DNA of 64,000 nt from Zobellia galactanivorans (GTDB lineage: Bacteria; Bacteroidota; Bacteroidia; Flavobacteriales; Flavobacteriaceae): positions 744,001-808,000 of the forward strand of contig NC_015844.1 in assembly GCF_000973105.1 (NCBI RefSeq). The letters are read 5' to 3'. This document shows, in pieces, positions 1 through 64,000 of this stretch. A program made the translations under genes and the position numbers. The first letter of the stretch is position 1. Each line of letters starts with the position of its first letter. A model generated the notes under the pieces. The model saw nothing but the letters and a program-made list of their open reading frames with translations. It searched no databases and was not told where the DNA came from.

Positions 1-60
1 ATTACATAAAGTTACGCCTTAAAGGCTTTAACTACTGTTAAGGGTATACCAATTCTTATT

Positions 61-217
61 CTACTCTAATTTAAAAAACGTGCTTTCCGAAGAAAACACG
101 CTCTTAAACAACCTAACAATAATTAATTTAAACGTGATCCAAACTAAAACGCTCTTTCTCATAGCAATCTTAATCACATCCATGACCAAATATACAAAAT
201 GTTTAACTATTTCCAAA
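61..217 (-). ncRNA. Candidate small RNA with promoter and terminator
   Basis: On the minus strand, TTTG (217-214), a 19-nt spacer and TATATTTG (194-187) match the Bacteroidota promoter consensus exactly. Downstream, 100-79 forms a 9-bp stem closed by a C(UUCG)G tetraloop and is followed by six U (78-73), a textbook intrinsic terminator. The implied transcript runs from about 181 to about 73, roughly 108 nt. A 33-codon frame (ATG at 162, stop at 63-61) covers the same stretch, but the terminator hairpin lies inside it and transcription would stop before its stop codon, so a non-coding RNA is the better reading. It is divergent from htpG. Function unknown. Confidence 0.4.
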
Positions 218-280
218 AATAATTAAACAAAAAGACAATTATGCCATTTCTTCAAAGTATGGAAGAGTGGAATGCGCCAG

Positions 281-311
281 TTTGTCACTCTTACCGTATG
301 TGGTATTTTTT
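281..311 (+). promoter_or_regulatory. Putative htpG promoter
   Basis: TTTG (281-284), a 19-nt spacer and TATTTTTT (304-311) match the Bacteroidota primary sigma consensus TTTG-N19-TAnnTTTG with one mismatch in the -7 box. It would give an untranslated leader of roughly 105 nt before the htpG ATG at 425. No CIRCE-type heat-shock operator was recognised. Confidence 0.4.
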
Positions 312-424
312 TTGACAGGCACCATCTAGGTAATTACTACTGTGGTTCCTTTATGCTCAAGAACCAAAACAAATATTAAACTATAGGTCAAGCTACGGCG
401 AGTACCTTATTAAAATGATAGTAT

Positions 425-2314
425 ATGGCAACAGGTAAAATCAACGTTTCGGTGGAAAATATCTTTCCGCTGATCAAGAAATTTTTGTACAGTGACCACG
501 AAATCTTCTTAAGGGAGCTGGTGTCGAACGCGACCGATGCAACGCTTAAACTGAAGCACCTGACCTCTATAGGCGAGGCCAAGGTAGAGTACGGCAACCC
601 GATGATAGAAATAAAGGTCGATAAGGAAGGAAAAAAAATACACGTTATAGACCAGGGTATCGGTATGACCGAGGACGAGGTCAAGAAATATATCAACGAA
701 CTTGCTTTTTCAGGTGCCGAGGAATTCTTGAACAAATATGAGGACGGCGCCAAGGAAACCGGAATTATAGGTCATTTCGGTTTAGGTTTTTATTCGGCCT
801 TTATGGTAGCCGACAAGGTTGAGATCAACACCAAAAGCTTTAAGGAAGATGCCGAGGCGGTACACTGGAGCTGTGATGGATCACCCAATTTTACCTTGGA
901 GCCCGGCAGCCGACAAGAACGCGGTACGGAAATCATCCTACACATTGCGGAAGACTCGACCGAGTTTTTGGAAGACAGCCGCATCAACCAACTTCTAAAC
1001 AAGTACAATAAGTTCATGCCGATACCGATCAAGTTCGGTACAAAAACGGAAACTTTACCCAAACCGGAAGGTGCCAAGGAAGACGATCCCGCACCTACCC
1101 AAGAAGTAGACAATATCATCAACAACCCTAATCCGGCTTGGACCAAGCAGCCCGCCGATCTAGAGGACAAAGACTATAAAGAGTTCTACCGCGAGTTGTA
1201 CCCAATGCAATTCGAAGAACCCTTGTTCAATATTCACCTGAACGTAGACTACCCCTTCAACCTTACCGGTATTTTATACTTCCCTAAGTTGACCAACGAC
1301 CTCAATGTACAGAAAGACCGCATTCAGTTGTACCAAAACCAGGTTTTTGTTACCGATAACGTTGAAGGCATCGTGCCCGAGTTCTTGACCATGCTTCGCG
1401 GTGTAATCGATTCGCCCGACATTCCTTTGAACGTTTCCAGATCATACCTACAAGCCGACGGTGCCGTCAAGAAAATTTCTTCGTACATAACGAGAAAGGT
1501 CGCCGATAAGCTGAATTCATTGTTCAAGAACAACCGCGAGGAATTTGAGCAAAAGTGGAACGACATCAAGATCGTTATTGAATACGGAATGCTCAGTGAG
1601 GACAAATTCTTTGAAAAAGCTGACAAATTTGCACTGTATCCTACTGTAGACGGTGCCTACTATACTTTTGAGGAACTACAGGAAAAAATAAAGGAAAATC
1701 AAACCGATAAAGACGATAAACTCGTTGTTCTTTATGCCTCCGACAAGGTTGCCCAACACAGTTATATTGAAGCTGCAAAGGCAAAAGGTTATGAGGTACT
1801 CTTGATGGATTCCCCAATCATTGCCCATTTGATGCAAAAATTGGAAACCTCAAAAGAGAAACTTTCATTTGCCCGTGTAGATGCCGACCATTTGGACAAC
1901 CTGATCAAAAAAGAGGATGCCCAAATCTCTAAATTATCGGACGAGGAAAAGGAGACCCTTAAAAAGAATCTTGAAGAGGTAATTACCGATAAGAGCTATA
2001 CCGTTCAACTTGAGGCTATGGACAGTGATGCTTCACCCTTTATCATTACCGAGCCGGAATTTATGCGCCGTATGAAAGAAATGCAGCAGACCGGTGGCGG
2101 CGGTATGTTCGCTATGGGGTCAATGCCCGATATGTACAACCTTATCGTAAACACCAATCACCCGCTCGTAGGTGAGATATTGAACACCAAAACCGCCAAA
2201 AAACGCGAACGGTTGATCAATCAATCCATAGATTTGGCACGGCTTTCAAAAGGATTATTAAAAGGTGAGGAATTGACAAACTTTATAAAACGCAGTTACG
2301 AAATGGTGAAGTAA
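425..2314 (+). CDS. htpG: Molecular chaperone HtpG (Hsp90 family)
   Basis: This is the cytosolic ATP-dependent chaperone of the Hsp90 family, acting on late folding intermediates and stress-damaged proteins. The 629 residues match bacterial HtpG length. The N-terminal Bergerat-fold ATPase is visible: LRELVSNATDA near residue 30 (catalytic Glu and Mg-binding Asn), DQGIGMT near 75 and GHFGLGFYSAF near 117. A short charged linker near 215-230, the middle domain and a C-terminal dimerisation region with a Gly/Met-rich stretch (GGGGMFAMGSMPDMYN) follow. The ATG at 425 gives the expected N-terminus (MATGKINVSVENIFP). It is monocistronic, with a probable promoter at 281-311 and a strong terminator at 2338. 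Confidence 0.97.
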   Translation: MATGKINVSVENIFPLIKKFLYSDHEIFLRELVSNATDATLKLKHLTSIGEAKVEYGNPMIEIKVDKEGKKIHVIDQGIGMTEDEVKKYINELAFSGAEEFLNKYEDGAKETGIIGHFGLGFYSAFMVADKVEINTKSFKEDAEAVHWSCDGSPNFTLEPGSRQERGTEIILHIAEDSTEFLEDSRINQLLNKYNKFMPIPIKFGTKTETLPKPEGAKEDDPAPTQEVDNIINNPNPAWTKQPADLEDKDYKEFYRELYPMQFEEPLFNIHLNVDYPFNLTGILYFPKLTNDLNVQKDRIQLYQNQVFVTDNVEGIVPEFLTMLRGVIDSPDIPLNVSRSYLQADGAVKKISSYITRKVADKLNSLFKNNREEFEQKWNDIKIVIEYGMLSEDKFFEKADKFALYPTVDGAYYTFEELQEKIKENQTDKDDKLVVLYASDKVAQHSYIEAAKAKGYEVLLMDSPIIAHLMQKLETSKEKLSFARVDADHLDNLIKKEDAQISKLSDEEKETLKKNLEEVITDKSYTVQLEAMDSDASPFIITEPEFMRRMKEMQQTGGGGMFAMGSMPDMYNLIVNTNHPLVGEILNTKTAKKRERLINQSIDLARLSKGLLKGEELTNFIKRSYEMVK

Positions 2315-2337
2315 CACCAAATTATACACTTACAAAA

Positions 2338-2375
2338 ACGCCCGATTGCAGAGTATAGCAATCGGGCGTTTTTTC
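2338..2375 (+). terminator. Intrinsic terminator after htpG
   Basis: A 12-bp perfect stem (2338-2349 with 2358-2369; ACGCCCGATTGC paired with its complement) and an 8-nt loop are followed by a T-run (TTTTTTCTTG). It starts 23 nt after the htpG stop. Confidence 0.9.
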
Positions 2376-2508
2376 TTGTTAAAATTCATATCTTCCCCAA
2401 AAATTTGAAATAGGCCCCAAAAAAACCCAAGATTTTGAAGTCTATCTCTATAAAAGAATCAAAGAAAAAATACCTACTATAGGTGCCGCTAAAAGAAGAA
2501 TATAAAGA

Positions 2509-2724
2509 ATGAAAACTTTTAAATTGCAAGAAACACCTTGGCCATCAGACTTTTGGAAAACCCCGAAAAATAACAAAAGGGCCAAGCCCAAAATCTTTCG
2601 ACCCATTTCTATTTTAGGTCGGCAAGATGCATTCGCCCCGTCTAGCCTTTTTCAATACGAATCTTTGAAGCAAACTTTGGTTTATTTTATGGCCAAAGCA
2701 GGTGCAAACGCAGCAAGAGCCTAA
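2509..2724 (+). CDS. Small basic hypothetical protein
   Basis: A 71-codon frame starts with ATG AAA ACT and encodes a basic, Pro/Lys-rich N-terminal half (KTPKNNKRAKPKIFRP) and a more hydrophobic tail ending AKAGANAARA. No signal peptide, membrane segment or known domain is recognised. It lies alone between the htpG terminator and the cupin gene. It could be a genuine short flavobacterial protein or a chance frame; its composition is plausible but length alone does not support it. Confidence 0.35.
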   Translation: MKTFKLQETPWPSDFWKTPKNNKRAKPKIFRPISILGRQDAFAPSSLFQYESLKQTLVYFMAKAGANAARA

Positions 2725-2849
2725 GCATTCTTTGCAATCGTTGTCTTTTGCGAAACTCAATCTCACTGAACCTCAACAAACATTTTACATCTATAGAGTG
2801 CCCCATCATCTCTAACGAAAACCTATTACTTATCTAAATCTTACTTTGT

Positions 2850-3224
2850 ATGGTACTAACAGAACTAAACCCCAAGGGCAATTTTGACTCTTGGGACAAA
2901 AAGAAACTGAATGAAATTAAACAGAATACCTTCAGTACGAAAATTGGCGATACCCTTTTTGAAAATGACGAACTTGTTTTAAGCGAGATAATTTTAAAGC
3001 CCGGGGAAAGAACCCCCTTTAGAAAACACGCTAACGATTATAGCTGTACGTGCTTTACAGACGGACTCTTGGTTTCAAGAAATGTCAATGGGCAGATCGG
3101 GCTTTTACGCTTTGACCAAGGCGATCAATTCTATTGGACCTGTAGCAAAAAGGAAACAATTCACGACCTTGAAAATATCGGAGAGAACACCGTCATCATC
3201 AAAGTACTTGAAATAAAAAGGTAA
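2850..3224 (+). CDS. Cupin-like small protein
   Basis: The 124-residue protein has the size and beta-rich pattern of a single-domain cupin. The first cupin motif appears around residues 51-71 (GERTPFRKHANDYSCTC), with the Gly and first His in place but Asn where the second metal-binding His normally stands. The second motif region (DQFYWTCSKKETIHDLENIG) retains one His. Metal binding may therefore be weakened or altered, and the catalytic role, if any, is unknown. It has no signal peptide and is probably cytosolic. It converges on the inositol oxygenase gene and shares an inverted repeat at 3223-3256 with it. Confidence 0.6.
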   Translation: MVLTELNPKGNFDSWDKKKLNEIKQNTFSTKIGDTLFENDELVLSEIILKPGERTPFRKHANDYSCTCFTDGLLVSRNVNGQIGLLRFDQGDQFYWTCSKKETIHDLENIGENTVIIKVLEIKR

Positions 3225-3256
3225 CGGCCATTCCGCCCCTAGGTTGAATGACCGTT
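3223..3256 (-). terminator. Terminator hairpin between convergent genes
   Basis: AACGGCCATTC (3223-3233) pairs with GAATGACCGTT (3246-3256). Read on the minus strand the stem is followed by ACCTTTTTA, so it best terminates the inositol oxygenase transcript. On the plus strand it overlaps the cupin stop codon and has only a weak U-tract. Confidence 0.6.
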
Positions 3257-3278
3257 GCTATTCTATATAATTATGGAC

Positions 3279-4088
3279 CTACCAGAAAATAGGTCCCTTA
3301 CCCAAGTATTTTTCAGCTATGGGCTGGTAATATTCGCGCACCTCTTCCAAATCGTATATTTTTTGGCATTTGGTGTAAAGGTCGTATTTATTGAAATCTT
3401 TAATCAGTTCTAAATACTCCTTATCCCCTTCATTCAAGAGTTCCTTATAGCTTCCTCCGGTATGCCAAGGGTAAAAGGAGTGGTACCGGACCATGACCAT
3501 GGCTTCTTTGGGCAATGTGTTTTCCTTATGGTTTGAAAGCACCTGATAAAGATATTCATCATGCCCCCAGGCAAGGTTTAGCTTGTCAAGTCCGCAACCT
3601 TCTTGGTAAATACCTGTAGGGGTATTGTAACGGTCATCGGCCATATCGGGATTCAATTCGTTAAATTCGGGATAGACACAGGTATCGGGCAATTTACAAC
3701 CGACCACAAATACATCACCAACGGTACCCCATTGCTCGTCTTGGCTTGTACCATCTTCATCACTGCCCCAAAGGAACATTATCTTCCCTAAATCGTGAAT
3801 GAGCCCTGTCAGCTGCATCCAATCGGGGCGATTGTCTTCCCTAATGGCCTCGGCGCTCTGAATCAAGTGCTGTACGTTAGGTAGATCCAAATCGGGATCG
3901 CTCACATCGATCAACTTATTTAAATGGCCCATGGCTTCCCATAGATCCATAGGTTTATCATATGTCAAATATTTCTTTTGCATACGCTGAACATAATCAA
4001 CAGTCTGATTCTTCCGCATTTTCCTGTAATGCTCTTTCACAGCGGCCGATACGTCTACAGCCTCATAATCCCTGAACGTTTTTTCCAT
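3279..4088 (-). CDS. Myo-inositol oxygenase (MIOX)
   Basis: This enzyme cleaves myo-inositol with O2 to D-glucuronate using a mixed-valent di-iron centre. All six metal ligands known for the human enzyme can be placed: His74 (in HLIQSAE), His98-Asp99 (GLIHDLGK), His176 (WGHDEY), His203 (RYHSFYPWHTG) and Asp236 (FNKYDLYTK). The 269 residues are close to the eukaryotic length of about 285. There is no signal peptide, so it is cytosolic. It lies 60 nt downstream of a sodium-solute symporter on the same strand, which suggests a two-gene uptake-and-oxidation unit. No uronate isomerase or other glucuronate catabolic gene is visible in the window. Confidence 0.93.
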   Translation of the reverse strand: MEKTFRDYEAVDVSAAVKEHYRKMRKNQTVDYVQRMQKKYLTYDKPMDLWEAMGHLNKLIDVSDPDLDLPNVQHLIQSAEAIREDNRPDWMQLTGLIHDLGKIMFLWGSDEDGTSQDEQWGTVGDVFVVGCKLPDTCVYPEFNELNPDMADDRYNTPTGIYQEGCGLDKLNLAWGHDEYLYQVLSNHKENTLPKEAMVMVRYHSFYPWHTGGSYKELLNEGDKEYLELIKDFNKYDLYTKCQKIYDLEEVREYYQPIAEKYLGKGPIFW

Positions 4089-4148
4089 TTTTAAAAATTT
4101 AGCATTAAACTCACTCTGTTACAGTACTCTTTCTATCTCGATTATGTG

Positions 4149-5747
4149 CTAGACATTGCCTAAAACAAGGTACAAAATAATCGTAAACAGTATAAGAAAG
4201 AAACTAAAGGGCTTGGCAAACCTCCATGGTTTTAGGTTTAACACGCCCGCGTCTTTCATAATAAACTTTTCTTCTTTTTGGGTTAAGGCCGATACAATGT
4301 GCATAATGGCGATATTCAGAACGAATTCAATACCCCAAATATGGATAAAATGAAGGTTGACCTCAAGCACATAATACATAAACACGTAGAACAACAGACC
4401 AAAGCCAAGGCCTGCCTTGGCGCCAGCAGCCGTTACTCTCGGAAAAAGGAAACCCGCAATGATCACACTGGCTATAGGAATAAAGAATATACCGTTCAGC
4501 TGTTGTAGCAACTGGTACAGCCCATCCGGGGCATTGGCCACAAAGGGGGCAATGCCAATGGCCAATATAGCGAGAATGGCGGAGGTACTTTTACCAATGA
4601 CCACCAACTTCTTCTCATTGGCATCCTTTTGAATGTATTTTTTAAATATATCAAGGCTAAAAACCGTGGCGGCACTGTTCAAGGCACTGTTAAAAGTACT
4701 TAAGATAGCCCCCATCATTACGGCAACAAAAAAGCCCGTAAGCCAGAGGGGCAATACTTTCTTCACCAAAAGCGGGTATACGTTATCTGGATTATCGTAC
4801 AGGCTCTCTCCAAAATAATAAAACCCTATAAGTCCGGGCAACACAATCACCAAGGGCACCAATATCTTCAGCAGTCCAGTAAATAGTAGTCCTTTTTGGG
4901 CTTCCTTTAGATTGACCGCCCCCAGCACCCGTTGAATGATAGATTGGTGCATGGTCCAGAAATAGATTTGGTTGACCATAAGGCCCGTAAACAAAACCTC
5001 AAAGGGCAGAATAGCGGAACGCGCCCCCTCTCCTACTCCCGATTCGTGACTAATGACGTTGAATTTTTCAGGACTATGCCTAAAAACGGTCGACATCCCC
5101 TCGAGAATGTTTCCGTCCCCAATGGCCAATAGGGCCAGTGTAGGCACCAGAAGACCGGCTACCAAAAGCCCAAAGCCGTTAATGGTATCGGTATAGGCGA
5201 CCATTTTCAATCCGCCGAAAATAGCGTAGACCGCACCAATGCTTCCTACAATTAAAATCGTTATCCATATTCCTTCGCTCGTTGTCACGTTCAAGAGTTC
5301 CGAGATATCGAAGATAGCTTCTATATTCAATGCTCCAGTGTATAGAACAATGGGCAGCAAGGTCGCCACAAAGGAGATGATCAAAAGAAGGGCCACTAAG
5401 GTCCGTGTGAGTCCGTCAAAGCGTTTTTCCAAAAATTCCGGAATGGTGGTCAAGCCCATTTTCAGGTAGCGCGGCGCAAAATATAGGGCAGCTATGACCA
5501 AGGCCAAGGCCGAAGTTACCTCCCAAGCTACAATGATTGCCCCGTTACGATAAGCCGACCCGTTCATCCCCACCAAATGCTCGGTAGATATATTGGTCAA
5601 AAGCAAAGAGCCCGCTATGACCACCCCAGTCAACGATCTACCTCCCAAAAAGTATCCGTCCTTGGTATTCAGCTTGTCGCGTCTAAGCTTGTAAGTGGCG
5701 TAAAAGGCTACAAATCCTGTAAACAATAAAAATGTTAATAATGCCAT
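4149..5747 (-). CDS. Sodium:solute symporter (SSS/SLC5 family), likely inositol uptake
   Basis: The 532-residue polytopic inner-membrane protein starts with a membrane segment (MALLTFLLFTGFVAFYATY) followed by KDGYFLGGRSLTG, the typical SSS N-terminal signature. It shows about 13-14 hydrophobic segments and conserved blocks such as LLTNISTEHLVG and GAILSTFNSALNSAATVF, the latter near the sodium-site region. SSS proteins couple sodium entry to uptake of sugars, polyols or other solutes. The neighbouring myo-inositol oxygenase, 60 nt downstream on the same strand, makes myo-inositol the most likely substrate, but that is inference from context. The family call is firm. Confidence 0.88.
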   Translation of the reverse strand: MALLTFLLFTGFVAFYATYKLRRDKLNTKDGYFLGGRSLTGVVIAGSLLLTNISTEHLVGMNGSAYRNGAIIVAWEVTSALALVIAALYFAPRYLKMGLTTIPEFLEKRFDGLTRTLVALLLIISFVATLLPIVLYTGALNIEAIFDISELLNVTTSEGIWITILIVGSIGAVYAIFGGLKMVAYTDTINGFGLLVAGLLVPTLALLAIGDGNILEGMSTVFRHSPEKFNVISHESGVGEGARSAILPFEVLFTGLMVNQIYFWTMHQSIIQRVLGAVNLKEAQKGLLFTGLLKILVPLVIVLPGLIGFYYFGESLYDNPDNVYPLLVKKVLPLWLTGFFVAVMMGAILSTFNSALNSAATVFSLDIFKKYIQKDANEKKLVVIGKSTSAILAILAIGIAPFVANAPDGLYQLLQQLNGIFFIPIASVIIAGFLFPRVTAAGAKAGLGFGLLFYVFMYYVLEVNLHFIHIWGIEFVLNIAIMHIVSALTQKEEKFIMKDAGVLNLKPWRFAKPFSFFLILFTIILYLVLGNV

Positions 5748-5951
5748 AAATGGGGGTAATATCCTAATTTATATAAGGTGCGATAAGCCACCGAATGTCA
5801 AATTAACAGAATTTAAGTGAATAATCTAGCACATTATCAAAATTTTCGTGTGCGCAGACGAAAATAAATTCTTCCACTCCTTCCTCTAAGTACAAAAAAC
5901 AAGTAATCGATACGATTCTATTTTTACAGATAGGTTTTCTACCTTTAAGCA

Positions 5952-6593
5952 ATGGAAATCATCTCTACCAATATCGGACGCCCCACCACGGTTATATGGA
6001 ACGGCAAAAATGAGCAGACCGGCATATTCAAATCCCCGGTAGAAGAACCCCTATTTTTAGGAAAGACCGATGTAGCCAAAGATTCGGTCATTGACCGAAA
6101 GCACCATGCCGGCATCAATAAGGCCTGTTTTCTGTTTTCGGTAGACCATTACGACTACTGGAAAAAATTATATCCGGATCTGGAATGGAAATGGGGAATG
6201 TTCGGTGAAAACCTTAGTGTAAGCGGACTTGACGAATCTATCGTTCGTATAGGCGACATCTATAAAATAGGAAGCGCCCTTGTTCAAATTTCCCAACCAA
6301 GGGAACCTTGTTACAAACTTGGGATCCGGTTTAATGACCAAGGCATTTTAAAAAAATATATCGACTATGGCTATCCGGGCACCTACGTTCGCATTCTTGA
6401 AGAAGGGGAAGTCAGAAAAGGAGAGCAATTCATTTTGATAGAGCAATCTACAAACGAACTTACCGTAAAGGATTTTTTTCAGCTTTTGTTCATGCGCAAA
6501 AAAGACCCGAAAATATTGGAGCTAGCATTGACCAACCTAGCCTTGCCAGAGTACAAACGTGAACGTTTGAAGAAATATCAAGCTAAACCATGA
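5952..6593 (+). CDS. MOSC domain protein (YiiM-like)
   Basis: The 213-residue protein carries a MOSC (molybdenum cofactor sulfurase C-terminal) domain. The signature is visible as IDRKHHAGINKA near residues 47-58, FGENLSV near 84-90 and QPREPCYKLG with the conserved Cys120. MOSC proteins bind or transfer sulfur on pterin-molybdenum cofactors, and YiiM-type members help reduce N-hydroxylated compounds. There is no signal peptide, so it is cytosolic. Its stop codon overlaps the start of the next gene (ATGA), which indicates translational coupling. Confidence 0.88.
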   Translation: MEIISTNIGRPTTVIWNGKNEQTGIFKSPVEEPLFLGKTDVAKDSVIDRKHHAGINKACFLFSVDHYDYWKKLYPDLEWKWGMFGENLSVSGLDESIVRIGDIYKIGSALVQISQPREPCYKLGIRFNDQGILKKYIDYGYPGTYVRILEEGEVRKGEQFILIEQSTNELTVKDFFQLLFMRKKDPKILELALTNLALPEYKRERLKKYQAKP

Positions 6594-6943
6594 GCTACAC
6601 ATGGCACCTCTACGTAATGGGAGCAATTTACGTATTGGCCGGAATAATGCACTTTATCAAACCTCGGGTGTATATGGCAATCATGCCCCGTTACTTGCCC
6701 AATCATAGGCTTTTGGTACAACTGAGCGGTGTGGCCGAAATAGGTCTGGGCCTGGGCGTGTGTTTCCCTTTTTCAAAAAACTATGCCATTTATGGGCTCA
6801 TTTTAATGTTGGCCGTTTTCTTACTGGTACATTTCTATATGCTTTCAGAAAAAAAGGCTTCAGCCGGCATTCCCAAATGGGTATTGTGGGCAAGACTGCC
6901 TTTGCAGTTTGTTCTAATGTACTGGGCCTACAGCTACCTATAG
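6590..6943 (+). CDS. DoxX/MauE-like small membrane protein
   Basis: The 117 residues contain four hydrophobic segments, and the pattern YVLAGIMHFIKPRVY near residues 14-29 followed by MPRYLPNHRLLVQLSG is typical of the small DoxX-like four-helix family. Some members work with thiol-redox systems, but the biochemical role of this subgroup is unknown. The start codon overlaps the MOSC stop (ATGA), so the two are co-translated. A hairpin lies shortly after the stop. Confidence 0.75.
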   Translation: MSYTWHLYVMGAIYVLAGIMHFIKPRVYMAIMPRYLPNHRLLVQLSGVAEIGLGLGVCFPFSKNYAIYGLILMLAVFLLVHFYMLSEKKASAGIPKWVLWARLPLQFVLMYWAYSYL

Positions 6944-6950
6944 CCATAAA

Positions 6951-6985
6951 AAAGCCCCTAAGGTTCTCAACCACCTTAGGGACAA
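6951..6985 (-). terminator. Bidirectional hairpin between convergent genes
   Basis: CCCCTAAGGT (6957-6966 region) pairs with ACCTTAGGG across a short loop. Read on the minus strand it is followed by CTTTTTTATGG, a good U-tract for the secreted-protein gene ending at 7012. On the plus strand it lies just after the DoxX-like stop but lacks a long U-run. Confidence 0.75.
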
Positions 6986-7011
6986 TTTAACTCAACTCAA
7001 CTTAAACAATC

Positions 7012-7596
7012 TTAATTTACCGATATCTCCTTGTAGTAGGTTTCTTTGCTATCCCTTACTACTACGGTATAATCACCGGAATAGGCCTTGGTAAAATCAA
7101 ATGCTTTTTCAATAGTCATTTCATCTTCCCGTTTTTCCGAGAAAACCAATCTGTTACTACTGTCGTAAACTTGTATGTTAACGTCTTTCTTATCGAGGTT
7201 CAATAGGTTCAAATACACTCTACCGTCTTTTACCCTAAAGACTGGCTTACTGTTTTCTTTCCTATCGATAACCTTCACAGTGCTACCCTCAATGCTGATA
7301 GTATACGATATCGTCTTTAATTCATCTTCCGATTTAAAGAAATATAGACCATCTTTAAGGTTAGACAAGTCGAATTTCTTGGCATAAGCCCCTTTTTCAA
7401 CTTTTTCAAAGAATATAACGTTCTGTTCCGCATCGATGAACTTGATAGTCGTGCTCCCTGATTGGGAATCAAGCTCGTATACGAAACTTTTTACATTTTC
7501 ATTAGGTACAACGCTCAGTTTAGGCTCACTCGCTAATCCAACAGTCGTGCTGAATAATAATGCGATCATTGCTGCTGTTCTTACTACTTTTCTCAT
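7012..7596 (-). CDS. Small secreted beta-sandwich protein
   Basis: The 194-residue protein has a Sec signal peptide (about residues 1-22, ending GLAS) followed by strand-rich sequence. Two similar halves can be seen: VFFEKVEKGAYAKKFDLSNLKDGLYFF and LVFSEKREDEMTIEKAF...SGDYTVVVRDSKETY. These resemble the Ig-like beta-sandwich modules common in exported Bacteroidota proteins. The ending (YKEISVN) is like the short final strand of T9SS type A sorting domains, but the fold is too short to call one with certainty. Role unknown. It has a 6-bp inverted repeat in its leader and a terminator at 6985-6951. Confidence 0.6.
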   Translation of the reverse strand: MRKVVRTAAMIALLFSTTVGLASEPKLSVVPNENVKSFVYELDSQSGSTTIKFIDAEQNVIFFEKVEKGAYAKKFDLSNLKDGLYFFKSEDELKTISYTISIEGSTVKVIDRKENSKPVFRVKDGRVYLNLLNLDKKDVNIQVYDSSNRLVFSEKREDEMTIEKAFDFTKAYSGDYTVVVRDSKETYYKEISVN

Positions 7597-7613
7597 GTCG
7601 TTGTTGTTTTGTA

Positions 7614-7631
7614 ACCTGTCGTGAAACAGGT
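7614..7631 (-). promoter_or_regulatory. Inverted repeat in the leader of the secreted-protein gene
   Basis: ACCTGT (7614-7619) and ACAGGT (7626-7631) form a perfect 6-bp dyad with a 6-nt centre, 17-34 nt upstream of the start at 7596. A -7-like TATGTTTG lies at 7667-7660, so the dyad would be in the transcribed leader. It could be an operator or an mRNA hairpin; no convincing -33 box was found. Confidence 0.25.
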
Positions 7632-7837
7632 CGATTAATATTGGTTTAATATTACACTACAAACATACCGCCGTAATTCGGCTCCTACTACTCCACAATT
7701 GGCCAATAACTATGCTATTTTAACATCGCTTACATACTAAAAGACCCCAAAGGGTAATATTGAATATATTTTGGTTAATTTTGCAAAGAAAGGAAGAAAC
7801 AACCTTGTTTAATTTTGCCATATAAACACCCCAGTAG

Positions 7838-8707
7838 ATGAATCAAAAACCTGCTTTTGAGGCTATTGAACCCAGTTTTGGGCATTCTTACACGTATCAA
7901 CGCTTTGATGCGACCAAGAACAACAAAAACAACATCTGGCATTACCACCCTGAAATAGAGCTGGTTCACGTAAACGGTGGATCGGGAAAAAGACAGATCG
8001 GGAGCCATGTTTCGTACTACTCCAACGGCGACCTTATATTAATAGGAAGCAACCTACCCCATTGTGGCTTTACCGATAAGCTTACGGGCAACGAGAGTGA
8101 GACCATTATTCAGATGAAGCAGGATTTTTTGGGAAACGACTTTTTTGATATTCCCGAGATGAAAAAGATCCAATCCCTTTTTGAAATGGCCAAGGGCGGT
8201 ATTGCCTTTTCCGGAAAGACCAAAAGAAAGATTGGTGAGAAAATGCAGATTTTAGAGTACCAGACCCATTTTCAGCGTTTACTTTCCATATTGAACATAC
8301 TGAACGAACTGGGCAACTCCAAAGATTTCAAGATTCTCAATGCCGAAGGTTTTTCAATGGAGACCGAAGTAAAGGACAACGACCGCATCAATGTGGTCTT
8401 CAACTACGTGAAGAATAACTTCAAGGAAGAGATTACGCTAGATGAAATCAGTAACCTAGTGAGCATGACGGTACCGTCTTTCTGCCGTTACTTTAAAAAG
8501 ATTACCAATAAGACCTTTGTTCAGTTCGTAAACGAGTATCGTTTGGTACATGCGTCTAAGCTTCTGGCCGAACAGCCCTTAAGTATTACCGAGGTTTGTT
8601 TCGAAAGCGGGTTCAACAACTTTTCGCACTTTAACAAGCAGTTCAAGGCCTTTACCGGGCAAAACCCATCGGAGTATAGAAATGAGTTGAAAACGGTCCT
8701 TAAATAA
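7838..8707 (+). CDS. AraC-family transcriptional regulator
   Basis: The 289-residue protein joins an N-terminal cupin-like sensor (NNIWHYHPEIELVHV near residues 28-42, then NGDLILIGSNLPHCG) to a C-terminal AraC-type double helix-turn-helix from about residue 180. The second HTH signature is clear: ITEVCFESGFNNFSHFNKQFK followed by GQNPSEYR. Such regulators usually respond to a small effector through the N-terminal domain. Its stop overlaps the start of an AlkB-like dioxygenase gene by one base (TAATG), so the two are translationally coupled. The effector and target genes are not evident. Confidence 0.9.
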   Translation: MNQKPAFEAIEPSFGHSYTYQRFDATKNNKNNIWHYHPEIELVHVNGGSGKRQIGSHVSYYSNGDLILIGSNLPHCGFTDKLTGNESETIIQMKQDFLGNDFFDIPEMKKIQSLFEMAKGGIAFSGKTKRKIGEKMQILEYQTHFQRLLSILNILNELGNSKDFKILNAEGFSMETEVKDNDRINVVFNYVKNNFKEEITLDEISNLVSMTVPSFCRYFKKITNKTFVQFVNEYRLVHASKLLAEQPLSITEVCFESGFNNFSHFNKQFKAFTGQNPSEYRNELKTVLK

Positions 8708-9306
8708 TGAAAAGGCTGGTTCCGGAAGAGATCTACCTAAATCTGCCCGATAGTGATATCGTCTATTATCCTGATTTCTTGGAACGGTCGGAAGCCGACA
8801 GCTCTTTTGACTTGCTTTATAAAGAAACGCCATGGCAGCAAGACCATATCTCCGTATTTGGTAAACGCTACGCCCAACCCAGACTCACGGCGTTGTACGG
8901 CAACAATGGAAAGCCCTATTCATATTCAAATTTGGTGATGCTTCCCCATGCATATACAGATACCCTTTTAAAAATAAAGAAGAAAGTAGAGGCCCAAACC
9001 GAAACAAGCTTTACCTCCTGCCTACTAAACCTGTACCGCAATGGTCAGGATAGCAACGGGTGGCATGCCGACAATGAAAAAGAATTGGGCAAACACCCGA
9101 TCATTGCTTCGGTAAGTTTAGGGCAAGAACGTTTCTTCCACTTAAAACACCGAACGGACAAAAGTTTAAAACAAAAGCTCTTATTGCAACACGGAAGCCT
9201 TTTATTGATGAAGGGCCCTACACAAGAAGCGTGGCTGCACCAAATACCGAAAACGGCGAAACCTATCGGTGCCCGTATCAACCTGACCTTTAGAATTATC
9301 ACATAA
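8707..9306 (+). CDS. AlkB-like 2-oxoglutarate/Fe(II) dioxygenase
   Basis: The 199-residue protein has the complete AlkB-family active site: His120 and Asp122 (GWHADNE) with His178 (WLHQIP) as Fe(II) ligands, and Arg190/Arg196 (RINLTFR, the R-x5-R motif) for 2-oxoglutarate and substrate. PRLTALYG near residue 58 matches the nucleotide-recognition region of AlkB/ALKBH2-3-like proteins. The family oxidatively removes methyl groups from alkylated DNA or RNA bases, so a repair role is likely. It overlaps the preceding AraC regulator by one base and ends at a hairpin terminator. Confidence 0.9.
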   Translation: MKRLVPEEIYLNLPDSDIVYYPDFLERSEADSSFDLLYKETPWQQDHISVFGKRYAQPRLTALYGNNGKPYSYSNLVMLPHAYTDTLLKIKKKVEAQTETSFTSCLLNLYRNGQDSNGWHADNEKELGKHPIIASVSLGQERFFHLKHRTDKSLKQKLLLQHGSLLLMKGPTQEAWLHQIPKTAKPIGARINLTFRIIT

Positions 9307-9340
9307 AAAAATCGGCCATTTTGTAATGACCGATTTTTTT
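9306..9340 (+). terminator. Terminator after the alkB-like gene
   Basis: AAAAATCGGCCATT and AATGACCGATTTTT flank a short loop and end in eight T. There is one mismatch on the plus strand, which becomes a G-U pair on the minus strand, so it may also act on transcripts of the convergent nuclease gene. Confidence 0.8.
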
Positions 9341-9492
9341 TGCCCTTTAGCTATGGGAAGGTTACTGTCTTTAAACGTCGGGCGCCGAATAATTTCCTCG
9401 CAACCATCTACATAAATATAACTTCAAATAGACGAGCGGGGTATAAGCATTCGTTGAATTCCAGTTTTTTTTGATAAATGGTCGACTACATT

Positions 9493-10263
9493 TTAAAAAA
9501 GCCCGTTCAAGACCTTGGCCAAACGCAGTCCGCCCTTTTGCAATTGGTCTTCAACGGTGCCCCACCAATCATAACTATAGCGATAGTATAATTTTTCGCC
9601 TGCCTCCACTGAACCGTACAATTGTTGGGCAATATCTTGGGACTCCCCTACCCAGTCGTAAATAGTCCCTTCTTGAATCTGTTTTATTTGCTTTTTTGAA
9701 AGTTTGGGCAAGCTTGAAGCCAATTCGGTATAGCTCATACCGTAGTCGTTGATCATGTTAGAATCCCAAACTTTGTGAAGGTTGCTCCCCTTGTTGAACC
9801 ATTGCACCTGAATGTCGTTTCCCCCTTTATCTTCAAAGCGGCCTACATGTAGGGGCTGATGCAGATCACCGATCAAGTGGACCAACATTTTAAGGTAAAA
9901 CACCTTATCTTCCCTTTTGGCGTTCGGGTCTTTTATAATTTCAACGCACTTCTGTATTCCGACTACAATATCGCCATGTTTGTTGGGCTCGATATCGGAA
10001 TACCTCTTTCCATCCGGAATGTTTACGTAATGCCAAGCACTGAATTCTTTGAAGGCTCTGTCGGCCTTAATGTCATCTCCAAACGTAGATACATAGGCAA
10101 GGTCTCTACCGTTCAATAATTTTTTCAGGGCTTTCCTGGTTTTTTTTGAAAGGTGTTGCTCTGCTACCTCGCCAACGGTCCGGTGTCCGGTTTTAGACCA
10201 TTCACCTTCGTTTGCGTTAGAAAAGAAGGTTATAAAGAACAAAAAGAATACTATTTTTCCCAT
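9493..10263 (-). CDS. S1/P1 family secreted nuclease
   Basis: The 256-residue protein (ATG at 10263; a TTG two codons upstream is an alternative) has a short signal peptide, after which mature Trp in EWSKTGH supplies the N-terminal zinc ligand typical of S1/P1 nucleases. Further trinuclear-zinc ligands are seen in FGDDIKAD, FSAWHYVNIP, HLIGDLHQPLHVG and GGNDIQVQWFN...NLHKVWD. These enzymes are zinc-dependent endonucleases cutting single-stranded DNA and RNA, and they often remove 3'-phosphates. It probably acts in the periplasm or outside the cell for nucleic-acid scavenging. The divergent penicillin-binding protein gene begins only tens of bases away. Confidence 0.92.
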   Translation of the reverse strand: MGKIVFFLFFITFFSNANEGEWSKTGHRTVGEVAEQHLSKKTRKALKKLLNGRDLAYVSTFGDDIKADRAFKEFSAWHYVNIPDGKRYSDIEPNKHGDIVVGIQKCVEIIKDPNAKREDKVFYLKMLVHLIGDLHQPLHVGRFEDKGGNDIQVQWFNKGSNLHKVWDSNMINDYGMSYTELASSLPKLSKKQIKQIQEGTIYDWVGESQDIAQQLYGSVEAGEKLYYRYSYDWWGTVEDQLQKGGLRLAKVLNGLF

Positions 10264-10307
10264 GGACAAAATTTACGGACAAAAGTAGAAAATTAGAGTT
10301 TAATCTA

Positions 10308-12617
10308 TTGTTAAGAAGCCCAAGGGTTTCATTTTTTAATTTGATATTGCATCTAAAATTTATCGATTTGGTTTTAAAAAGAATAAAGTCCCCTTTCCTA
10401 AGATATACCTTATTGGCGACACTTGCCTTGGTGCTGTTTTTCTTTGTATTCATACTAAGTATTTATTGGGGCGCATGGGGCTCGATTCCTAACAAGGAAG
10501 AGCTTTCGGACTTTCAGTACCAAAGGGCATCGGAAGTATACACGGCAGATAGTGTGCTCATTGGCAAGTTTTACCTTTACGATAGGCAGCCTATTGCTTT
10601 TGAGGCTATTCCGGAACACCTACGCAACGCACTTGTATCGATAGAAGACGAACGTTTTTACGACCATTCGGGCATTGACTACCAAAGTTTGGGCCGTGTT
10701 GCCGTAAAGACGATACTTATGCAAGACCAATCGGCAGGTGGCGGTAGCACCCTCACCCAGCAACTTGCCAAGAATCTATATCCCCGTAGGGACAGAAAAA
10801 AAACAAATATTGTAGTCGATAAGATAAAAGAGATGGTAATCGCTTCCCGACTGGAAGACATCTACACCAAGGAAGAGATCCTTACCCATTACCTGAATAC
10901 CGTTTCCTTTGGCGATAATACTTTTGGCATTGAAAGTGCATCCCTTAAATTTTTCAACAAGCAAGCCAAAGATCTTAACGTAGAAGAAGGTGCCGTTCTC
11001 GTCGGAATGCTAAAGGCCACCTATGGCTATAATCCCCGTATATTTCCTGAAAGAAGTCTCGAACGAAGAAACCTGGTACTTCAGGCCATGGCGAACAACC
11101 ATCACCTTTCGAACGAAGAGAAAGATAGCCTTACCGATAAACCGCTAAAACTCGACTACCGCGATTTTGACAACAATGCCGGGCTAGCCCCATACTTTAG
11201 GGAAGAGGTAAGAAAGCAACTGCTCAAATGGAACGCAAAACAAAAGGAAGAAGGCCATGACTACAACATTTACACCTCGGGACTAAAAGTCTATACCACC
11301 CTCGATTACAATATGCAGTTCTGGGCCGAAGAGGCCATGCGCGAACACATGCAGTCGCTTCAAGGCCGTTTTGAAAAAAGCTATGGCAAGAACGCACCCT
11401 GGCGTACCAACAAAAAGCTGATTGAAAAGGTCGTCAAGCAATCAGGCATATACCAAAAACTAAAAAAGCAGGGTCTCGAACATGGACAGATCATCGATTC
11501 GCTCAGCAAAAAGAAGCAAATGGTCTTGACCGACTGGGACGGTGAAAAAACCGTTCAAGCCAGCAGTATAGATAGTATAACGCATTACATGAAATTCTTG
11601 AACACCGGCTCATTGGCCCTTGACCCAAAGACCGGTGCCGTTAAAACCTGGATCGGGGGTATAGATTTCGAACATTTTAAATTCGACCATGTTGCCCAAA
11701 GCAAACGACAGGTAGGCTCTACGTTTAAACCCATTGTTTATACCACAGCACTTGAAACGGGCATTTTACCCTGCACCTATTTTTCCGCTGAAGAAGTGGC
11801 CTATGAAAACCTAAAGGGGTGGTCGCCCAGCAACTCCGGAAAAAAAGACGAAACCTACCTCAACTATTCGATGGAGGAAGCCCTGAGCCATTCGGTAAAC
11901 ACCGTAGCCGTAAAGGTCTTGGAAAAGGCCGGCATCAGCAATGTATTGACCATGGCCAAAAATATGGGTATTTTCTCAAAATTGCCCGAGCAGCCCTCAT
12001 TAGCCCTGGGTACCGGCGAAATTTACTTGAACGAATTGGCCGGTGCCTATGCCAGTTATGTCAACGATGGCAAGGCCGTTCTTCCCTATCTCATCGAAAA
12101 AATAACGGATAAAAAGGACTCCGTTTTAATGGAATTCAAACCGAAACGGGCGAGAAAGACCGCTTTTTCAGAGGAAACGAGACAGATTATGATCGAGATG
12201 ATGAAAGGCACGATCGACAGGGGTACGGCTTCCCGAATACGTTCTACCTATAAATTGAACAATGCCATTGCCGGAAAAACCGGAACCACCCAAAACAACA
12301 AAGATGCATGGTTCGTGGCCATCACCCCCAAACTGGTGCATGTCACCTGGGTGGGACTCGACCATCATGAAATCGGGTTTAAAAGTACAAGTCTAGGACA
12401 AGGGGCCAACGCGGCATTGCCTATTTTTGCCAAGTGGATGCAAGAAATGAACAAGCATCCGTATTATAACGAAATAACAAAGGCCCAGTTCGAAAGACCC
12501 AATCCGGCCATCTTGGAAATGCTAGACTGCGAACCGGTAAAACGCGATGGTTTCTTCAAGCGTCTCTTTAAAAATCCGGATAAAAAGAAGACCAAAAAAT
12601 TTAGAAAAGGAAATTAA
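10308..12617 (+). CDS. Class A penicillin-binding protein (PBP1A-type)
   Basis: This bifunctional peptidoglycan synthase (up to 769 residues) has a membrane anchor near residues 31-53, a GT51 glycosyltransferase domain (catalytic Glu113 in IEDERFYDH, GGGSTLTQQLAKNL near 144-157) and a transpeptidase domain with the SxxK serine Ser471 (STFK), SVN at 529-531 and KTGT from Lys657. The C-terminus is short and Lys-rich. No ATG lies near the N-terminus. The frame opens with TTG at 10308, and a second TTG in IDLVLKRIKSP is an equally plausible start, so the true N-terminus is uncertain. It faces the inner membrane with its catalytic domains in the periplasm. Confidence 0.94.
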   Translation: MLRSPRVSFFNLILHLKFIDLVLKRIKSPFLRYTLLATLALVLFFFVFILSIYWGAWGSIPNKEELSDFQYQRASEVYTADSVLIGKFYLYDRQPIAFEAIPEHLRNALVSIEDERFYDHSGIDYQSLGRVAVKTILMQDQSAGGGSTLTQQLAKNLYPRRDRKKTNIVVDKIKEMVIASRLEDIYTKEEILTHYLNTVSFGDNTFGIESASLKFFNKQAKDLNVEEGAVLVGMLKATYGYNPRIFPERSLERRNLVLQAMANNHHLSNEEKDSLTDKPLKLDYRDFDNNAGLAPYFREEVRKQLLKWNAKQKEEGHDYNIYTSGLKVYTTLDYNMQFWAEEAMREHMQSLQGRFEKSYGKNAPWRTNKKLIEKVVKQSGIYQKLKKQGLEHGQIIDSLSKKKQMVLTDWDGEKTVQASSIDSITHYMKFLNTGSLALDPKTGAVKTWIGGIDFEHFKFDHVAQSKRQVGSTFKPIVYTTALETGILPCTYFSAEEVAYENLKGWSPSNSGKKDETYLNYSMEEALSHSVNTVAVKVLEKAGISNVLTMAKNMGIFSKLPEQPSLALGTGEIYLNELAGAYASYVNDGKAVLPYLIEKITDKKDSVLMEFKPKRARKTAFSEETRQIMIEMMKGTIDRGTASRIRSTYKLNNAIAGKTGTTQNNKDAWFVAITPKLVHVTWVGLDHHEIGFKSTSLGQGANAALPIFAKWMQEMNKHPYYNEITKAQFERPNPAILEMLDCEPVKRDGFFKRLFKNPDKKKTKKFRKGN

Positions 12618-12644
12618 ACCCAACAAACTTTAAATACCGAACCC

Positions 12645-13448
12645 TTGAATTACAAAATACTCTGTTCAGACTTAGATGGTACCTTATTAACCTCAAAAAG
12701 TGATGTTTCCGAGCTAACCATTGCCGAAATACGCCGTATAAAAACGCAAATGAGAATCATCTTGGTCTCCGCAAGAATGCCGAGCGCCATGACTTATTTA
12801 CAACAAGACCTTGGTATAGAAGACCAACCTATCATCTGTTACAATGGCGCCCTGATACTCGATGGCGACCAAGAACTTTCTTCAGTGCATATCGACACGG
12901 ACCACCTTGATGAAATATACGGGTTGGCCAAGGCCAACGGTACCCAACTGGGCCTGTACCACAAGAACGAATGGTATGTACCCACAGACTCTGAACGGGT
13001 ACAGAAAGAGATCAGGTACACCAAGACCACACCGGTTTTCAGACCCACACCGGAAACCCTTTCCGATTGGAAAGACCGCGAACTGGGGGCCCATAAAATA
13101 ATGCTCATGAGTACCAAAACCAATGCCGACGCCCTGTACCCCATTCTTGAAGAAGAACTAGGCTCCTACCTCAACCTCTATCGTTCCAACGATACTTTGA
13201 TCGAAATAGCCCCAAAATCCGTTTCTAAACTATCGGCCATACAATCGTTGTTGCGACAAGGTGAATCATTGGAACATGTAATTTCCTTTGGCGACAATTA
13301 CAATGATATTGAAATGCTGCAAAACAGTGGCTGTGGGGTAGCCGTGGGTAACGCCCGGGAGGAAGTAAAGGCCATTTCCAATGCGGTAACCCTGCCCAAT
13401 ACCGAAAACGGTGTGGCACACTATATTCGAAAGCATCTGGTAATTTGA
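12645..13448 (+). CDS. HAD-superfamily phosphatase, Cof type
   Basis: The 267-residue protein shows the Cof/IIB HAD pattern: motif I CSDLDGTLLTS (nucleophile and acid Asp residues near 8-10), motif II VSARMPS near 43, and motif IV FGDNYNDIEML near 216-226, with a large cap between. These are cytosolic magnesium-dependent phosphatases of sugar phosphates or cofactors such as FMN and pyridoxal phosphate; the substrate cannot be told here. The start is TTG at 12645, 27 nt after the penicillin-binding protein stop; no ATG is available before motif I. Confidence 0.9.
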   Translation: MNYKILCSDLDGTLLTSKSDVSELTIAEIRRIKTQMRIILVSARMPSAMTYLQQDLGIEDQPIICYNGALILDGDQELSSVHIDTDHLDEIYGLAKANGTQLGLYHKNEWYVPTDSERVQKEIRYTKTTPVFRPTPETLSDWKDRELGAHKIMLMSTKTNADALYPILEEELGSYLNLYRSNDTLIEIAPKSVSKLSAIQSLLRQGESLEHVISFGDNYNDIEMLQNSGCGVAVGNAREEVKAISNAVTLPNTENGVAHYIRKHLVI

Positions 13449-13479
13449 TTATATTTGAAAAAAAGCATTCCAAAATCAT

Positions 13480-14796
13480 ATGACCGAACCGTTATTACCC
13501 GCTCCACTAATAACCGATGACACCGTTGTTTTTGGATTATTGGCGCTCTGCCTAGGCTTCATTTTTTATGGCTCATCTAAGGAAAAAGGCTTCTGGAGCA
13601 AATTCTACGGCATTGTTCCCGCCGTACTCATGTGTTATCTATTGCCGGGTATTCTCGCCTCTACAGGCATTATTGCAGAAAAGTGGCATACGGTAAACGA
13701 GGCGGGTGAAATCATTGCCCACAGTTCAAGACTTTACCATGTAGCCAGTCGCTATCTATTGCCTGCGGCCTTGGTGCTAATGACCTTGAGTATCGATTTA
13801 AAGGCCATTGCCAACTTAGGCTCAAAGGCATTGATTATGTTCTTAACGGGTAGCGTGGGAATTATTATTGGCGGACCAATTGCCATTTTGATCGTATCGA
13901 TTTTTTCCCCCGATACCGTAGGCGGAAACGATTTTGATGCGGTATGGAGAGGACTTTCGACCATTGCCGGCAGTTGGATCGGTGGTGGGGCCAATCAGGC
14001 CGCCATGTACGAAATCTTTAAATATACGCCTGAAAAATATGGTGCTATGGTGCTGGTAGATATTGTTGTCGCCAATATTTGGATGGGCATTATCCTAATG
14101 GGTGTAGGTCGTACCAAACAAATTGACAAATGGCTCAAGGCAGATACCTCCGCCATTGAAACCTTAAAAGTAAAAGTCACTGCCTTTACAAAAAAAATCT
14201 CCCGCGTACCTACCTTAACGGATTATTTGATGATGCTCTCTTTTGCCTTTACCGCCACGGGTATTGCGCATTTCTTTGGGAATAATATTAGCGATATATT
14301 GACGAATTCTTTTGAAAGTGTAAGCAACCAAAAAAGCTTTCTGTCTTTCTTGGGTTCCAGTTTCTTTTGGATGGTGATTATTGCCACGGCAGCTGGTATA
14401 GCCCTATCCTTTACCAAGGCTAAAAACTACGAAGGTGCCGGTGCCAGCAAAATTGGCCAAATGTTCATTTATCTCCTTGTAGCGACCATAGGTATGAAAA
14501 TGGAGCTCGGAAAAGTACTTGAAAACCCCGGATTGATCGCTATTGGTTTTATTTGGATTTCCATTCACGCCCTTCTATTGATCTTGGTCGCCAAACTCAT
14601 AAAAGCTCCCTTCTTCTTTTTGGCGGTAGGTAGTCAAGCTAATGTAGGTGGTGCCGCTTCGGCTCCCGTTGTTGCCGCGGAATTTCACCCATCCTTAACT
14701 TCCGTGGGGGTACTTCTTGCTGTTTTTGGTTATGTAGTAGGTACGGGTGGAGCACTGCTGTGTGCTTATTTGATGGAAGTTGCTTCGGCACTATAG
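13480..14796 (+). CDS. DUF819 family membrane protein
   Basis: The 438-residue polytopic membrane protein has about 10-12 hydrophobic segments. Conserved stretches TIAGSWIGGGANQAAMYEIF near residue 163 and VGSQANVGGAASAPVVAAEF near 384 match the DUF819 (YjcL-like) family. Glycine-rich half-repeats suggest a two-fold pseudosymmetric transporter. No substrate is known. It follows the HAD phosphatase by 31 nt and may be co-transcribed with it. Confidence 0.85.
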   Translation: MTEPLLPAPLITDDTVVFGLLALCLGFIFYGSSKEKGFWSKFYGIVPAVLMCYLLPGILASTGIIAEKWHTVNEAGEIIAHSSRLYHVASRYLLPAALVLMTLSIDLKAIANLGSKALIMFLTGSVGIIIGGPIAILIVSIFSPDTVGGNDFDAVWRGLSTIAGSWIGGGANQAAMYEIFKYTPEKYGAMVLVDIVVANIWMGIILMGVGRTKQIDKWLKADTSAIETLKVKVTAFTKKISRVPTLTDYLMMLSFAFTATGIAHFFGNNISDILTNSFESVSNQKSFLSFLGSSFFWMVIIATAAGIALSFTKAKNYEGAGASKIGQMFIYLLVATIGMKMELGKVLENPGLIAIGFIWISIHALLLILVAKLIKAPFFFLAVGSQANVGGAASAPVVAAEFHPSLTSVGVLLAVFGYVVGTGGALLCAYLMEVASAL

Positions 14797-14848
14797 GTTA
14801 CAGTCACTTTTTAGTACATAAAATTGAAGGTATTTAAGTCTCAATAGA

Positions 14849-15532
14849 ATGAAAAACGAACCATGGAAGTCTGGCCCTAAAGAGTTGTTACTTCACGGTC
14901 TTGAACATATTTCTTTAGACACAGATTTTGACAATAGAATGGGTATGATTCTAGTCGATAATTCAGTGGAATTAATGCTTAAAACCTATTTAGGTTTACC
15001 AAAACGAATCACAGGCCTAAATGGTGTTACTAGAAAAATTTATGATGACGCAATTAAGAGTTTTCCAAGCTTACTAGATACCATAGAAAAATTTGCCAAC
15101 AAGAAATTAATAGGAATACAACTAGGAGAAATAGAATGGTATCATCGTATTAGGAATCAACTCTATCATGATGGCAATGGAATAACCGTAGAGAAAGAAA
15201 AAGCTATTGCATACTCAAGTATTGCTAAAATTTTGTTTGAAAATCTATTCAACGAAAAGATTTTAGATGTAAGAAACCAATATGAATTAGACGATTTCCT
15301 TATGCTATGGGCCGACTTCAATAAACTAATCATACAACAAGGTCCTAAAATATATAGCTGTAAAAGTTGGACTGAACTATTCTCCTTATCTCAAAAAGAA
15401 GAAGAAAAGTTAAACGGAATAGTTGAGTTTAGAAATAGGTTTATTCACGAACCTAATAATATTAACCCCGAATTGCTAACAACCCGTATAAAGGAACTTA
15501 ATGAAATTATATTTACCATTCAAAAAAAGTAA
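14849..15532 (+). CDS. AT-rich protein with two HEPN-type Rx4H motifs
   Basis: The 227-residue alpha-helical protein belongs to no named family that I recognise with certainty. It carries two R-N-x3-H motifs: Arg102-His107 (RNQLYHDG) and Arg195-His200 (RNRFIHE). Both match the R-x4-6-H catalytic signature of HEPN domains and sit at the ends of helical stretches, which suggests two tandem HEPN modules. HEPN proteins are often metal-independent RNases in toxin-antitoxin, abortive infection or CRISPR contexts; others are inactive binding domains. No signal peptide or antitoxin neighbour is seen. The gene is visibly more A+T-rich than its flanks, hinting at transfer, and ends 3 nt from the convergent aldo/keto reductase. 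Confidence 0.65.
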   Translation: MKNEPWKSGPKELLLHGLEHISLDTDFDNRMGMILVDNSVELMLKTYLGLPKRITGLNGVTRKIYDDAIKSFPSLLDTIEKFANKKLIGIQLGEIEWYHRIRNQLYHDGNGITVEKEKAIAYSSIAKILFENLFNEKILDVRNQYELDDFLMLWADFNKLIIQQGPKIYSCKSWTELFSLSQKEEEKLNGIVEFRNRFIHEPNNINPELLTTRIKELNEIIFTIQKK

Positions 15533-15535
15533 ACA

Positions 15536-16501
15536 TCAATCCCAACTCAACTGACTGCGTTCTTTCCAATAGGCCGTAGAATCTACTTTTGCCTTGGTAA
15601 GTTCCGCTAGTTCTTCTTCATCTAATGTGAAGGTATTCGCTTTTAAATTTTGGTCCAATTGATTTATATCGGCCGCTCCGCTTAGCACATAGTCCGGTTG
15701 AAGATAATCCATCACAAAACGAAGTGCGATGGCATCAATACCTACTTGGTAACGTTCGGCCAGGGTCTGCAATGTCGTATAGAGAGATTTGTAGTGAGGG
15801 TATCTTTCATTGGGAAATACGCGACCGTTGGCCAAGGCTTCCTTTATGATCAATTTCTTCCCCTGTGCCTGCACCTTCCGCAGAATGGGCAAAGTGGCCT
15901 GTTCAAGCATATTGAAGGTAACTTGAAAACTATCAAAGACCACATCGCCGTTTATGCTTATTTGAAGTGCTTTTTCAATGACCTTCCTTTGATCGGGCCC
16001 ACTGGTGGAAATACCGATTTTGAGTCCGGTCGTTCTTTTTATTTCCAATAGCTTTTCCAACACCGGTTGGTTTTCGAGTACCCCACTTTCAAAAGTGGCG
16101 GAATGGATTTGATAGTACTGCAAGGCGGGAAGCAGTTCTTTAGAAACCTGCCATTGCTCCGTAAGCTTCCCTAGAGAGTGTTCTTTTACTTCATGGGGAC
16201 CATCATAGCCCAATTGCCAATTGGCGACATAGGTATAGCCCCATTTGGTTCCGAAAACTACGTCTGTATGCTTTCGGTCATCGTTCCAAGCCTTTAAAAA
16301 TTCTTCGCCCTTTCCGTAAGACGGGGCGGTATCGAAATAGCGTACCCCTTTTTCATAGGCATCGTCCAATACTTTTAAAGCATTGGCCCGAAAGGCCAAC
16401 TCTGACTTATCCCTTTCGCCAGAATCAATGTTGATATATTCCGGGCGGCCCAAAGCGGCCATTCCCAAGCCGATTTCTGTTTTAGGTTTTTCCTTTGTCA
16501 T
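15536..16501 (-). CDS. Aldo/keto reductase
   Basis: The 321-residue protein has the (beta/alpha)8 aldo/keto reductase pattern: GLGMAALGRPEYIN at the N-terminus, the catalytic Asp/Tyr region GVRYFDTAPSYGKGEE (Asp-x4-Tyr) and a Lys in VVFGTKWGYT, with a later YYQIHSATFES block in the position of the active-site His. It is NADPH-dependent and cytosolic; the substrate is unknown. It is third in a minus-strand run rpiA-selO-reductase, separated from selO by 10 nt. Confidence 0.9.
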   Translation of the reverse strand: MTKEKPKTEIGLGMAALGRPEYINIDSGERDKSELAFRANALKVLDDAYEKGVRYFDTAPSYGKGEEFLKAWNDDRKHTDVVFGTKWGYTYVANWQLGYDGPHEVKEHSLGKLTEQWQVSKELLPALQYYQIHSATFESGVLENQPVLEKLLEIKRTTGLKIGISTSGPDQRKVIEKALQISINGDVVFDSFQVTFNMLEQATLPILRKVQAQGKKLIIKEALANGRVFPNERYPHYKSLYTTLQTLAERYQVGIDAIALRFVMDYLQPDYVLSGAADINQLDQNLKANTFTLDEEELAELTKAKVDSTAYWKERSQLSWD

Positions 16502-16511
16502 TGGTTCTATT

Positions 16512-18080
16512 CTAAGAGCTACACGACAACATAGAACAGCCTACTTTGTTTCTTGCCCAATCAGGGCGTTTGGCAAACCATTTTTCTTGTTCCGGTTGTT
16601 CGTCATAGGGCTTTTTCAAAAGTACGAACAGTTCGTCGATCAAGGCATAATCTCCTTTATCGGCAGCATCTATGGCCAATTGCGCCATATAGTTACGCAA
16701 CACGTATTTAGGGTTTACGGAGTTCATTTTTTGCTTTCGTTCCGTATCGGACAGTTCTTCTTGGCCCAAACGACTCTGATACGTGGCAAACCAGACTTTC
16801 CATTTTTCGAGTACTTCACCGCTTACCTCGTCGGGCACATAGAAGGCCTCTCCCACCACTTCCATAAATGCGCCTGAATCTGTTACTTGCTTTTTAAAAT
16901 TGGCCAAATTCCGAAAGAACAGAGTCATATCGGTTTCGGTCAGCTGTAGGTTTTCCTCTAAATCATCGAGTAAATGTGGGTCAAGATCATCTGCTTTATA
17001 CAGTCCGATCTTAGATTTCATCATATCCCTATATTTCTGCTCGAACTTCGTCTTGAATCCTTCCAAAACGGCTTCTAAAGGTTCGGCCTCCCCGATCAAG
17101 GGAAAAATCGCATTGGCCAGTTGATATAGGTTCCACAGACCGATATTGGGCTGGTTCCCGTACCGGTATCGTTTATGCTGGCGGTCCGTGGTATTGGGTG
17201 TCCATCCATGGTCATAACCTTCCAACCATCCATATGGGCCGTAATCGATGGTCAAACCAAGAATAGATAGATTATCGGTATTCATCACACCGTGTACGAA
17301 GCCCACACGTTGCCAGTGCACCAACATCTCTAGGGTAGCATCTGCCACAGCCTGAAAAAATTGAACATAGCTTGCTTTGGAAGGCGCCCCCAATTCCGGA
17401 AAAAAGTGTTTTATGGTATAATTTACCAATGTTCCCATAGTAGCGGTATCTTCCCTTGCCGCAAAAATCTGATAGTTTCCGAAACGAAGAAAAGAAGGAG
17501 CAACCCGACAGACAATAGCCCCCTTCTCATAGGCAGGATTGCCATTGTAAAGCACATCGCGAAGCACTTGGTCGCCCGACAAGGCCAATGACAGTGCGCG
17601 TGTTGTAGGTACCCCAAGGTGGTACATGGCCTCACTGCATAAATACTCTCGAATAGACGAACGTAAAACCGCTAGGCCATCGGCTGTTCTTGAGTACGGG
17701 GTTTCACCGGCACCTTTTAACTGCAAGGCCCAATGTTTTCCGTTGTGTTCCACTTCCATAAGGTTAATGGCCCTTCCATCGCCCAATTGCCCGGCCCAAT
17801 TGCCGAACTGATGTCCTCCATAACACATGGCGTACGGGGCTGTTCCGTCGAGAACGGTATTGCCCGTAAATACCTTTAGAAATTCTTCACTTCGGATATC
17901 TTCTTCTGACAGCCCTAGCTCTTCGGCCATTTCAGGGGACACGTGAACCAATGACGGCCGGGCCGTATGTTTTGGCGTCACGTACGAAAAACAGGCCCTT
18001 TCTACCTGCCTTCTGCTATTTTCAGTAATAGGATCGGCCGGTAGTTCCTTATTGAAGGTATCTTGTATATTGAATTTCAT
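16512..18080 (-). CDS. selO: Protein adenylyltransferase SelO (YdiU family)
   Basis: This pseudokinase-fold enzyme transfers AMP from ATP to protein hydroxyl groups and is tied to redox homeostasis. The family signatures are clear in the 522 residues: YGGHQFGNWAGQLGDGRA near 87-103, LKGAGETPYSRTADG near 121-135, RALSLALSG, and HGVMNTDNLSILG near 265 followed by the DYGPYG metal-binding block. The C-terminus ends GCSMLSCSS, the conserved tail in which many eukaryotic SelO proteins carry selenocysteine; Cys is encoded here. It lies between rpiA and an aldo/keto reductase in a tight minus-strand operon. Confidence 0.95.
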   Translation of the reverse strand: MKFNIQDTFNKELPADPITENSRRQVERACFSYVTPKHTARPSLVHVSPEMAEELGLSEEDIRSEEFLKVFTGNTVLDGTAPYAMCYGGHQFGNWAGQLGDGRAINLMEVEHNGKHWALQLKGAGETPYSRTADGLAVLRSSIREYLCSEAMYHLGVPTTRALSLALSGDQVLRDVLYNGNPAYEKGAIVCRVAPSFLRFGNYQIFAAREDTATMGTLVNYTIKHFFPELGAPSKASYVQFFQAVADATLEMLVHWQRVGFVHGVMNTDNLSILGLTIDYGPYGWLEGYDHGWTPNTTDRQHKRYRYGNQPNIGLWNLYQLANAIFPLIGEAEPLEAVLEGFKTKFEQKYRDMMKSKIGLYKADDLDPHLLDDLEENLQLTETDMTLFFRNLANFKKQVTDSGAFMEVVGEAFYVPDEVSGEVLEKWKVWFATYQSRLGQEELSDTERKQKMNSVNPKYVLRNYMAQLAIDAADKGDYALIDELFVLLKKPYDEQPEQEKWFAKRPDWARNKVGCSMLSCSS

Positions 18081-18127
18081 CCGTTTCGTTTTATAGTCCC
18101 CTTATTTCTTCTTAAGATAGGAAAAAC

Positions 18128-18802
18128 TTACTTTTTAAAAGAAGTAACCGTCTGCCCCTTGCCCATCAATACCAAATCGGTAGTAGACAGGAAGAGTCCG
18201 GTTTCGACCACCCCTGGAATTTGGATAAGTGTCCGGTTCAATTCCTCTAGATCATCCTTTTGAAAAATATCGACATCTACAATGCAATTGTTCTCATCGG
18301 TCTTATAGACCTCATCATTTTTCATGCGCAGCTGTGGATGCAGGTCCATTTTCCCTAGTTCTTCCATAATGTTTTGGGTAGCAAAAGGAATGGTTTCCAA
18401 AGGAAGTTTGAATTTCCCCAAACGATCGACTTCTTTTCCCGAATCGGCTATAATCAGGTTGAAACGTGAATTATGGGCCAAAATTTTCTCACGGAGCATG
18501 GCACCTCCCCCACCTTTTATCAACCGTAATTGAGCATCAAACTCATCTGCCCCGTCAATATTTATGTCGAGTGTTCCCGCATCTTCCAAGGAAATTAAGG
18601 ATATACCCGCTTGCTTGGCCAATCGGGCCGTCACATTCGACGAAGGCACCCCCTTCATTATGAGTCCGCCTGCCACCCGCTTACCGAGCTCGGCTATCAT
18701 AAAAGCGGCGGTAGATCCCGACCCCAAGCCAACAAGCATTCCGTTTTTTACATACTCTGCCGAAGCAATGGCAGCATTCCATTTTTCTTTTTCAATATTC
18801 AT
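18128..18802 (-). CDS. rpiA: Ribose-5-phosphate isomerase A
   Basis: It interconverts ribose 5-phosphate and ribulose 5-phosphate in the non-oxidative pentose phosphate pathway. The 224 residues match the family length. The phosphate loop GLGSGSTA (25-32), DGADEFD (83-89) and KGGGGAMLREK (96-106) are intact, giving counterparts of the E. coli active-site residues Asp81, Asp84, Lys94 and Glu103. It is the first gene of a minus-strand run with selO 47 nt downstream. A -7-like TACTTTTG lies about 110 nt upstream of its start, without a clear -33 partner. Confidence 0.96.
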   Translation of the reverse strand: MNIEKEKWNAAIASAEYVKNGMLVGLGSGSTAAFMIAELGKRVAGGLIMKGVPSSNVTARLAKQAGISLISLEDAGTLDINIDGADEFDAQLRLIKGGGGAMLREKILAHNSRFNLIIADSGKEVDRLGKFKLPLETIPFATQNIMEELGKMDLHPQLRMKNDEVYKTDENNCIVDVDIFQKDDLEELNRTLIQIPGVVETGLFLSTTDLVLMGKGQTVTSFKK

Positions 18803-19009
18803 TCAATATGTATTATTAAAATTAAAGGGGCAAGAACGTATATAGCTATTTACAGAAACTCAACCCTTATTCGTCGTAATACGAACTGTTCTCTTACGAT
18901 ATACCGATACAAAAGTACGCTTCTATTACAGAAAAACTCATCGATTTAAAAAATAGCTTCTTAAGGAAACCAAAAAAAATACAGATATTTGCGCTACCAA
19001 AAAACGACG

Positions 19010-19711
19010 ATGAAGAACATATTTTTTTTAAGTGCTATTATCCTTTTATTGCTTTCTTGTGGAGGGCCTACCGAAAACACCATGAACGTTACCGGAAATG
19101 TAAAGGGACTGAAAAAAGGAACACTCTACCTTCAACACGTGCCCGATTCCGTTTTAACCACCATAGATTCGCTACAAATAGACGGTGACGGCAATTTTTC
19201 CTTTACAACGAAACTTGAAAGTCCGGAAATTTTCTATCTCTACTTAGACAAAAAAGACGCCAACGATATCAATGACCGAATTACCTTCTTTGGTGAACCG
19301 GGTACCATTACGATCAACACGACTTGGAACACCTTTGATACCAAAGCCAAAATTGAAGGCTCGGAAACCCAAAAAAAGTTGGAAGAATACCGACAAATGA
19401 TGTCGAAGTTCAATATGAAGACCTTAGAGATCGTTCGATTGGCCAACGACCCGAACAAGGTTCTAGACTCGGTACAATTAGACTCGATGCAGCGATTGAG
19501 CAACCGCAACCTGCAGCGTAGTTATGCCTTTTCCTTGAATTACGCACTGAACAACAAAGACTCTTATATAGCGCCTTACATCGCCTTAAATGAAGTTCCC
19601 GATGCCAATGTAAAGTATCTGGATTCCATTTACGGTTCACTAGCGCCCGAAGTCGCGGAATCGAAATACGGCAAGCAATTAAAAACCTATTTGGAAACCC
19701 TTAAAAAGTAA
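19010..19711 (+). CDS. DUF4369 domain lipoprotein
   Basis: The 233-residue protein (ATG at 19010; an in-frame TTG at 18989 is less likely because it would push the signal peptide inward) has a lipoprotein signal with lipobox LLSC near residue 16, so it should be lipidated and membrane-anchored. The N-terminal part (VTGNVKGLKKGTLYLQHVPD...DGDGNFSFTTKL) matches DUF4369, which often precedes a thioredoxin domain in Bacteroidota. Here no thioredoxin CxxC follows, so it is a stand-alone form. Function unknown. It is divergent from rpiA and ends at a strong terminator. Confidence 0.85.
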   Translation: MKNIFFLSAIILLLLSCGGPTENTMNVTGNVKGLKKGTLYLQHVPDSVLTTIDSLQIDGDGNFSFTTKLESPEIFYLYLDKKDANDINDRITFFGEPGTITINTTWNTFDTKAKIEGSETQKKLEEYRQMMSKFNMKTLEIVRLANDPNKVLDSVQLDSMQRLSNRNLQRSYAFSLNYALNNKDSYIAPYIALNEVPDANVKYLDSIYGSLAPEVAESKYGKQLKTYLETLKK

Positions 19712-19737
19712 AAAAGCCCGCAAATGCGGGCTTTTTC
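19711..19737 (+). terminator. Bidirectional terminator
   Basis: AAAAAGCCCGC and GCGGGCTTTTT form an 11-bp perfect stem with a 4-nt loop. Symmetric A and T tracts allow it to serve both the lipoprotein gene and the convergent coiled-coil gene ending at 19756. Confidence 0.92.
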
Positions 19738-19755
19738 ATTTAACTTCTAGAAGGT

Positions 19756-20025
19756 CTAGCCTAATTTGTTCACCTTTTCTACAAGGGCACCGGCTTTCTT
19801 CTCCAATTCTTGACGTACCTCTGTTAAGTGTTTCTTTCTATTGTCAACACCTCTTTGGTTTACCTTTTGGATCAAGGTATCAAAAGTTTCGATAGCCTCG
19901 TCAATAACCTTGGCTCCCTCTTTCGATTCTTGGTCGGCATTGGCAGCTTCTACAATGTATACCGCTTCAATGATGTCTCCCAAGACATTATTAATATCTT
20001 TCTTTAATTCTTTTACACTTGCCAT
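19756..20025 (-). CDS. Small helical/coiled-coil cytosolic protein
   Basis: The 89-residue, charged and almost entirely alpha-helical protein (VKELKKDINNVLGDIIEAVYIVEAA then a Lys/Glu-rich second helix) has no signal peptide. It looks like a helical hairpin or coiled coil; I do not recognise a named domain. Probable short conserved flavobacterial protein. A -7 element TATTTTTG lies at 20050-20043, giving a very short leader of about 11 nt. It ends at the bidirectional terminator at 19711-19737. Confidence 0.7.
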   Translation of the reverse strand: MASVKELKKDINNVLGDIIEAVYIVEAANADQESKEGAKVIDEAIETFDTLIQKVNQRGVDNRKKHLTEVRQELEKKAGALVEKVNKLG

Positions 20026-20107
20026 TTTTAATAAATTTTACGCAAAAATAAGCTATTTATAATCAATTTATGCAGAAAATATACAAAGCCAAAGGTAATT
20101 TGTCACA

Positions 20108-21070
20108 TTAAATGGTCACTTCCAAGAGCTTAGCCCCCTCGGTGGTGATTTTTATGGTATTCGAAACCGCGGGCAAAAGGGTGGTCTCACCTCTTTTCAA
20201 TTCTACCGAACCGTTCTCATTGGCAATGGTAGCCGAACCGCCCACACACATAAAAATAGTAAATGAATCACGGCCGCTAACATCTTGGGTCAAGCCGGCA
20301 TTCAAGTCTAGAAAGTCGGTTTTGAAATAAGGGCAATCTACCATGGCGTTCACCGTATTCTTCTCTTGACTATACTTCACCTTAAAATCATCTTTTTTGG
20401 TGTAATCAATGGCATCTAATGCCTGTTCGGTATGTAATTCCCTAAGGTTTCCGTTCTTATCTTTTCTATTGAAATCAAAAACACGGTAGGTAATATCGGA
20501 AGTCTGTTGAATTTCGGCCAACAATACACCTGCACCTATGGCGTGAATCTTTCCGGTATTGATAAAAAAGGTATCGCCCTCTTTTACCTTTTCATAGTTC
20601 AAAAGGTCTAATAGGGTATCGTTTTCGAGACTTTTGGCATATTCTTCTTTGGTAACATCTTTGTTGAAACCAACGATAAGGCTGGCGTCGTCATCGGCAT
20701 CCATCACATACCACATTTCTGTTTTTCCGAAGGAATTGTGACGTTTTTTGGCCAACTCGTCATTAGGATGCAATTGAATGGACAGATCCTGTTTGGCATC
20801 GATAAACTTGATAAGGATAGGAAAGTCGGTTCCGAACCTATCGTAAACACTTTTCCCCAAAACATTCTCGGGCTCTTTTTCTATTAGGTCTTGTAATGAG
20901 GTACCTGCCAAATCTCCATTGGCCACTACGGAAATATCTCCCGACACGGTGGAAAGCTCCCAACTTTCACCGGTAATATCGTTTTCAATAGGTTTGCCCA
21001 AAACGTCTTTAAGCTTGGTGCCGCCCCAAAGGCGTTCTTTTAAAATAGGGTTGAATTTTAAGGGATACAT
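20108..21070 (-). CDS. manA: Mannose-6-phosphate isomerase, class I
   Basis: This zinc-dependent enzyme interconverts mannose 6-phosphate and fructose 6-phosphate, feeding GDP-mannose and fucose precursors. The 320-residue cupin protein is the short Bacillus-type class I form. Zinc-site motifs are present: IQLHPND near residue 99, KTEMWYVMDA near 114 and KIHAIGAGVLLAEIQQTSD near 170-188. The N-terminus LKERLWGGTKL is typical. It is the last gene of an apparent idi-queD-manA operon, 32 nt after queD. Confidence 0.93.
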   Translation of the reverse strand: MYPLKFNPILKERLWGGTKLKDVLGKPIENDITGESWELSTVSGDISVVANGDLAGTSLQDLIEKEPENVLGKSVYDRFGTDFPILIKFIDAKQDLSIQLHPNDELAKKRHNSFGKTEMWYVMDADDDASLIVGFNKDVTKEEYAKSLENDTLLDLLNYEKVKEGDTFFINTGKIHAIGAGVLLAEIQQTSDITYRVFDFNRKDKNGNLRELHTEQALDAIDYTKKDDFKVKYSQEKNTVNAMVDCPYFKTDFLDLNAGLTQDVSGRDSFTIFMCVGGSATIANENGSVELKRGETTLLPAVSNTIKITTEGAKLLEVTI

Positions 21071-21102
21071 AGCGTTTTTTTTATAGTTGTTTAATTTTCG
21101 CT

Positions 21103-21510
21103 TTAACCGGAATAGGTCACAAAATTTCGAGGGGTTTCATATAACACGACTTCCAAATCATGATTTGGATTGATGTGGGGCCGTAATTTATTCCAAATAA
21201 TAATGGATATATTTTCAGCTGTGGGATTGAGGTCTTTAAATTCAGGAACTTCAATATTAAGGTTCTTATGGTCTAGGGCGTCTTCTACTTTTTCAGCTAT
21301 CAAATCTTTTAAGACCTTCATATCCATTACAAAACCCGTTTCAGGGTCTATTTTGCCTGTAACGCTAACCACCAATTCATAGTTATGTCCATGGTAATTG
21401 GGGTTGTTACACTTTCCGAAGACCTGGGTATTTTTCTCATCGCTCCAATCTTTACGATATAGGCGGTGGGCCGCATTGAAATGGGCTTTTCTACTAACCT
21501 TTACTCTCAT
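21103..21510 (-). CDS. queD: 6-carboxytetrahydropterin synthase (QueD/PTPS family)
   Basis: The 135-residue T-fold enzyme converts dihydroneopterin triphosphate to 6-carboxytetrahydropterin for queuosine and related 7-deazaguanine synthesis. His15 (FNAAHRL), His40 and His42 (NYHGHNY) form the zinc site and Cys34 (GKCNNP) is the catalytic thiol; the Glu in LYETPRN is also typical. I use the internal ATG at 21510 (MRVKVSRKAHFNAAH) because the longer frame adds 14 residues that do not fit the family and would overlap idi more. The gene overlaps the 3' end of idi by 17 nt. Paralogous 6-pyruvoyltetrahydropterin synthase activity cannot be excluded. Confidence 0.88.
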   Translation of the reverse strand: MRVKVSRKAHFNAAHRLYRKDWSDEKNTQVFGKCNNPNYHGHNYELVVSVTGKIDPETGFVMDMKVLKDLIAEKVEDALDHKNLNIEVPEFKDLNPTAENISIIIWNKLRPHINPNHDLEVVLYETPRNFVTYSG

Positions 21511-22039
21511 CTTCCGTTGGGTTTTGTCCGATATGATTATAGAACTTTTCAAAAATAATCTTGAACCAAGCTGTGTACAAATCGGGGTTTTGGGCTATAT
21601 CTTTTTTGATGGCCTCGGGTTTCATCCACTTCCAGTCGGCCACCTCATCTGGATTGATCTTTGGCTCACCGTTATAGCTGCCCATCATTACGTGGTCTAG
21701 CTCATGTTCGGTAAGGCCATTGTCAAAAGGCGCCTTATAGATAAAGGAAAAAAGTTCCTTGAGTTCCGTTACAAAGCCCATCTCTTCTTGCAACCTTCTC
21801 TTTCCGGCCTCTATGTTGCTCTCACCTACCCGTTGGTGACTGCAACATGTGTTCGTCCAAAGTTCGGGGGAGTGGTATTTGTGGGCCGCCCTCTGCTGTA
21901 GCATGGTTTCCCCTTTATCGTTCATGACAAAAACCGAAAATGCCCTATGGAGCACGGCTTTCTCGTGCGCTTCCATTTTAGGCATGGTTCCTATCGGGTT
22001 ATTGTCTTGGTCTACTAAGATGACTTCTTCCTCTTTCAA
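21494..22039 (-). CDS. idi: Isopentenyl-diphosphate delta-isomerase, type 1
   Basis: This Nudix-fold enzyme interconverts isopentenyl and dimethylallyl diphosphate. The active-site Cys66 (TNTCCSHQ), Glu111/Glu113 (EHELDH), His25, His68 and Nudix-like RRLQEEMG (81-88) are present. I place the start at the TTG at 22039 (KEEEVILVDQDN), giving 181 residues, the length of E. coli Idi. The frame stays open to 22219, but the upstream part contains a promoter-like element (22118-22085) and the terminator of the preceding operon, so translation there is unlikely. It is the first gene of idi-queD-manA and overlaps queD by 17 nt. Confidence 0.92.
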   Translation of the reverse strand: MKEEEVILVDQDNNPIGTMPKMEAHEKAVLHRAFSVFVMNDKGETMLQQRAAHKYHSPELWTNTCCSHQRVGESNIEAGKRRLQEEMGFVTELKELFSFIYKAPFDNGLTEHELDHVMMGSYNGEPKINPDEVADWKWMKPEAIKKDIAQNPDLYTAWFKIIFEKFYNHIGQNPTEDESKG

Positions 22040-22084
22040 TAGCAATGTTTTTCTTTGATGGGTACGACTAACTTCCTTCCTCCA

Positions 22085-22118
22085 CAAAAATAGCACCTTT
22101 CCATTAGTATCGAACCAA
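22085..22118 (-). promoter_or_regulatory. Putative idi-queD-manA promoter
   Basis: TTG (22118-22116), a 23-nt spacer and TATTTTTG (22092-22085) fit the Flavobacterium consensus TTG-N17-23-TAnnTTTG. Transcription would begin near 22078, about 40 nt before the TTG start of idi. Confidence 0.45.
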
Positions 22119-22164
22119 GAGCTTGATAAATTATGGTTATAGATCTCCCAATTCTCCTTAAAAA

Positions 22165-22196
22165 AAACAAAAAAACCCTGAACCGAAGTCCAAGGG
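22165..22196 (-). terminator. UUCG-loop terminator of the surface-protein operon
   Basis: On the minus strand CCCTTGGAC, loop TTCG and GTTCAGGG form a stem with one bulge and one G-U pair, closed by C(UUCG)G and followed by eight T. It lies about 30 nt after the stop of the 2111-residue surface protein and separates that operon from idi. Confidence 0.85.
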
Positions 22197-22227
22197 CCTT
22201 TATTTAATTCCATTTGCAAAAATCGTA

Positions 22228-25200
22228 TCAGTTCAGGTAAATATAGCCTGAAATCGTCTTATGCTCTCCAGTGGTATCTTCATAATTTAAAATATAAAAA
22301 TAGGTCCCACTTGGCAATTTTTCTTCCTTCCCAGACGTAAGCCTAGCCGTAGAATATCCTTCAAAATAATTGTTCCTTGTTCCATACGATTCAGTGGAGA
22401 ATATTAAGATACCCCATCGGTTATAAATTTGGATGTTGTTGTTCGGCCGTACATCGAGCCCCGTAATGGTCAATGTGTCGTGTGCGCCATCGCCATTGGG
22501 CGTTACTACGTTATAGACCACTACCTCAATATAGGGTTCCTCCAGGTAATCGGGAACGCCGTTATTATTTTGATCGTCGTTGGCATAGTTTCCATCTCCA
22601 TTGGTATCTTCATCCTGGGTGGGAATTCCATCATTATCATCGTCCGTATCCCGATAATCCAACTCATCGTCGCCATCGGCATTCGGTAGACGGTCAAATG
22701 GACGATCCATTTCATCGTTCACATCATCGTCTATAGTTTCCGAACCTTCATAACCATCGTCAAGTCCGTCGTCATCCTTATCGGAACCGATAAACGAAAC
22801 ATCGGCCATGCCGTCATGGTCCCTATCGTGTGCTTCTATGGCATCTGGCACATGATCATTATCACTGTCCAGGTCCAAATAATCAGGTTGGTCAGTGCCA
22901 TCGGTGTTTACAGGGTACAGCCCTAGTTCAGTACCGTTTTCGTAGGCATCGTCCAAGCCATTGTTATTGGCATCGACAAGACTAGGCGCTATGTAGCCCG
23001 CCGTGGTCTGGGCCTCCACATTATCGGGTATACCATCGTTATCACTGTCTATATCCAGGTAGTCGGGAAACGAATCGCCATCCGAATCGGTAGGATTGGT
23101 CGATGGATTGTTGTCACCATCGGCGTTCAAATCTTCCACACTGTCTAAAATACCATCGTTATCACTATCAAAATCCGTAAAATCATCATCTAAAATGGTA
23201 CCTATGGCCGTATCGGAAAAATCGGCGACATTTCCTGCATCGACACTTAAAATCGAAATTGTAAAGGTTTCGTCGTCTTCAAGAATTTCATCTTGGGTCG
23301 TAGGAACGTTCACTTCCCCCGTAAGACTACCAGCCGGTATGGTTATCTGAACGGTATTGTTCGTATAATCGGCCGTATCGGCAGTTCCATCCGTAAAAGC
23401 AAGGGTCAGGGTTATATCCTGCGCAAGGCAGCCCACGCTTGATAGGGTGACCGGAAAGACAATGGAACCACCTTCAACTTCACTGGCATCATCTATGCTT
23501 ATGCTAGGCGTGGTCTCAACGTTCAAAACAGCCTCATCGGAATTTAAAACACTACAAACCCGCAAGGAATTTGAGACTACCACGCGATAACGATTTCCGC
23601 TCTCACCTATAGTGGTGTTAGCGATTTCAAGCGTATGGGTATCCGTACCGGAATAGAGGCCTCCATCGGTCAAATCGGTCCAATGGCTACCATCGAACAT
23701 TTGCCATTGGTACTGGTCTACGTCTGTGGCCACTACCGAGAAGGAAGCCGTTTCCCCCAAACATACACTGCTTTCCGATGGTTGGGTGCTTATTACCGGA
23801 CTTAATGTAGCTTCCCTGTATTCGGGAATACCATTTCCATTACGATCTTGAGGCGCCGTATAGCCATCGCTAGCCGAGGTAACCAATCCGTTGGCATCGA
23901 CCGTTAAGGTCGAACTTCCCAAAAGGTCATCGGCATCGCCATCGGTAAAACCAGCTTCCTCCACATCAAAACAGCCATCATTGTCGGCATCCAATTCTTG
24001 TGCATCGATACTACCGTCGGTATCGGAATCTAAAACAGTATAATTCACGGTCCTGTTATCGGGGTCGTCTTGAACACTGTCGGGAATACCATCTGCCCCA
24101 ACCGTACCGGTCAACACCCCATTAGAGTGTAGGGCCCCGTGATCTGCCTCATCGGCATCATAAATTCCGTCATTGTCGCTATCCAAATCAAAGGCATCGG
24201 GGATACCATCGTTATCGGTATCGATACAATCCGTAGGTGTGCTGTACTTAAGGCTCACTAGATCCAATGCCGCCCCGGAAGATTCGTTCGTTGCAAAAGG
24301 TTGCGCGGAAAAACGTACCGTAATTTCATCGGTCGACGCTACGAAAGTGCGTTCTTCATAAAACCATTTTTTAGGCCCGACCTGGCCACCTACTTCCCCG
24401 GTAGCGATAGTGGTCAAGGTTTCATCTAAAATAGGCACACCGTTCGCATCGATAATATCAAAATCCAAGGTTACCGTCTGGCCGCTTAAGTGTGCGATAT
24501 CTTCGCCCCAGTAGAAAGAAAAGGTATAACTTTCCCCTTGTACCAGGGTGACCTCTTGTGTAATTTCGTTCGAAACCCCACCGGTAACATTGTTGTTTCC
24601 TACTAAATCTAAATATTGCGAGCCGTCAATGGCCGGAGCAAACGTACCTGCCCCGAAGGATCCTCCGTTGACCCAACCATCCAAGTTTTGGGTATAGGTC
24701 CATCCGGTCAGGCTATTGGTATTGTACGTGGTTCCTATAAAGGTTCCATTGGCCCCTGTAAACCCGTCGGGAAAAGCAGTGGCATCGGTAAAATTGTCCT
24801 GTTCAAAAGAGCCGTTGATAATAAAATTACCACAGCCTTCATCGGTATCAAGTATGCCATCGTTATCATCATCCAAGTCTTCGGCATCCACTACACCATC
24901 GTTATCGTTATCGGGCCTATCGTCCGTAGTGTCCCTAAAGTCCACATCACCGCCCGAACCTGCGTCGCTGTCCCCGTCCGGCAATACCAGAGGCCCCGTT
25001 AGCGGGTTGTCTATGGTTCCTCCGGGATCCGTATATCCCGAGGTATCGGCATCGAGGGCATCGTCAAGACCGTCATTATCGACATCCAAGCCATTGCGTA
25101 CGATGCGGGCTTCGGTAGTATCGTCTCCACCTTCATTATCGGAGTCAAGATCTAGATAATCGGGATTGTCGGCACCATCGGTATTCGTAGGAACAAGTCC

Positions 25201-28200
25201 GGACGGGTAGGCCATATCTACACCATTGGCATCTACGGTTCCGTTTGGAGCTAGGTAGGCCGCGGTGGTCTGCGCTTCCACATTATCGGGAATACCATCG
25301 CCATCACTATCTAAATCCAAATAGTTGGGAATAGAATCCGTATCATCGGGACTTTCGGCAAGGGTATACGTAACCGTAGCCCCTTGTGTATCGTCGGATT
25401 GAATACCGTTGAACAGCCCGTTATTGCCAAAATCAACGGCGGTTCCATCAATTCGACCATCGGTATCGGCATCAACTTGACCATGGCCCGCTTCAACCCC
25501 GTCAAAGATTCCGTCGTTATCGGAATCGAGGTCAAATATATTCGGGATACCATCACCGTCGGTGTCACAGTTCTCGACTTTTACGCCGTAATCAACACTC
25601 GCTAAATTGTCTCCGTATATGCCATCGTTATAATAAAAATATAAAGGTCCGCTCGTAGTCGCTATTGGAATACTACCCGGAACCAGGGGGTCAACGGGCC
25701 CCAATAGCTCATCAACGCCATCCTCATATGTACCGTTAGCGTTCACATCAACAATACCATAAAAAACATAAAATCCGCTATTTACCAAACCTCCCGTTGC
25801 CGCGGAATTGGCAGGATGATAGGTAAAGTCGGAATTGTAGACCGCCGTTACCCCATTGAGGGTCGCCCCTCCGCTAGTTGTATTGGTCAAATAGATATTG
25901 ATCGTTTGACCCGCAAAAGGCCCATCGACAGCTTCCCCGGTGAGAATGCCTGCCGCCGATACATTTTGAATATCCAAAATATACTTGACGCCAGCTTCCA
26001 GCACGGCATTGGAATTTTGCAAGGTATTTACATTGGAACGTACATTTTGTCCTGTTACGATATGGGCACAAACATTTTCATCGGTATCCAAAATACCGTC
26101 GTTGTCGTCATCAAGGTCTACCTCATCTGCAATACCATCCCCATCGTTATCGGGTCTATCATCGGTAGCATCCCTAAAATCAACATCACCGCCTGAATGC
26201 ACATCGTGGTCTTCATCGGGAAGTTGAACCGAGCCGATCGTAGGGTCGTCTATAGTGCCTCCCGGATCTGTGTAGCCCGTAAGGTCGGTATCGATAGCAT
26301 CATCGAGACCATCGTTATCGATATCGTTCCCGGTCAAAACAATTTGTACCTCGGCCGTATCGTTTCCGCCTTCATTATCGGAATCGAGGTCTAAATAATC
26401 TGGATTATCCGTGGTATCGGTATTTACGGGTGAAACACCCCCTAAGTAAGCCGAGTTTACACCGTTATTGGCACGATATGTCGCCTCATCATCAGGGTTC
26501 GGAGCCTGATATGCCTGAGTGGACTGTGCCTCTACATTATCGGGAATGCCATCGCCGTCGCTATCTAAATCTTTGTGATCGGAAATACCGTCATTGTCAA
26601 AATCGGCAAGACAAAAGGTCGGCTGTATAAATCGTGTCGATGTGTTCGAGCTATGGACAAAGTTCAATACAATACGACTCACCGGTCTTTCAAAATAAAA
26701 GTAAATGGCCCCGTTAACATCGTCTGCCGGATCGTTGCCATCCGAATCAAAACTACCGGCCACAAAGGTATTTCCTGTTTGAGTAATACCCGAGCCGACC
26801 AACACGAGGCCCTCCACATCTAGGTCGTACATTACATTATTCTCATCGTAAACCTCAATGGTGTATTGGGTGCCATTATCGAAATCGGTCATCTTAAAAA
26901 AGACATTTTCGATAGGCGTGCCATAAGTTGAGGTCAAACTTCCCGTGTCTCCCGCTTGCCCTTCTATTCGGATACCATGACCGTTCAAGCCCGTATCATA
27001 GGTATATATGTTCGTACTTGCAACTTTGCTAACCGTATAGCTTACATCGGTTCCCACGAGAGCGTAGGTAGTATCGGTAATAGGATTCCCCATACCGACC
27101 GTGCCGGACAGGTTTGTGTTTTCACAACCTTCCGTTGTGTCTAAAATACCATCGTTATCATCGTCTAGATCAACTACGTCGCCTACGCCATCGCCATCGG
27201 TATCGGGACCGTTCAAGGCGTCTAGGCACAGGGTAAAGGTATCGGTCGTAGTAATATACCTGTTATCGACCGTGAGATAATAGATTTCCCCCGGTGTAAG
27301 GCCCCAGTGCCGGATCCTCAAATCATCTTCCGGATCCGAATAGGTGGTACACGCCAATTCGGTAACGGCATCATTTTCCCAAAGCGCCATATAGGCATGG
27401 CGAAGGGTTCCCTTACTATCTCCCCTATCCATTCTTATATCGATCTTGCCTGAAGGAGGGGCTACAAAACTGAACCATTTGTTGTGGTTGACCAAGTCTG
27501 TCCAGCACGAAGCCGTGTTTTGATCAAAGGTAGCACCCAATGTTGTGTAGGCCGCATCGGGAGAACAGGTACCTATTAGGCCCGTTATATCGGTCGCCCC
27601 TTGGTAGTAATCGTTCGTTGCCTGATCGCTCAGGCAGAGGGAAAACGTATCGAGGGCGTGAATGTATCGGTTATCGACCGACACATAATAGGTGTTGCCA
27701 GGGGTGAGTCCCGTAGCCAGAAGGGAAATATCATCGTAATGACGGCCCGTCCTATGGGTATTACAGGCCAATTCGGTAACACCATCACTGTCCCACAAGG
27801 CCAAATAAGCGGTCTGCAGGGTTCCTTTTTCATCGCCCCTATCCAGTTTTACCTCAATATTTCCGGTTGCCGGGGCGGTAACCTCGAACCAAACATTTCT
27901 GTGGGGACCCGTATACCAGCACGAACCTGCATTTCGATCAGCGGATGCCCCGAGAGTGGAAAAGACCGCATCCCCGGAACACCCGTTCATAAAGGAATCG
28001 ATATTTATGGCCCCTTCCAAGTAATCGTTGGTCGGGGTATCGCTAAGACATAACTTAAAGGTCTCGGCACCGGATGGTGTGCCGTAATGGCGGTCTACGG
28101 AAAAAAGGTAGGTATCGCCGGGAGTAAGTCCGTTGGCCAAAATCGAAATATCGTCGCTAACGGTGTCAAATGAACTACAAGCAATCTGGGTCGTACCCGT

Positions 28201-28563
28201 AGCGTCCCAGAGGGCCATCATGGCATAACGCATATCACCCGTCATGTCACCTGTTATGGTTCCCCTGTCCAAGTTGATCTGTATGGTACCCGTGGCGCTC
28301 GCCACAAAACTGAACCATACATTGGCATTAGGTCCCGAGGGCCAGCAAGAACCCGCACTGCCATCGGGCGTAGCATTTAATGTCGTATAGGCCGCATCGG
28401 CCGAGCAACTATTTAAGGAAAGGTGAATGGCATTGGCCCTATTATCGTTTGAAGGCTGAGCCCATAAGGACTGCCCCATAAACAAGAACAGTAGCACTAG
28501 AAAACTATGACACCTAAGGTACTCACCAAAAAAGTGGGAATTTCTTTTTTTTCGAACACGCAT
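22228..28563 (-). CDS. Giant T9SS type B surface protein (2111 aa)
   Basis: This is a cell-surface or secreted adhesin-like protein with a signal peptide at about 1-35 (ending SLWAQ). Three tandem modules of about 140 residues follow (each with NVWF/NKWF, a DRG motif and LTPG.TY), in the style of pre-peptidase/CUB-like beta-sandwiches. Long acidic runs of thrombospondin type 3-like DxDxDGxxD repeats include two large copies of a NVEAQ...DPGGTID...GGDVDFRD block. Near 1588-1681 is an Ig-like domain and near 1684-1792 a Calx-beta domain. The last 95 residues are a gliding-motility-associated type B sorting domain (VVTPNGDGAHD, IYNRWG, LPSGTYFYIL, SGYIYLN). A calcium-dependent stalk is implied. 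It lies 61 nt after a PorP/SprF gene, its likely export partner. Confidence 0.92.
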   Translation of the reverse strand: MRVRKKRNSHFFGEYLRCHSFLVLLFLFMGQSLWAQPSNDNRANAIHLSLNSCSADAAYTTLNATPDGSAGSCWPSGPNANVWFSFVASATGTIQINLDRGTITGDMTGDMRYAMMALWDATGTTQIACSSFDTVSDDISILANGLTPGDTYLFSVDRHYGTPSGAETFKLCLSDTPTNDYLEGAINIDSFMNGCSGDAVFSTLGASADRNAGSCWYTGPHRNVWFEVTAPATGNIEVKLDRGDEKGTLQTAYLALWDSDGVTELACNTHRTGRHYDDISLLATGLTPGNTYYVSVDNRYIHALDTFSLCLSDQATNDYYQGATDITGLIGTCSPDAAYTTLGATFDQNTASCWTDLVNHNKWFSFVAPPSGKIDIRMDRGDSKGTLRHAYMALWENDAVTELACTTYSDPEDDLRIRHWGLTPGEIYYLTVDNRYITTTDTFTLCLDALNGPDTDGDGVGDVVDLDDDNDGILDTTEGCENTNLSGTVGMGNPITDTTYALVGTDVSYTVSKVASTNIYTYDTGLNGHGIRIEGQAGDTGSLTSTYGTPIENVFFKMTDFDNGTQYTIEVYDENNVMYDLDVEGLVLVGSGITQTGNTFVAGSFDSDGNDPADDVNGAIYFYFERPVSRIVLNFVHSSNTSTRFIQPTFCLADFDNDGISDHKDLDSDGDGIPDNVEAQSTQAYQAPNPDDEATYRANNGVNSAYLGGVSPVNTDTTDNPDYLDLDSDNEGGNDTAEVQIVLTGNDIDNDGLDDAIDTDLTGYTDPGGTIDDPTIGSVQLPDEDHDVHSGGDVDFRDATDDRPDNDGDGIADEVDLDDDNDGILDTDENVCAHIVTGQNVRSNVNTLQNSNAVLEAGVKYILDIQNVSAAGILTGEAVDGPFAGQTINIYLTNTTSGGATLNGVTAVYNSDFTYHPANSAATGGLVNSGFYVFYGIVDVNANGTYEDGVDELLGPVDPLVPGSIPIATTSGPLYFYYNDGIYGDNLASVDYGVKVENCDTDGDGIPNIFDLDSDNDGIFDGVEAGHGQVDADTDGRIDGTAVDFGNNGLFNGIQSDDTQGATVTYTLAESPDDTDSIPNYLDLDSDGDGIPDNVEAQTTAAYLAPNGTVDANGVDMAYPSGLVPTNTDGADNPDYLDLDSDNEGGDDTTEARIVRNGLDVDNDGLDDALDADTSGYTDPGGTIDNPLTGPLVLPDGDSDAGSGGDVDFRDTTDDRPDNDNDGVVDAEDLDDDNDGILDTDEGCGNFIINGSFEQDNFTDATAFPDGFTGANGTFIGTTYNTNSLTGWTYTQNLDGWVNGGSFGAGTFAPAIDGSQYLDLVGNNNVTGGVSNEITQEVTLVQGESYTFSFYWGEDIAHLSGQTVTLDFDIIDANGVPILDETLTTIATGEVGGQVGPKKWFYEERTFVASTDEITVRFSAQPFATNESSGAALDLVSLKYSTPTDCIDTDNDGIPDAFDLDSDNDGIYDADEADHGALHSNGVLTGTVGADGIPDSVQDDPDNRTVNYTVLDSDTDGSIDAQELDADNDGCFDVEEAGFTDGDADDLLGSSTLTVDANGLVTSASDGYTAPQDRNGNGIPEYREATLSPVISTQPSESSVCLGETASFSVVATDVDQYQWQMFDGSHWTDLTDGGLYSGTDTHTLEIANTTIGESGNRYRVVVSNSLRVCSVLNSDEAVLNVETTPSISIDDASEVEGGSIVFPVTLSSVGCLAQDITLTLAFTDGTADTADYTNNTVQITIPAGSLTGEVNVPTTQDEILEDDETFTISILSVDAGNVADFSDTAIGTILDDDFTDFDSDNDGILDSVEDLNADGDNNPSTNPTDSDGDSFPDYLDIDSDNDGIPDNVEAQTTAGYIAPSLVDANNNGLDDAYENGTELGLYPVNTDGTDQPDYLDLDSDNDHVPDAIEAHDRDHDGMADVSFIGSDKDDDGLDDGYEGSETIDDDVNDEMDRPFDRLPNADGDDELDYRDTDDDNDGIPTQDEDTNGDGNYANDDQNNNGVPDYLEEPYIEVVVYNVVTPNGDGAHDTLTITGLDVRPNNNIQIYNRWGILIFSTESYGTRNNYFEGYSTARLTSGKEEKLPSGTYFYILNYEDTTGEHKTISGYIYLN

Positions 28564-28624
28564 TTACTAAACGTTTAAGTTATATATACGGGATATTATA
28601 AATCGATGTGTTTTTTGTAAAACC

Positions 28625-29575
28625 CTAAAAGAAGCGGGGAGATTTTAAATTCCCCTTAGTGCTTATAAAGTCATATCGCAAGATGGCCTCAAAAGAACCC
28701 GAATTATAGATTGCCGCACCCAACTCGGTAACTTCTCGATCATAGGCCAGGCCAATCAAGAATTTTTTCGAAATATTAAAGCCGACCATACCACTAAACG
28801 CGGCATCCCAACGATAGGCGGCCCCTAGAATAAACTTTTCGCTAAACATAAAGTTGGCCGAAACGTCTACCTGTAAGGGAGCACCTGTTACCAACTTGGT
28901 CAATAAAGCCGGTTTAAACTTGACATTATCGTTTAGATCCCACACGTAACCAGTAATCAAATAAAAGTTCATCTGTTCTTTTGCGGTAGAGGGGTCAGGC
29001 CCATCCTTAAAGTGGAGCGTCTGTAAAATTCGCGGTACGGAAAGTCCCGCATAAAACCTTTCATTGTGGTAATAGACCCCTGCCCCTATATTGGGCGAAA
29101 ACTTATTTTCGATATCGTTCTGGAGACTTGCATCACTTGTATACTGGTTGAGTTCTGAAAAGCGAACATCCAATAAATGGCCACTCCCCTTAAGGCCGAA
29201 GCTTAACCTTCCTTCGGTAGAAGTATATACCGTATATGAAAAATCTATGTCAAAATAGGTCTCTGAAGTGGGACCGATCTTATCGTTTACTATGGACAGG
29301 CCCAGCCCCACGCCCCTATACCCGATAGGCGAATGTAGATTAAACGTTTGGGTGGTTGGCGCCCCATCTAGCCCGACCCATTGCGAACGATGCAAAAGAG
29401 CCGTACTTACATGGCCACGGGAACCTGCATAGGCGGGGTTCACGCTTACCGTATTGTACATATATTGGGTGTATTGGGAATCTTGTTGTGCAATGGCATT
29501 TTGAATACTTGCCACTAATAGCAGGGCTAGCATTACACCAAATTGACGAGCGGTTGTTATGAGATTTGGGATCAT
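28625..29575 (-). CDS. PorP/SprF family T9SS outer-membrane protein (unit B)
   Basis: The 316-residue protein has a signal peptide (ending AIAQ) and the family N-terminus QQDSQYTQYMYNTVSVNPAYAGSRG, then an amphipathic beta-strand pattern with RSQWVGLDGAP and a C-terminal Phe (SPRFF), as expected of an outer-membrane beta-barrel. SprF-type proteins are needed for secretion and surface attachment of type B T9SS substrates such as SprB. It sits between two type B substrate genes: 9 nt after the 675-residue protein and 61 nt before the 2111-residue protein. It is clearly paralogous to the unit A protein at 47,024. Confidence 0.93.
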   Translation of the reverse strand: MIPNLITTARQFGVMLALLLVASIQNAIAQQDSQYTQYMYNTVSVNPAYAGSRGHVSTALLHRSQWVGLDGAPTTQTFNLHSPIGYRGVGLGLSIVNDKIGPTSETYFDIDFSYTVYTSTEGRLSFGLKGSGHLLDVRFSELNQYTSDASLQNDIENKFSPNIGAGVYYHNERFYAGLSVPRILQTLHFKDGPDPSTAKEQMNFYLITGYVWDLNDNVKFKPALLTKLVTGAPLQVDVSANFMFSEKFILGAAYRWDAAFSGMVGFNISKKFLIGLAYDREVTELGAAIYNSGSFEAILRYDFISTKGNLKSPRFF

Positions 29576-29583
29576 CGTTACTA

Positions 29584-31611
29584 CTATCGGTTAATGTATA
29601 TATATCCTGAAAGGGATTGCTGCTCCCCTTTAGCATCCTTGTAATCTAAAATATAGAAATAGGTACCTACCGGCAGTTTTCTATCGGTATCAACGGTCAC
29701 CCTTCCTTGGGAGGTACCGTCAAACACGTTGCCCTCGGTATTATAAGCCTGTGTGGTATAGACCAAAACACCCCATCTGTTATAGATCCGTATGGAATTA
29801 TCGGGATATTTTTCCAGGCCTGTAATCGTAAGAAAATCATGTGCCCCATCATTATTGGGCGTTACCACGTTAAACACTTCAATAGGGTCTTCCTCAACAT
29901 TAGGCTCTAAGTACTCAGGTATTCCGTTGCCATCGGTATCGTCATTGGCGTAATTTCCATCAATATTAATGTCTTCATCCTTACTTTGAATACCATCATC
30001 ATCATCATCGGTATCCCTATAATCGACCTCCCCATCACCATCTGTATTCAGTAGATCATTGTACGGATCGTCGATTTCGTCATTGACATCGATATCAATA
30101 ATGGTTTCTCCCTCATAGCCATCATCAAGGCCATCACGGTCTTTATCAGAACCGATAAAGGTTACATCGGGAATACCATTTCTATCGTGGTCATGAGCCT
30201 CAATACTATCAGGTACATTATCATTATCACTATCGGCATCAACGTAATCGGGAATACCGTCGTTGTCGGTATCTTCCGGGATAATGCCCAATAATCCATT
30301 TGTTTCATAGGCATCGTCAACCCCATTTCCGTTGAAATCCTCTCCGCTTGGCGCCACATAGTCAAGCGTAGTCTGGGCCTCAACATTGTCGGGGACTCCG
30401 TCATTATCACTATCGATATCCAAATAATCGGGAATACCATCGTTGTCGGTATCGGTGGGGTCCGTTGCCGGATCGTTATCGGCATCTAGATTCAAGTCCT
30501 CAAAACTATCAAGTATACCATCGTTATCGGTATCAAGGTCGATAGCGTTGGTAACCAAAATGCTTACCGTAGCGGTATCACAATTACCGACCGTATCGCA
30601 AAGGGTATAGGTAAACGAATCGCTACCGTTAAAATTTGTGTTTGGCGTATAGTTCCATATATCATCCGATAGGTCATTGGGGGTTCCGCCATCATTGCGG
30701 GTCAAAGTTCCATTGGAAGGGTCGGTTGAGGTTAGGCTTCCTGCGGAAGGAAGGTCATTGTCATTGCCGAGAATATCCAATGCTATAGGGGCATCTTGTG
30801 TCGTTGCAAAGCTATCATCAATAGCATCTAAAATAGGAAGCACATCGACCGTTACCGTAGCCGTACTACAATCGCCATAGATATTACAGACCGAATAATT
30901 AAAAGAATCGGGACCGTTGTAATCGGGGTTAGGAATATACGTTACGATATCATCGGTGGGGTCGTTAGGTGTTCCGTTGTTAGCAACATTAACGGTACCG
31001 TTTGTCGGATTGGTAGTCGTAAGCCTCCCTTCGGTCGGCAGCTCACTATCATTTGCAAAAATATCTACAATTACCGAATCGTCTTCGTCTACAATAACCA
31101 AATCATCTACCAGAATGGCCGATTCATCGATACAGACTACGGTAAAGCTGGGCAAATTTTTGGTGTTTCCCGCCTTGGTAATGGTGGCAATATACCGTTC
31201 GAGTGTTTTGGTAGCAATCACCATCGGGGCATTTTGGTCACCCGGCAAAGGAGGGGTCCAGCTAACCGAAGCTCCAGGAGAAAGGTGGGCCGTATTGTCA
31301 CTGATATCAAGCGTAACCTCGTTGTAGGGGGAATTACAATTGGTCACAATAAAATAACTCGTCGCGTTCTTACCGCATAAAGTACCGTCATAGGTTGCGA
31401 AATAGATTCCCTGATCGGTTACTTCCAAAAACGATTCGGTACTTAGAACCGTGCCTGTATCTTGAGCCTCATACCAACGAAAATTGGTTCGGGTCTCTTC
31501 AGCCGAATCCGGCGGAGCCTGTAAGACATACTGAGCATTAGATACCACAAGTCCCAGTAAAGTAAAAACCATACTGAGGACAAGTTTTTTATATGTAGAT
31601 TTCGCTTTCAA
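29584..31611 (-). CDS. T9SS type B surface protein with cadherin-like domains (675 aa)
   Basis: A signal peptide (about 1-26, ending VVSNA) is followed by an Ig-like N-terminal part. Two tandem cadherin-like/Ig modules lie near 160-252 and 253-345; each has a DIxxNDxxLP pattern and a YxPNxxxNGxDSFxYxxC pattern. Thrombospondin type 3-like calcium-binding repeats cover about 355-570. The final 95 residues are a type B sorting domain (VVTPNNDGAHDFL, IYNRWG, LPVGTYFYIL, SGYIYINR). The protein is expected to be exported by T9SS and held at the surface. It follows the giant repeat protein by 22 nt and precedes a PorP/SprF gene by 9 nt, so it is translated within the same operon. Confidence 0.92.
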   Translation of the reverse strand: MKAKSTYKKLVLSMVFTLLGLVVSNAQYVLQAPPDSAEETRTNFRWYEAQDTGTVLSTESFLEVTDQGIYFATYDGTLCGKNATSYFIVTNCNSPYNEVTLDISDNTAHLSPGASVSWTPPLPGDQNAPMVIATKTLERYIATITKAGNTKNLPSFTVVCIDESAILVDDLVIVDEDDSVIVDIFANDSELPTEGRLTTTNPTNGTVNVANNGTPNDPTDDIVTYIPNPDYNGPDSFNYSVCNIYGDCSTATVTVDVLPILDAIDDSFATTQDAPIALDILGNDNDLPSAGSLTSTDPSNGTLTRNDGGTPNDLSDDIWNYTPNTNFNGSDSFTYTLCDTVGNCDTATVSILVTNAIDLDTDNDGILDSFEDLNLDADNDPATDPTDTDNDGIPDYLDIDSDNDGVPDNVEAQTTLDYVAPSGEDFNGNGVDDAYETNGLLGIIPEDTDNDGIPDYVDADSDNDNVPDSIEAHDHDRNGIPDVTFIGSDKDRDGLDDGYEGETIIDIDVNDEIDDPYNDLLNTDGDGEVDYRDTDDDDDGIQSKDEDINIDGNYANDDTDGNGIPEYLEPNVEEDPIEVFNVVTPNNDGAHDFLTITGLEKYPDNSIRIYNRWGVLVYTTQAYNTEGNVFDGTSQGRVTVDTDRKLPVGTYFYILDYKDAKGEQQSLSGYIYINR

Positions 31612-31632
31612 ATCGACTGCTTATCTTGTTTA

Positions 31633-34600
31633 TTATTTAACAACAAAAACTACGTTTATCAATGAGTTGTAACTTGCGGGTTGGGCAATAACATCATAGG
31701 TCATGACGCCAAATTCATCGACCGAAACATTGGTAAAAACGGCGGTATCGTAATAAGTGACATAGTAATACAATTCGTTATTCGCATATGTTGGAATAGC
31801 TGACGGTGCCGAAGTACTAGCTACCATTGGTGAACCGAATTGAGCTATGTACTGATCGTGTAAGTTTATGGTTCTTCCCGTACCGTTTGTAGAAGCATCT
31901 ACTTCAATGGATGGAGGATAGAAAACCTTTGAGGCCTTTAATGAATTTATTTCAACAATGTCACCATCTGCCTCAACACCTAATAGTGATGTGGCATTAC
32001 CGGTTACAGCATTAGATCCATAATCAGAAAAACGTACGGTTCCACCTTCTACATCTAACTTAGCATCCGGTGAATTTGTTCCGATACCTACTTCATTACT
32101 CAGACCATCAGTAAATAATAAATGGGTGTCTGACGTACCTTCTACCCTGAAATCATAATCTCCACCACCTTCATTGATCGTTACCCTGTTATCTACCCTT
32201 AAATAAGAATTTGTAAGGATTCCGTTCGTAAATCCACTGTTATGATTTATACGCAACCAAGTATCGGAATCTCTTAAGACCTCCTTACCGTTCATAAACA
32301 GATAATCGTTAAGCTCAATGTTCCCCTCGACGTCTAAAGCCCTATTATTGGTTATAGATGTTTTTCCAATAGCAACATTACCCTCGGTGAAAATATCATC
32401 GGTAATGGCATCTGGAGCAGATGTACCCCCGACTTCATACCAATCGTGATCGGAAAAGCTAGACAATGGCACATCTAAGTTACCACCACCATCGGTTAAC
32501 CTTAGGTTGGATCCTACAACCCCAAAAGCCGTATTGTATTCGTTGGTTGGATCGGCATCGGCATCCTCAATGCTTATGGTCGTATTGGTACCGTCGTTTA
32601 TCTGTATTTCAACAGATTCATTGGGTACAACTACCGCACTGCTCAAGTTTTGATCATCCCTAAAATCGGTAAGATCAACCGTAGTATCCGCACTGGTGCC
32701 ATTCGCCAAGGTGATGATGTTTCCCGATAGGCTGATCTGTTGGTTATCGGTGTTTGCCAGGCTCGATAAGTTTACCGTCTCAGAACTACCATCTTCTATT
32801 CCAATGGTCAGGGTAGTTCCCGATAGCCCGGAACCTTTTATACTTTGATTATCGGCCAGGGCGGCCAGACTCACGGTATCAGAACTACCGCCTTCGATAC
32901 CTACCGTTAACGTTGTTCCCGAAAAGGTCAAGTTTTGAATATTTTGGTTGTCCGTTCCCGGATTGTCCAAATGTGATAAGTCTACGGTTTGCGCTGTACC
33001 ATTTTCAATACCAACAGTAAGTATATTCGAGCTTGTATTAATTGCAAGGTCTTCAATATTCTGATTATCGGTGTTGTCTAAATAAGGACTTAAATCTACT
33101 TGGTTCGCAGGAGTAGCCGGGTTTGTCAACGTCAGAATATCACTTGCCAAGCTTAAATCGGTAAGTTCGTTGGTCGCGCTGTTATCGTTATTGGCCGGAA
33201 AGTTGACCTCCAAATCATAGTCCCCATCGGTCTCGCTCAAGGTCACAGAGCCATCCGTAGAGGTCAAGGTCTGGATTTCGTTGTTCGGGTCCGCATCGGC
33301 ATCATCCGTATCGACCGTTACCGAACCGCCATCTACCAAGGAAATCGTTTTTCCCGTAGCGTCAATCGACAGGTCCTGTGTATCCGTATTCGTGTATGAG
33401 GACAAGTCGATATCCGTGGCACCCGTATTATTCGTGACCTTTAGGATGTTTCCCGTAAGGCTTAGATCTTGTATCTCGTTATTTGGGTCGGCATCGGCAT
33501 CATCCGTATCGACCGTTACCGAACCGCCATCTACCAAGGAAATCGTTTTTCCCGTAGCGTCAATCGACAGGTCCTGCGTATCCGTATTCGTGTATGGGGA
33601 CAAATCGATATCCGTGGCACTTGTATTATTCGTGACCTTTAGGATATTCCCCGTAAGGCTCAAATCTTGGATCTCATTATTTGGATCAGCATCGGCATCG
33701 TCCGTATCCAAGGCATCCACATAGGCCTTAGTGGCCGCGTCCTGTGGAGCGATTGGGTCGGCCAAGTTCGTGATGGCCTGGTTGCCAGCACTTGGGTCCT
33801 CCCCTATTACATCCTCTAGATCTTGGATCTCGTTGTTCGGGTCCGCATCGGCATCGTCCGTATCGACCGTTACCGAACCGCCATCTACCAAGGAAATCGT
33901 TTTTCCCGTAGCGTCAATCGACAGGTCCTGTGTATCCGTATTCGTGTATGGGGACAAATCGATATCAGTGGCACCCGTATTATTCGTGACCTTTAAGATA
34001 TTCCCCGTAAGGCTCAGATCTTGTATCTCATTATTTGGATCAGCATCGGCATCATCCGTATCGACCGTTACCGAACCGCCATCTACCAAGGAAATCGTTT
34101 TTCCCGTAGCGTCAATCGACAGGTCCTGTGTATCCGTATTCGTGTATGCGGACAAGTCGATATCCGTGGCACCCGTATTATTCGTGACCTTTAGGATGTT
34201 TCCCGTAAGGCTTAGATCTTGGATCTCGTTGTTCGGGTCGGCATCGGCATCGTCCGTATCGACCGTTACCGAACCGCCATCTACCAAGGAAATCGTTTTT
34301 CCCGTAGCGTCGATCGACAGGTCCTGTGTATCCGTATTCGTGTATGGGGACAAATCGATATCCGTGGCACCTGCATTATTCGTGACCTTTAGGATATTCC
34401 CCGTAAGGCTCAAATCTTGGATCTCATTATTTGGATCAGCATCGGCATCATCCGTATCGACCGTTACCGAACCGCCATCTACCAAGGAAATCGTTTTTCC
34501 CGTAGCGTCAATCGACAGGTCCTGCGTATCCGTATTCGTATATGCGGACAAATCGATATCAGTGGCACCCGTATTATTCGTGACCTTTAAGATATTCCCC

Positions 34601-37600
34601 GTAAGGCTCAGATCTTGTATCTCATTATTTGGATCAGCATCGGCATCATCCGTATCGACCGTTACCGAACCGCCATCTACCAAGGAAATCGTTTTTCCCG
34701 TAGCGTCAATCGACAGGTCCTGTGTATCCGTATTCGTGTATGCGGACAAGTCGATATCCGTGGCACCCGTATTATTCGTGACCTTTAGGATGTTTCCCGT
34801 AAGGCTCAAATCTTGTATCTCGTTATTTGGGTCGGCATCGGCATCATCCGTATCGACCGTTACCGAACCGCCATCTACCAAGGAAATCGTTTTTCCCGTA
34901 GCGTCAATCGACAGGTCCTGCGTATCCGTATTCGTGTATGGGGACAAATCGATATCCGTGGCACTTGTATTATTCGTGACCTTTAGGATATTCCCCGTAA
35001 GGCTCAGATCTTGGATCTCATTGTTCGGGTCGGCATCGGCATCGTCCGTATCCAAGGCATCGACATAAGCCTTAGTGGCCGCGTCCTGTGGAGCGGTTGG
35101 GTCGGCCAAGTTCGTGATGGCCTGGTTGCCAGCACTTGGGTCCTCCCCTATTACATCCTCTAGATCTTGGATCTCGTTGTTCGGGTCCGCATCGGCATCA
35201 TCCGTATCGACCGTTACCGAACCGCCATCTACCAAGGAAATCGTTTTTCCCGTAGCGTCGATCGACAGGTCCTGCGTATCCGTATTCGTGTATGGGGACA
35301 AATCGATATCCGTGGCACTTGTATTATTCGTGACCTTTAGGATATTCCCCGTAAGGCTCAAATCTTGTATCTCGTTATTTGGGTCGGCATCGGCATCGTC
35401 CGTATCGACCGTTACCGAACCGCCATCTACCAAGGAAATCGTTTTTCCCGTAGCGTCAATCGACAGGTCCTGCGTATCCGTATTCGTGTATGGGGACAAA
35501 TCAATATCAGTGGCACCCGTATTATTCGTGACCTTTAGGATATTTCCCGTAAGGCTCAAATCTTGTATCTCATTATTTGGATCAGCATCGGCATCGTCAG
35601 TATCCAAGGCATCCACATAGGCCTTAGTGGCCGCGTCCTGTGGAGCGGTTGGGTCGGCCAAGTTCGTGATGGCCTGGTTGCCAGCACTTGGGTCCTCCCC
35701 TATTACATCCTCTAGATCTTGGATCTCGTTGTTCGGGTCCGCATCGGCATCATCCGTATCGACCGTTACCGAACCGCCATCTACCAAGGAAATCGTTTTT
35801 CCCGTAGCGTCAATCGACAGGTCCTGTGTATCCGTATTCGTGTATGCGGACAAGTCGATATCCGTGGCACCCGTATTATTCGTGACCTTTAGGATGTTCC
35901 CCGTAAGGCTTAGATCTTGTATCTCATTATTTGGATCAGCATCGGCATCGTCCGTATCGACCGTTACCGAACCGCCATCTACCAAGGAAATCGTTTTTCC
36001 CGTAGCGTCAATCGACAGGTCCTGTGTATCCGTATTCGTGTATGAGGACAAATCGATATCCGTGGCACTTGTATTATTCGTGACCTTTAGGATGTTTCCC
36101 GTAAGGCTCAGATCTTGGATCTCGTTGTTAGGGTCGCCGTCCAAATCGAGTGTCGCGTTTCCACCTACGGCATTCCATGTACTTCCATCATAAACATATA
36201 ATTGTCCCGCTACCTCATCGACATAGGTAACACCGCTATTGCTCGGCGTAACCGATGGGGCCCCGCTGCCTAATAATGTCAGCTCATTGGTAGGGTCCGC
36301 ATCCGCATCGTCCAAGGAAGGCACATCCACGATCAGGTCGGGATATGTTCCGCTCACCACAACATTTCCGCTACCTCCATCAGTGATGGTCACGGTTTGA
36401 TCGGGTGCGGCATTCACTACTTCAAAATTTTGTCCGCTTTGGTTTACCGTTATACCGGTTCCCGAGGAAACCGTTTGGTTCTCATTGTTCGGGTCCGCAT
36501 CGGCATCCTGAATGTTTATGGTCGTAGAACCACCACGCTCCAAATTGATGGACACGGTTTCATTGGCCGTGGCCACAGCGCTACCGATCTGTTGGTCATC
36601 GCTACTATTGGCCGCCAAATCCTCCAAAGCTTCCTGTACGTTGGTTTCGTTTACACTATCCCCGTCCACGTCAAATGGAGTTCCCAAAGCTACTTCAGCA
36701 GCATCCTGGATCTCGTTCGTGGCATCGGCATCCGCATCATCGACATTTAGATTGATCGCATTCCCTTCGGAAATACTTACGTTACCCGGATTGCCATCAG
36801 TACTTAAGGTCTGGTCATCGCTACTGTTAGCGGCCAAATCCTCCAAAGCTTCCTGTACGTTCGTTTCGTTCACACTATCCCCGTCCACGTCAAAAGGAGT
36901 TCCCAAAGCTACTTCAGCAGCGTCTTGGATTTCGTTCGTGGCATCGGCATCCGCATCCTGAATGTTTATGGTCGTAGAACCACCACGCTCCAAATTGATG
37001 GACACGGTTTCATTGGCCGTGGCCACAGCGCTACCGATCTGTTGGTCATCGCTACTATTGGCCGCCAAATCCTCTAAAGCTTCCTGTACGTTGGTTTCGT
37101 TTACACTATCCCCGTCCACGTCAAAAGGAGTTCCCAAAGCTACTTCAGCAGCATCCTGGATCTCGTTATTTGGGTCCGAATCGGCATCGTCCGTATCGAC
37201 CGTTACCGAACCGCCATCTACCAAGGAAATCGTTTTTCCCGTAGCGTCGATCGACAGGTCCTGCGTATCCGTATTCGTGTATGCGGACAAATCAATATCC
37301 GTGGCACTTGTATTATTCGTGACCTTTAGGATGTTTCCCGTAAGGCTTAGATCTTGTATCTCGTTGTTAGGGTCGGCATCGGCATCGTCCGTATCCAAGG
37401 CATCCACATAGGCCTTAGTGGCCGCGTCCTGTGGAGCGGTTGGGTCGGCCAAGTTCGTGATGGCCTGGTTGCCAGCACTTGGGTCCTCCCCTATTACATC
37501 CTCTAGATCTTGGATCTCGTTGTTCGGGTCCGAATCGGCATCGTCAGTATCCAAGGCATCCACATAGGCCTTAGTGGCCGCGTCCTGTGGAGCGGTTGGG

Positions 37601-39720
37601 TCGGCCAAGTTCGTGATGGCCTGGTTGCCAGCACTTGGGTCCTCCCCTATTACATCCTCTAGATCTTGGATCTCGTTGTTCGGGTCCGAATCGGCATCGT
37701 CAGTATCCAAGGCATCCACATAGGCCTTAGTGGCCGCGTCCTGTGGAGCGGTTGGGTCGGCCAAGTTCGTGATGGCCTGGTTGCCAGCACTTGGGTCCTC
37801 CCCTATTACATCCTCTAGATCTTGGATCTCGTTATTGGGGTCTCCATCTAAATCAGGACTCGCATTTCCACCTACGGCATTCCATGTACTTCCATCATAA
37901 ACATATAATTGTCCCGCTACCTCATCGACATAGGTAACCCCACTATTGCTCGGGGTTACGGACGGAGCTCCATTGCCCAACAAAGTAAGTTCGTTAGTAG
38001 CATCCTCATCAGGATCTGTTGAATTTACCGTATAATTTCCATCGCCATCATCCGACACTGAAATCGCACCTGTTCCGGCGATTACGGTTTCTACAAGCGA
38101 TGATAAATCGACACTTGTTGAACTCCCTCTTTCAATCTCAATCTGTAATTGATTTGTTCCACTTAAAGTGGCTCCGGTCAAATTCTGGTTATCACTACTA
38201 TTCGCAGCTAAATCGGCAATAGCCTCTTCTACCGTATTTTCGTCTACACTATCTCCATCAACGTCCAAAGGTGTTGTTAAGTTCACCTCGGTCGCTTCTT
38301 GATCATCGGTACCATCAAAACTTGTTGTAGTTCCGTTTTCGGATGAATACACATAATTTACGTTATCAGCAGTAGATAAAGTAGTAATCGTTTCGTCGAT
38401 TTGCGTGGTAGTACCATCGGCCTCGGTTACCGTGGCAATCAGATTACCGGCGATAACATCGGTTATGGCGATGCCGTTCGTGTTGATATCCACATCCGTT
38501 CCGTCACCATTGGTAAACCTATAAAGTCCCCCTCCTAAGTCCGTGATATCCGATTTGGCGACTGTTACATCGGTTCCGGTCTCATCGACCAAAGTAATAT
38601 TGCCGTCGTTACGGTCCTCGATACGTACAATGCTCTCTTGGATAGAGACGGTAGTACCATCTTCCTTTTCGTAAATACCTATTTCGTTTCCTGTAGTCGA
38701 TGTACCCGTGATATCCGTTATCGTCTCGTCGATCTCGGTGACACTTCCATCGGCCTCGGTCACAGTAGCTATCAGATTACCGGCGATAATATCGGTTATG
38801 GCGATGCCGTTCGTGTTGATATCGATATCCGTTCCGTCGCCATTGGTAAACCGATAAAGTCCACCTCCTAAGTCCGTGATATCCGATTTGGCGACTGTTA
38901 CATCGGTTCCGGTCTCATCGACCAAAGTAATATTGCCGTCGTTACGGTCCTCGATACGTACAATGCTCTCTTGGATAGAGACGGTAGTACCATCTTCCTT
39001 TTCGTAAATACCTATTTCGTTTCCTGTAGTCGATGTACCCGTGATATCCGTTATCGTCTCGTCGATCTCGGTGACACTTCCATCGGCCTCGGTCACAGTA
39101 GCTATCAGATTACCGGCGATAATATCGGTTATGGCGATGCCGTTCGTGTTGATATCCACATCCGTTCCGTCGCCATTGGTAAACCTATAAAGTCCACCTC
39201 CTAAGTCCGTGATATCCGATTTGGCGACTGTTACCGTTGCTCCAGATTCGTTTGTAAAAGTTACATTGCCATCACCAGCATCGCTTATAGCCGTTATGGT
39301 TTCGTTAATGGTTACTATATCGCCATTCTCATTCTCGTAAACACCTATGGCATTCCCTGTGGGCGCCGTTCCCGATAAGGTCGTAATAGTCTCAACAGGC
39401 AAAGTCACCGTTGCCGTACCTCCGTTTTCAAGGGTTAGCGAAAGTACCCCTGTTCCATTATCAAAAGTAAAACTCTGAAGCTGTTGGTCATCGGATGATG
39501 TCAATTCCCAAGAATCGCCATCCCAAAAATAAATGGTGCCGGTATCGGTATTCACATAAATATCTCCGAGATCGGCTCCTGCAGGAGTAGCCACTCCCGG
39601 TGCAGTAACATCGACACCGCTTAACACTTCACAGTTACATTGGTCTTCTAAATTGACCGTAGTCTGTGCAAATGTTAATCCGGAGATTAAAAAAACGAGG
39701 ATTATACTTATTTTTTTCAT
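31633..39720 (-). CDS. Giant repetitive fibre-like surface protein (2695 aa)
   Basis: The chosen start (ATG at 39720) gives a clear signal peptide, MKKISIILVFLISGLTFAQ; the frame continues 11 codons upstream, which would bury it. Three 111-residue repeats (encoded 39,396-38,398) come first, then arrays of 52-, 66- and 73-77-residue repeats joined by a DDADADPNNEIQ linker. The 52-residue unit holds ITNLADPTAPQDAATKAYVD, a motif typical of phage tail fibres. Near the C-terminus GIGTNSPDAKLDVEGG resembles the region before tail-fibre or S74-type ends. No type A or type B T9SS sorting domain is seen. I infer an elongated, possibly trimeric stalk or fibre. It is the first gene of the operon with two type B proteins and PorP/SprF. 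Confidence 0.85.
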   Translation of the reverse strand: MKKISIILVFLISGLTFAQTTVNLEDQCNCEVLSGVDVTAPGVATPAGADLGDIYVNTDTGTIYFWDGDSWELTSSDDQQLQSFTFDNGTGVLSLTLENGGTATVTLPVETITTLSGTAPTGNAIGVYENENGDIVTINETITAISDAGDGNVTFTNESGATVTVAKSDITDLGGGLYRFTNGDGTDVDINTNGIAITDIIAGNLIATVTEADGSVTEIDETITDITGTSTTGNEIGIYEKEDGTTVSIQESIVRIEDRNDGNITLVDETGTDVTVAKSDITDLGGGLYRFTNGDGTDIDINTNGIAITDIIAGNLIATVTEADGSVTEIDETITDITGTSTTGNEIGIYEKEDGTTVSIQESIVRIEDRNDGNITLVDETGTDVTVAKSDITDLGGGLYRFTNGDGTDVDINTNGIAITDVIAGNLIATVTEADGTTTQIDETITTLSTADNVNYVYSSENGTTTSFDGTDDQEATEVNLTTPLDVDGDSVDENTVEEAIADLAANSSDNQNLTGATLSGTNQLQIEIERGSSTSVDLSSLVETVIAGTGAISVSDDGDGNYTVNSTDPDEDATNELTLLGNGAPSVTPSNSGVTYVDEVAGQLYVYDGSTWNAVGGNASPDLDGDPNNEIQDLEDVIGEDPSAGNQAITNLADPTAPQDAATKAYVDALDTDDADSDPNNEIQDLEDVIGEDPSAGNQAITNLADPTAPQDAATKAYVDALDTDDADSDPNNEIQDLEDVIGEDPSAGNQAITNLADPTAPQDAATKAYVDALDTDDADADPNNEIQDLSLTGNILKVTNNTSATDIDLSAYTNTDTQDLSIDATGKTISLVDGGSVTVDTDDADSDPNNEIQDAAEVALGTPFDVDGDSVNETNVQEALEDLAANSSDDQQIGSAVATANETVSINLERGGSTTINIQDADADATNEIQDAAEVALGTPFDVDGDSVNETNVQEALEDLAANSSDDQTLSTDGNPGNVSISEGNAINLNVDDADADATNEIQDAAEVALGTPFDVDGDSVNETNVQEALEDLAANSSDDQQIGSAVATANETVSINLERGGSTTINIQDADADPNNENQTVSSGTGITVNQSGQNFEVVNAAPDQTVTITDGGSGNVVVSGTYPDLIVDVPSLDDADADPTNELTLLGSGAPSVTPSNSGVTYVDEVAGQLYVYDGSTWNAVGGNATLDLDGDPNNEIQDLSLTGNILKVTNNTSATDIDLSSYTNTDTQDLSIDATGKTISLVDGGSVTVDTDDADADPNNEIQDLSLTGNILKVTNNTGATDIDLSAYTNTDTQDLSIDATGKTISLVDGGSVTVDTDDADADPNNEIQDLEDVIGEDPSAGNQAITNLADPTAPQDAATKAYVDALDTDDADADPNNEIQDLSLTGNILKVTNNTGATDIDLSPYTNTDTQDLSIDATGKTISLVDGGSVTVDTDDADADPNNEIQDLSLTGNILKVTNNTSATDIDLSPYTNTDTQDLSIDATGKTISLVDGGSVTVDTDDADADPNNEIQDLEDVIGEDPSAGNQAITNLADPTAPQDAATKAYVDALDTDDADADPNNEIQDLSLTGNILKVTNNTSATDIDLSPYTNTDTQDLSIDATGKTISLVDGGSVTVDTDDADADPNNEIQDLSLTGNILKVTNNTGATDIDLSAYTNTDTQDLSIDATGKTISLVDGGSVTVDTDDADADPNNEIQDLSLTGNILKVTNNTGATDIDLSAYTNTDTQDLSIDATGKTISLVDGGSVTVDTDDADADPNNEIQDLSLTGNILKVTNNAGATDIDLSPYTNTDTQDLSIDATGKTISLVDGGSVTVDTDDADADPNNEIQDLSLTGNILKVTNNTGATDIDLSAYTNTDTQDLSIDATGKTISLVDGGSVTVDTDDADADPNNEIQDLSLTGNILKVTNNTGATDIDLSPYTNTDTQDLSIDATGKTISLVDGGSVTVDTDDADADPNNEIQDLEDVIGEDPSAGNQAITNLADPIAPQDAATKAYVDALDTDDADADPNNEIQDLSLTGNILKVTNNTSATDIDLSPYTNTDTQDLSIDATGKTISLVDGGSVTVDTDDADADPNNEIQDLSLTGNILKVTNNTGATDIDLSSYTNTDTQDLSIDATGKTISLVDGGSVTVDTDDADADPNNEIQTLTSTDGSVTLSETDGDYDLEVNFPANNDNSATNELTDLSLASDILTLTNPATPANQVDLSPYLDNTDNQNIEDLAINTSSNILTVGIENGTAQTVDLSHLDNPGTDNQNIQNLTFSGTTLTVGIEGGSSDTVSLAALADNQSIKGSGLSGTTLTIGIEDGSSETVNLSSLANTDNQQISLSGNIITLANGTSADTTVDLTDFRDDQNLSSAVVVPNESVEIQINDGTNTTISIEDADADPTNEYNTAFGVVGSNLRLTDGGGNLDVPLSSFSDHDWYEVGGTSAPDAITDDIFTEGNVAIGKTSITNNRALDVEGNIELNDYLFMNGKEVLRDSDTWLRINHNSGFTNGILTNSYLRVDNRVTINEGGGDYDFRVEGTSDTHLLFTDGLSNEVGIGTNSPDAKLDVEGGTVRFSDYGSNAVTGNATSLLGVEADGDIVEINSLKASKVFYPPSIEVDASTNGTGRTINLHDQYIAQFGSPMVASTSAPSAIPTYANNELYYYVTYYDTAVFTNVSVDEFGVMTYDVIAQPASYNSLINVVFVVK
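33277..36120 (-). repeat. Array of 198-bp and 156-bp coding repeats
   Basis: Fifteen consecutive units fill this block with no extra bases: twelve of 198 bp (66 residues, IQDLSLTGN...ISLVDGGSVTV) and three of 156 bp (52 residues, IQDLEDVIGE...KAYVDALDT), which sum to 2844 bp. In translation the 198-bp units differ mainly at two spots (T/A then G/S before ATDIDLS, and P/A/S before YTNTD). At DNA level they are nearly identical apart from scattered synonymous changes. Confidence 0.95.
36481..37161 (-). repeat. Three 219-231-bp coding repeats
   Basis: Three units each begin IQDAAEVALGTPFDVDGDSV and continue NETNVQEALEDLAANSSDDQ. The first and third are 77 residues with an LERGGSTTINIQ tail; the middle one is 73 residues with a different second half (TLSTDGNPGNVSISEG). 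The unit boundaries are 37161-36931, 36930-36712 and 36711-36481. Confidence 0.92.
37162..37827 (-). repeat. One 198-bp and three 156-bp coding repeats
   Basis: Reading the gene direction, three back-to-back 156-bp tail-fibre-motif units (37827-37360) are followed by one 198-bp unit (37359-37162). They are the same families as the 33277-36120 block but separated from it by the 219-231-bp repeats and a unique stretch. Confidence 0.92.
38398..39396 (-). repeat. Three 333-bp coding repeats
   Basis: Three 111-residue units share VAKSDITDLGGGLYRFTNGDG and the tail NTNGIAITDIIAGNLIATV. The last two are nearly identical at DNA level; the first (39396-39064) is diverged in its N-terminal half. Confidence 0.9.
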
Positions 39721-40286
39721 GACCATCACTTTGCTTAATATCGTATCGTCCAATACTTTTTGTGATTACTATGCGAGCTGACAACAGACATAGTGAACTG
39801 TTTCTTTTTCAAAAAAAATAAAAGCTGAACACCTTTCTGGACATTACACATTTTACGTGCATTTTGATATAGTGAAGAGGATGTAGAGACATCCTAAATG
39901 CCACTCGGTTTTTGAATTAAAACCTGTTGTCTTGTTTGGTTAAGCTATTCAGTTTTTGGGGTGAATCGAAGCAATCCCATTGAAAATGATCCAATTACGT
40001 TTACAAAATTAACCTTAGTGTTACCAACTGAAAATAATTGTTGTATAAGTGTTAATTACTAATGTATACGTAGGGAAAAATGAGGTGTCGATATATATAT
40101 TTTCTGTGCCACTCGTCGATAAGTTCAATTATATCGCTGTATTGCAGAGGTCGATAAATCTTGAAAATGGATCAAATAGTTTGTATTTACATCTTTTTTT
40201 GACCCCAAAATAAGGCGCAAAAAAGTATCGAAAACCAACTTTGAAAGATTAATGATCCATCCCTAACCGAAAGCGAGAACAAGCTG
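39721..40286. other. 566-bp intergenic region upstream of the giant fibre gene
   Basis: No gene is visible. A possible minus-strand promoter is TAATTTTG (40011-40004) with TTTT 19 nt upstream (40034-40031), which would give a leader of about 280 nt. The leader contains a perfect 7-bp hairpin with a 4-nt loop (AGGATGT at 39878-39884, ACATCCT at 39889-39895). Three copies of GTCGATA lie at 40087, 40115 and 40150, just upstream of the promoter candidate. Confidence 0.4.
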
Positions 40287-43200
40287 TTAATTCTTCTTTA
40301 CCCGGTAGGTTATTCTACGGTTTGTAATTACGGTATACGCTTTAACAATGCTTAGGGGAGAAAACTCAGAAGTAGTATTGGCCAAGGTAGCCGTTGTAGT
40401 TACCGATTTTCCTAGGCTAATACCTGGCGGAGCAGGTATACTGAACTTAAACTTATTGGTGTTATCGGTATTATTGTCATCATCGGTATAGGTCGTAACC
40501 TGTGAATCGGTGTCTATCGGGCCACCTTCGACCATAGTGGCAAGATATATTTGTCCTTCACCATAATCGTATGTCATTCCCAACTTATTATCTCCAATGG
40601 CGGCAGACCCCTCATTAATGTCGGTTGCAAACAGTTCTAAAGTTGCCCCTGGCCTTGACCATCCTTCAATGACAAGATTGGTTCCGGAAAGATAAGCCCC
40701 AGTGATTATCGGAAAATTTAGAAGTCCATTAGGGCCATTATCGGTATCACCTGAATCGTTAATAGTGACCCCATCTCCCATACTGTCGGATGCATCTAAA
40801 TCGATACCTAATGCCGGACTAGCGGTTCCATTCGCATAAATAGCGTTTCTAGAAATTAGGTTGCCCGAGGTATTCCCCCCTCCAAGAACAACACCGGCGC
40901 CTCCATTTGAAGCGATTATATTCTGGGTCAGGGTAGAATTGCTTCCATCGAGACGAATGCCGGCATTGGCATCATCTCCGGTACACTTACCACCGTCTTG
41001 GCCTGAATTTACTATTGTATTTTCCGTAATCGTGAGTCCACCCGAAATTCCTTCGCCATCAATTCCTAAGGAAGCTGCCTTATCTATTAAATTCTGTTGG
41101 ATCAAAATACCCGATCCCCCACTTACTTTTATATTATCAAAACACGCATTGCTTCCATTATCGGTTATATGGTTGTTTTGAATAACGGTAGACGTTCCTC
41201 CGTTGACCAAAATACCCTCATCAGTGTTTCTTGCAATGTAGTTGCCCTCTATGGTCGTTATACCACCTGTAACTTCTACCCCATAATCAATATCACCAGA
41301 TGCATTACCAAGGGCATTGACTCCTAATAAGTTATGCGATACGGTAGCCGAACCACCTTCAACCTTTACTCCGGCATTATCACCCGCACGAACGGCAATA
41401 TTACGTACTTCCACATTGGTGCCATTCAATTGGAGGACATCGCCATTTGCGCTATAAAGTTCAATTTCAGGTCTATCGAAATCAGGTAAAATGGTATTCG
41501 AAACGCCAACCCCTGTTCCCCCGGAACCTACGGTTCCCGCATTGGTATTTCCCGAATAAGCCGTTTGCGTACGACCGTCGATAACCGTATTCGTACCGGA
41601 TACAATAGGAAATTCATTGGGATTTGACATGGTAATATTGAAATATCCGTTAGCAAAATTAGTGTCGGCCGTTCTGCCCAAGGGATCTCCGGTAGTGGGT
41701 ATCATAAAAATTGAGGTATCTTCACCAGCTCCCGGATCAAATAGACCATTAGCTTCAATATCTAAGCCTACTTCACCTATACCATTGGAATTCTTAATAA
41801 ATTGGGTCAATGAACCTTGTCCGGTTTCATTGGTATTCACAATGGTATTGAAGTTGAAGCCGAAATCGATTCCCACGACACCATTACCTGCCACTTCAAC
41901 CGGTGATATACTCTGTGCATTGTTAAAAACACCTAGCGATACATCTTGCCCTGCTTTTGGGTCGGCCCCACCAACCTCATTAATGACATCTACAATACTG
42001 CTAGAAACGACTTCGGTCCTATAAGTCTGTACCGGATAACAATTCGAGCAATTGGCCCCATTGTCCCTTGTGGACCTTACCGTCGAACTTACCACTTTTA
42101 CAAAGTAGTCACCATCGGCCATCCCCCCGAACGAGTAATTCCCGTTCGCCTCGGTATTTTTTCTTTGGATGAAGTTGCCCGAGGAATCGAAGAGTTCTAC
42201 GATTGCCCCCGAAATTCCTATCCCGCCCGTAGTCAATTGGTTTCGACCCGGACCTCCAGGATAATTAACATCCTCAAAAACACGTCCTGCAATCAAATTT
42301 GATGGAACTTTTAAGACTACAGCTGCGGAAATAACAAAATCTTGACCTACATCTACGTTGGCCGTTACCTCACTATCCGCAGTTTGAATAAATGAGGAGA
42401 TATCATAGGTATCTAAATCTACACCATAGGTACTGGCATTATTATAAACGGGTGGCCCTACAGTGTTATCGTAAATTGTAGAATTATAAGAGTTATTACC
42501 GGTTTGGCCACCATCGCCCGTAAGTATAAAGTTTTGGTTACGCTGGTTGGTAATGGACAGTTCTTCCGGGTTGGTAGAACCCGAACTTGAACCATTAAGA
42601 TCCGGATCGCCTTCCCATGATAAGAAAGAAGCTTTAGCTCCAGTGCCAGAAATGGCATAAAACGAATCTAAGGTAAATGAGTTACCGTCATTACTTAATC
42701 CGTCAAAACCTTGATATAAGTTAATGTTTACGGCCGGCAAGGAACGGTCTTCATAAAACACCATTAGCGCCCAGCCCCCTAACACCGTACTTGTAGTACA
42801 ATATTCTCCCGTATTATTAATCGTAAGACCACTAAAATCGAAGACGTTGCCCGATAAATTAGATATACCTTGAACAATTGTGGTTACATCACTCACATAC
42901 CCAAAAAAGTTTCTGTTACCCAACGAAGTTTGATACAAAAAATTAGCCGATACACTCTGTCCTTCAAAGATTACATCGGGATCCCGTACCGTACTAGAAT
43001 GCGACCAATACAAATAAGCCCGTTCTACTGACGCCGTTGCCGGAACAGGGGATACCAAACTATTGGACGACGATGTAGTAACCGCACAAGGACTAGCCCC
43101 ATTAGGACTGGTACGCAACGTACCTCCCGTGGTGGTATAATCGTAATACCCATCAAATTCTTGAAACAAGGTCAAAGGGTCATTTGCCAAGATTTGTGAG

Positions 43201-44786
43201 TTGATGGTACCTTTCCCTTTTTCATTATAGTTCACTACGGCATACTGAGCATTGGCTCCGGTAAACTCTATATCAAAATCCTCGGCATATTCGGGTACAC
43301 CATCATTGGCTATTGGCACCGATATGGTCTGAATATTGTTCAGCTCTCCCGTAAAAGTCAATGTGCCGGAGCTTGCGGTATAATCGCTTCCTGCCAAGGC
43401 AAGTCCGTCCACGGTCCTAAAATCGACCGTAAAAGGAACTTCTACGAATCCAAACAAGAAAATGTTTCTTCCATGGGCCGCTCGTGTCGACCTTACCGTA
43501 AATACGGCATTACCTACATCTTCATCAAAAGTAATATCGTCAATTACAATAATCGGTCCGTCTGGAAAACAATTGATTTCAGCTTCCCAACCAGCTCCCG
43601 TATTGCTTCCATTGGAAACAAACCTAAAAGTTAAGCATCCTGATGAATGGGAAGAGTTAATACTCGTAGGAACGTTAGCACTATCGTACTGCCCTATTAG
43701 CGTTCCACTCGTATTCGAACCTTCATAAATGTAAAGAACATCACCGGAAACGATTTCAAAACTGGAAAAGTTGATATTAATGTACGTATCGGCCGTATCC
43801 GGACATATGGTATACGTCATATCTTGGTTATTGCCGTAATTTGAAAGTCCGCCCGGATCAAAAAAAGTATCACTACATGTGGTAGCATTACCCCCATTGG
43901 TCATAATTAAGGCGTCATCGTCTATAATAGTAGCCGTAGCCGTATCGCTAATGTCTATCTGGGAATCGGATGACAAGGTAAATTCCACCGTAAAATTTTC
44001 GGGATTCTCCATAGTTCCATCGTCAAGAATAGGAACAGTTATGGTTTCGGTATCACCTGTAGATCCATTAAAGTTCAAAACACCTGTTCTAGAGGTGTAG
44101 TCGCTACCATCGATAGCGGAACCATTTACCGTTCGATAATTTAAAGTATATGGCGCCGTGGCATTTGCCCCTGTATGTCTAACGATGAAAGTAGCATTAC
44201 CGGCATCTTCATCTACCGTAACATCATCTATTTCAATTACAGGTAGTGGTGGCGGAAAAGTTGCCGTAATCAGAAAATTATCAATAAGGGCATAATCGTT
44301 ATTACTCCAATTCGTTCCAGATTTTGCCAATCGAATGGTTGTGGTCGCCGAAATATAGCTTGAAATATCTCGACTGAAGGTCCCTGAAGTATTATTTCCA
44401 CTAATCGTCCCCACTGTTGTATAAGACGCCCCGCCATTATTGGAAACCTCCACGCCGAGTGCCGCGCCTCCCGTAAGGCTTATGGCTCCATAAGTGAAAC
44501 TTAGGGTTGCCGTTGCCGCACCATTTAAGTTGGCCGATCGACGTATGGTTTCCGACCAAATATAATAAAGCTCGAGCCGGTTAGTACTTATTCGAATATA
44601 CTGACTTGCCGGTCCACCATTCGTGTCCCCTGTTTCGATCCAATCCGTACTAAAGTTGGAACTACCATTGTTGTTGGAGTAAGAAACACTGCTAAAATTG
44701 TCCCTATAGGTTTCTTGCGCGAACAGCTGTAACGAGAACAACATCGCTATAAAAATGTAGAAGTACCTTATGTTATTATGGAACAT
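40287..44786 (-). CDS. Large secreted protein: Calx-beta, CUB, SdrD-like and beta-helix domains (1499 aa)
   Basis: After a signal peptide (about 1-24, ending QLFAQ) come a jelly-roll-like N-terminal region, a Calx-beta domain (about 185-292), a CUB-like domain (about 295-405, with paired Cys) and a second Calx-beta domain (about 410-530). A region seen in flavobacterial surface proteins follows, then an SdrD/CNA-B-like beta domain (about 829-930, IAGRVFEDVNYPG) and a right-handed parallel beta-helix (about 1112-1328, repeated NxI/NxV patterns). The C-terminus ends RRITYRVKKN and contains no T9SS sorting domain that I recognise. It has its own promoter and lies between two PorP/SprF operons. 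The exact export route is unclear. Confidence 0.85.
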   Translation of the reverse strand: MFHNNIRYFYIFIAMLFSLQLFAQETYRDNFSSVSYSNNNGSSNFSTDWIETGDTNGGPASQYIRISTNRLELYYIWSETIRRSANLNGAATATLSFTYGAISLTGGAALGVEVSNNGGASYTTVGTISGNNTSGTFSRDISSYISATTTIRLAKSGTNWSNNDYALIDNFLITATFPPPLPVIEIDDVTVDEDAGNATFIVRHTGANATAPYTLNYRTVNGSAIDGSDYTSRTGVLNFNGSTGDTETITVPILDDGTMENPENFTVEFTLSSDSQIDISDTATATIIDDDALIMTNGGNATTCSDTFFDPGGLSNYGNNQDMTYTICPDTADTYININFSSFEIVSGDVLYIYEGSNTSGTLIGQYDSANVPTSINSSHSSGCLTFRFVSNGSNTGAGWEAEINCFPDGPIIVIDDITFDEDVGNAVFTVRSTRAAHGRNIFLFGFVEVPFTVDFRTVDGLALAGSDYTASSGTLTFTGELNNIQTISVPIANDGVPEYAEDFDIEFTGANAQYAVVNYNEKGKGTINSQILANDPLTLFQEFDGYYDYTTTGGTLRTSPNGASPCAVTTSSSNSLVSPVPATASVERAYLYWSHSSTVRDPDVIFEGQSVSANFLYQTSLGNRNFFGYVSDVTTIVQGISNLSGNVFDFSGLTINNTGEYCTTSTVLGGWALMVFYEDRSLPAVNINLYQGFDGLSNDGNSFTLDSFYAISGTGAKASFLSWEGDPDLNGSSSGSTNPEELSITNQRNQNFILTGDGGQTGNNSYNSTIYDNTVGPPVYNNASTYGVDLDTYDISSFIQTADSEVTANVDVGQDFVISAAVVLKVPSNLIAGRVFEDVNYPGGPGRNQLTTGGIGISGAIVELFDSSGNFIQRKNTEANGNYSFGGMADGDYFVKVVSSTVRSTRDNGANCSNCYPVQTYRTEVVSSSIVDVINEVGGADPKAGQDVSLGVFNNAQSISPVEVAGNGVVGIDFGFNFNTIVNTNETGQGSLTQFIKNSNGIGEVGLDIEANGLFDPGAGEDTSIFMIPTTGDPLGRTADTNFANGYFNITMSNPNEFPIVSGTNTVIDGRTQTAYSGNTNAGTVGSGGTGVGVSNTILPDFDRPEIELYSANGDVLQLNGTNVEVRNIAVRAGDNAGVKVEGGSATVSHNLLGVNALGNASGDIDYGVEVTGGITTIEGNYIARNTDEGILVNGGTSTVIQNNHITDNGSNACFDNIKVSGGSGILIQQNLIDKAASLGIDGEGISGGLTITENTIVNSGQDGGKCTGDDANAGIRLDGSNSTLTQNIIASNGGAGVVLGGGNTSGNLISRNAIYANGTASPALGIDLDASDSMGDGVTINDSGDTDNGPNGLLNFPIITGAYLSGTNLVIEGWSRPGATLELFATDINEGSAAIGDNKLGMTYDYGEGQIYLATMVEGGPIDTDSQVTTYTDDDNNTDNTNKFKFSIPAPPGISLGKSVTTTATLANTTSEFSPLSIVKAYTVITNRRITYRVKKN

Positions 44787-44847
44787 TTAATATATCTGTA
44801 AAGGGCCAAAACCATCCAAAAAGAATCGAATCAACCTAATAATCAAA

Positions 44848-44881
44848 CAAATATACCGGTCTCTAGCCCGCTACTATCAAA
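44848..44881 (-). promoter_or_regulatory. Putative promoter of the 1499-aa protein gene
   Basis: TTTG (44881-44878), a 22-nt spacer and TATATTTG (44855-44848) match the flavobacterial consensus with a spacer at the long end of the accepted range. The leader would be about 55 nt. Confidence 0.45.
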
Positions 44882-45020
44882 ATTGTTGTGAAGTAAAGAA
44901 TTGGTAACACGTGAGGCCAGTTTTACAGTGTCTGTCGATTTTCAACATGGCCCATGAAGCTACATTAAGGCCTTTATCGACCAACTACCTTATGATAAAA
45001 ACACGGGAATATCCATCAAA

Positions 45021-45048
45021 AAAGGCCGCTATTGGATAGCGGCCTTTT
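45021..45048 (-). terminator. Terminator of surface operon unit A
   Basis: On the minus strand AAAAGGCCGCTAT and ATAGCGGCCTTTT form a 12-bp perfect stem with a 3-nt loop followed by TTTTTT. It lies about 25 nt after the stop of the OmpA-family gene. Confidence 0.92.
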
Positions 45049-45070
45049 ACAGTTGGTATATTTAATTGTT

Positions 45071-47011
45071 CTATTCGAGAATGATAAATTCGGAACGTCG
45101 GTTCAGCTCATGATCCTTATCGGAACATTTTACACCATTGGCGCATTTGTTTATGAGTTTGGTTTCCCCAAAACCTTCGCCTTCCAGTCGCTCTTTGGCA
45201 ATACCCTTACTGATCATATAGTTGACCGTAGCTTCTGCCCTCTTTTGGGAAAGCCATAGGTTGTACGAATCTTTCCCCCTACTATCGGTATGCGAGTTCA
45301 CCTTGATTCTTAAACTCGAATACTTCTCCATGGCCGCAATAACTTTTTCCACTTCTATCTCCGAATCTTTTCGAATATTGTACTTATCGAAGTCAAAATA
45401 GATGGTACTAAGTTGTAACAACTTGGCCAAATCATCTCCAAATCCGGCACTGATAGAGCTTCTTTCCAAGAAGAAATCGATAGTTTTAGGTGCTCCATCA
45501 GATTTTCCCAAGTATTCTTCGGAAGGTATATAACCTTCGGTCATTGCCCTTACAAAATTGCCCTGGGTACAATCTACGGTCAAATTATATTTACCTTCCG
45601 CATCGGTGATGGCAGACATAATTTCTTCGTTATTTTCATCAATAACCTTTACAGAAGCCCCAACCAAGGGCTCATTGGATATTTTATCCCTTACGACCCC
45701 AGATACAGCTTGTTCACAGTCGATAAGTAGTGGTTTAGTTTCAAGAAAAGCATAAATATCATCTGCTCCTTGACCTTCCGAGCGGTTTGAGGCGAAGTAA
45801 CCTTCTCGGGTATCTTCGTCAAAGATGAACGTAAAATCGTCCATTCGGCCATTAACGGGCTCCCCTACATTCATTACGGTGCCATCGAACCTTCCATCGT
45901 CTATCTTCGTTGCAAAAATATCAAGACCACCCAGTCCTGGATGTCCATCGGAAGAGAAGTATAAAATATCCTTACTGGTTACAAAAGGAAAGGTTTCCCT
46001 AGCTTCCGTATTGATTACGTCCCCTAGATTTTCAGGCGTTCCATAGCTTCCATCTTCATTTATGGCTACCTTAAAAATATCGGACTCCCCAAATGAGCCG
46101 GGCATATCGGAAGCAAAATACAATGTTTTTTCATCAGCGCTCAATGTAGGATGCGCTATGGAATAATCATCGCTATTAAAAGGCAGTTCTTCTATATTAG
46201 ACCAAAGCCCTTCTTCAGACATAACCGCCTTAAAGATCTTAAGACGAATGATTCCATTACCATCTTTTACATATTTACCTTCCTTATAATTGTTACGGGT
46301 AAAATAAAGTGTTTGACCATCTTTGGTAACTACCGATGTAGACTCGTGCAATCTCGTATTAAGTTGATCGCCCAACTTGGTTACGAATCCATTGGAGGCA
46401 CTATCGGCATTAACTTTGTAAAGGTCTAAGAAGTCTTTTGAATTCCAGGTGTGACGGTAGCGCGCAAAGTTACCGGTATCCCTATCCGAAGAAAAGATGA
46501 GTCCCTTCTTGTAAAAAGACGGGGCAAACTCGGAGTAAGGTGAATTGTATTGAAATGGCAATACGTTGTACCTACCGGAATTTTTCTTGATATCGTTTAA
46601 ATAGTCTTCTTCGCTTTTGTAGGTATTGGCCCTAACATCATCTGAAGTGACTTCTAGAAACTTCGCCATTATTACTTTGGAAGTTTCATAATCTTCTAAA
46701 GTCTTCAAGGTTTGGGCATACCTAAAGTAATACTCAGGACCCGTTTCGTCAGGATATTCATCTACCAGCCTTTTATAGGTATTGGCAGCATCTTCGTAAT
46801 CTGCATTATAATAGTAGGAGTTCCCCAGTTTCTTTAATAAGTCTGCCGAAACATATCCGCGATCGAGCACTTTTTTGTAAATGTCGATAGCCGGACTAAA
46901 GGAGTACTCGTCATATTTTTCATTGGCTTTGGTTATTAATTTTTCTTGGGCAAAACCACTAACACCCATCAAAAAGACCAAAACAAATAGAATGTGTATT
47001 TTTTTTATCAT
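45071..47011 (-). CDS. PorE-like OmpA-family protein (TPR, PD40 propeller, carboxypeptidase-like and OmpA domains)
   Basis: The 646-residue exported protein has a signal peptide (ending SGFAQ), TPR helices (about 20-130), PD40/beta-propeller blades (about 150-430, with FSSDR, LYFASDMPG and LYFSSDGHPG motifs), a carboxypeptidase regulatory-like domain (about 440-515) and an OmpA C-terminal peptidoglycan-binding domain (about 535-646, HTDSRG...LSQKRAEA). This four-part order is that of PorE, a T9SS periplasmic component. Such proteins tether the secretion apparatus to peptidoglycan. Encoded 12 nt after PorP/SprF in unit A, it may be a dedicated paralogue rather than the housekeeping PorE. Confidence 0.9.
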   Translation of the reverse strand: MIKKIHILFVLVFLMGVSGFAQEKLITKANEKYDEYSFSPAIDIYKKVLDRGYVSADLLKKLGNSYYYNADYEDAANTYKRLVDEYPDETGPEYYFRYAQTLKTLEDYETSKVIMAKFLEVTSDDVRANTYKSEEDYLNDIKKNSGRYNVLPFQYNSPYSEFAPSFYKKGLIFSSDRDTGNFARYRHTWNSKDFLDLYKVNADSASNGFVTKLGDQLNTRLHESTSVVTKDGQTLYFTRNNYKEGKYVKDGNGIIRLKIFKAVMSEEGLWSNIEELPFNSDDYSIAHPTLSADEKTLYFASDMPGSFGESDIFKVAINEDGSYGTPENLGDVINTEARETFPFVTSKDILYFSSDGHPGLGGLDIFATKIDDGRFDGTVMNVGEPVNGRMDDFTFIFDEDTREGYFASNRSEGQGADDIYAFLETKPLLIDCEQAVSGVVRDKISNEPLVGASVKVIDENNEEIMSAITDAEGKYNLTVDCTQGNFVRAMTEGYIPSEEYLGKSDGAPKTIDFFLERSSISAGFGDDLAKLLQLSTIYFDFDKYNIRKDSEIEVEKVIAAMEKYSSLRIKVNSHTDSRGKDSYNLWLSQKRAEATVNYMISKGIAKERLEGEGFGETKLINKCANGVKCSDKDHELNRRSEFIILE

Positions 47012-47023
47012 AAGATATAAGGT

Positions 47024-47983
47024 TTAGAAGAAACGAGGAGAAACCAGTTTTTCAAAGGATTTCACCAATTCCCATCTTAGAAAAATTTCGAAAGACCCTG
47101 AGTTATATTGTGTACTGCCAAAGTCGGTTGTTTCTTTATCATAGGCCAAACCTAACATAATTTGGTCAGATATCTGAAATCCTGCCAAGGCACTTACTGC
47201 GGCATCCCATCTGTAAGCGGCTCCGAAGGAAAACTTTTCCGCAAAGAGGAAGTTGGCCGACACATCTACCTGAAGAGGTGCACCACCGACGACCTTTGTC
47301 AAAAGGGCCGGTTTGAACATGAGGTTATCGTTCAAATCAAATACGTAACCGGTAATCAAATAGAAGTTCACACGGTCTTTTGCCAAAAAGTCGATTTGAT
47401 TGGCATCGGAATCGGCAGAATCAAAATGCTCTACCTCCAATAAATTGGGTGCGGAAAGACCGGCATAAAACTTATTGGTGTGATAATACATACCCAAACC
47501 AACGTTCGGGGAAAACTTGTTTTCAATATTATCCGTTCCTACGGCTTCTTCAAACCCTGGTCGCTGTCGTAATTGTTCAAAATCGAGGTTCAGGATGTTA
47601 CCCCCCAATTTTAGGCCAAAAGATAGTTTTCCTTTAAGGGAAACATCGATTGAATAAGAAATCAATCCGTCTATATACGTTTCCTGAACGGTTCCTTCCC
47701 CTATTTTGTCGTTTACTACCGACAGGCCGTATCCCACATTACTATTTCGAATGGGAGAATGCAAGTTAATGGTAAAGGTTTCGGGCGAACCGTCTAAACC
47801 TACCCACTGTGACCTGTAAAGGCCCGCGATGCTGAGCTGCCCCCTAGAGCCCGCGTAGGCTGGGTTAACGCTCATCGTATTGAACATGTACTGAGTGTAT
47901 TGGGCATCTTGCTGGGCGGAAGCCGTTTGACAATAGACCAACACCAAGAATAGGGCCGCTAGTAGCTTGTTTTTTATAATCAT
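47024..47983 (-). CDS. PorP/SprF family T9SS outer-membrane protein (unit A)
   Basis: The 319-residue protein has a signal peptide (ending TASAQ), the family N-terminus QQDAQYTQYMFNTMSVNPAYAGSRG, RSQWVGLDGSP, and a C-terminal Phe (SPRFF), as in an outer-membrane beta-barrel. It matches the unit B protein at 28,625 closely over its whole length, indicating duplication. It is flanked by its likely substrate, the 1259-residue type B protein 14 nt upstream, and the PorE-like protein 12 nt downstream. Confidence 0.93.
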   Translation of the reverse strand: MIIKNKLLAALFLVLVYCQTASAQQDAQYTQYMFNTMSVNPAYAGSRGQLSIAGLYRSQWVGLDGSPETFTINLHSPIRNSNVGYGLSVVNDKIGEGTVQETYIDGLISYSIDVSLKGKLSFGLKLGGNILNLDFEQLRQRPGFEEAVGTDNIENKFSPNVGLGMYYHTNKFYAGLSAPNLLEVEHFDSADSDANQIDFLAKDRVNFYLITGYVFDLNDNLMFKPALLTKVVGGAPLQVDVSANFLFAEKFSFGAAYRWDAAVSALAGFQISDQIMLGLAYDKETTDFGSTQYNSGSFEIFLRWELVKSFEKLVSPRFF

Positions 47984-47997
47984 GCCTACTTTATAGA

Positions 47998-50900
47998 TTA
48001 TTTACTGATATAAATATAACCACTATCAGTTATATTCTGCTTGTTTACAGTGGAGTACTTAAAGATATAGAAATATACACCGGCAGGTAGATAGTCTGCA
48101 CCACTTATAGTGGATCTTCCTTTTGACCTACCATCAAAAACATTGTTCTGGTTATTGTAATCTTCCCCTTCGTAAACTGCCACTCCCCATCGGTTGAATA
48201 TCTTAAGGCTATTGTTCAATGCCTTATCGACATTTTCAATCCACAAGAATTCATTTTTACCATCTCCGTTAGGTGTTACCATTTGCATCACTACAATATC
48301 GGTATCCTCCTCTGGATCAAGATATGAAGGGATTCCATCACCATCGAGATCATCGTCGGTTGGATTACCGTTTCCATTTCCATCTTCGTCAGGAGTATCG
48401 ATACCGTCACCATCATCATCAATATCACGGTAATTCACGTCTTCGGTACCATCGGTATCGGGAAGATCGTTTGCCGGATCGTCGATTTCATCATTGACAT
48501 CAAAGCCATCGTTGACATCGCTTCCTTCGTAACCATCATCAAGTCCATCTCCATCCGTGTCAATACCTGTGTACGATTGGTCAGGGATACCATCAAAATT
48601 GAAATCGTTCCCTTCATTATTATCGAACACCAAATCATTATCACTATCAAGGTCAATATAATCTTCCGTATCCGCCCCATCGGTATTTACCGGTATCAAT
48701 CCATCAGGATAGGCCGAGTTCAATCCATTATTGGCTTCGTAGGTTGCCGCATCGTCATTGTTCGGTGCAATGTAACCATCAGTGGTCTGGGCCTCTACGT
48801 TATCAGGAATACCATCATCGTCAGAGTCGATATCCAAATGGTTAGGTATGCCGTCACCATCCGTATCCAAAGGATTGGTCAAAGGATCGTTATCACCATC
48901 GGTATTAGGATCTTCTACAGTATCCAATATACCGTCATTATCGTCATCTAAGTCTACCCTATCCGGCACTCCGTCACCATCGGTATCGGTATCGTCAGGA
49001 TTCGGATTGTTATCGGTAGGATCCAAGTAATTTGGCGTACCGTTTCCGTTACTATCGTCATTGGTCGGGTCTCCGTCTTGGTCCACATCTTCATCGGGAG
49101 TATCGATGCCGTCACCGTCATCGTCCAAATCACGATAGTTTACATCTTCGGTACCATCGGTATCGGGAAGATCGTTTGCAGGATCGTCGATTTCATCATT
49201 CACATCAAAGCCATCGTTGATATCGCTTCCTTCGTAACCATCATCCAATCCATCGCCATCGGCATCGTTTCCGGTATAGGTTTGATCAGGGATACCATCG
49301 AAATTGAAATCGTTACCCTCGTTGTTGTCGGGAACACTATCGTTATCACTGTCAAGGTCTATGTAATCTTCTGTATCAGCCCCATCGGTGTTCACAGGTG
49401 TTAACCCGCCAGGATAGGCCGAGTTCAATCCGTCGTTGGCCTCATAAGTTGCCGCATCGTCATCGTTCGGTGCAATGTAACCATCAGTGGTCTGGGCCTC
49501 TACGTTATCAGGAATACCATCATCGTCAGAGTCGATATCCAAATGGTTAGGTATGCCGTCTCCATCCGTATCCAAAGGATTCGTCAAAGGATCGTCATCC
49601 CCATCGGTATTAGGGTCTTCCTCGGTATCTAAAATACCATCGTTATCATCATCCAAATCGGTAGAATCAGGTACACCGTCACCATCGGTATCCGTGAGGG
49701 TGTCATCGGTAGGATCCAAGTAATTTGGCGTATCGTCATTATCGGTATCGTCATTGGTCGGGTCTCCGTCTTGGTCCACATCTTCATCGGGAGTATCGAT
49801 GCCGTCACCGTCATCGTCCAAATCACGATAGTTTACATCTTCGGTACCATCGGTATCGGGAAGATCATTTGCAGGATCATCGATTTCATCATTCACATCA
49901 AAGCCATCGTTGATATCGCTTCCTTCGTAACCATCATCCAATCCATCGCCATCGGCATCGTTTCCGGTATAGTTTTGATCAGGGATACCATCGAAATTGA
50001 AATCGTTACCCTCGTTGTTGTCGGGAACACTATCGTTATCACTGTCAAGGTCTATGTAATCTTCTGTATCAGCCCCATCGGTGTTCACAGGTGTTAACCC
50101 GCCAGGATAGGCCGAGTTCAATCCGTCGTTGGCCTCATAAGTTGCCGCATCGTCATCGTTCGGTGCAATGTAACCATCAGTGGTCTGGGCCTCTACGTTA
50201 TCAGGAATACCATCATCGTCAGAGTCGATATCCAAATGGTTAGGTATGCCGTCTCCATCCGTATCCAAAGGATTCGTCAAAGGATCGTCATCCCCATCGG
50301 TATTAGGGTCTTCCTCGGTATCTAAAATACCATCGTTATCATCATCCAAATCGGTAGAATCAGGTACACCGTCACCATCGGTATCCGTGGGGGTGTCATC
50401 GGTAGGATCCAAGTAATTTGGCGTATCGTCATTATCGGTATCGTCATTGGTCGGGTCTCCGTCTTGGTCCACATCTTCATCGGGAGTATCGATGCCGTCA
50501 CCGTCATCGTCCAAATCACGATAGTTTACATCTTCGGTACCATCGGTATCGGGAAGATCGTTTGCAGGATCATCGATTTCATCATTCACATCAAAGCCAT
50601 CGTTGATATCGCTTCCTTCGTAACCATCATCCAATCCATCGCCATCGGCATCGTTTCCGGTATAGTTTTGATCAGGGATACCATCGAAATCGAAATCGTT
50701 ACCCTCGTTGTTGTCGGGAACACTATCGTTATCACTGTCAAGGTCTATGTAATCTTGTGTATCCTCACCATCGGTGTTCACAGGTGTTAACCCGTCAGGA
50801 TAGGCCGAGTTCAATCCGTCGTTGGCCTCATAAGTTGCCGCATCGTCATCGTTGGGCGCGATATAACCATCAGTGGTCTGGGCCTCTACGTTATCAGGAA

Positions 50901-51777
50901 TACCATCATCGTCAGAGTCGATATCCAAATGGTTAGGTATGCCGTCTCCATCCGTATCCAAAGGATTCGTCAAAGGATCGTCATCCCCATCGGTATTAGG
51001 GTCTTCCTCGGTATCTAAAATACCATCGTTATCATCATCCAAATCGGTGGAATCAGGTACACCGTCACCATCGGTATCAGGACATACAACCGGAATTGCA
51101 GTTATACGGATTCCGTTTATCGGAAAATGGGAAGTCGTATAGAATTGGATTTCGTTAGCCAAACCTTGGGATTCCCAAACAAAACGTTCAGGGCCGGTAA
51201 TAGGCGAAACTGTTGTATTTTCCACAAAATAATCATTGGTCTCGTTATCAGAGGTGATTCCTGCGGGAAGCGCCGTTGTCTGTACATACATAGCGTTATC
51301 AAGAGCAACAATACCATCCCTATGGTTTGCATCGACTCTAGCCGAATGCTCCGCTATCAGTTTTACAGGTACGGTACCCGAAAAGGAAAAGGTAACCGGA
51401 AGGCCTTGGTGCACCTCGAAGAGTCCGCCTGAATTTTTAGTGCTTGCCCCGGTTACGCTTACCAAAACACTACCAGCGGGAAGCCCCCACTTAGCACTTA
51501 AATCAACGTTCGTGGCAGATAGGCTACCATCGGTTACGCCATTGGCAAAACCAAAATCACCTGCCCTGATTTCTTCAGGATCTTCTTCGGCACACCCTGT
51601 AAGACTGTTTTCCAACACGAGAGTGGACTTTATTTTTTGAGCTTCTTTGCCATTGGCTCCCTCTACGGGGCCATTGTTGGCAAAAGAAGACCCCACACCC
51701 AAAATAGCAAGGGCGAAGGTATAGGTAACGGCCTTAAAAGCACCGTTCTTAAAATTTAATAGGGTAAAGTTTTCCAT
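47998..51777 (-). CDS. T9SS type B surface protein with four calcium-binding repeat units (1259 aa)
   Basis: A signal peptide (about 1-34, ending SSFA) and an N-terminal beta domain of about 200 residues lead into four very similar units of about 231 residues, rich in thrombospondin type 3-like DxDxDGxxD calcium-binding motifs ([40 protein letters not shown]). The C-terminal 95 residues are a type B sorting domain ([37 protein letters not shown]). It is the first gene of unit A, ahead of PorP/SprF and the PorE-like protein. A rigid calcium-loaded stalk displayed on the cell surface is the likely form. The ligand is unknown. Confidence 0.92.
48310..51085 (-). repeat. Four tandem coding repeats of about 693 bp
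   Basis: The first three units are spaced exactly 693 bp (231 residues), and the last is about 12 bp longer. Units 2 and 3 are almost identical in DNA; unit 1 differs at a few codons; unit 4 is the most diverged, replacing the DPTDDT junction with one richer in Asn and Pro. This gradient suggests recent duplication within the array. Confidence 0.9.
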
Positions 51778-52176
51778 AAATGTTTAGTTTTATTAAACTA
51801 ATCACCATGGCCTGCAGGTTTAAAACGTATGTAGTAAGAAGTTGGGATACTCCAATATGGATGCAAGATATATCTAATATTTAGATCTCCAAATTCTTTT
51901 GATTCCAGAAATTATGATTTATCCGCTAAAGACCTATATATTCGGTGAAGCGAGCACATCAAATCGGTTTGACGAACTTAGACTCCGACGAAACACGCTA
52001 GAAATCAAACATCAATAACAGCATATCGAATTTTTCCGTAGTTGGTCGACACACCACAATCTGCCCGTAAAAGGTTGATGGAACAAACTCCACATCAAAA
52101 AGAAGGACTTTATTTTTAAGCGCCGTTCCCCTCTAGATAAACTATAATTTAATGTATTTTTGCACAAATTTTCTTC
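51778..52176. other. 399-bp divergent intergenic region (unit A operon / prfC)
   Basis: No gene is visible. A perfect 7-bp inverted repeat with a 4-nt loop (TTAGTTT at 51784-51790, AAACTAA at 51795-51801) lies only 7 nt before the ATG of the 1259-residue protein and would form an mRNA hairpin over the ribosome-binding region. For prfC, a -7-like TATTTTTG is at 52155-52162, without a clear -33 box. No convincing promoter for the minus-strand operon was found. Confidence 0.4.
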
Positions 52177-53766
52177 ATGAGTTTTAAAGAACAAATCCAA
52201 CGACGTAGAACTTTCGGAATCATATCCCACCCCGATGCCGGTAAGACCACATTAACCGAAAAACTACTGTTGTTCGGAGGGGCCATTCAAGAGGCAGGTG
52301 CCGTTAAAAACAATAAAATAAAGAAAACGGCCACCAGTGACTTTATGGAAATAGAACGCCAAAGAGGTATTTCCGTTGCTACATCCGTACTCGCCTTTAT
52401 ATATAAGGACAAAAAAATAAACATACTTGATACGCCCGGGCACAAAGATTTTGCCGAAGATACATTTAGAACCCTGACCGCCGTAGATAGCGTCATCGTT
52501 GTAGTCGATGTTGCCAAAGGCGTTGAGGAACAAACCGAAAAACTGGTACAGGTATGCCGTATGCGCAACATACCGATGATCGTATTCATCAACAAATTGG
52601 ACAGGGAAGGTAAAGACGCTTTCGACCTGCTCGACGATCTGGAACAAAAGCTTGGCCTATCGGTGACCCCTTTGAGTTTTCCGATCGGTATGGGTTATGA
52701 TTTTAAAGGTATTTACAATATTTACGAGAAGAACATCAACCTCTTTAGTGGAGACAGCAAAAAAAATATTGAAGAAACCATTGCCTTTGATTCTTTGGAA
52801 AGTACCGAACTAGAAAACATTATCGGCAACAAGGCCGCCGAGGAATTGCGCGATAACCTCGATTTGGTCAATGGTGTTTACCCCCCTTTCGATAAAGAAA
52901 GTTATCTAAAAGGTCAGCAACAACCGGTTTTCTTTGGTTCTGCTTTGAACAATTTCGGAGTTCGCGAGTTATTGGATTGTTTCATTGAAATCGCCCCTTC
53001 CCCACGCGCCAAAAAAGCGGAAGAAAGACTGGTTGAGGCCAATGAAAAGGAAATGTCGGGTTTTGTATTCAAGATACACGCCAACATGGACCCCAAGCAC
53101 AGGGACCGTTTGGCCTTTATAAAAATCGTATCGGGCACTTTTGAGCGAAACAAACCCTATCTACATGTGAGAAACGGGAAAAAAATGAAATTTTCGAGCC
53201 CAAATGCCTTTTTTGCCGAGAAAAAAGAGATTGTCGACATATCCTATCCCGGCGACATCGTGGGTCTACACGATACGGGCAACTTTAAGATCGGCGACAC
53301 CCTAACCGAAGGGGAAGCCCTTCACTACAAGGGTATTCCTAGTTTTTCCCCTGAGCACTTTAGGTATATCAACAATGCCGACCCCATGAAATCAAAACAG
53401 CTTTACAAGGGTATCGACCAGCTGATGGATGAAGGTGTGGCGCAATTGTTTACCCTAGAACTAAACGGAAGACGCGTTATCGGTACCGTTGGCGCCCTAC
53501 AGTTCGAAGTAATCCAATACCGCCTCGAACACGAGTATGGGGCGAAGTGCACTTATGAAAACTTCCCCGTTTACAAAGCCTGTTGGGTACAGGCCGAGGA
53601 CCCAAAAAACGATGAGTTCAAGGAATTCAAAAGGGTAAAACAGAAATTTTTGGCGAAAGACAAGCGCGGTCAATTGGTATTCTTGGCCGATTCTCAATTC
53701 TCATTGCAGATGACGCAACAGAAATACCCAAGCGTTAAATTGCATTTTGTCTCCGAATTCGATTAA
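52177..53766 (+). CDS. prfC: Peptide chain release factor 3
   Basis: This translational GTPase recycles RF1/RF2 from the ribosome after peptide release. The 529 residues match the family length. G1 is SHPDAGKTT (17-25), G3 is DTPGHKDF near 87-94 and G4 is NKLDRE near 140-145. The RF3-type beta-barrel and C-terminal domains (LEHEYGAKCTYENFPVYKA) follow. It is cytosolic. It converges on the DUF3467 gene at a shared terminator. Confidence 0.96.
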   Translation: MSFKEQIQRRRTFGIISHPDAGKTTLTEKLLLFGGAIQEAGAVKNNKIKKTATSDFMEIERQRGISVATSVLAFIYKDKKINILDTPGHKDFAEDTFRTLTAVDSVIVVVDVAKGVEEQTEKLVQVCRMRNIPMIVFINKLDREGKDAFDLLDDLEQKLGLSVTPLSFPIGMGYDFKGIYNIYEKNINLFSGDSKKNIEETIAFDSLESTELENIIGNKAAEELRDNLDLVNGVYPPFDKESYLKGQQQPVFFGSALNNFGVRELLDCFIEIAPSPRAKKAEERLVEANEKEMSGFVFKIHANMDPKHRDRLAFIKIVSGTFERNKPYLHVRNGKKMKFSSPNAFFAEKKEIVDISYPGDIVGLHDTGNFKIGDTLTEGEALHYKGIPSFSPEHFRYINNADPMKSKQLYKGIDQLMDEGVAQLFTLELNGRRVIGTVGALQFEVIQYRLEHEYGAKCTYENFPVYKACWVQAEDPKNDEFKEFKRVKQKFLAKDKRGQLVFLADSQFSLQMTQQKYPSVKLHFVSEFD

Positions 53767-53788
53767 GAAAAGTACCGAACCAAAAAAA

Positions 53789-53817
53789 ATGCCCTCTATT
53801 TGTAGAGGGCATTTTTT
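53789..53817 (+). terminator. Bidirectional terminator between prfC and DUF3467 gene
   Basis: ATGCCCTCTA and TAGAGGGCAT enclose a 4-nt loop with T-runs on one side and A-runs on the other, so it can terminate both convergent transcripts. Confidence 0.92.
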
Positions 53818-53823
53818 ATGCGG

Positions 53824-54135
53824 TTAAGCTTCCCCTGTGGGACCGAAATTCATCGGAATAGGAGGTTGCTCATAATCTTTAATCGTTCCATGGGCGCTCT
53901 CAAAACGCTTCACGTTGTCATTTAATGCCTTCAAGAACTTCTTGGCATGTTGGGGCGTAAGCACAATACGGCTTTTCACCTTGGCCTTTGGCGCACCAGG
54001 CATCATACTAATGAAATCTACTACGAATTCAGAAACCGAATGATTGATAATAGCCAAATTGGAATAAATACCTTCGGCCGTTTTCTCATCAAGTTCAATA
54101 TTGATCTGGTTCTGCTTTTGTTCTTTTTCGCTCAT
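53824..54135 (-). CDS. DUF3467 family protein
   Basis: The 103-residue cytosolic protein matches the DUF3467 pattern: QINIELDEKTAEGIYSNLA, then NHSVSEFVVDFI, PKAKVKSRIVLTPQHAKKFL and a Pro-rich end. The family is widespread in Bacteroidota and other bacteria, and its function is unknown. It lies just after the rpoC terminator, a position that allows some read-through from the rpoBC operon. Confidence 0.9.
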   Translation of the reverse strand: MSEKEQKQNQINIELDEKTAEGIYSNLAIINHSVSEFVVDFISMMPGAPKAKVKSRIVLTPQHAKKFLKALNDNVKRFESAHGTIKDYEQPPIPMNFGPTGEA

Positions 54136-54144
54136 ATGTAAAAA

Positions 54145-54178
54145 AAATAAACCCCCAATACAATGTATTGAGGGTTTG
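54145..54178 (-). terminator. Terminator after rpoC
   Basis: On the minus strand CAAACCCTCAATAC and GTATTGGGGGTTT form a stem with a short loop, followed by ATTTTTTTT. It lies about 11 nt after the rpoC stop and immediately before the DUF3467 gene. Confidence 0.88.
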
Positions 54179-54188
54179 ATATTTGAGT

Positions 54189-57100
54189 TTAAAATTTCAA
54201 GGCTTCCTTGCGGGCCATGATTTCATCGTACTCTTCCTTAGAGCCAACAATGATGTTCTCATAGTCGCGCATACCCGTACCTGCAGGTATCTTATGACCT
54301 ACAATAACGTTTTCTTTCAAGCCTTCCAATGTATCTACCTTACCGCTTACGGCAGCTTCGTTCAATACTTTGGTCGTTTCTTGGAAAGATGCTGCAGATA
54401 TAAACGATTTCGTCTGTAACGAAGCCCTTGTAATACCTTGCAATATTGGAGTAGCCGTAGCCGCAATCGCGTCTTTGGCCGTAACCAAGTTCTTATCGGA
54501 ACGTTTCAAAACCGAATTCTCATCCCTTAGTTCACGGGCCGTAATAATTTGACCTGCCTTAAGGTTTACAGAATCACCTGGCTCAACAACCACCTTCTTA
54601 CCGAAAATCTCATCATTTTCCTTGATGAAGTCATCTTTGTGAACCAATTGGTTCTCTAAGAATATAGTATCACCCGGATCTTGAATACGTACCTTACGCA
54701 TCATCTGTCTTACAACAACCTCGAAGTGCTTATCGTTAATCTTCACACCCTGTAAACGATATACTTCCTGTACTTCGTTTACCAAGTACTGCTGAACGGC
54801 AGATGGCCCTTTGATCGCAAGAATATCCTCTGGTGTAATCGAACCATCCGATAGGGGCATACCTGCACGAACGTAATCGTTCTCTTGAACCAGAATCTGG
54901 TTTGAAAGTTTGACCAAATATTTCTTGACCTCGCCCAATTTAGATTCTATGATAATTTCACGGTTACCTCTTTTGATCTTACCGAAGGAAACAACACCGT
55001 CTATCTCAGACACTACGGCCGGGTTAGATGGGTTACGTGCTTCAAACAGTTCCGTTACCCTTGGAAGACCACCCGTAATATCACCCGCCTTAGCAGATTT
55101 ACGTGGTATTTTCACAAGGATCTTACCTTCTTTAATCTTATCTCCATCATCTACCATGATGTGAGAACCAACAGGAAGGTTATAAGAACGCAAGGTTTCA
55201 CCCTTATTGTTTTGAATCAAAAGTGTTGGAATCAACTTTTTGTTTCTAGATTCGGAAATCACCTTTTCTTGGAAACCGGTCTGTTCATCAATTTCAACTT
55301 GGTAGGTAATACCTTGCTCGATATTCTCGTAAGCAATCTTACCTGGGAACTCGGAAACAATAACACCGTTATAAGGATCCCAAGAACAAATAACATCGTC
55401 TTTAGATACAGAGGCACCGTTCTTGATGAACAATTGCGATCCGTAAGGAATGTTGTTCGTACTTAAGGTTATACCCGTTTTCTTGTCAACGATTTTGATC
55501 TCAGAAGTCCTTGAGATTACAATTTCGGCAGATTTGCCTTCACCGTCTTCTCCAGTAACCGTTCTTAAATCTTCTATTTCGGCTATACCATTAAATTTAG
55601 CCGTCAACTTGTTATCCTCGGAAATGTTACCTGCAATACCCCCCACGTGGAAAGTACGCAAAGTAAGCTGTGTACCAGGTTCACCGATCGATTGTGCCGC
55701 AACAACACCAACGGCCTCACCGCGTTGTACCATTTTGTTGGTAGAAAGGTTTCTACCGTAACATTTGGCACAAATACCCTTAGGCGCTTCACAAGTCAAT
55801 GCCGAACGTACTTCTATTTTTTCAATAGGCGACTCTTCTATTCTCTTCACATCAGCCTCTAAAATATGCTGACCTGCTTTCAAGATAAGTTCTTCCGTTA
55901 ACGGATTGTATACATCGTGTAAGGAAACCCTACCAAGAACGCGTTCCCCTAGAGATTCTACAACTTCTTCGTTTTTCTTCAAGGCCTCGACTTCAATACC
56001 TCTTAGGGTTTCACAATCCTCGATGTTAATAATAACATCTTGCGAAACATCCACCAAACGACGGGTCAAGTAACCTGCATCCGCCGTTTTAAGGGCCGTA
56101 TCCGCAAGACCCTTACGGGCACCGTGAGTTGAGATAAAGTATTCAAGAATTGAAAGTCCCTCCTTAAAGTTCGATAAAATCGGGTTTTCAATAATTTCAC
56201 CACCACCTGCGGTAGATTTCTTAGGCTTGGCCATCAAACCACGCATACCTGTCAACTGGCGAATCTGTTCCTTAGAACCCCTTGCACCGGAATCAAGCAT
56301 CATATACACAGAGTTGAACCCTTGCTGATCTTCGCGAATACGCTTCATAGCAAGCTCGGTCAACATGGCGTTGGTCGATGTCCAAACATCAATTACCTGG
56401 TTGTAACGTTCATTATTGGTAATAAGACCCATGTTATAGTTGGCCATAATGCCATCTACCTGACCATTTGCGTCAGCAATCATTTCATGTTTCTCTTGAG
56501 GGATAATAATATCACCCAAACTAAATGATAGTCCACCTTTAAAAGCGAACTCATATCCCATAGTCTTGATCTTATCCAAGAAATCTGCTGTAGTCGGTAC
56601 ATCGGTCACGGCCAAAATCCCGCCAATAATATCCCTTAGGGATTTCTTGTTCAGTACGTCGTTGATATAACCCGCCTGTTCCGGAACTTCCATGTTGAAC
56701 AACACCCTACCCACTGTAGTCGGTATGATCTTGTACACCAATTCTCCTTCTTCATTAAAATCTTTTGCCCTAACCTTGATACCTGCGTTCAAGTTTACCT
56801 TGCCTTCATTGAAAGCAATTTCAACTTCTTCCGCAGAATAGAAAGTAAGACCTTCTCCCGCAATCGGAACTTCAGGTGTAGATTTTCTCTCTTTGGTCAT
56901 ATAGTACAGACCCAATACCATATCCTGGGAAGGCACGGTAATAGGCGAACCATTTGCCGGGTTCAAGATGTTATGCGAAGCCAACATCAATAATTGGGCT
57001 TCAAGGATAGCCTCAGGGCCCAATGGAAGGTGAACCGCCATCTGGTCACCATCAAAATCCGCGTTAAACGCCGTACATACCAATGGGTGAAGACGAATCG

Positions 57101-58487
57101 CCTTACCTTCAATAAGTTTTGGCTGGAAGGCCTGGATACCCAAACGGTGCAATGTAGGGGCACGGTTCAACAGTACCGGATGTCCTTTCAATACATTCTC
57201 TAGGATATCCCAAACTACCGGCTCTTTTTTATCTATAATCTTCTTGGCCGACTTCACTGTTTTAACGATACCTCTTTCTATCAGTTTTCTGATTACAAAA
57301 GGTTTGTAAAGCTCAGCGGCCATATCTTTTGGAAGACCACATTCGAACAATTTCATTTCAGGTCCAACGACGATTACCGAACGTGCGGAATAATCAACAC
57401 GTTTACCCAATAGGTTTTGACGGAAACGACCTTGCTTACCTTTCAATGAGTCGGAAAGTGACTTCAAGGGTCTGTTTGATTCGGTTTTCACCGCAGACGC
57501 TTTTCTTGTGTTATCGAAAAGAGAATCTACCGCTTCTTGAAGCATACGTTTCTCATTTCTAAGAATCACTTCAGGAGCCTTGATCTCTACCAATCTTTTC
57601 AAACGGTTGTTACGAATAATCACCCTTCTGTAAAGATCGTTCAAATCCGATGTAGCGAAACGACCACCATCTAGCGGCACCAATGGACGTAATTCTGGTG
57701 GGATCACCGGAATCACCTTCATAATCATCCACTCTGGTCTGTTTTCCCTATTTTCTTGAGATTCACGAAGCGCTTCAACAACTTGAAGTCTTTTTAGGGC
57801 CTCGGTCTTTCTTTGTTTGGAAGTCTCTGTATTGGCTTTGTGACGTAATTGGTACGACAAATCTTTTAAGTCGATACGGGCCAAAAGATCAATAAGACAT
57901 TCCGCACCCATTTTAGCGATAAACTTGTTAGGGTCGGTATCTTCTAAATATTGATTCTCTACAGGAATAGACTCCAAAATCGTTAAGTACTCCTCTTCGG
58001 TCAAGAAATCCATTTTATTGATTTCTTCACCTTCAGGGCCTTTTGCGATACCTGGTTGAATTACTACGTAACGTTCGTAGTAAATGATCATATCCAACTT
58101 CTTCGATGGCAATCCCAAAAGGTAACCTATTTTATTAGGCAAAGAGCGGAAGTACCAGATGTGGGCCACGGGCACTACCAAATTGATATGCCCTACCCTA
58201 TCCCTACGTACTTTCTTCTCGGTAACTTCAACACCACAACGGTCACAAACGATACCACGGTAGCGGATTCTCTTATACTTTCCACAGGCACATTCGTAAT
58301 CCTTTACAGGACCGAAAATACGCTCACAGAAAAGACCGTCACGCTCAGGCTTATGCGTTCTGTAGTTGATAGTTTCAGGCTTGAGAACCTCTCCTCTCGA
58401 CTCCGCCAGAATTGCTTCCGGTGAGGCCAATCCTATGGAAATTTTATCAAACCTTTTTATTGGATTATTATCTTTTATTCTAGCCAT
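54189..58487 (-). CDS. rpoC: RNA polymerase beta' subunit
   Basis: The 1432-residue catalytic subunit carries the active-site motif NADFDGDQ with Asp477, Asp479 and Asp481 for Mg2+. The N-terminal zinc finger has Cys66, Cys68, Cys81 and Cys84 (CACGKYK...CDRCG), and the second zinc site is in [16 protein letters not shown]. The start MARIKDNN is typical of Bacteroidota. With rpoB 54 nt upstream it forms the core polymerase operon. Confidence 0.99.
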
Positions 58488-58541
58488 AATCTAATGGTGA
58501 TACTAATTAAAATGTGTGTTCTTCAATCGCTACAATCGATT

Positions 58542-61500
58542 CTATTCTTCCAAACGGATATCTAAGCCCAAACCTTTAAGTTCGTGCATCAATACGTTGA
58601 AAGATTCCGGTAAACCGGGCTCTGGCATGGTTTCGCCTTTGACTATTGATTCATAGGTCTTGGCCCTTCCGATAACATCATCCGACTTAACGGTCAATAT
58701 TTCACGAAGTGTGGCCGAAGCACCATAAGCTTCCAATGCCCAAACCTCCATCTCACCAAAACGCTGACCACCAAATTGTGCTTTACCACCTAATGGTTGT
58801 TGCGTAATCAATGAGTATGGCCCAATAGAACGTGCGTGCATCTTATCGTCTACCATGTGGCCTAGTTTCAACATATAGATCACACCAACGGTTGCCGGTT
58901 GATCAAAACGTTTACCGGTACCACCATCATAAAGGTAGGTATGACCGAATCTTGGTATACCCGCTTGATCGGTATATTCATTGATCTGATCCAAAGTGGC
59001 CCCATCGAAAATTGGGGTAGCATATTTTTTACCCAATTTAAGACCTGCCCAACCCAATACGGTTTCATAGATCTGACCGATGTTCATACGAGAAGGCACC
59101 CCTAACGGGTTCAACACGATATCCACAGGCGTTCCGTCTTCCAAGAACGGCATATCCTCTTGACGAACGATACGAGAAACGATACCTTTGTTTCCGTGAC
59201 GTCCTGCCATTTTATCCCCTACTTTAAGCTTACGTTTTTTGGCAATATAAACCTTGGCCAATTTCATAATTCCGGCTGGCAATTCATCACCTACCGAAAT
59301 CGTAAACTTATCCCTTCTTAGGTTACCCTGAAGGTCGTTCAACTTGATCTTATAGTTGTGGAGCAAATCGGCAACGGCTTCGTTCGTATCCTTATCCATG
59401 GTCCAGCTACCGCCTACCAAGTGAGCGAAATCATCAACCGCGTTCAACATTTTCAAGGTGTACTTCTTACCTTTTGGCAATACTTCCTCACCCAAATCGT
59501 TCAACACACCTTGCGATGTCTTACCATTGATCAAAGTAAAAAGCTTCTCGATCAAGATGTCTTTCAACTCTTGAAATTTCACTTCGTACTCCAATTCCAA
59601 CTTGTTAAGCTCTTCCTTATCCTCAGAACGCTTACGCTTATCCTTAACTGATCGGGAGAACAGTTTTTTGTCGATAACCACACCACGCAATGAAGGCGAT
59701 GCCTTTAAAGAAGCATCCTTAACGTCACCGGCTTTATCACCAAAAATGGCTCTAAGTAATTTCTCCTCTGGAGTCGGATCAGATTCCCCTTTAGGAGTAA
59801 TCTTACCGATCAAGATATCACCAGGCTTCACTTCGGCCCCGATACGGATCATACCGTTCTCGTCCAAATCTTTGGTAGCCTCTTCAGATACGTTCGGAAT
59901 ATCATGGGTCAATTCCTCGGCACCTAATTTAGTATCCCTAACCTCTAAAGAATATTCATCTACGTGAATTGAGGTAAATATATCTTCGCGAACTACTTTC
60001 TCAGAAATTACGATCGCATCTTCAAAGTTGTATCCTTTCCAAGGCATAAAGGCAACAGTAAGGTTACGACCTAGGGCCAATTCACCTTTTTCCGTAGCAT
60101 AGCCTTCACAAAGTACCTGACCTTTCTTAACCTTATCACCTCTTCTAACAATAGGTTTTAGGTTGATACTGGTACCTTGGTTGGTCTTTCTAAACTTGAC
60201 CAAGTTGTAACTCTTCGAATCATCTTCAAAACTGACCAAACGCTCAGCATCGGTACGATCGTACTTTACAGTAATCATCTTAGCATCTACATACTCTATA
60301 GTACCATCACCTTCAGCGTTGATCAGTACCCTAGAATCGGATGCCACCTGACGCTCAAGACCAGTACCCACAATTGGGGACTGAGGCTTCAACAATGGCA
60401 CGGCTTGGCGCATCATGTTTGAGCCCATCAGTGCACGGTTCGCATCATCATGCTCCAAGAAGGGAATAAGTGATGCCGAAATAGATGCAATCTGATTAGG
60501 AGCAACGTCAGTATAGTTTATTTCAATTGGATCTACTACCGGGAAATCGCCCTCTTCACGGGCAATAACCTTATCGGTATCGATCTGACCGTCTTCTTTC
60601 AACGGAATGTTCGCCTGGGCAATTTTCATTCCTTCCTCTTCTTCCGCACTTAGGTACACATACTCTTTTGTATTGACCTTGGCATTGTCAACCTTACGGT
60701 AAGGTGTTTCCAGGAAGCCCATAGGGTTTACCTTGGCAAAAACCGATAAGGAAGATATCAAACCAATGTTCGGACCTTCAGGAGTTTCAATAGGACAAAG
60801 TCTACCGTAGTGTGTATAGTGAACGTCACGAACCTCAAAACCGGCACGCTCTCTCGAAAGACCACCTGGCCCAAGTGCCGACAATCTTCGTTTGTGCGTA
60901 ATCTCGGCCAATGGATTCGTTTGGTCCATAAATTGGGACAACTGGTTCGTTCCAAAGAATGAATTAATAACGGAAGACAAGGTCTTTGCATTAATCAAAT
61001 CGATCGGGGTAAACACTTCGTTATCACGAACGTTCATACGCTCACGGATAGTTCTGGCCATACGGGCAAGACCTACGCCGAACTGAGATGACAATTGTTC
61101 ACCAACAGTACGTACACGACGGTTCGAAAGGTGATCGATATCATCAATCTCCGCTTTGGAATTGATAAGTTCGATCAAATATTTAATAATAGTTATGATA
61201 TCTTCCTTGGTCAACACCTGCTTGTCCATTCCAATATCCAACTGTAATTTCTTATTCATACGGTAACGCCCAACCTCACCTAGGTTGTAACGTTGATCCG
61301 AAAAGAACAGTTTATCGATAATACCACGAGCCGTTTCCTCATCGGGCGGTTCGGCATTACGCAATTGACGATAGATATGCTCTACCGCTTCTTTTTCAGA
61401 GTTGGTTGGATCCTTCTGAAGCGTATTGTGAATGATGGCATAGTCAGACTGCGCATTGTTCTCTTTATGAAGCAGGATAGTTTTCACGTCCGCATCCAAG

Positions 61501-62351
61501 ATTTCGGCAATATGATCTTTCTCCAACACGGTATCACGGTCAAGAATGATTTCGTTCCTTTCGATAGAAACAACCTCGCCCGTATCTTCATCAACAAAAT
61601 CTTCGTGCCAAGTGTTCAATACCCTTGCAGCCAATTTACGGCCTAAAACTTTTTTAAGTCCCGCATTAGATACCTTCACCTCTTCAGAAAGGTCAAAAAT
61701 CTCAAGAATATCTTTATCCCTTTCAAAACCGATGGCTCTAAAAAGGGTCGTTACGGGTAATTTCTTTTTACGGTCGATGTACGCATACATCACTCCGTTA
61801 ATATCTGTAGCAAATTCGATCCACGAACCTTTGAACGGTATTACCCTGGCAGAATAAAGCTTAGTTCCATTCGCGTGAAATGACTGACCGAAGAAAACAC
61901 CAGGAGAACGGTGTAACTGAGATACTACAACCCTTTCTGCACCGTTAATAACAAACGTACCACTGGGCGTCATATATGGAATGGTACCCAAATACACGTC
62001 TTGCACGATAGTTTCGAAATCTTCGTGCTCGGGATCGGTACAGTATAATTTTAATCGTGCCTTTAAGGGGACACTATAAGTAAGACCTCGCTCGATACAT
62101 TCTTGTATCGAATATCTAGGCGGATCTATGAAGTAATCTAAAAATTCAAGTACGAACTGGTTTCTGGTGTCCGTAATAGGGAAGTTTTCCATGAAGGTGT
62201 TGTACAAGCCTTCATTGCCTCTTTCGTCAGATTTTGTCTCAAGCTGAAAAAAGTCTTGAAAAGATTTAATCTGAATGTCCAAGAAGTCCGGATAATCCGG
62301 CGTGTTCTTAGCGGATGCAAAATTTATTCTCTCAGTCTGTTGTGTGAACAT
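58542..62351 (-). CDS. rpoB: RNA polymerase beta subunit
   Basis: The 1269-residue beta subunit has the rifampicin-region blocks ([47 protein letters not shown] pattern, with the usual Gln, Asp, His, Arg and Ser positions, i.e. no resistance change noticed), [11 protein letters not shown], and the C-terminal switch region [15 protein letters not shown]. It ends EVR-free, with [10 protein letters not shown] 144-nt gap with a hairpin separates it from rplL. Confidence 0.99.
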
Positions 62352-62433
62352 CTATGGACAGTATTTTGAACGTGAATACTAAATTCGGGTCGTATACTTC
62401 TTCATATACGTGAATCTTACTTGTATAAAAAGG

Positions 62434-62472
62434 CTTAGGTCTAGCTCCGCCGGGGGCGAAAAAAGACCTAAA
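62434..62472 (-). promoter_or_regulatory. Attenuator-like hairpin between rplL and rpoB
   Basis: TTAGGTCT (62435-62442) pairs with AGACCTAA (62464-62471), with a GC-rich interior. On the minus strand the stem is followed by GCCTTTTTATAC. Its position after rplL and before rpoB is that of the partial terminator known from the E. coli rplJL-rpoBC operon. Confidence 0.55.
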
Positions 62473-62495
62473 CCAAAGTACTATGGTTGCTGATA

Positions 62496-62873
62496 CTATT
62501 TAAGCTCAACTTCCGCTCCTGCTTCTTCCAAAGATTTTTTGATTCCTTCAGCTTCGTCTTTAGAAACACCTTCTTTTACAGCTTTAGGTGCGCTATCAAC
62601 GATGTCTTTAGCATCTTTCAATCCAAGTCCGGTCAATTCTTTAACCAATTTAACAACTGCTAATTTAGAAGCACCTGCTGCTTTCAAGACTACGTCAAAT
62701 TCTGACTGCTCTTCAGCGGCTTCGGCAGCTTCACCACCACCACCGGCGGCAACAGCAACTGCAGCAGCTGCAGGCTCGATACCGTATTCTTCTTTTAATA
62801 TATCAGCCAACTCGTTTACCTCTTTTACGGTCAAGTTAACCAACTGTTCTGCGAAATCTTTTAAATCTGCCAT
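62496..62873 (-). CDS. rplL: 50S ribosomal protein L7/L12
   Basis: The 125-residue stalk protein has the N-terminal dimerisation helix, an Ala/Gly-rich hinge near residues 36-55 ([13 protein letters not shown]) and the C-terminal factor-binding domain ([24 protein letters not shown]). It recruits translational GTPases. It lies 53 nt after rplJ, as expected for the L10-L12 pair. Confidence 0.99.
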
Positions 62874-62926
62874 TTTTCTATCGTTTAATAAAATTTTTAA
62901 AATATACTTAGTTTACTAGTGCGTAC

Positions 62927-63442
62927 TTATCTTTCTGATAATGTCTTAAGAATGCCTGCCAGTTTACCACCACCAGATTTAAGTCCAGAAATAACGTTTT
63001 TGGCTGGGGATTGTAGCAATCCGATAACCTCGCCGATCATTTCTTCTTTAGACTTAATGCTTACGAGCGCATCTAAGTTTTCATCACCAATATATATAGC
63101 TTCCTCTACAAAAGCCCCTTTTAACAAAGGCTTCTCAGACTTCTTTCTGAAAGTCTTGATAAGCTTTGCGGGAGCATTCCCTACTTCTGAGAACATCAAC
63201 GAAGTATTGCCCTTAAGCACTCCGGGAAGTTCACCGAATTCTTTTTCGGAAGCTTCCATTGCCTTAGCCAGCAATGTATTCTTGACTACCGCCAGTTTAA
63301 CGTTTGCCTTGAAACAAGCTCTTCTCAAATCTGAGGTTTGCGTTGCATTCAATCCCGATATATCAGCTAAATAAATAGTACTGCTATCGGCCAACTGTGA
63401 AGTCAAATCCTGTATTACGTTTGCTTTTTCTTCTCTTGTCAT
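62927..63442 (-). CDS. rplJ: 50S ribosomal protein L10
   Basis: The 171-residue stalk-base protein starts MTREEKANVIQDLTSQL and carries the L10 core (SDLRRACFKANVKLAVVKNTLL) and the C-terminal helix that binds L12 dimers. It is 28 nt after rplA. There is no room for a long L10 leader between the two. Confidence 0.98.
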   Translation of the reverse strand: MTREEKANVIQDLTSQLADSSTIYLADISGLNATQTSDLRRACFKANVKLAVVKNTLLAKAMEASEKEFGELPGVLKGNTSLMFSEVGNAPAKLIKTFRKKSEKPLLKGAFVEEAIYIGDENLDALVSIKSKEEMIGEVIGLLQSPAKNVISGLKSGGGKLAGILKTLSER

Positions 63443-63470
63443 ACTGTAAATTTTGAACTACCCAGTTCGA

Positions 63471-64000
63471 TTAAACTGTTTTTGGATCTAACTGAACACT
63501 TGGGCTCATGGTACTTGACATGAAAATACTTTTCATATAAACACCCTTAGCTGCAGCAGGCTTCATTTTCACTAAAGTATCTAACAACTCCTTGGCATTT
63601 TCAGCAATCTTGTCCGCAGAGAAAGAAGCTTTCCCTATAGCAGCGTGAACGATACCTGTTTTATCTACTTTAAAATCTATTTTACCAGCTTTTACATCGG
63701 ATACCGCTTTTGCAACATCCATTGTAACTGTTCCCGTTTTTGGATTGGGCATAAGACCCCTTGGCCCTAATACTCGTCCTAAAGGACCTAGCTTACCCAT
63801 AACACTTGGCATAGTGATGATAACATCAACATCTGTCCAACCGCCCTTGATTTTATCCAAATACTCATCTAACCCAACAAAATCAGCACCAGCTTCTGTC
63901 GCCTCTGCCTCTTTATCCGGGGTTACCAAAGCCAAAACCTTAACATCTTTACCCGTACCGTGAGGTAGTGTTACCACACCACGTACCATTTGGTTCGCTT
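63471..64000 (-). CDS. rplA: 50S ribosomal protein L1 (5' end outside window)
   Basis: The visible 176 codons are the C-terminal part of L1, which is normally about 230 residues. The signature [16 protein letters not shown] is at the window edge, and [28 protein letters not shown] is in the middle. The frame remains open through the last base; the internal ATG at 63989 is not the start. L1 binds 23S rRNA at the mobile stalk and can autoregulate its operon. Confidence 0.97.

Follow-up and report, generated by a model that had tools for sequence, protein, structure and literature searches.

The window analysed here, a stretch of 64,000 nucleotides from Zobellia galactanivorans, contains a giant fibre-like open reading frame on the minus strand (31633..39720). 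Counted from the ATG at 39720, with a second possible start at the ATG at 39726, it codes for a protein of 2,695 amino acids, exactly the length given in the initial annotation, which had not named the strand. The protein has a mass of approximately 279 kDa and contains 514 acidic versus 66 basic residues. The features of the locus are listed below.

22228..28563, minus strand: second type B (CHU_C) protein, 2,111 aa (Pfam/NCBIfam)
28625..29575, minus strand: partner 2, outer-membrane shuttle/anchor of the PorP/SprF family, tail LKSPRFF (PorP_SprF 9.6e-92)
29584..31611, minus strand: partner 1, T9SS type B (CHU_C) protein with Big_9 domains, likely start ATG 31572 (CHU_C 9.4e-28)
31636..31944, minus strand: CTERM, conserved C-terminal domain of the fibre, about 103 aa, ending VVFVVK at the C-terminus (homologues; model pLDDT 90)
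32041..32088, minus strand: GIGTNSPDAKLDVEGG motif, residues 2545-2560, on the N-terminal side of the C-terminal domain
33272..36123, minus strand: 66-residue (198 nt) units in four arrays
37348..37842, minus strand: 52-residue (156 nt) units, 3.2 copies, holding three ITNLADP..KAYVD motifs
38414..39234, minus strand: N-terminal array of a 111-residue (333 nt) unit, 2.5 copies
39631..39645, minus strand: DQCNC, residues 26-30
39664..39720, minus strand: signal peptide MKKISIILVFLISGLTFAQ
40287..44786, minus strand: ITN-tail protein, 1,499 aa, with Calx-beta, CUB and beta-helix domains (Pfam/NCBIfam)
40290..40331, minus strand: ITN tail VITNRRITYRVKKN at the C-terminus of this upstream neighbour
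45071-51777, minus strand: complete triad of CHU_C, PorP/SprF and OmpA/PD40 (PorE-type) genes, just upstream of the fibre locus

By inspection, the N-terminus MKKISIILVFLISGLTFAQ is a Sec-type signal peptide, in agreement with the initial annotation, and complete homologues have similar starts. At the DNA level, the repeats of the fibre gene form arrays with periods of 156, 198 and 333 nt and matches of 92-97%, far above chance. All six motif copies that had been claimed, of the form ITNLADP[T/I]APQDAATKAYVD, were located, at residues 650, 702, 754, 1351, 1535 and 1983; five are identical and one carries an isoleucine in place of a threonine. Three of them lie in the 52-residue units, and the other three (33715-33774, 35059-35118 and 35611-35670, minus strand) break up the arrays of the 66-residue unit, which is present in 13 copies. 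The C-terminal motif GIGTNSPDAKLDVEGG was also found as described. Pfam and NCBIfam both returned no T9SS sorting domain (no match to TIGR04183, TIGR04131 or CHU_C), as had been stated before, and with neither a CTD match nor profile similarity the fibre does not group with T9SS type A or B substrates. A Pfam match to HemS (E 3.1e-10) was rejected because its score is a sum over the repeats, no single stretch of which is significant. A search of the PDB with the fibre sequence returned a weak flagellar-hook match only, and a monomer model of the C-terminal 299 residues (pLDDT 67, pTM 0.37) was poor outside the last domain. The middle region of the fibre is fully different between species, ranging from tail-fibre repeats to collagen-like GPQGPAG. 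Many draft contigs end inside the fibre gene, leaving loci at contig ends, and fibre lengths are therefore often underestimated in public drafts.

The DQCNC motif holds C28 and C30, which are the only cysteines of the fibre. Among 18 DQCNC fibres from other genomes, all with C-N-C after the signal peptide, 15 have exactly two cysteines; the exceptions are L123, with one extra cysteine, and the separate fibres L096 and L131, whose additional cysteines lie in the leader or close to the C-terminus. By analogy with SprF, the C-N-C motif may be a disulfide hook, linking fibre chains to one another or the fibre to a partner.

The fibre ends in CTERM, an undescribed family that is new here and has no Pfam or NCBIfam model. 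CTERM was found in 56 of 249 Flavobacteriaceae genomes, representing 52 of the 235 genera sampled, with one match per genome, on open frames of 168-4,622 amino acids, some of them truncated where a contig stops. Across a sample of 395 drawn from the whole phylum, all matches but a single marginal one fell in Flavobacteriaceae and a second family of the order, and a separate search gave a single case in a third family of the order (G038). An AlphaFold2 model of the domain (pLDDT 90, pTM 0.77) has six strands and one helix. Foldseek returned no confident match for this fold (best E 0.42 in the PDB and 0.12 in BFVD), and the best VIA-align scores, Z 5.2 for the tail of phage SU10 and Z 3.5 for the Sf6 tailspike, are too weak to use. 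CTERM was also considered as a type A or B CTD, which was rejected as it has no profile similarity to them, while A and B weakly detected each other in the same comparison. In L096, L103, L124 and L125, CTERM is found on a small separate protein encoded just downstream of the giant fibre. The fibres of these four loci end in a domain of their own, DDPGITYY...DIDLEFMFTV, the L103 version of which was not found in the PDB by sequence. Small CTERM proteins of family f5 have a tail protein nearby and no adjacent CHU_C/PorP genes.

The genes for the CHU_C and PorP proteins lie tens of bases downstream of the fibre gene on the same strand, and the two type B proteins and the PorP/SprF protein that had been named as its neighbours are all present at this locus. 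The gene for the second type B protein is variable and missing downstream in several loci of the same genus. Type B proteins bind cognate PorP/SprF-like proteins and need them for secretion, and pairs of this class serve to secrete and anchor proteins of the cell surface (PMC9143113, PMC12618676). Placement relative to PorP/SprF genes in other species, which the initial annotation had proposed to examine, is non-random: a CHU_C gene followed by a PorP/SprF gene comes after 59 of 71 CTERM genes, directly in 53 and with one gene between in six, and the same order is found in 77 of 80 named CTERM loci. These two samples overlap, with many species in both, and the named loci come from a scan of the genome collection with a narrower CTERM alignment as query. 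They include Zobellia, Arenibacter, Maribacter, Muricauda/Flagellimonas, Robiginitalea, Cellulophaga, Eudoraea, Aquimarina and others, the closest being Zobellia uliginosa DSM 2061 with 99% over CTERM. The window genome has 15 PorP/SprF matches, so that chance adjacency is negligible by a rough binomial estimate, which ignores shared descent.

A Cys-Xaa-Cys tail attaches SprF to GldK (PMC12635249). The PorP protein of the fibre locus has no cysteine in its last 30 residues, and its tail, LKSPRFF, differs from the NCRCTY of the likely SprF encoded elsewhere in the genome, so it does not group with gliding SprF. Because Cys-Xaa-Cys is absent, the sequence makes it more likely that the CHU_C/PorP pair is a static anchor than that it takes part in gliding. 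A PorE/OmpA-type gene is not found directly downstream at the window locus, although it is in some relatives (L045, L104 and L133); in the window, one is present in the preceding triad (45071-47011). As this triad adjoins the fibre locus, there are two tandem type B/PorP sets.

The gene upstream of the fibre codes for the ITN-tail protein, in which Pfam and NCBIfam detected no significant T9SS CTD; it is separated from the fibre gene by 566 bp and may be a separate transcript. The tail has the near-invariant consensus ITNRRITYRVnkn. Among 47 ITN-R proteins, I, N, R, T and R are invariant and several more positions nearly so, and in 44 of them the C-terminus lies 13 residues from the I of the tail. 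The bodies that carry it are diverse in Pfam, with FG-GAP, Calx-beta plus beta-helix, C-type-lectin-like, legume lectin, IgGFc-binding and Big_9 domains, although a single-linkage comparison joins most of them via shared domains. The exact DNA pattern of the tail occurs in 41 of the 249 Flavobacteriaceae genomes, every one of which is CTERM-positive, and in none of the 193 CTERM-negative genomes; a control with the reversed pattern gave zero among the matches listed. The resulting Fisher p of 1e-34 carries no phylogenetic correction and is not to be taken at face value, because most ITN-R/CTERM genomes form one block when ranked by UvrB identity, and shared ancestry may therefore explain much of the co-occurrence. 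Support that is less dependent on this single block comes from three observations. Variant tails (ITNPM, ISNP, ISNK and ITNRM) are found next to CTERM in a scatter of other genera and in a second family; the CTERM subtype tracks the tail subtype, YPP occurring with ITN-R and YMP mostly with ITN-P/K; and G593, 19th of the about 43 genomes in the block, lacks CTERM, the tail and the N-terminal part of the CHU_C partner. ITN genes remote from the locus are likewise found only in CTERM genomes. A few CTERM loci (L045, L046 and L133) have no ITN-type neighbour. In L187 (G033:C4:347000-366000), close to the CTERM locus, a same-strand tandem of genes encodes four different ITN-tail proteins.

On one protein family, the tail and the CHU_C domain replace each other. 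IgGFc-binding proteins carry an ITN tail in the CTERM genomes G000 and G633 and a variant tail in G565, whereas their relatives in other genomes have a CHU_C-type domain or a similar C-terminus instead; in G637 and G567, which are also CTERM genomes, the family carries CHU_C and not the tail. This comparison covers 18 proteins, five of which are truncated by a contig end or have an unreadable C-terminus. In L201 (G000:C1:3349500-3366500, 343-14845, minus strand), a 682-aa IgGFc-binding ITN protein stands beside a 4,100-aa paralogue that ends in CHU_C, and the two have the same N-terminal body. No published description of the ITN tail or of this fibre was found in the literature searched. The sequences suggest that the ITN tail is a short C-terminal tag on neighbouring adhesins, previously undescribed.

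The initial annotation had described the ITNLADP motif as common in phage fibres. This stands: at a permissive cut-off (E up to 10), the 29-residue motif was found in 533 phage records, many of them annotated as tail fibre, with identities mostly of 60-80% and up to 83%. A tblastn search of phages with the 51-aa unit at E 0.001 gave no match, the 29-aa motif having matched at E 10. A match to the tail protein PHROG 1640 (E 3.5e-12) covers exactly the ITNLADP motif stretch, and a related fibre from another genus matched several tail-fibre PHROGs with E values down to 2.9e-57. The fibre thus contains a module homologous to phage tail fibres, with which it has in common the ITNLADP..KAYVD units and the GIGT..AKLDVEGG region. 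It differs from them in being chromosomal, in having a signal peptide, a C-N-C start and a CTERM end, and in the absence of phage genes around it.

Taken together, our analysis leans cautiously towards a cell-surface fibre system of marine Flavobacteriaceae, which is anchored by a type B/PorP pair and shows ITN-tagged adhesins. The giant protein would be a Sec-exported stalk of repeats of the phage-tail-fibre kind, partly collagen-like in relatives, which begins with the C-N-C pair and ends with CTERM; we infer that it is a trimer located at the cell surface. The T9SS would export both the type B CHU_C protein and the PorP/SprF protein paired with it, and these two would fix the assembly to the outer membrane; the initial annotation had suggested that operon neighbours may anchor or decorate the fibre. 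Surface proteins encoded nearby, and some encoded further away, with lectin, IgGFc-binding, beta-helix or FG-GAP bodies, would be displayed via the ITN tag, which in the simplest version docks on CTERM or on the partner complex. Such a system would probably serve to attach the cell to algae or to other surfaces. The model is weakest on export, as no recognised T9SS signal is present on the fibre or on the ITN protein of the window. A more specific version, which we put forward as speculative and rather doubtful, is a modular display in which giant stalks of the tail-fibre or collagen type carry CTERM as a dedicated receptor that captures various adhesins by a single 13-residue tag, ITNRRITYRVnkn, the N-terminal Cys-Asn-Cys fixes the stalk as a disulfide hook, and the type B/PorP pair delivers and anchors the whole complex.

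The main rival to this model casts CTERM and the ITN tail as further T9SS secretion signals, read directly by the translocon or by a PorP-type shuttle; the fibre and the adhesins would then be separate cargoes, with no requirement for binding between them. In its favour, the end of CTERM coincides with the C-terminus and 64 of 70 sequences have K as their last residue, and the replacement of the CHU_C domain by the ITN tail on IgGFc-binding proteins also fits a secretion signal, as does the existence of a CTD family beyond A and B, namely type C (PMC10202324). However, the profile comparison in which types A and B weakly detected each other left CTERM unconnected to both, a 13-residue tail is far below the known CTD length, and the tail is found only in CTERM-positive genomes. 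We consider this explanation unlikely on balance.

The co-occurrence might instead reflect clade-specific descent of a chromosomal neighbourhood; the fibre would then be an ordinary repetitive adhesin, and the roles of CTERM and the tail would be unrelated. Most ITN-R genomes do fall into the one UvrB block, and the neighbouring IDI, 6PTPS and ManA genes are conserved too. The CHU_C-PorP order is, however, also present in scattered genera outside the block, and the restriction of remote ITN genes to CTERM genomes, the matching of CTERM and tail subtypes and the joint absence in G593 likewise speak against this account, which we regard as distinctly improbable. That the locus is a prophage or tailocin remnant, for which the tail-fibre motif and the PHROG tail matches might speak, is very hard to believe, in line with the initial annotation, which had argued against a phage remnant. 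The flanks are housekeeping genes, with rpoC, rpoB and RF3 on one side and IDI, a 6PTPS-like gene and ManA on the other (the latter by inspection), and the IDI/6PTPS/ManA arrangement is kept in relatives. The fibre has a signal peptide, the locus is conserved across genera and lies in no phage neighbourhood, no phage relatives of the whole protein were found, and CTERM was detected neither in the 2.9 million viral contigs of IMG/VR nor in 50,697 phage records.

Returning to the anchored-fibre model, the locus groups with known type B/PorP surface systems. The CHU_C and PorP/SprF genes downstream of the fibre resemble the SprB-SprF and PG1035-PorP-PorE systems, in which a type B CTD adhesin is combined with a shuttle; the difference is that the giant fibre and the ITN protein of the window lack a CHU_C domain or any other recognised CTD. 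The PorP of the locus also differs from SprF by the missing Cys-Xaa-Cys tail, which ties SprF to GldK (PMC12635249). Tandem CHU_C and PorP-type genes are found in the SprC-SprD-SprB-SprF gliding operon as well, but outside the CTD the CHU_C partner of the fibre locus shows no clear relationship to the SprC-like protein. The likely sprCDBF-type operon of the window genome lies in L296/L297 (G000:C1, about 1,996,000-2,032,000), and its PorP protein ends in NCRCTY. SprC and SprD were rejected as relatives of the CTERM and ITN proteins, since neither CTERM nor an ITN tail was found in this operon. Trimeric autotransporter adhesins such as YadA and Hia are long repetitive Sec-exported surface fibres with neck-like motifs. 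The giant fibre is similar in its length, its repeats and its neck-like motifs, and Pfam gave a sub-threshold match to the Hia Trp-ring (E 0.094). It does not belong to this class, as Pfam found no YadA-type C-terminal translocator barrel and the protein ends in the beta-rich CTERM instead.

If the proposed model is correct, many marine flavobacteria, including Zobellia, Maribacter, Arenibacter, Muricauda, Robiginitalea and others, have an undescribed surface fibre in common, and surface proteins that lack a recognised T9SS signal are marked by a short tag at the C-terminus, so that surface proteomes predicted from known CTDs are incomplete. It would also open to testing by what route a giant protein lacking such a signal gets across the outer membrane, and how alga-associated bacteria assemble their structures for attachment. 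On fresh macroalgae, SprF-family and type B genes of Z. galactanivorans are induced as gene classes (PMC9296495).
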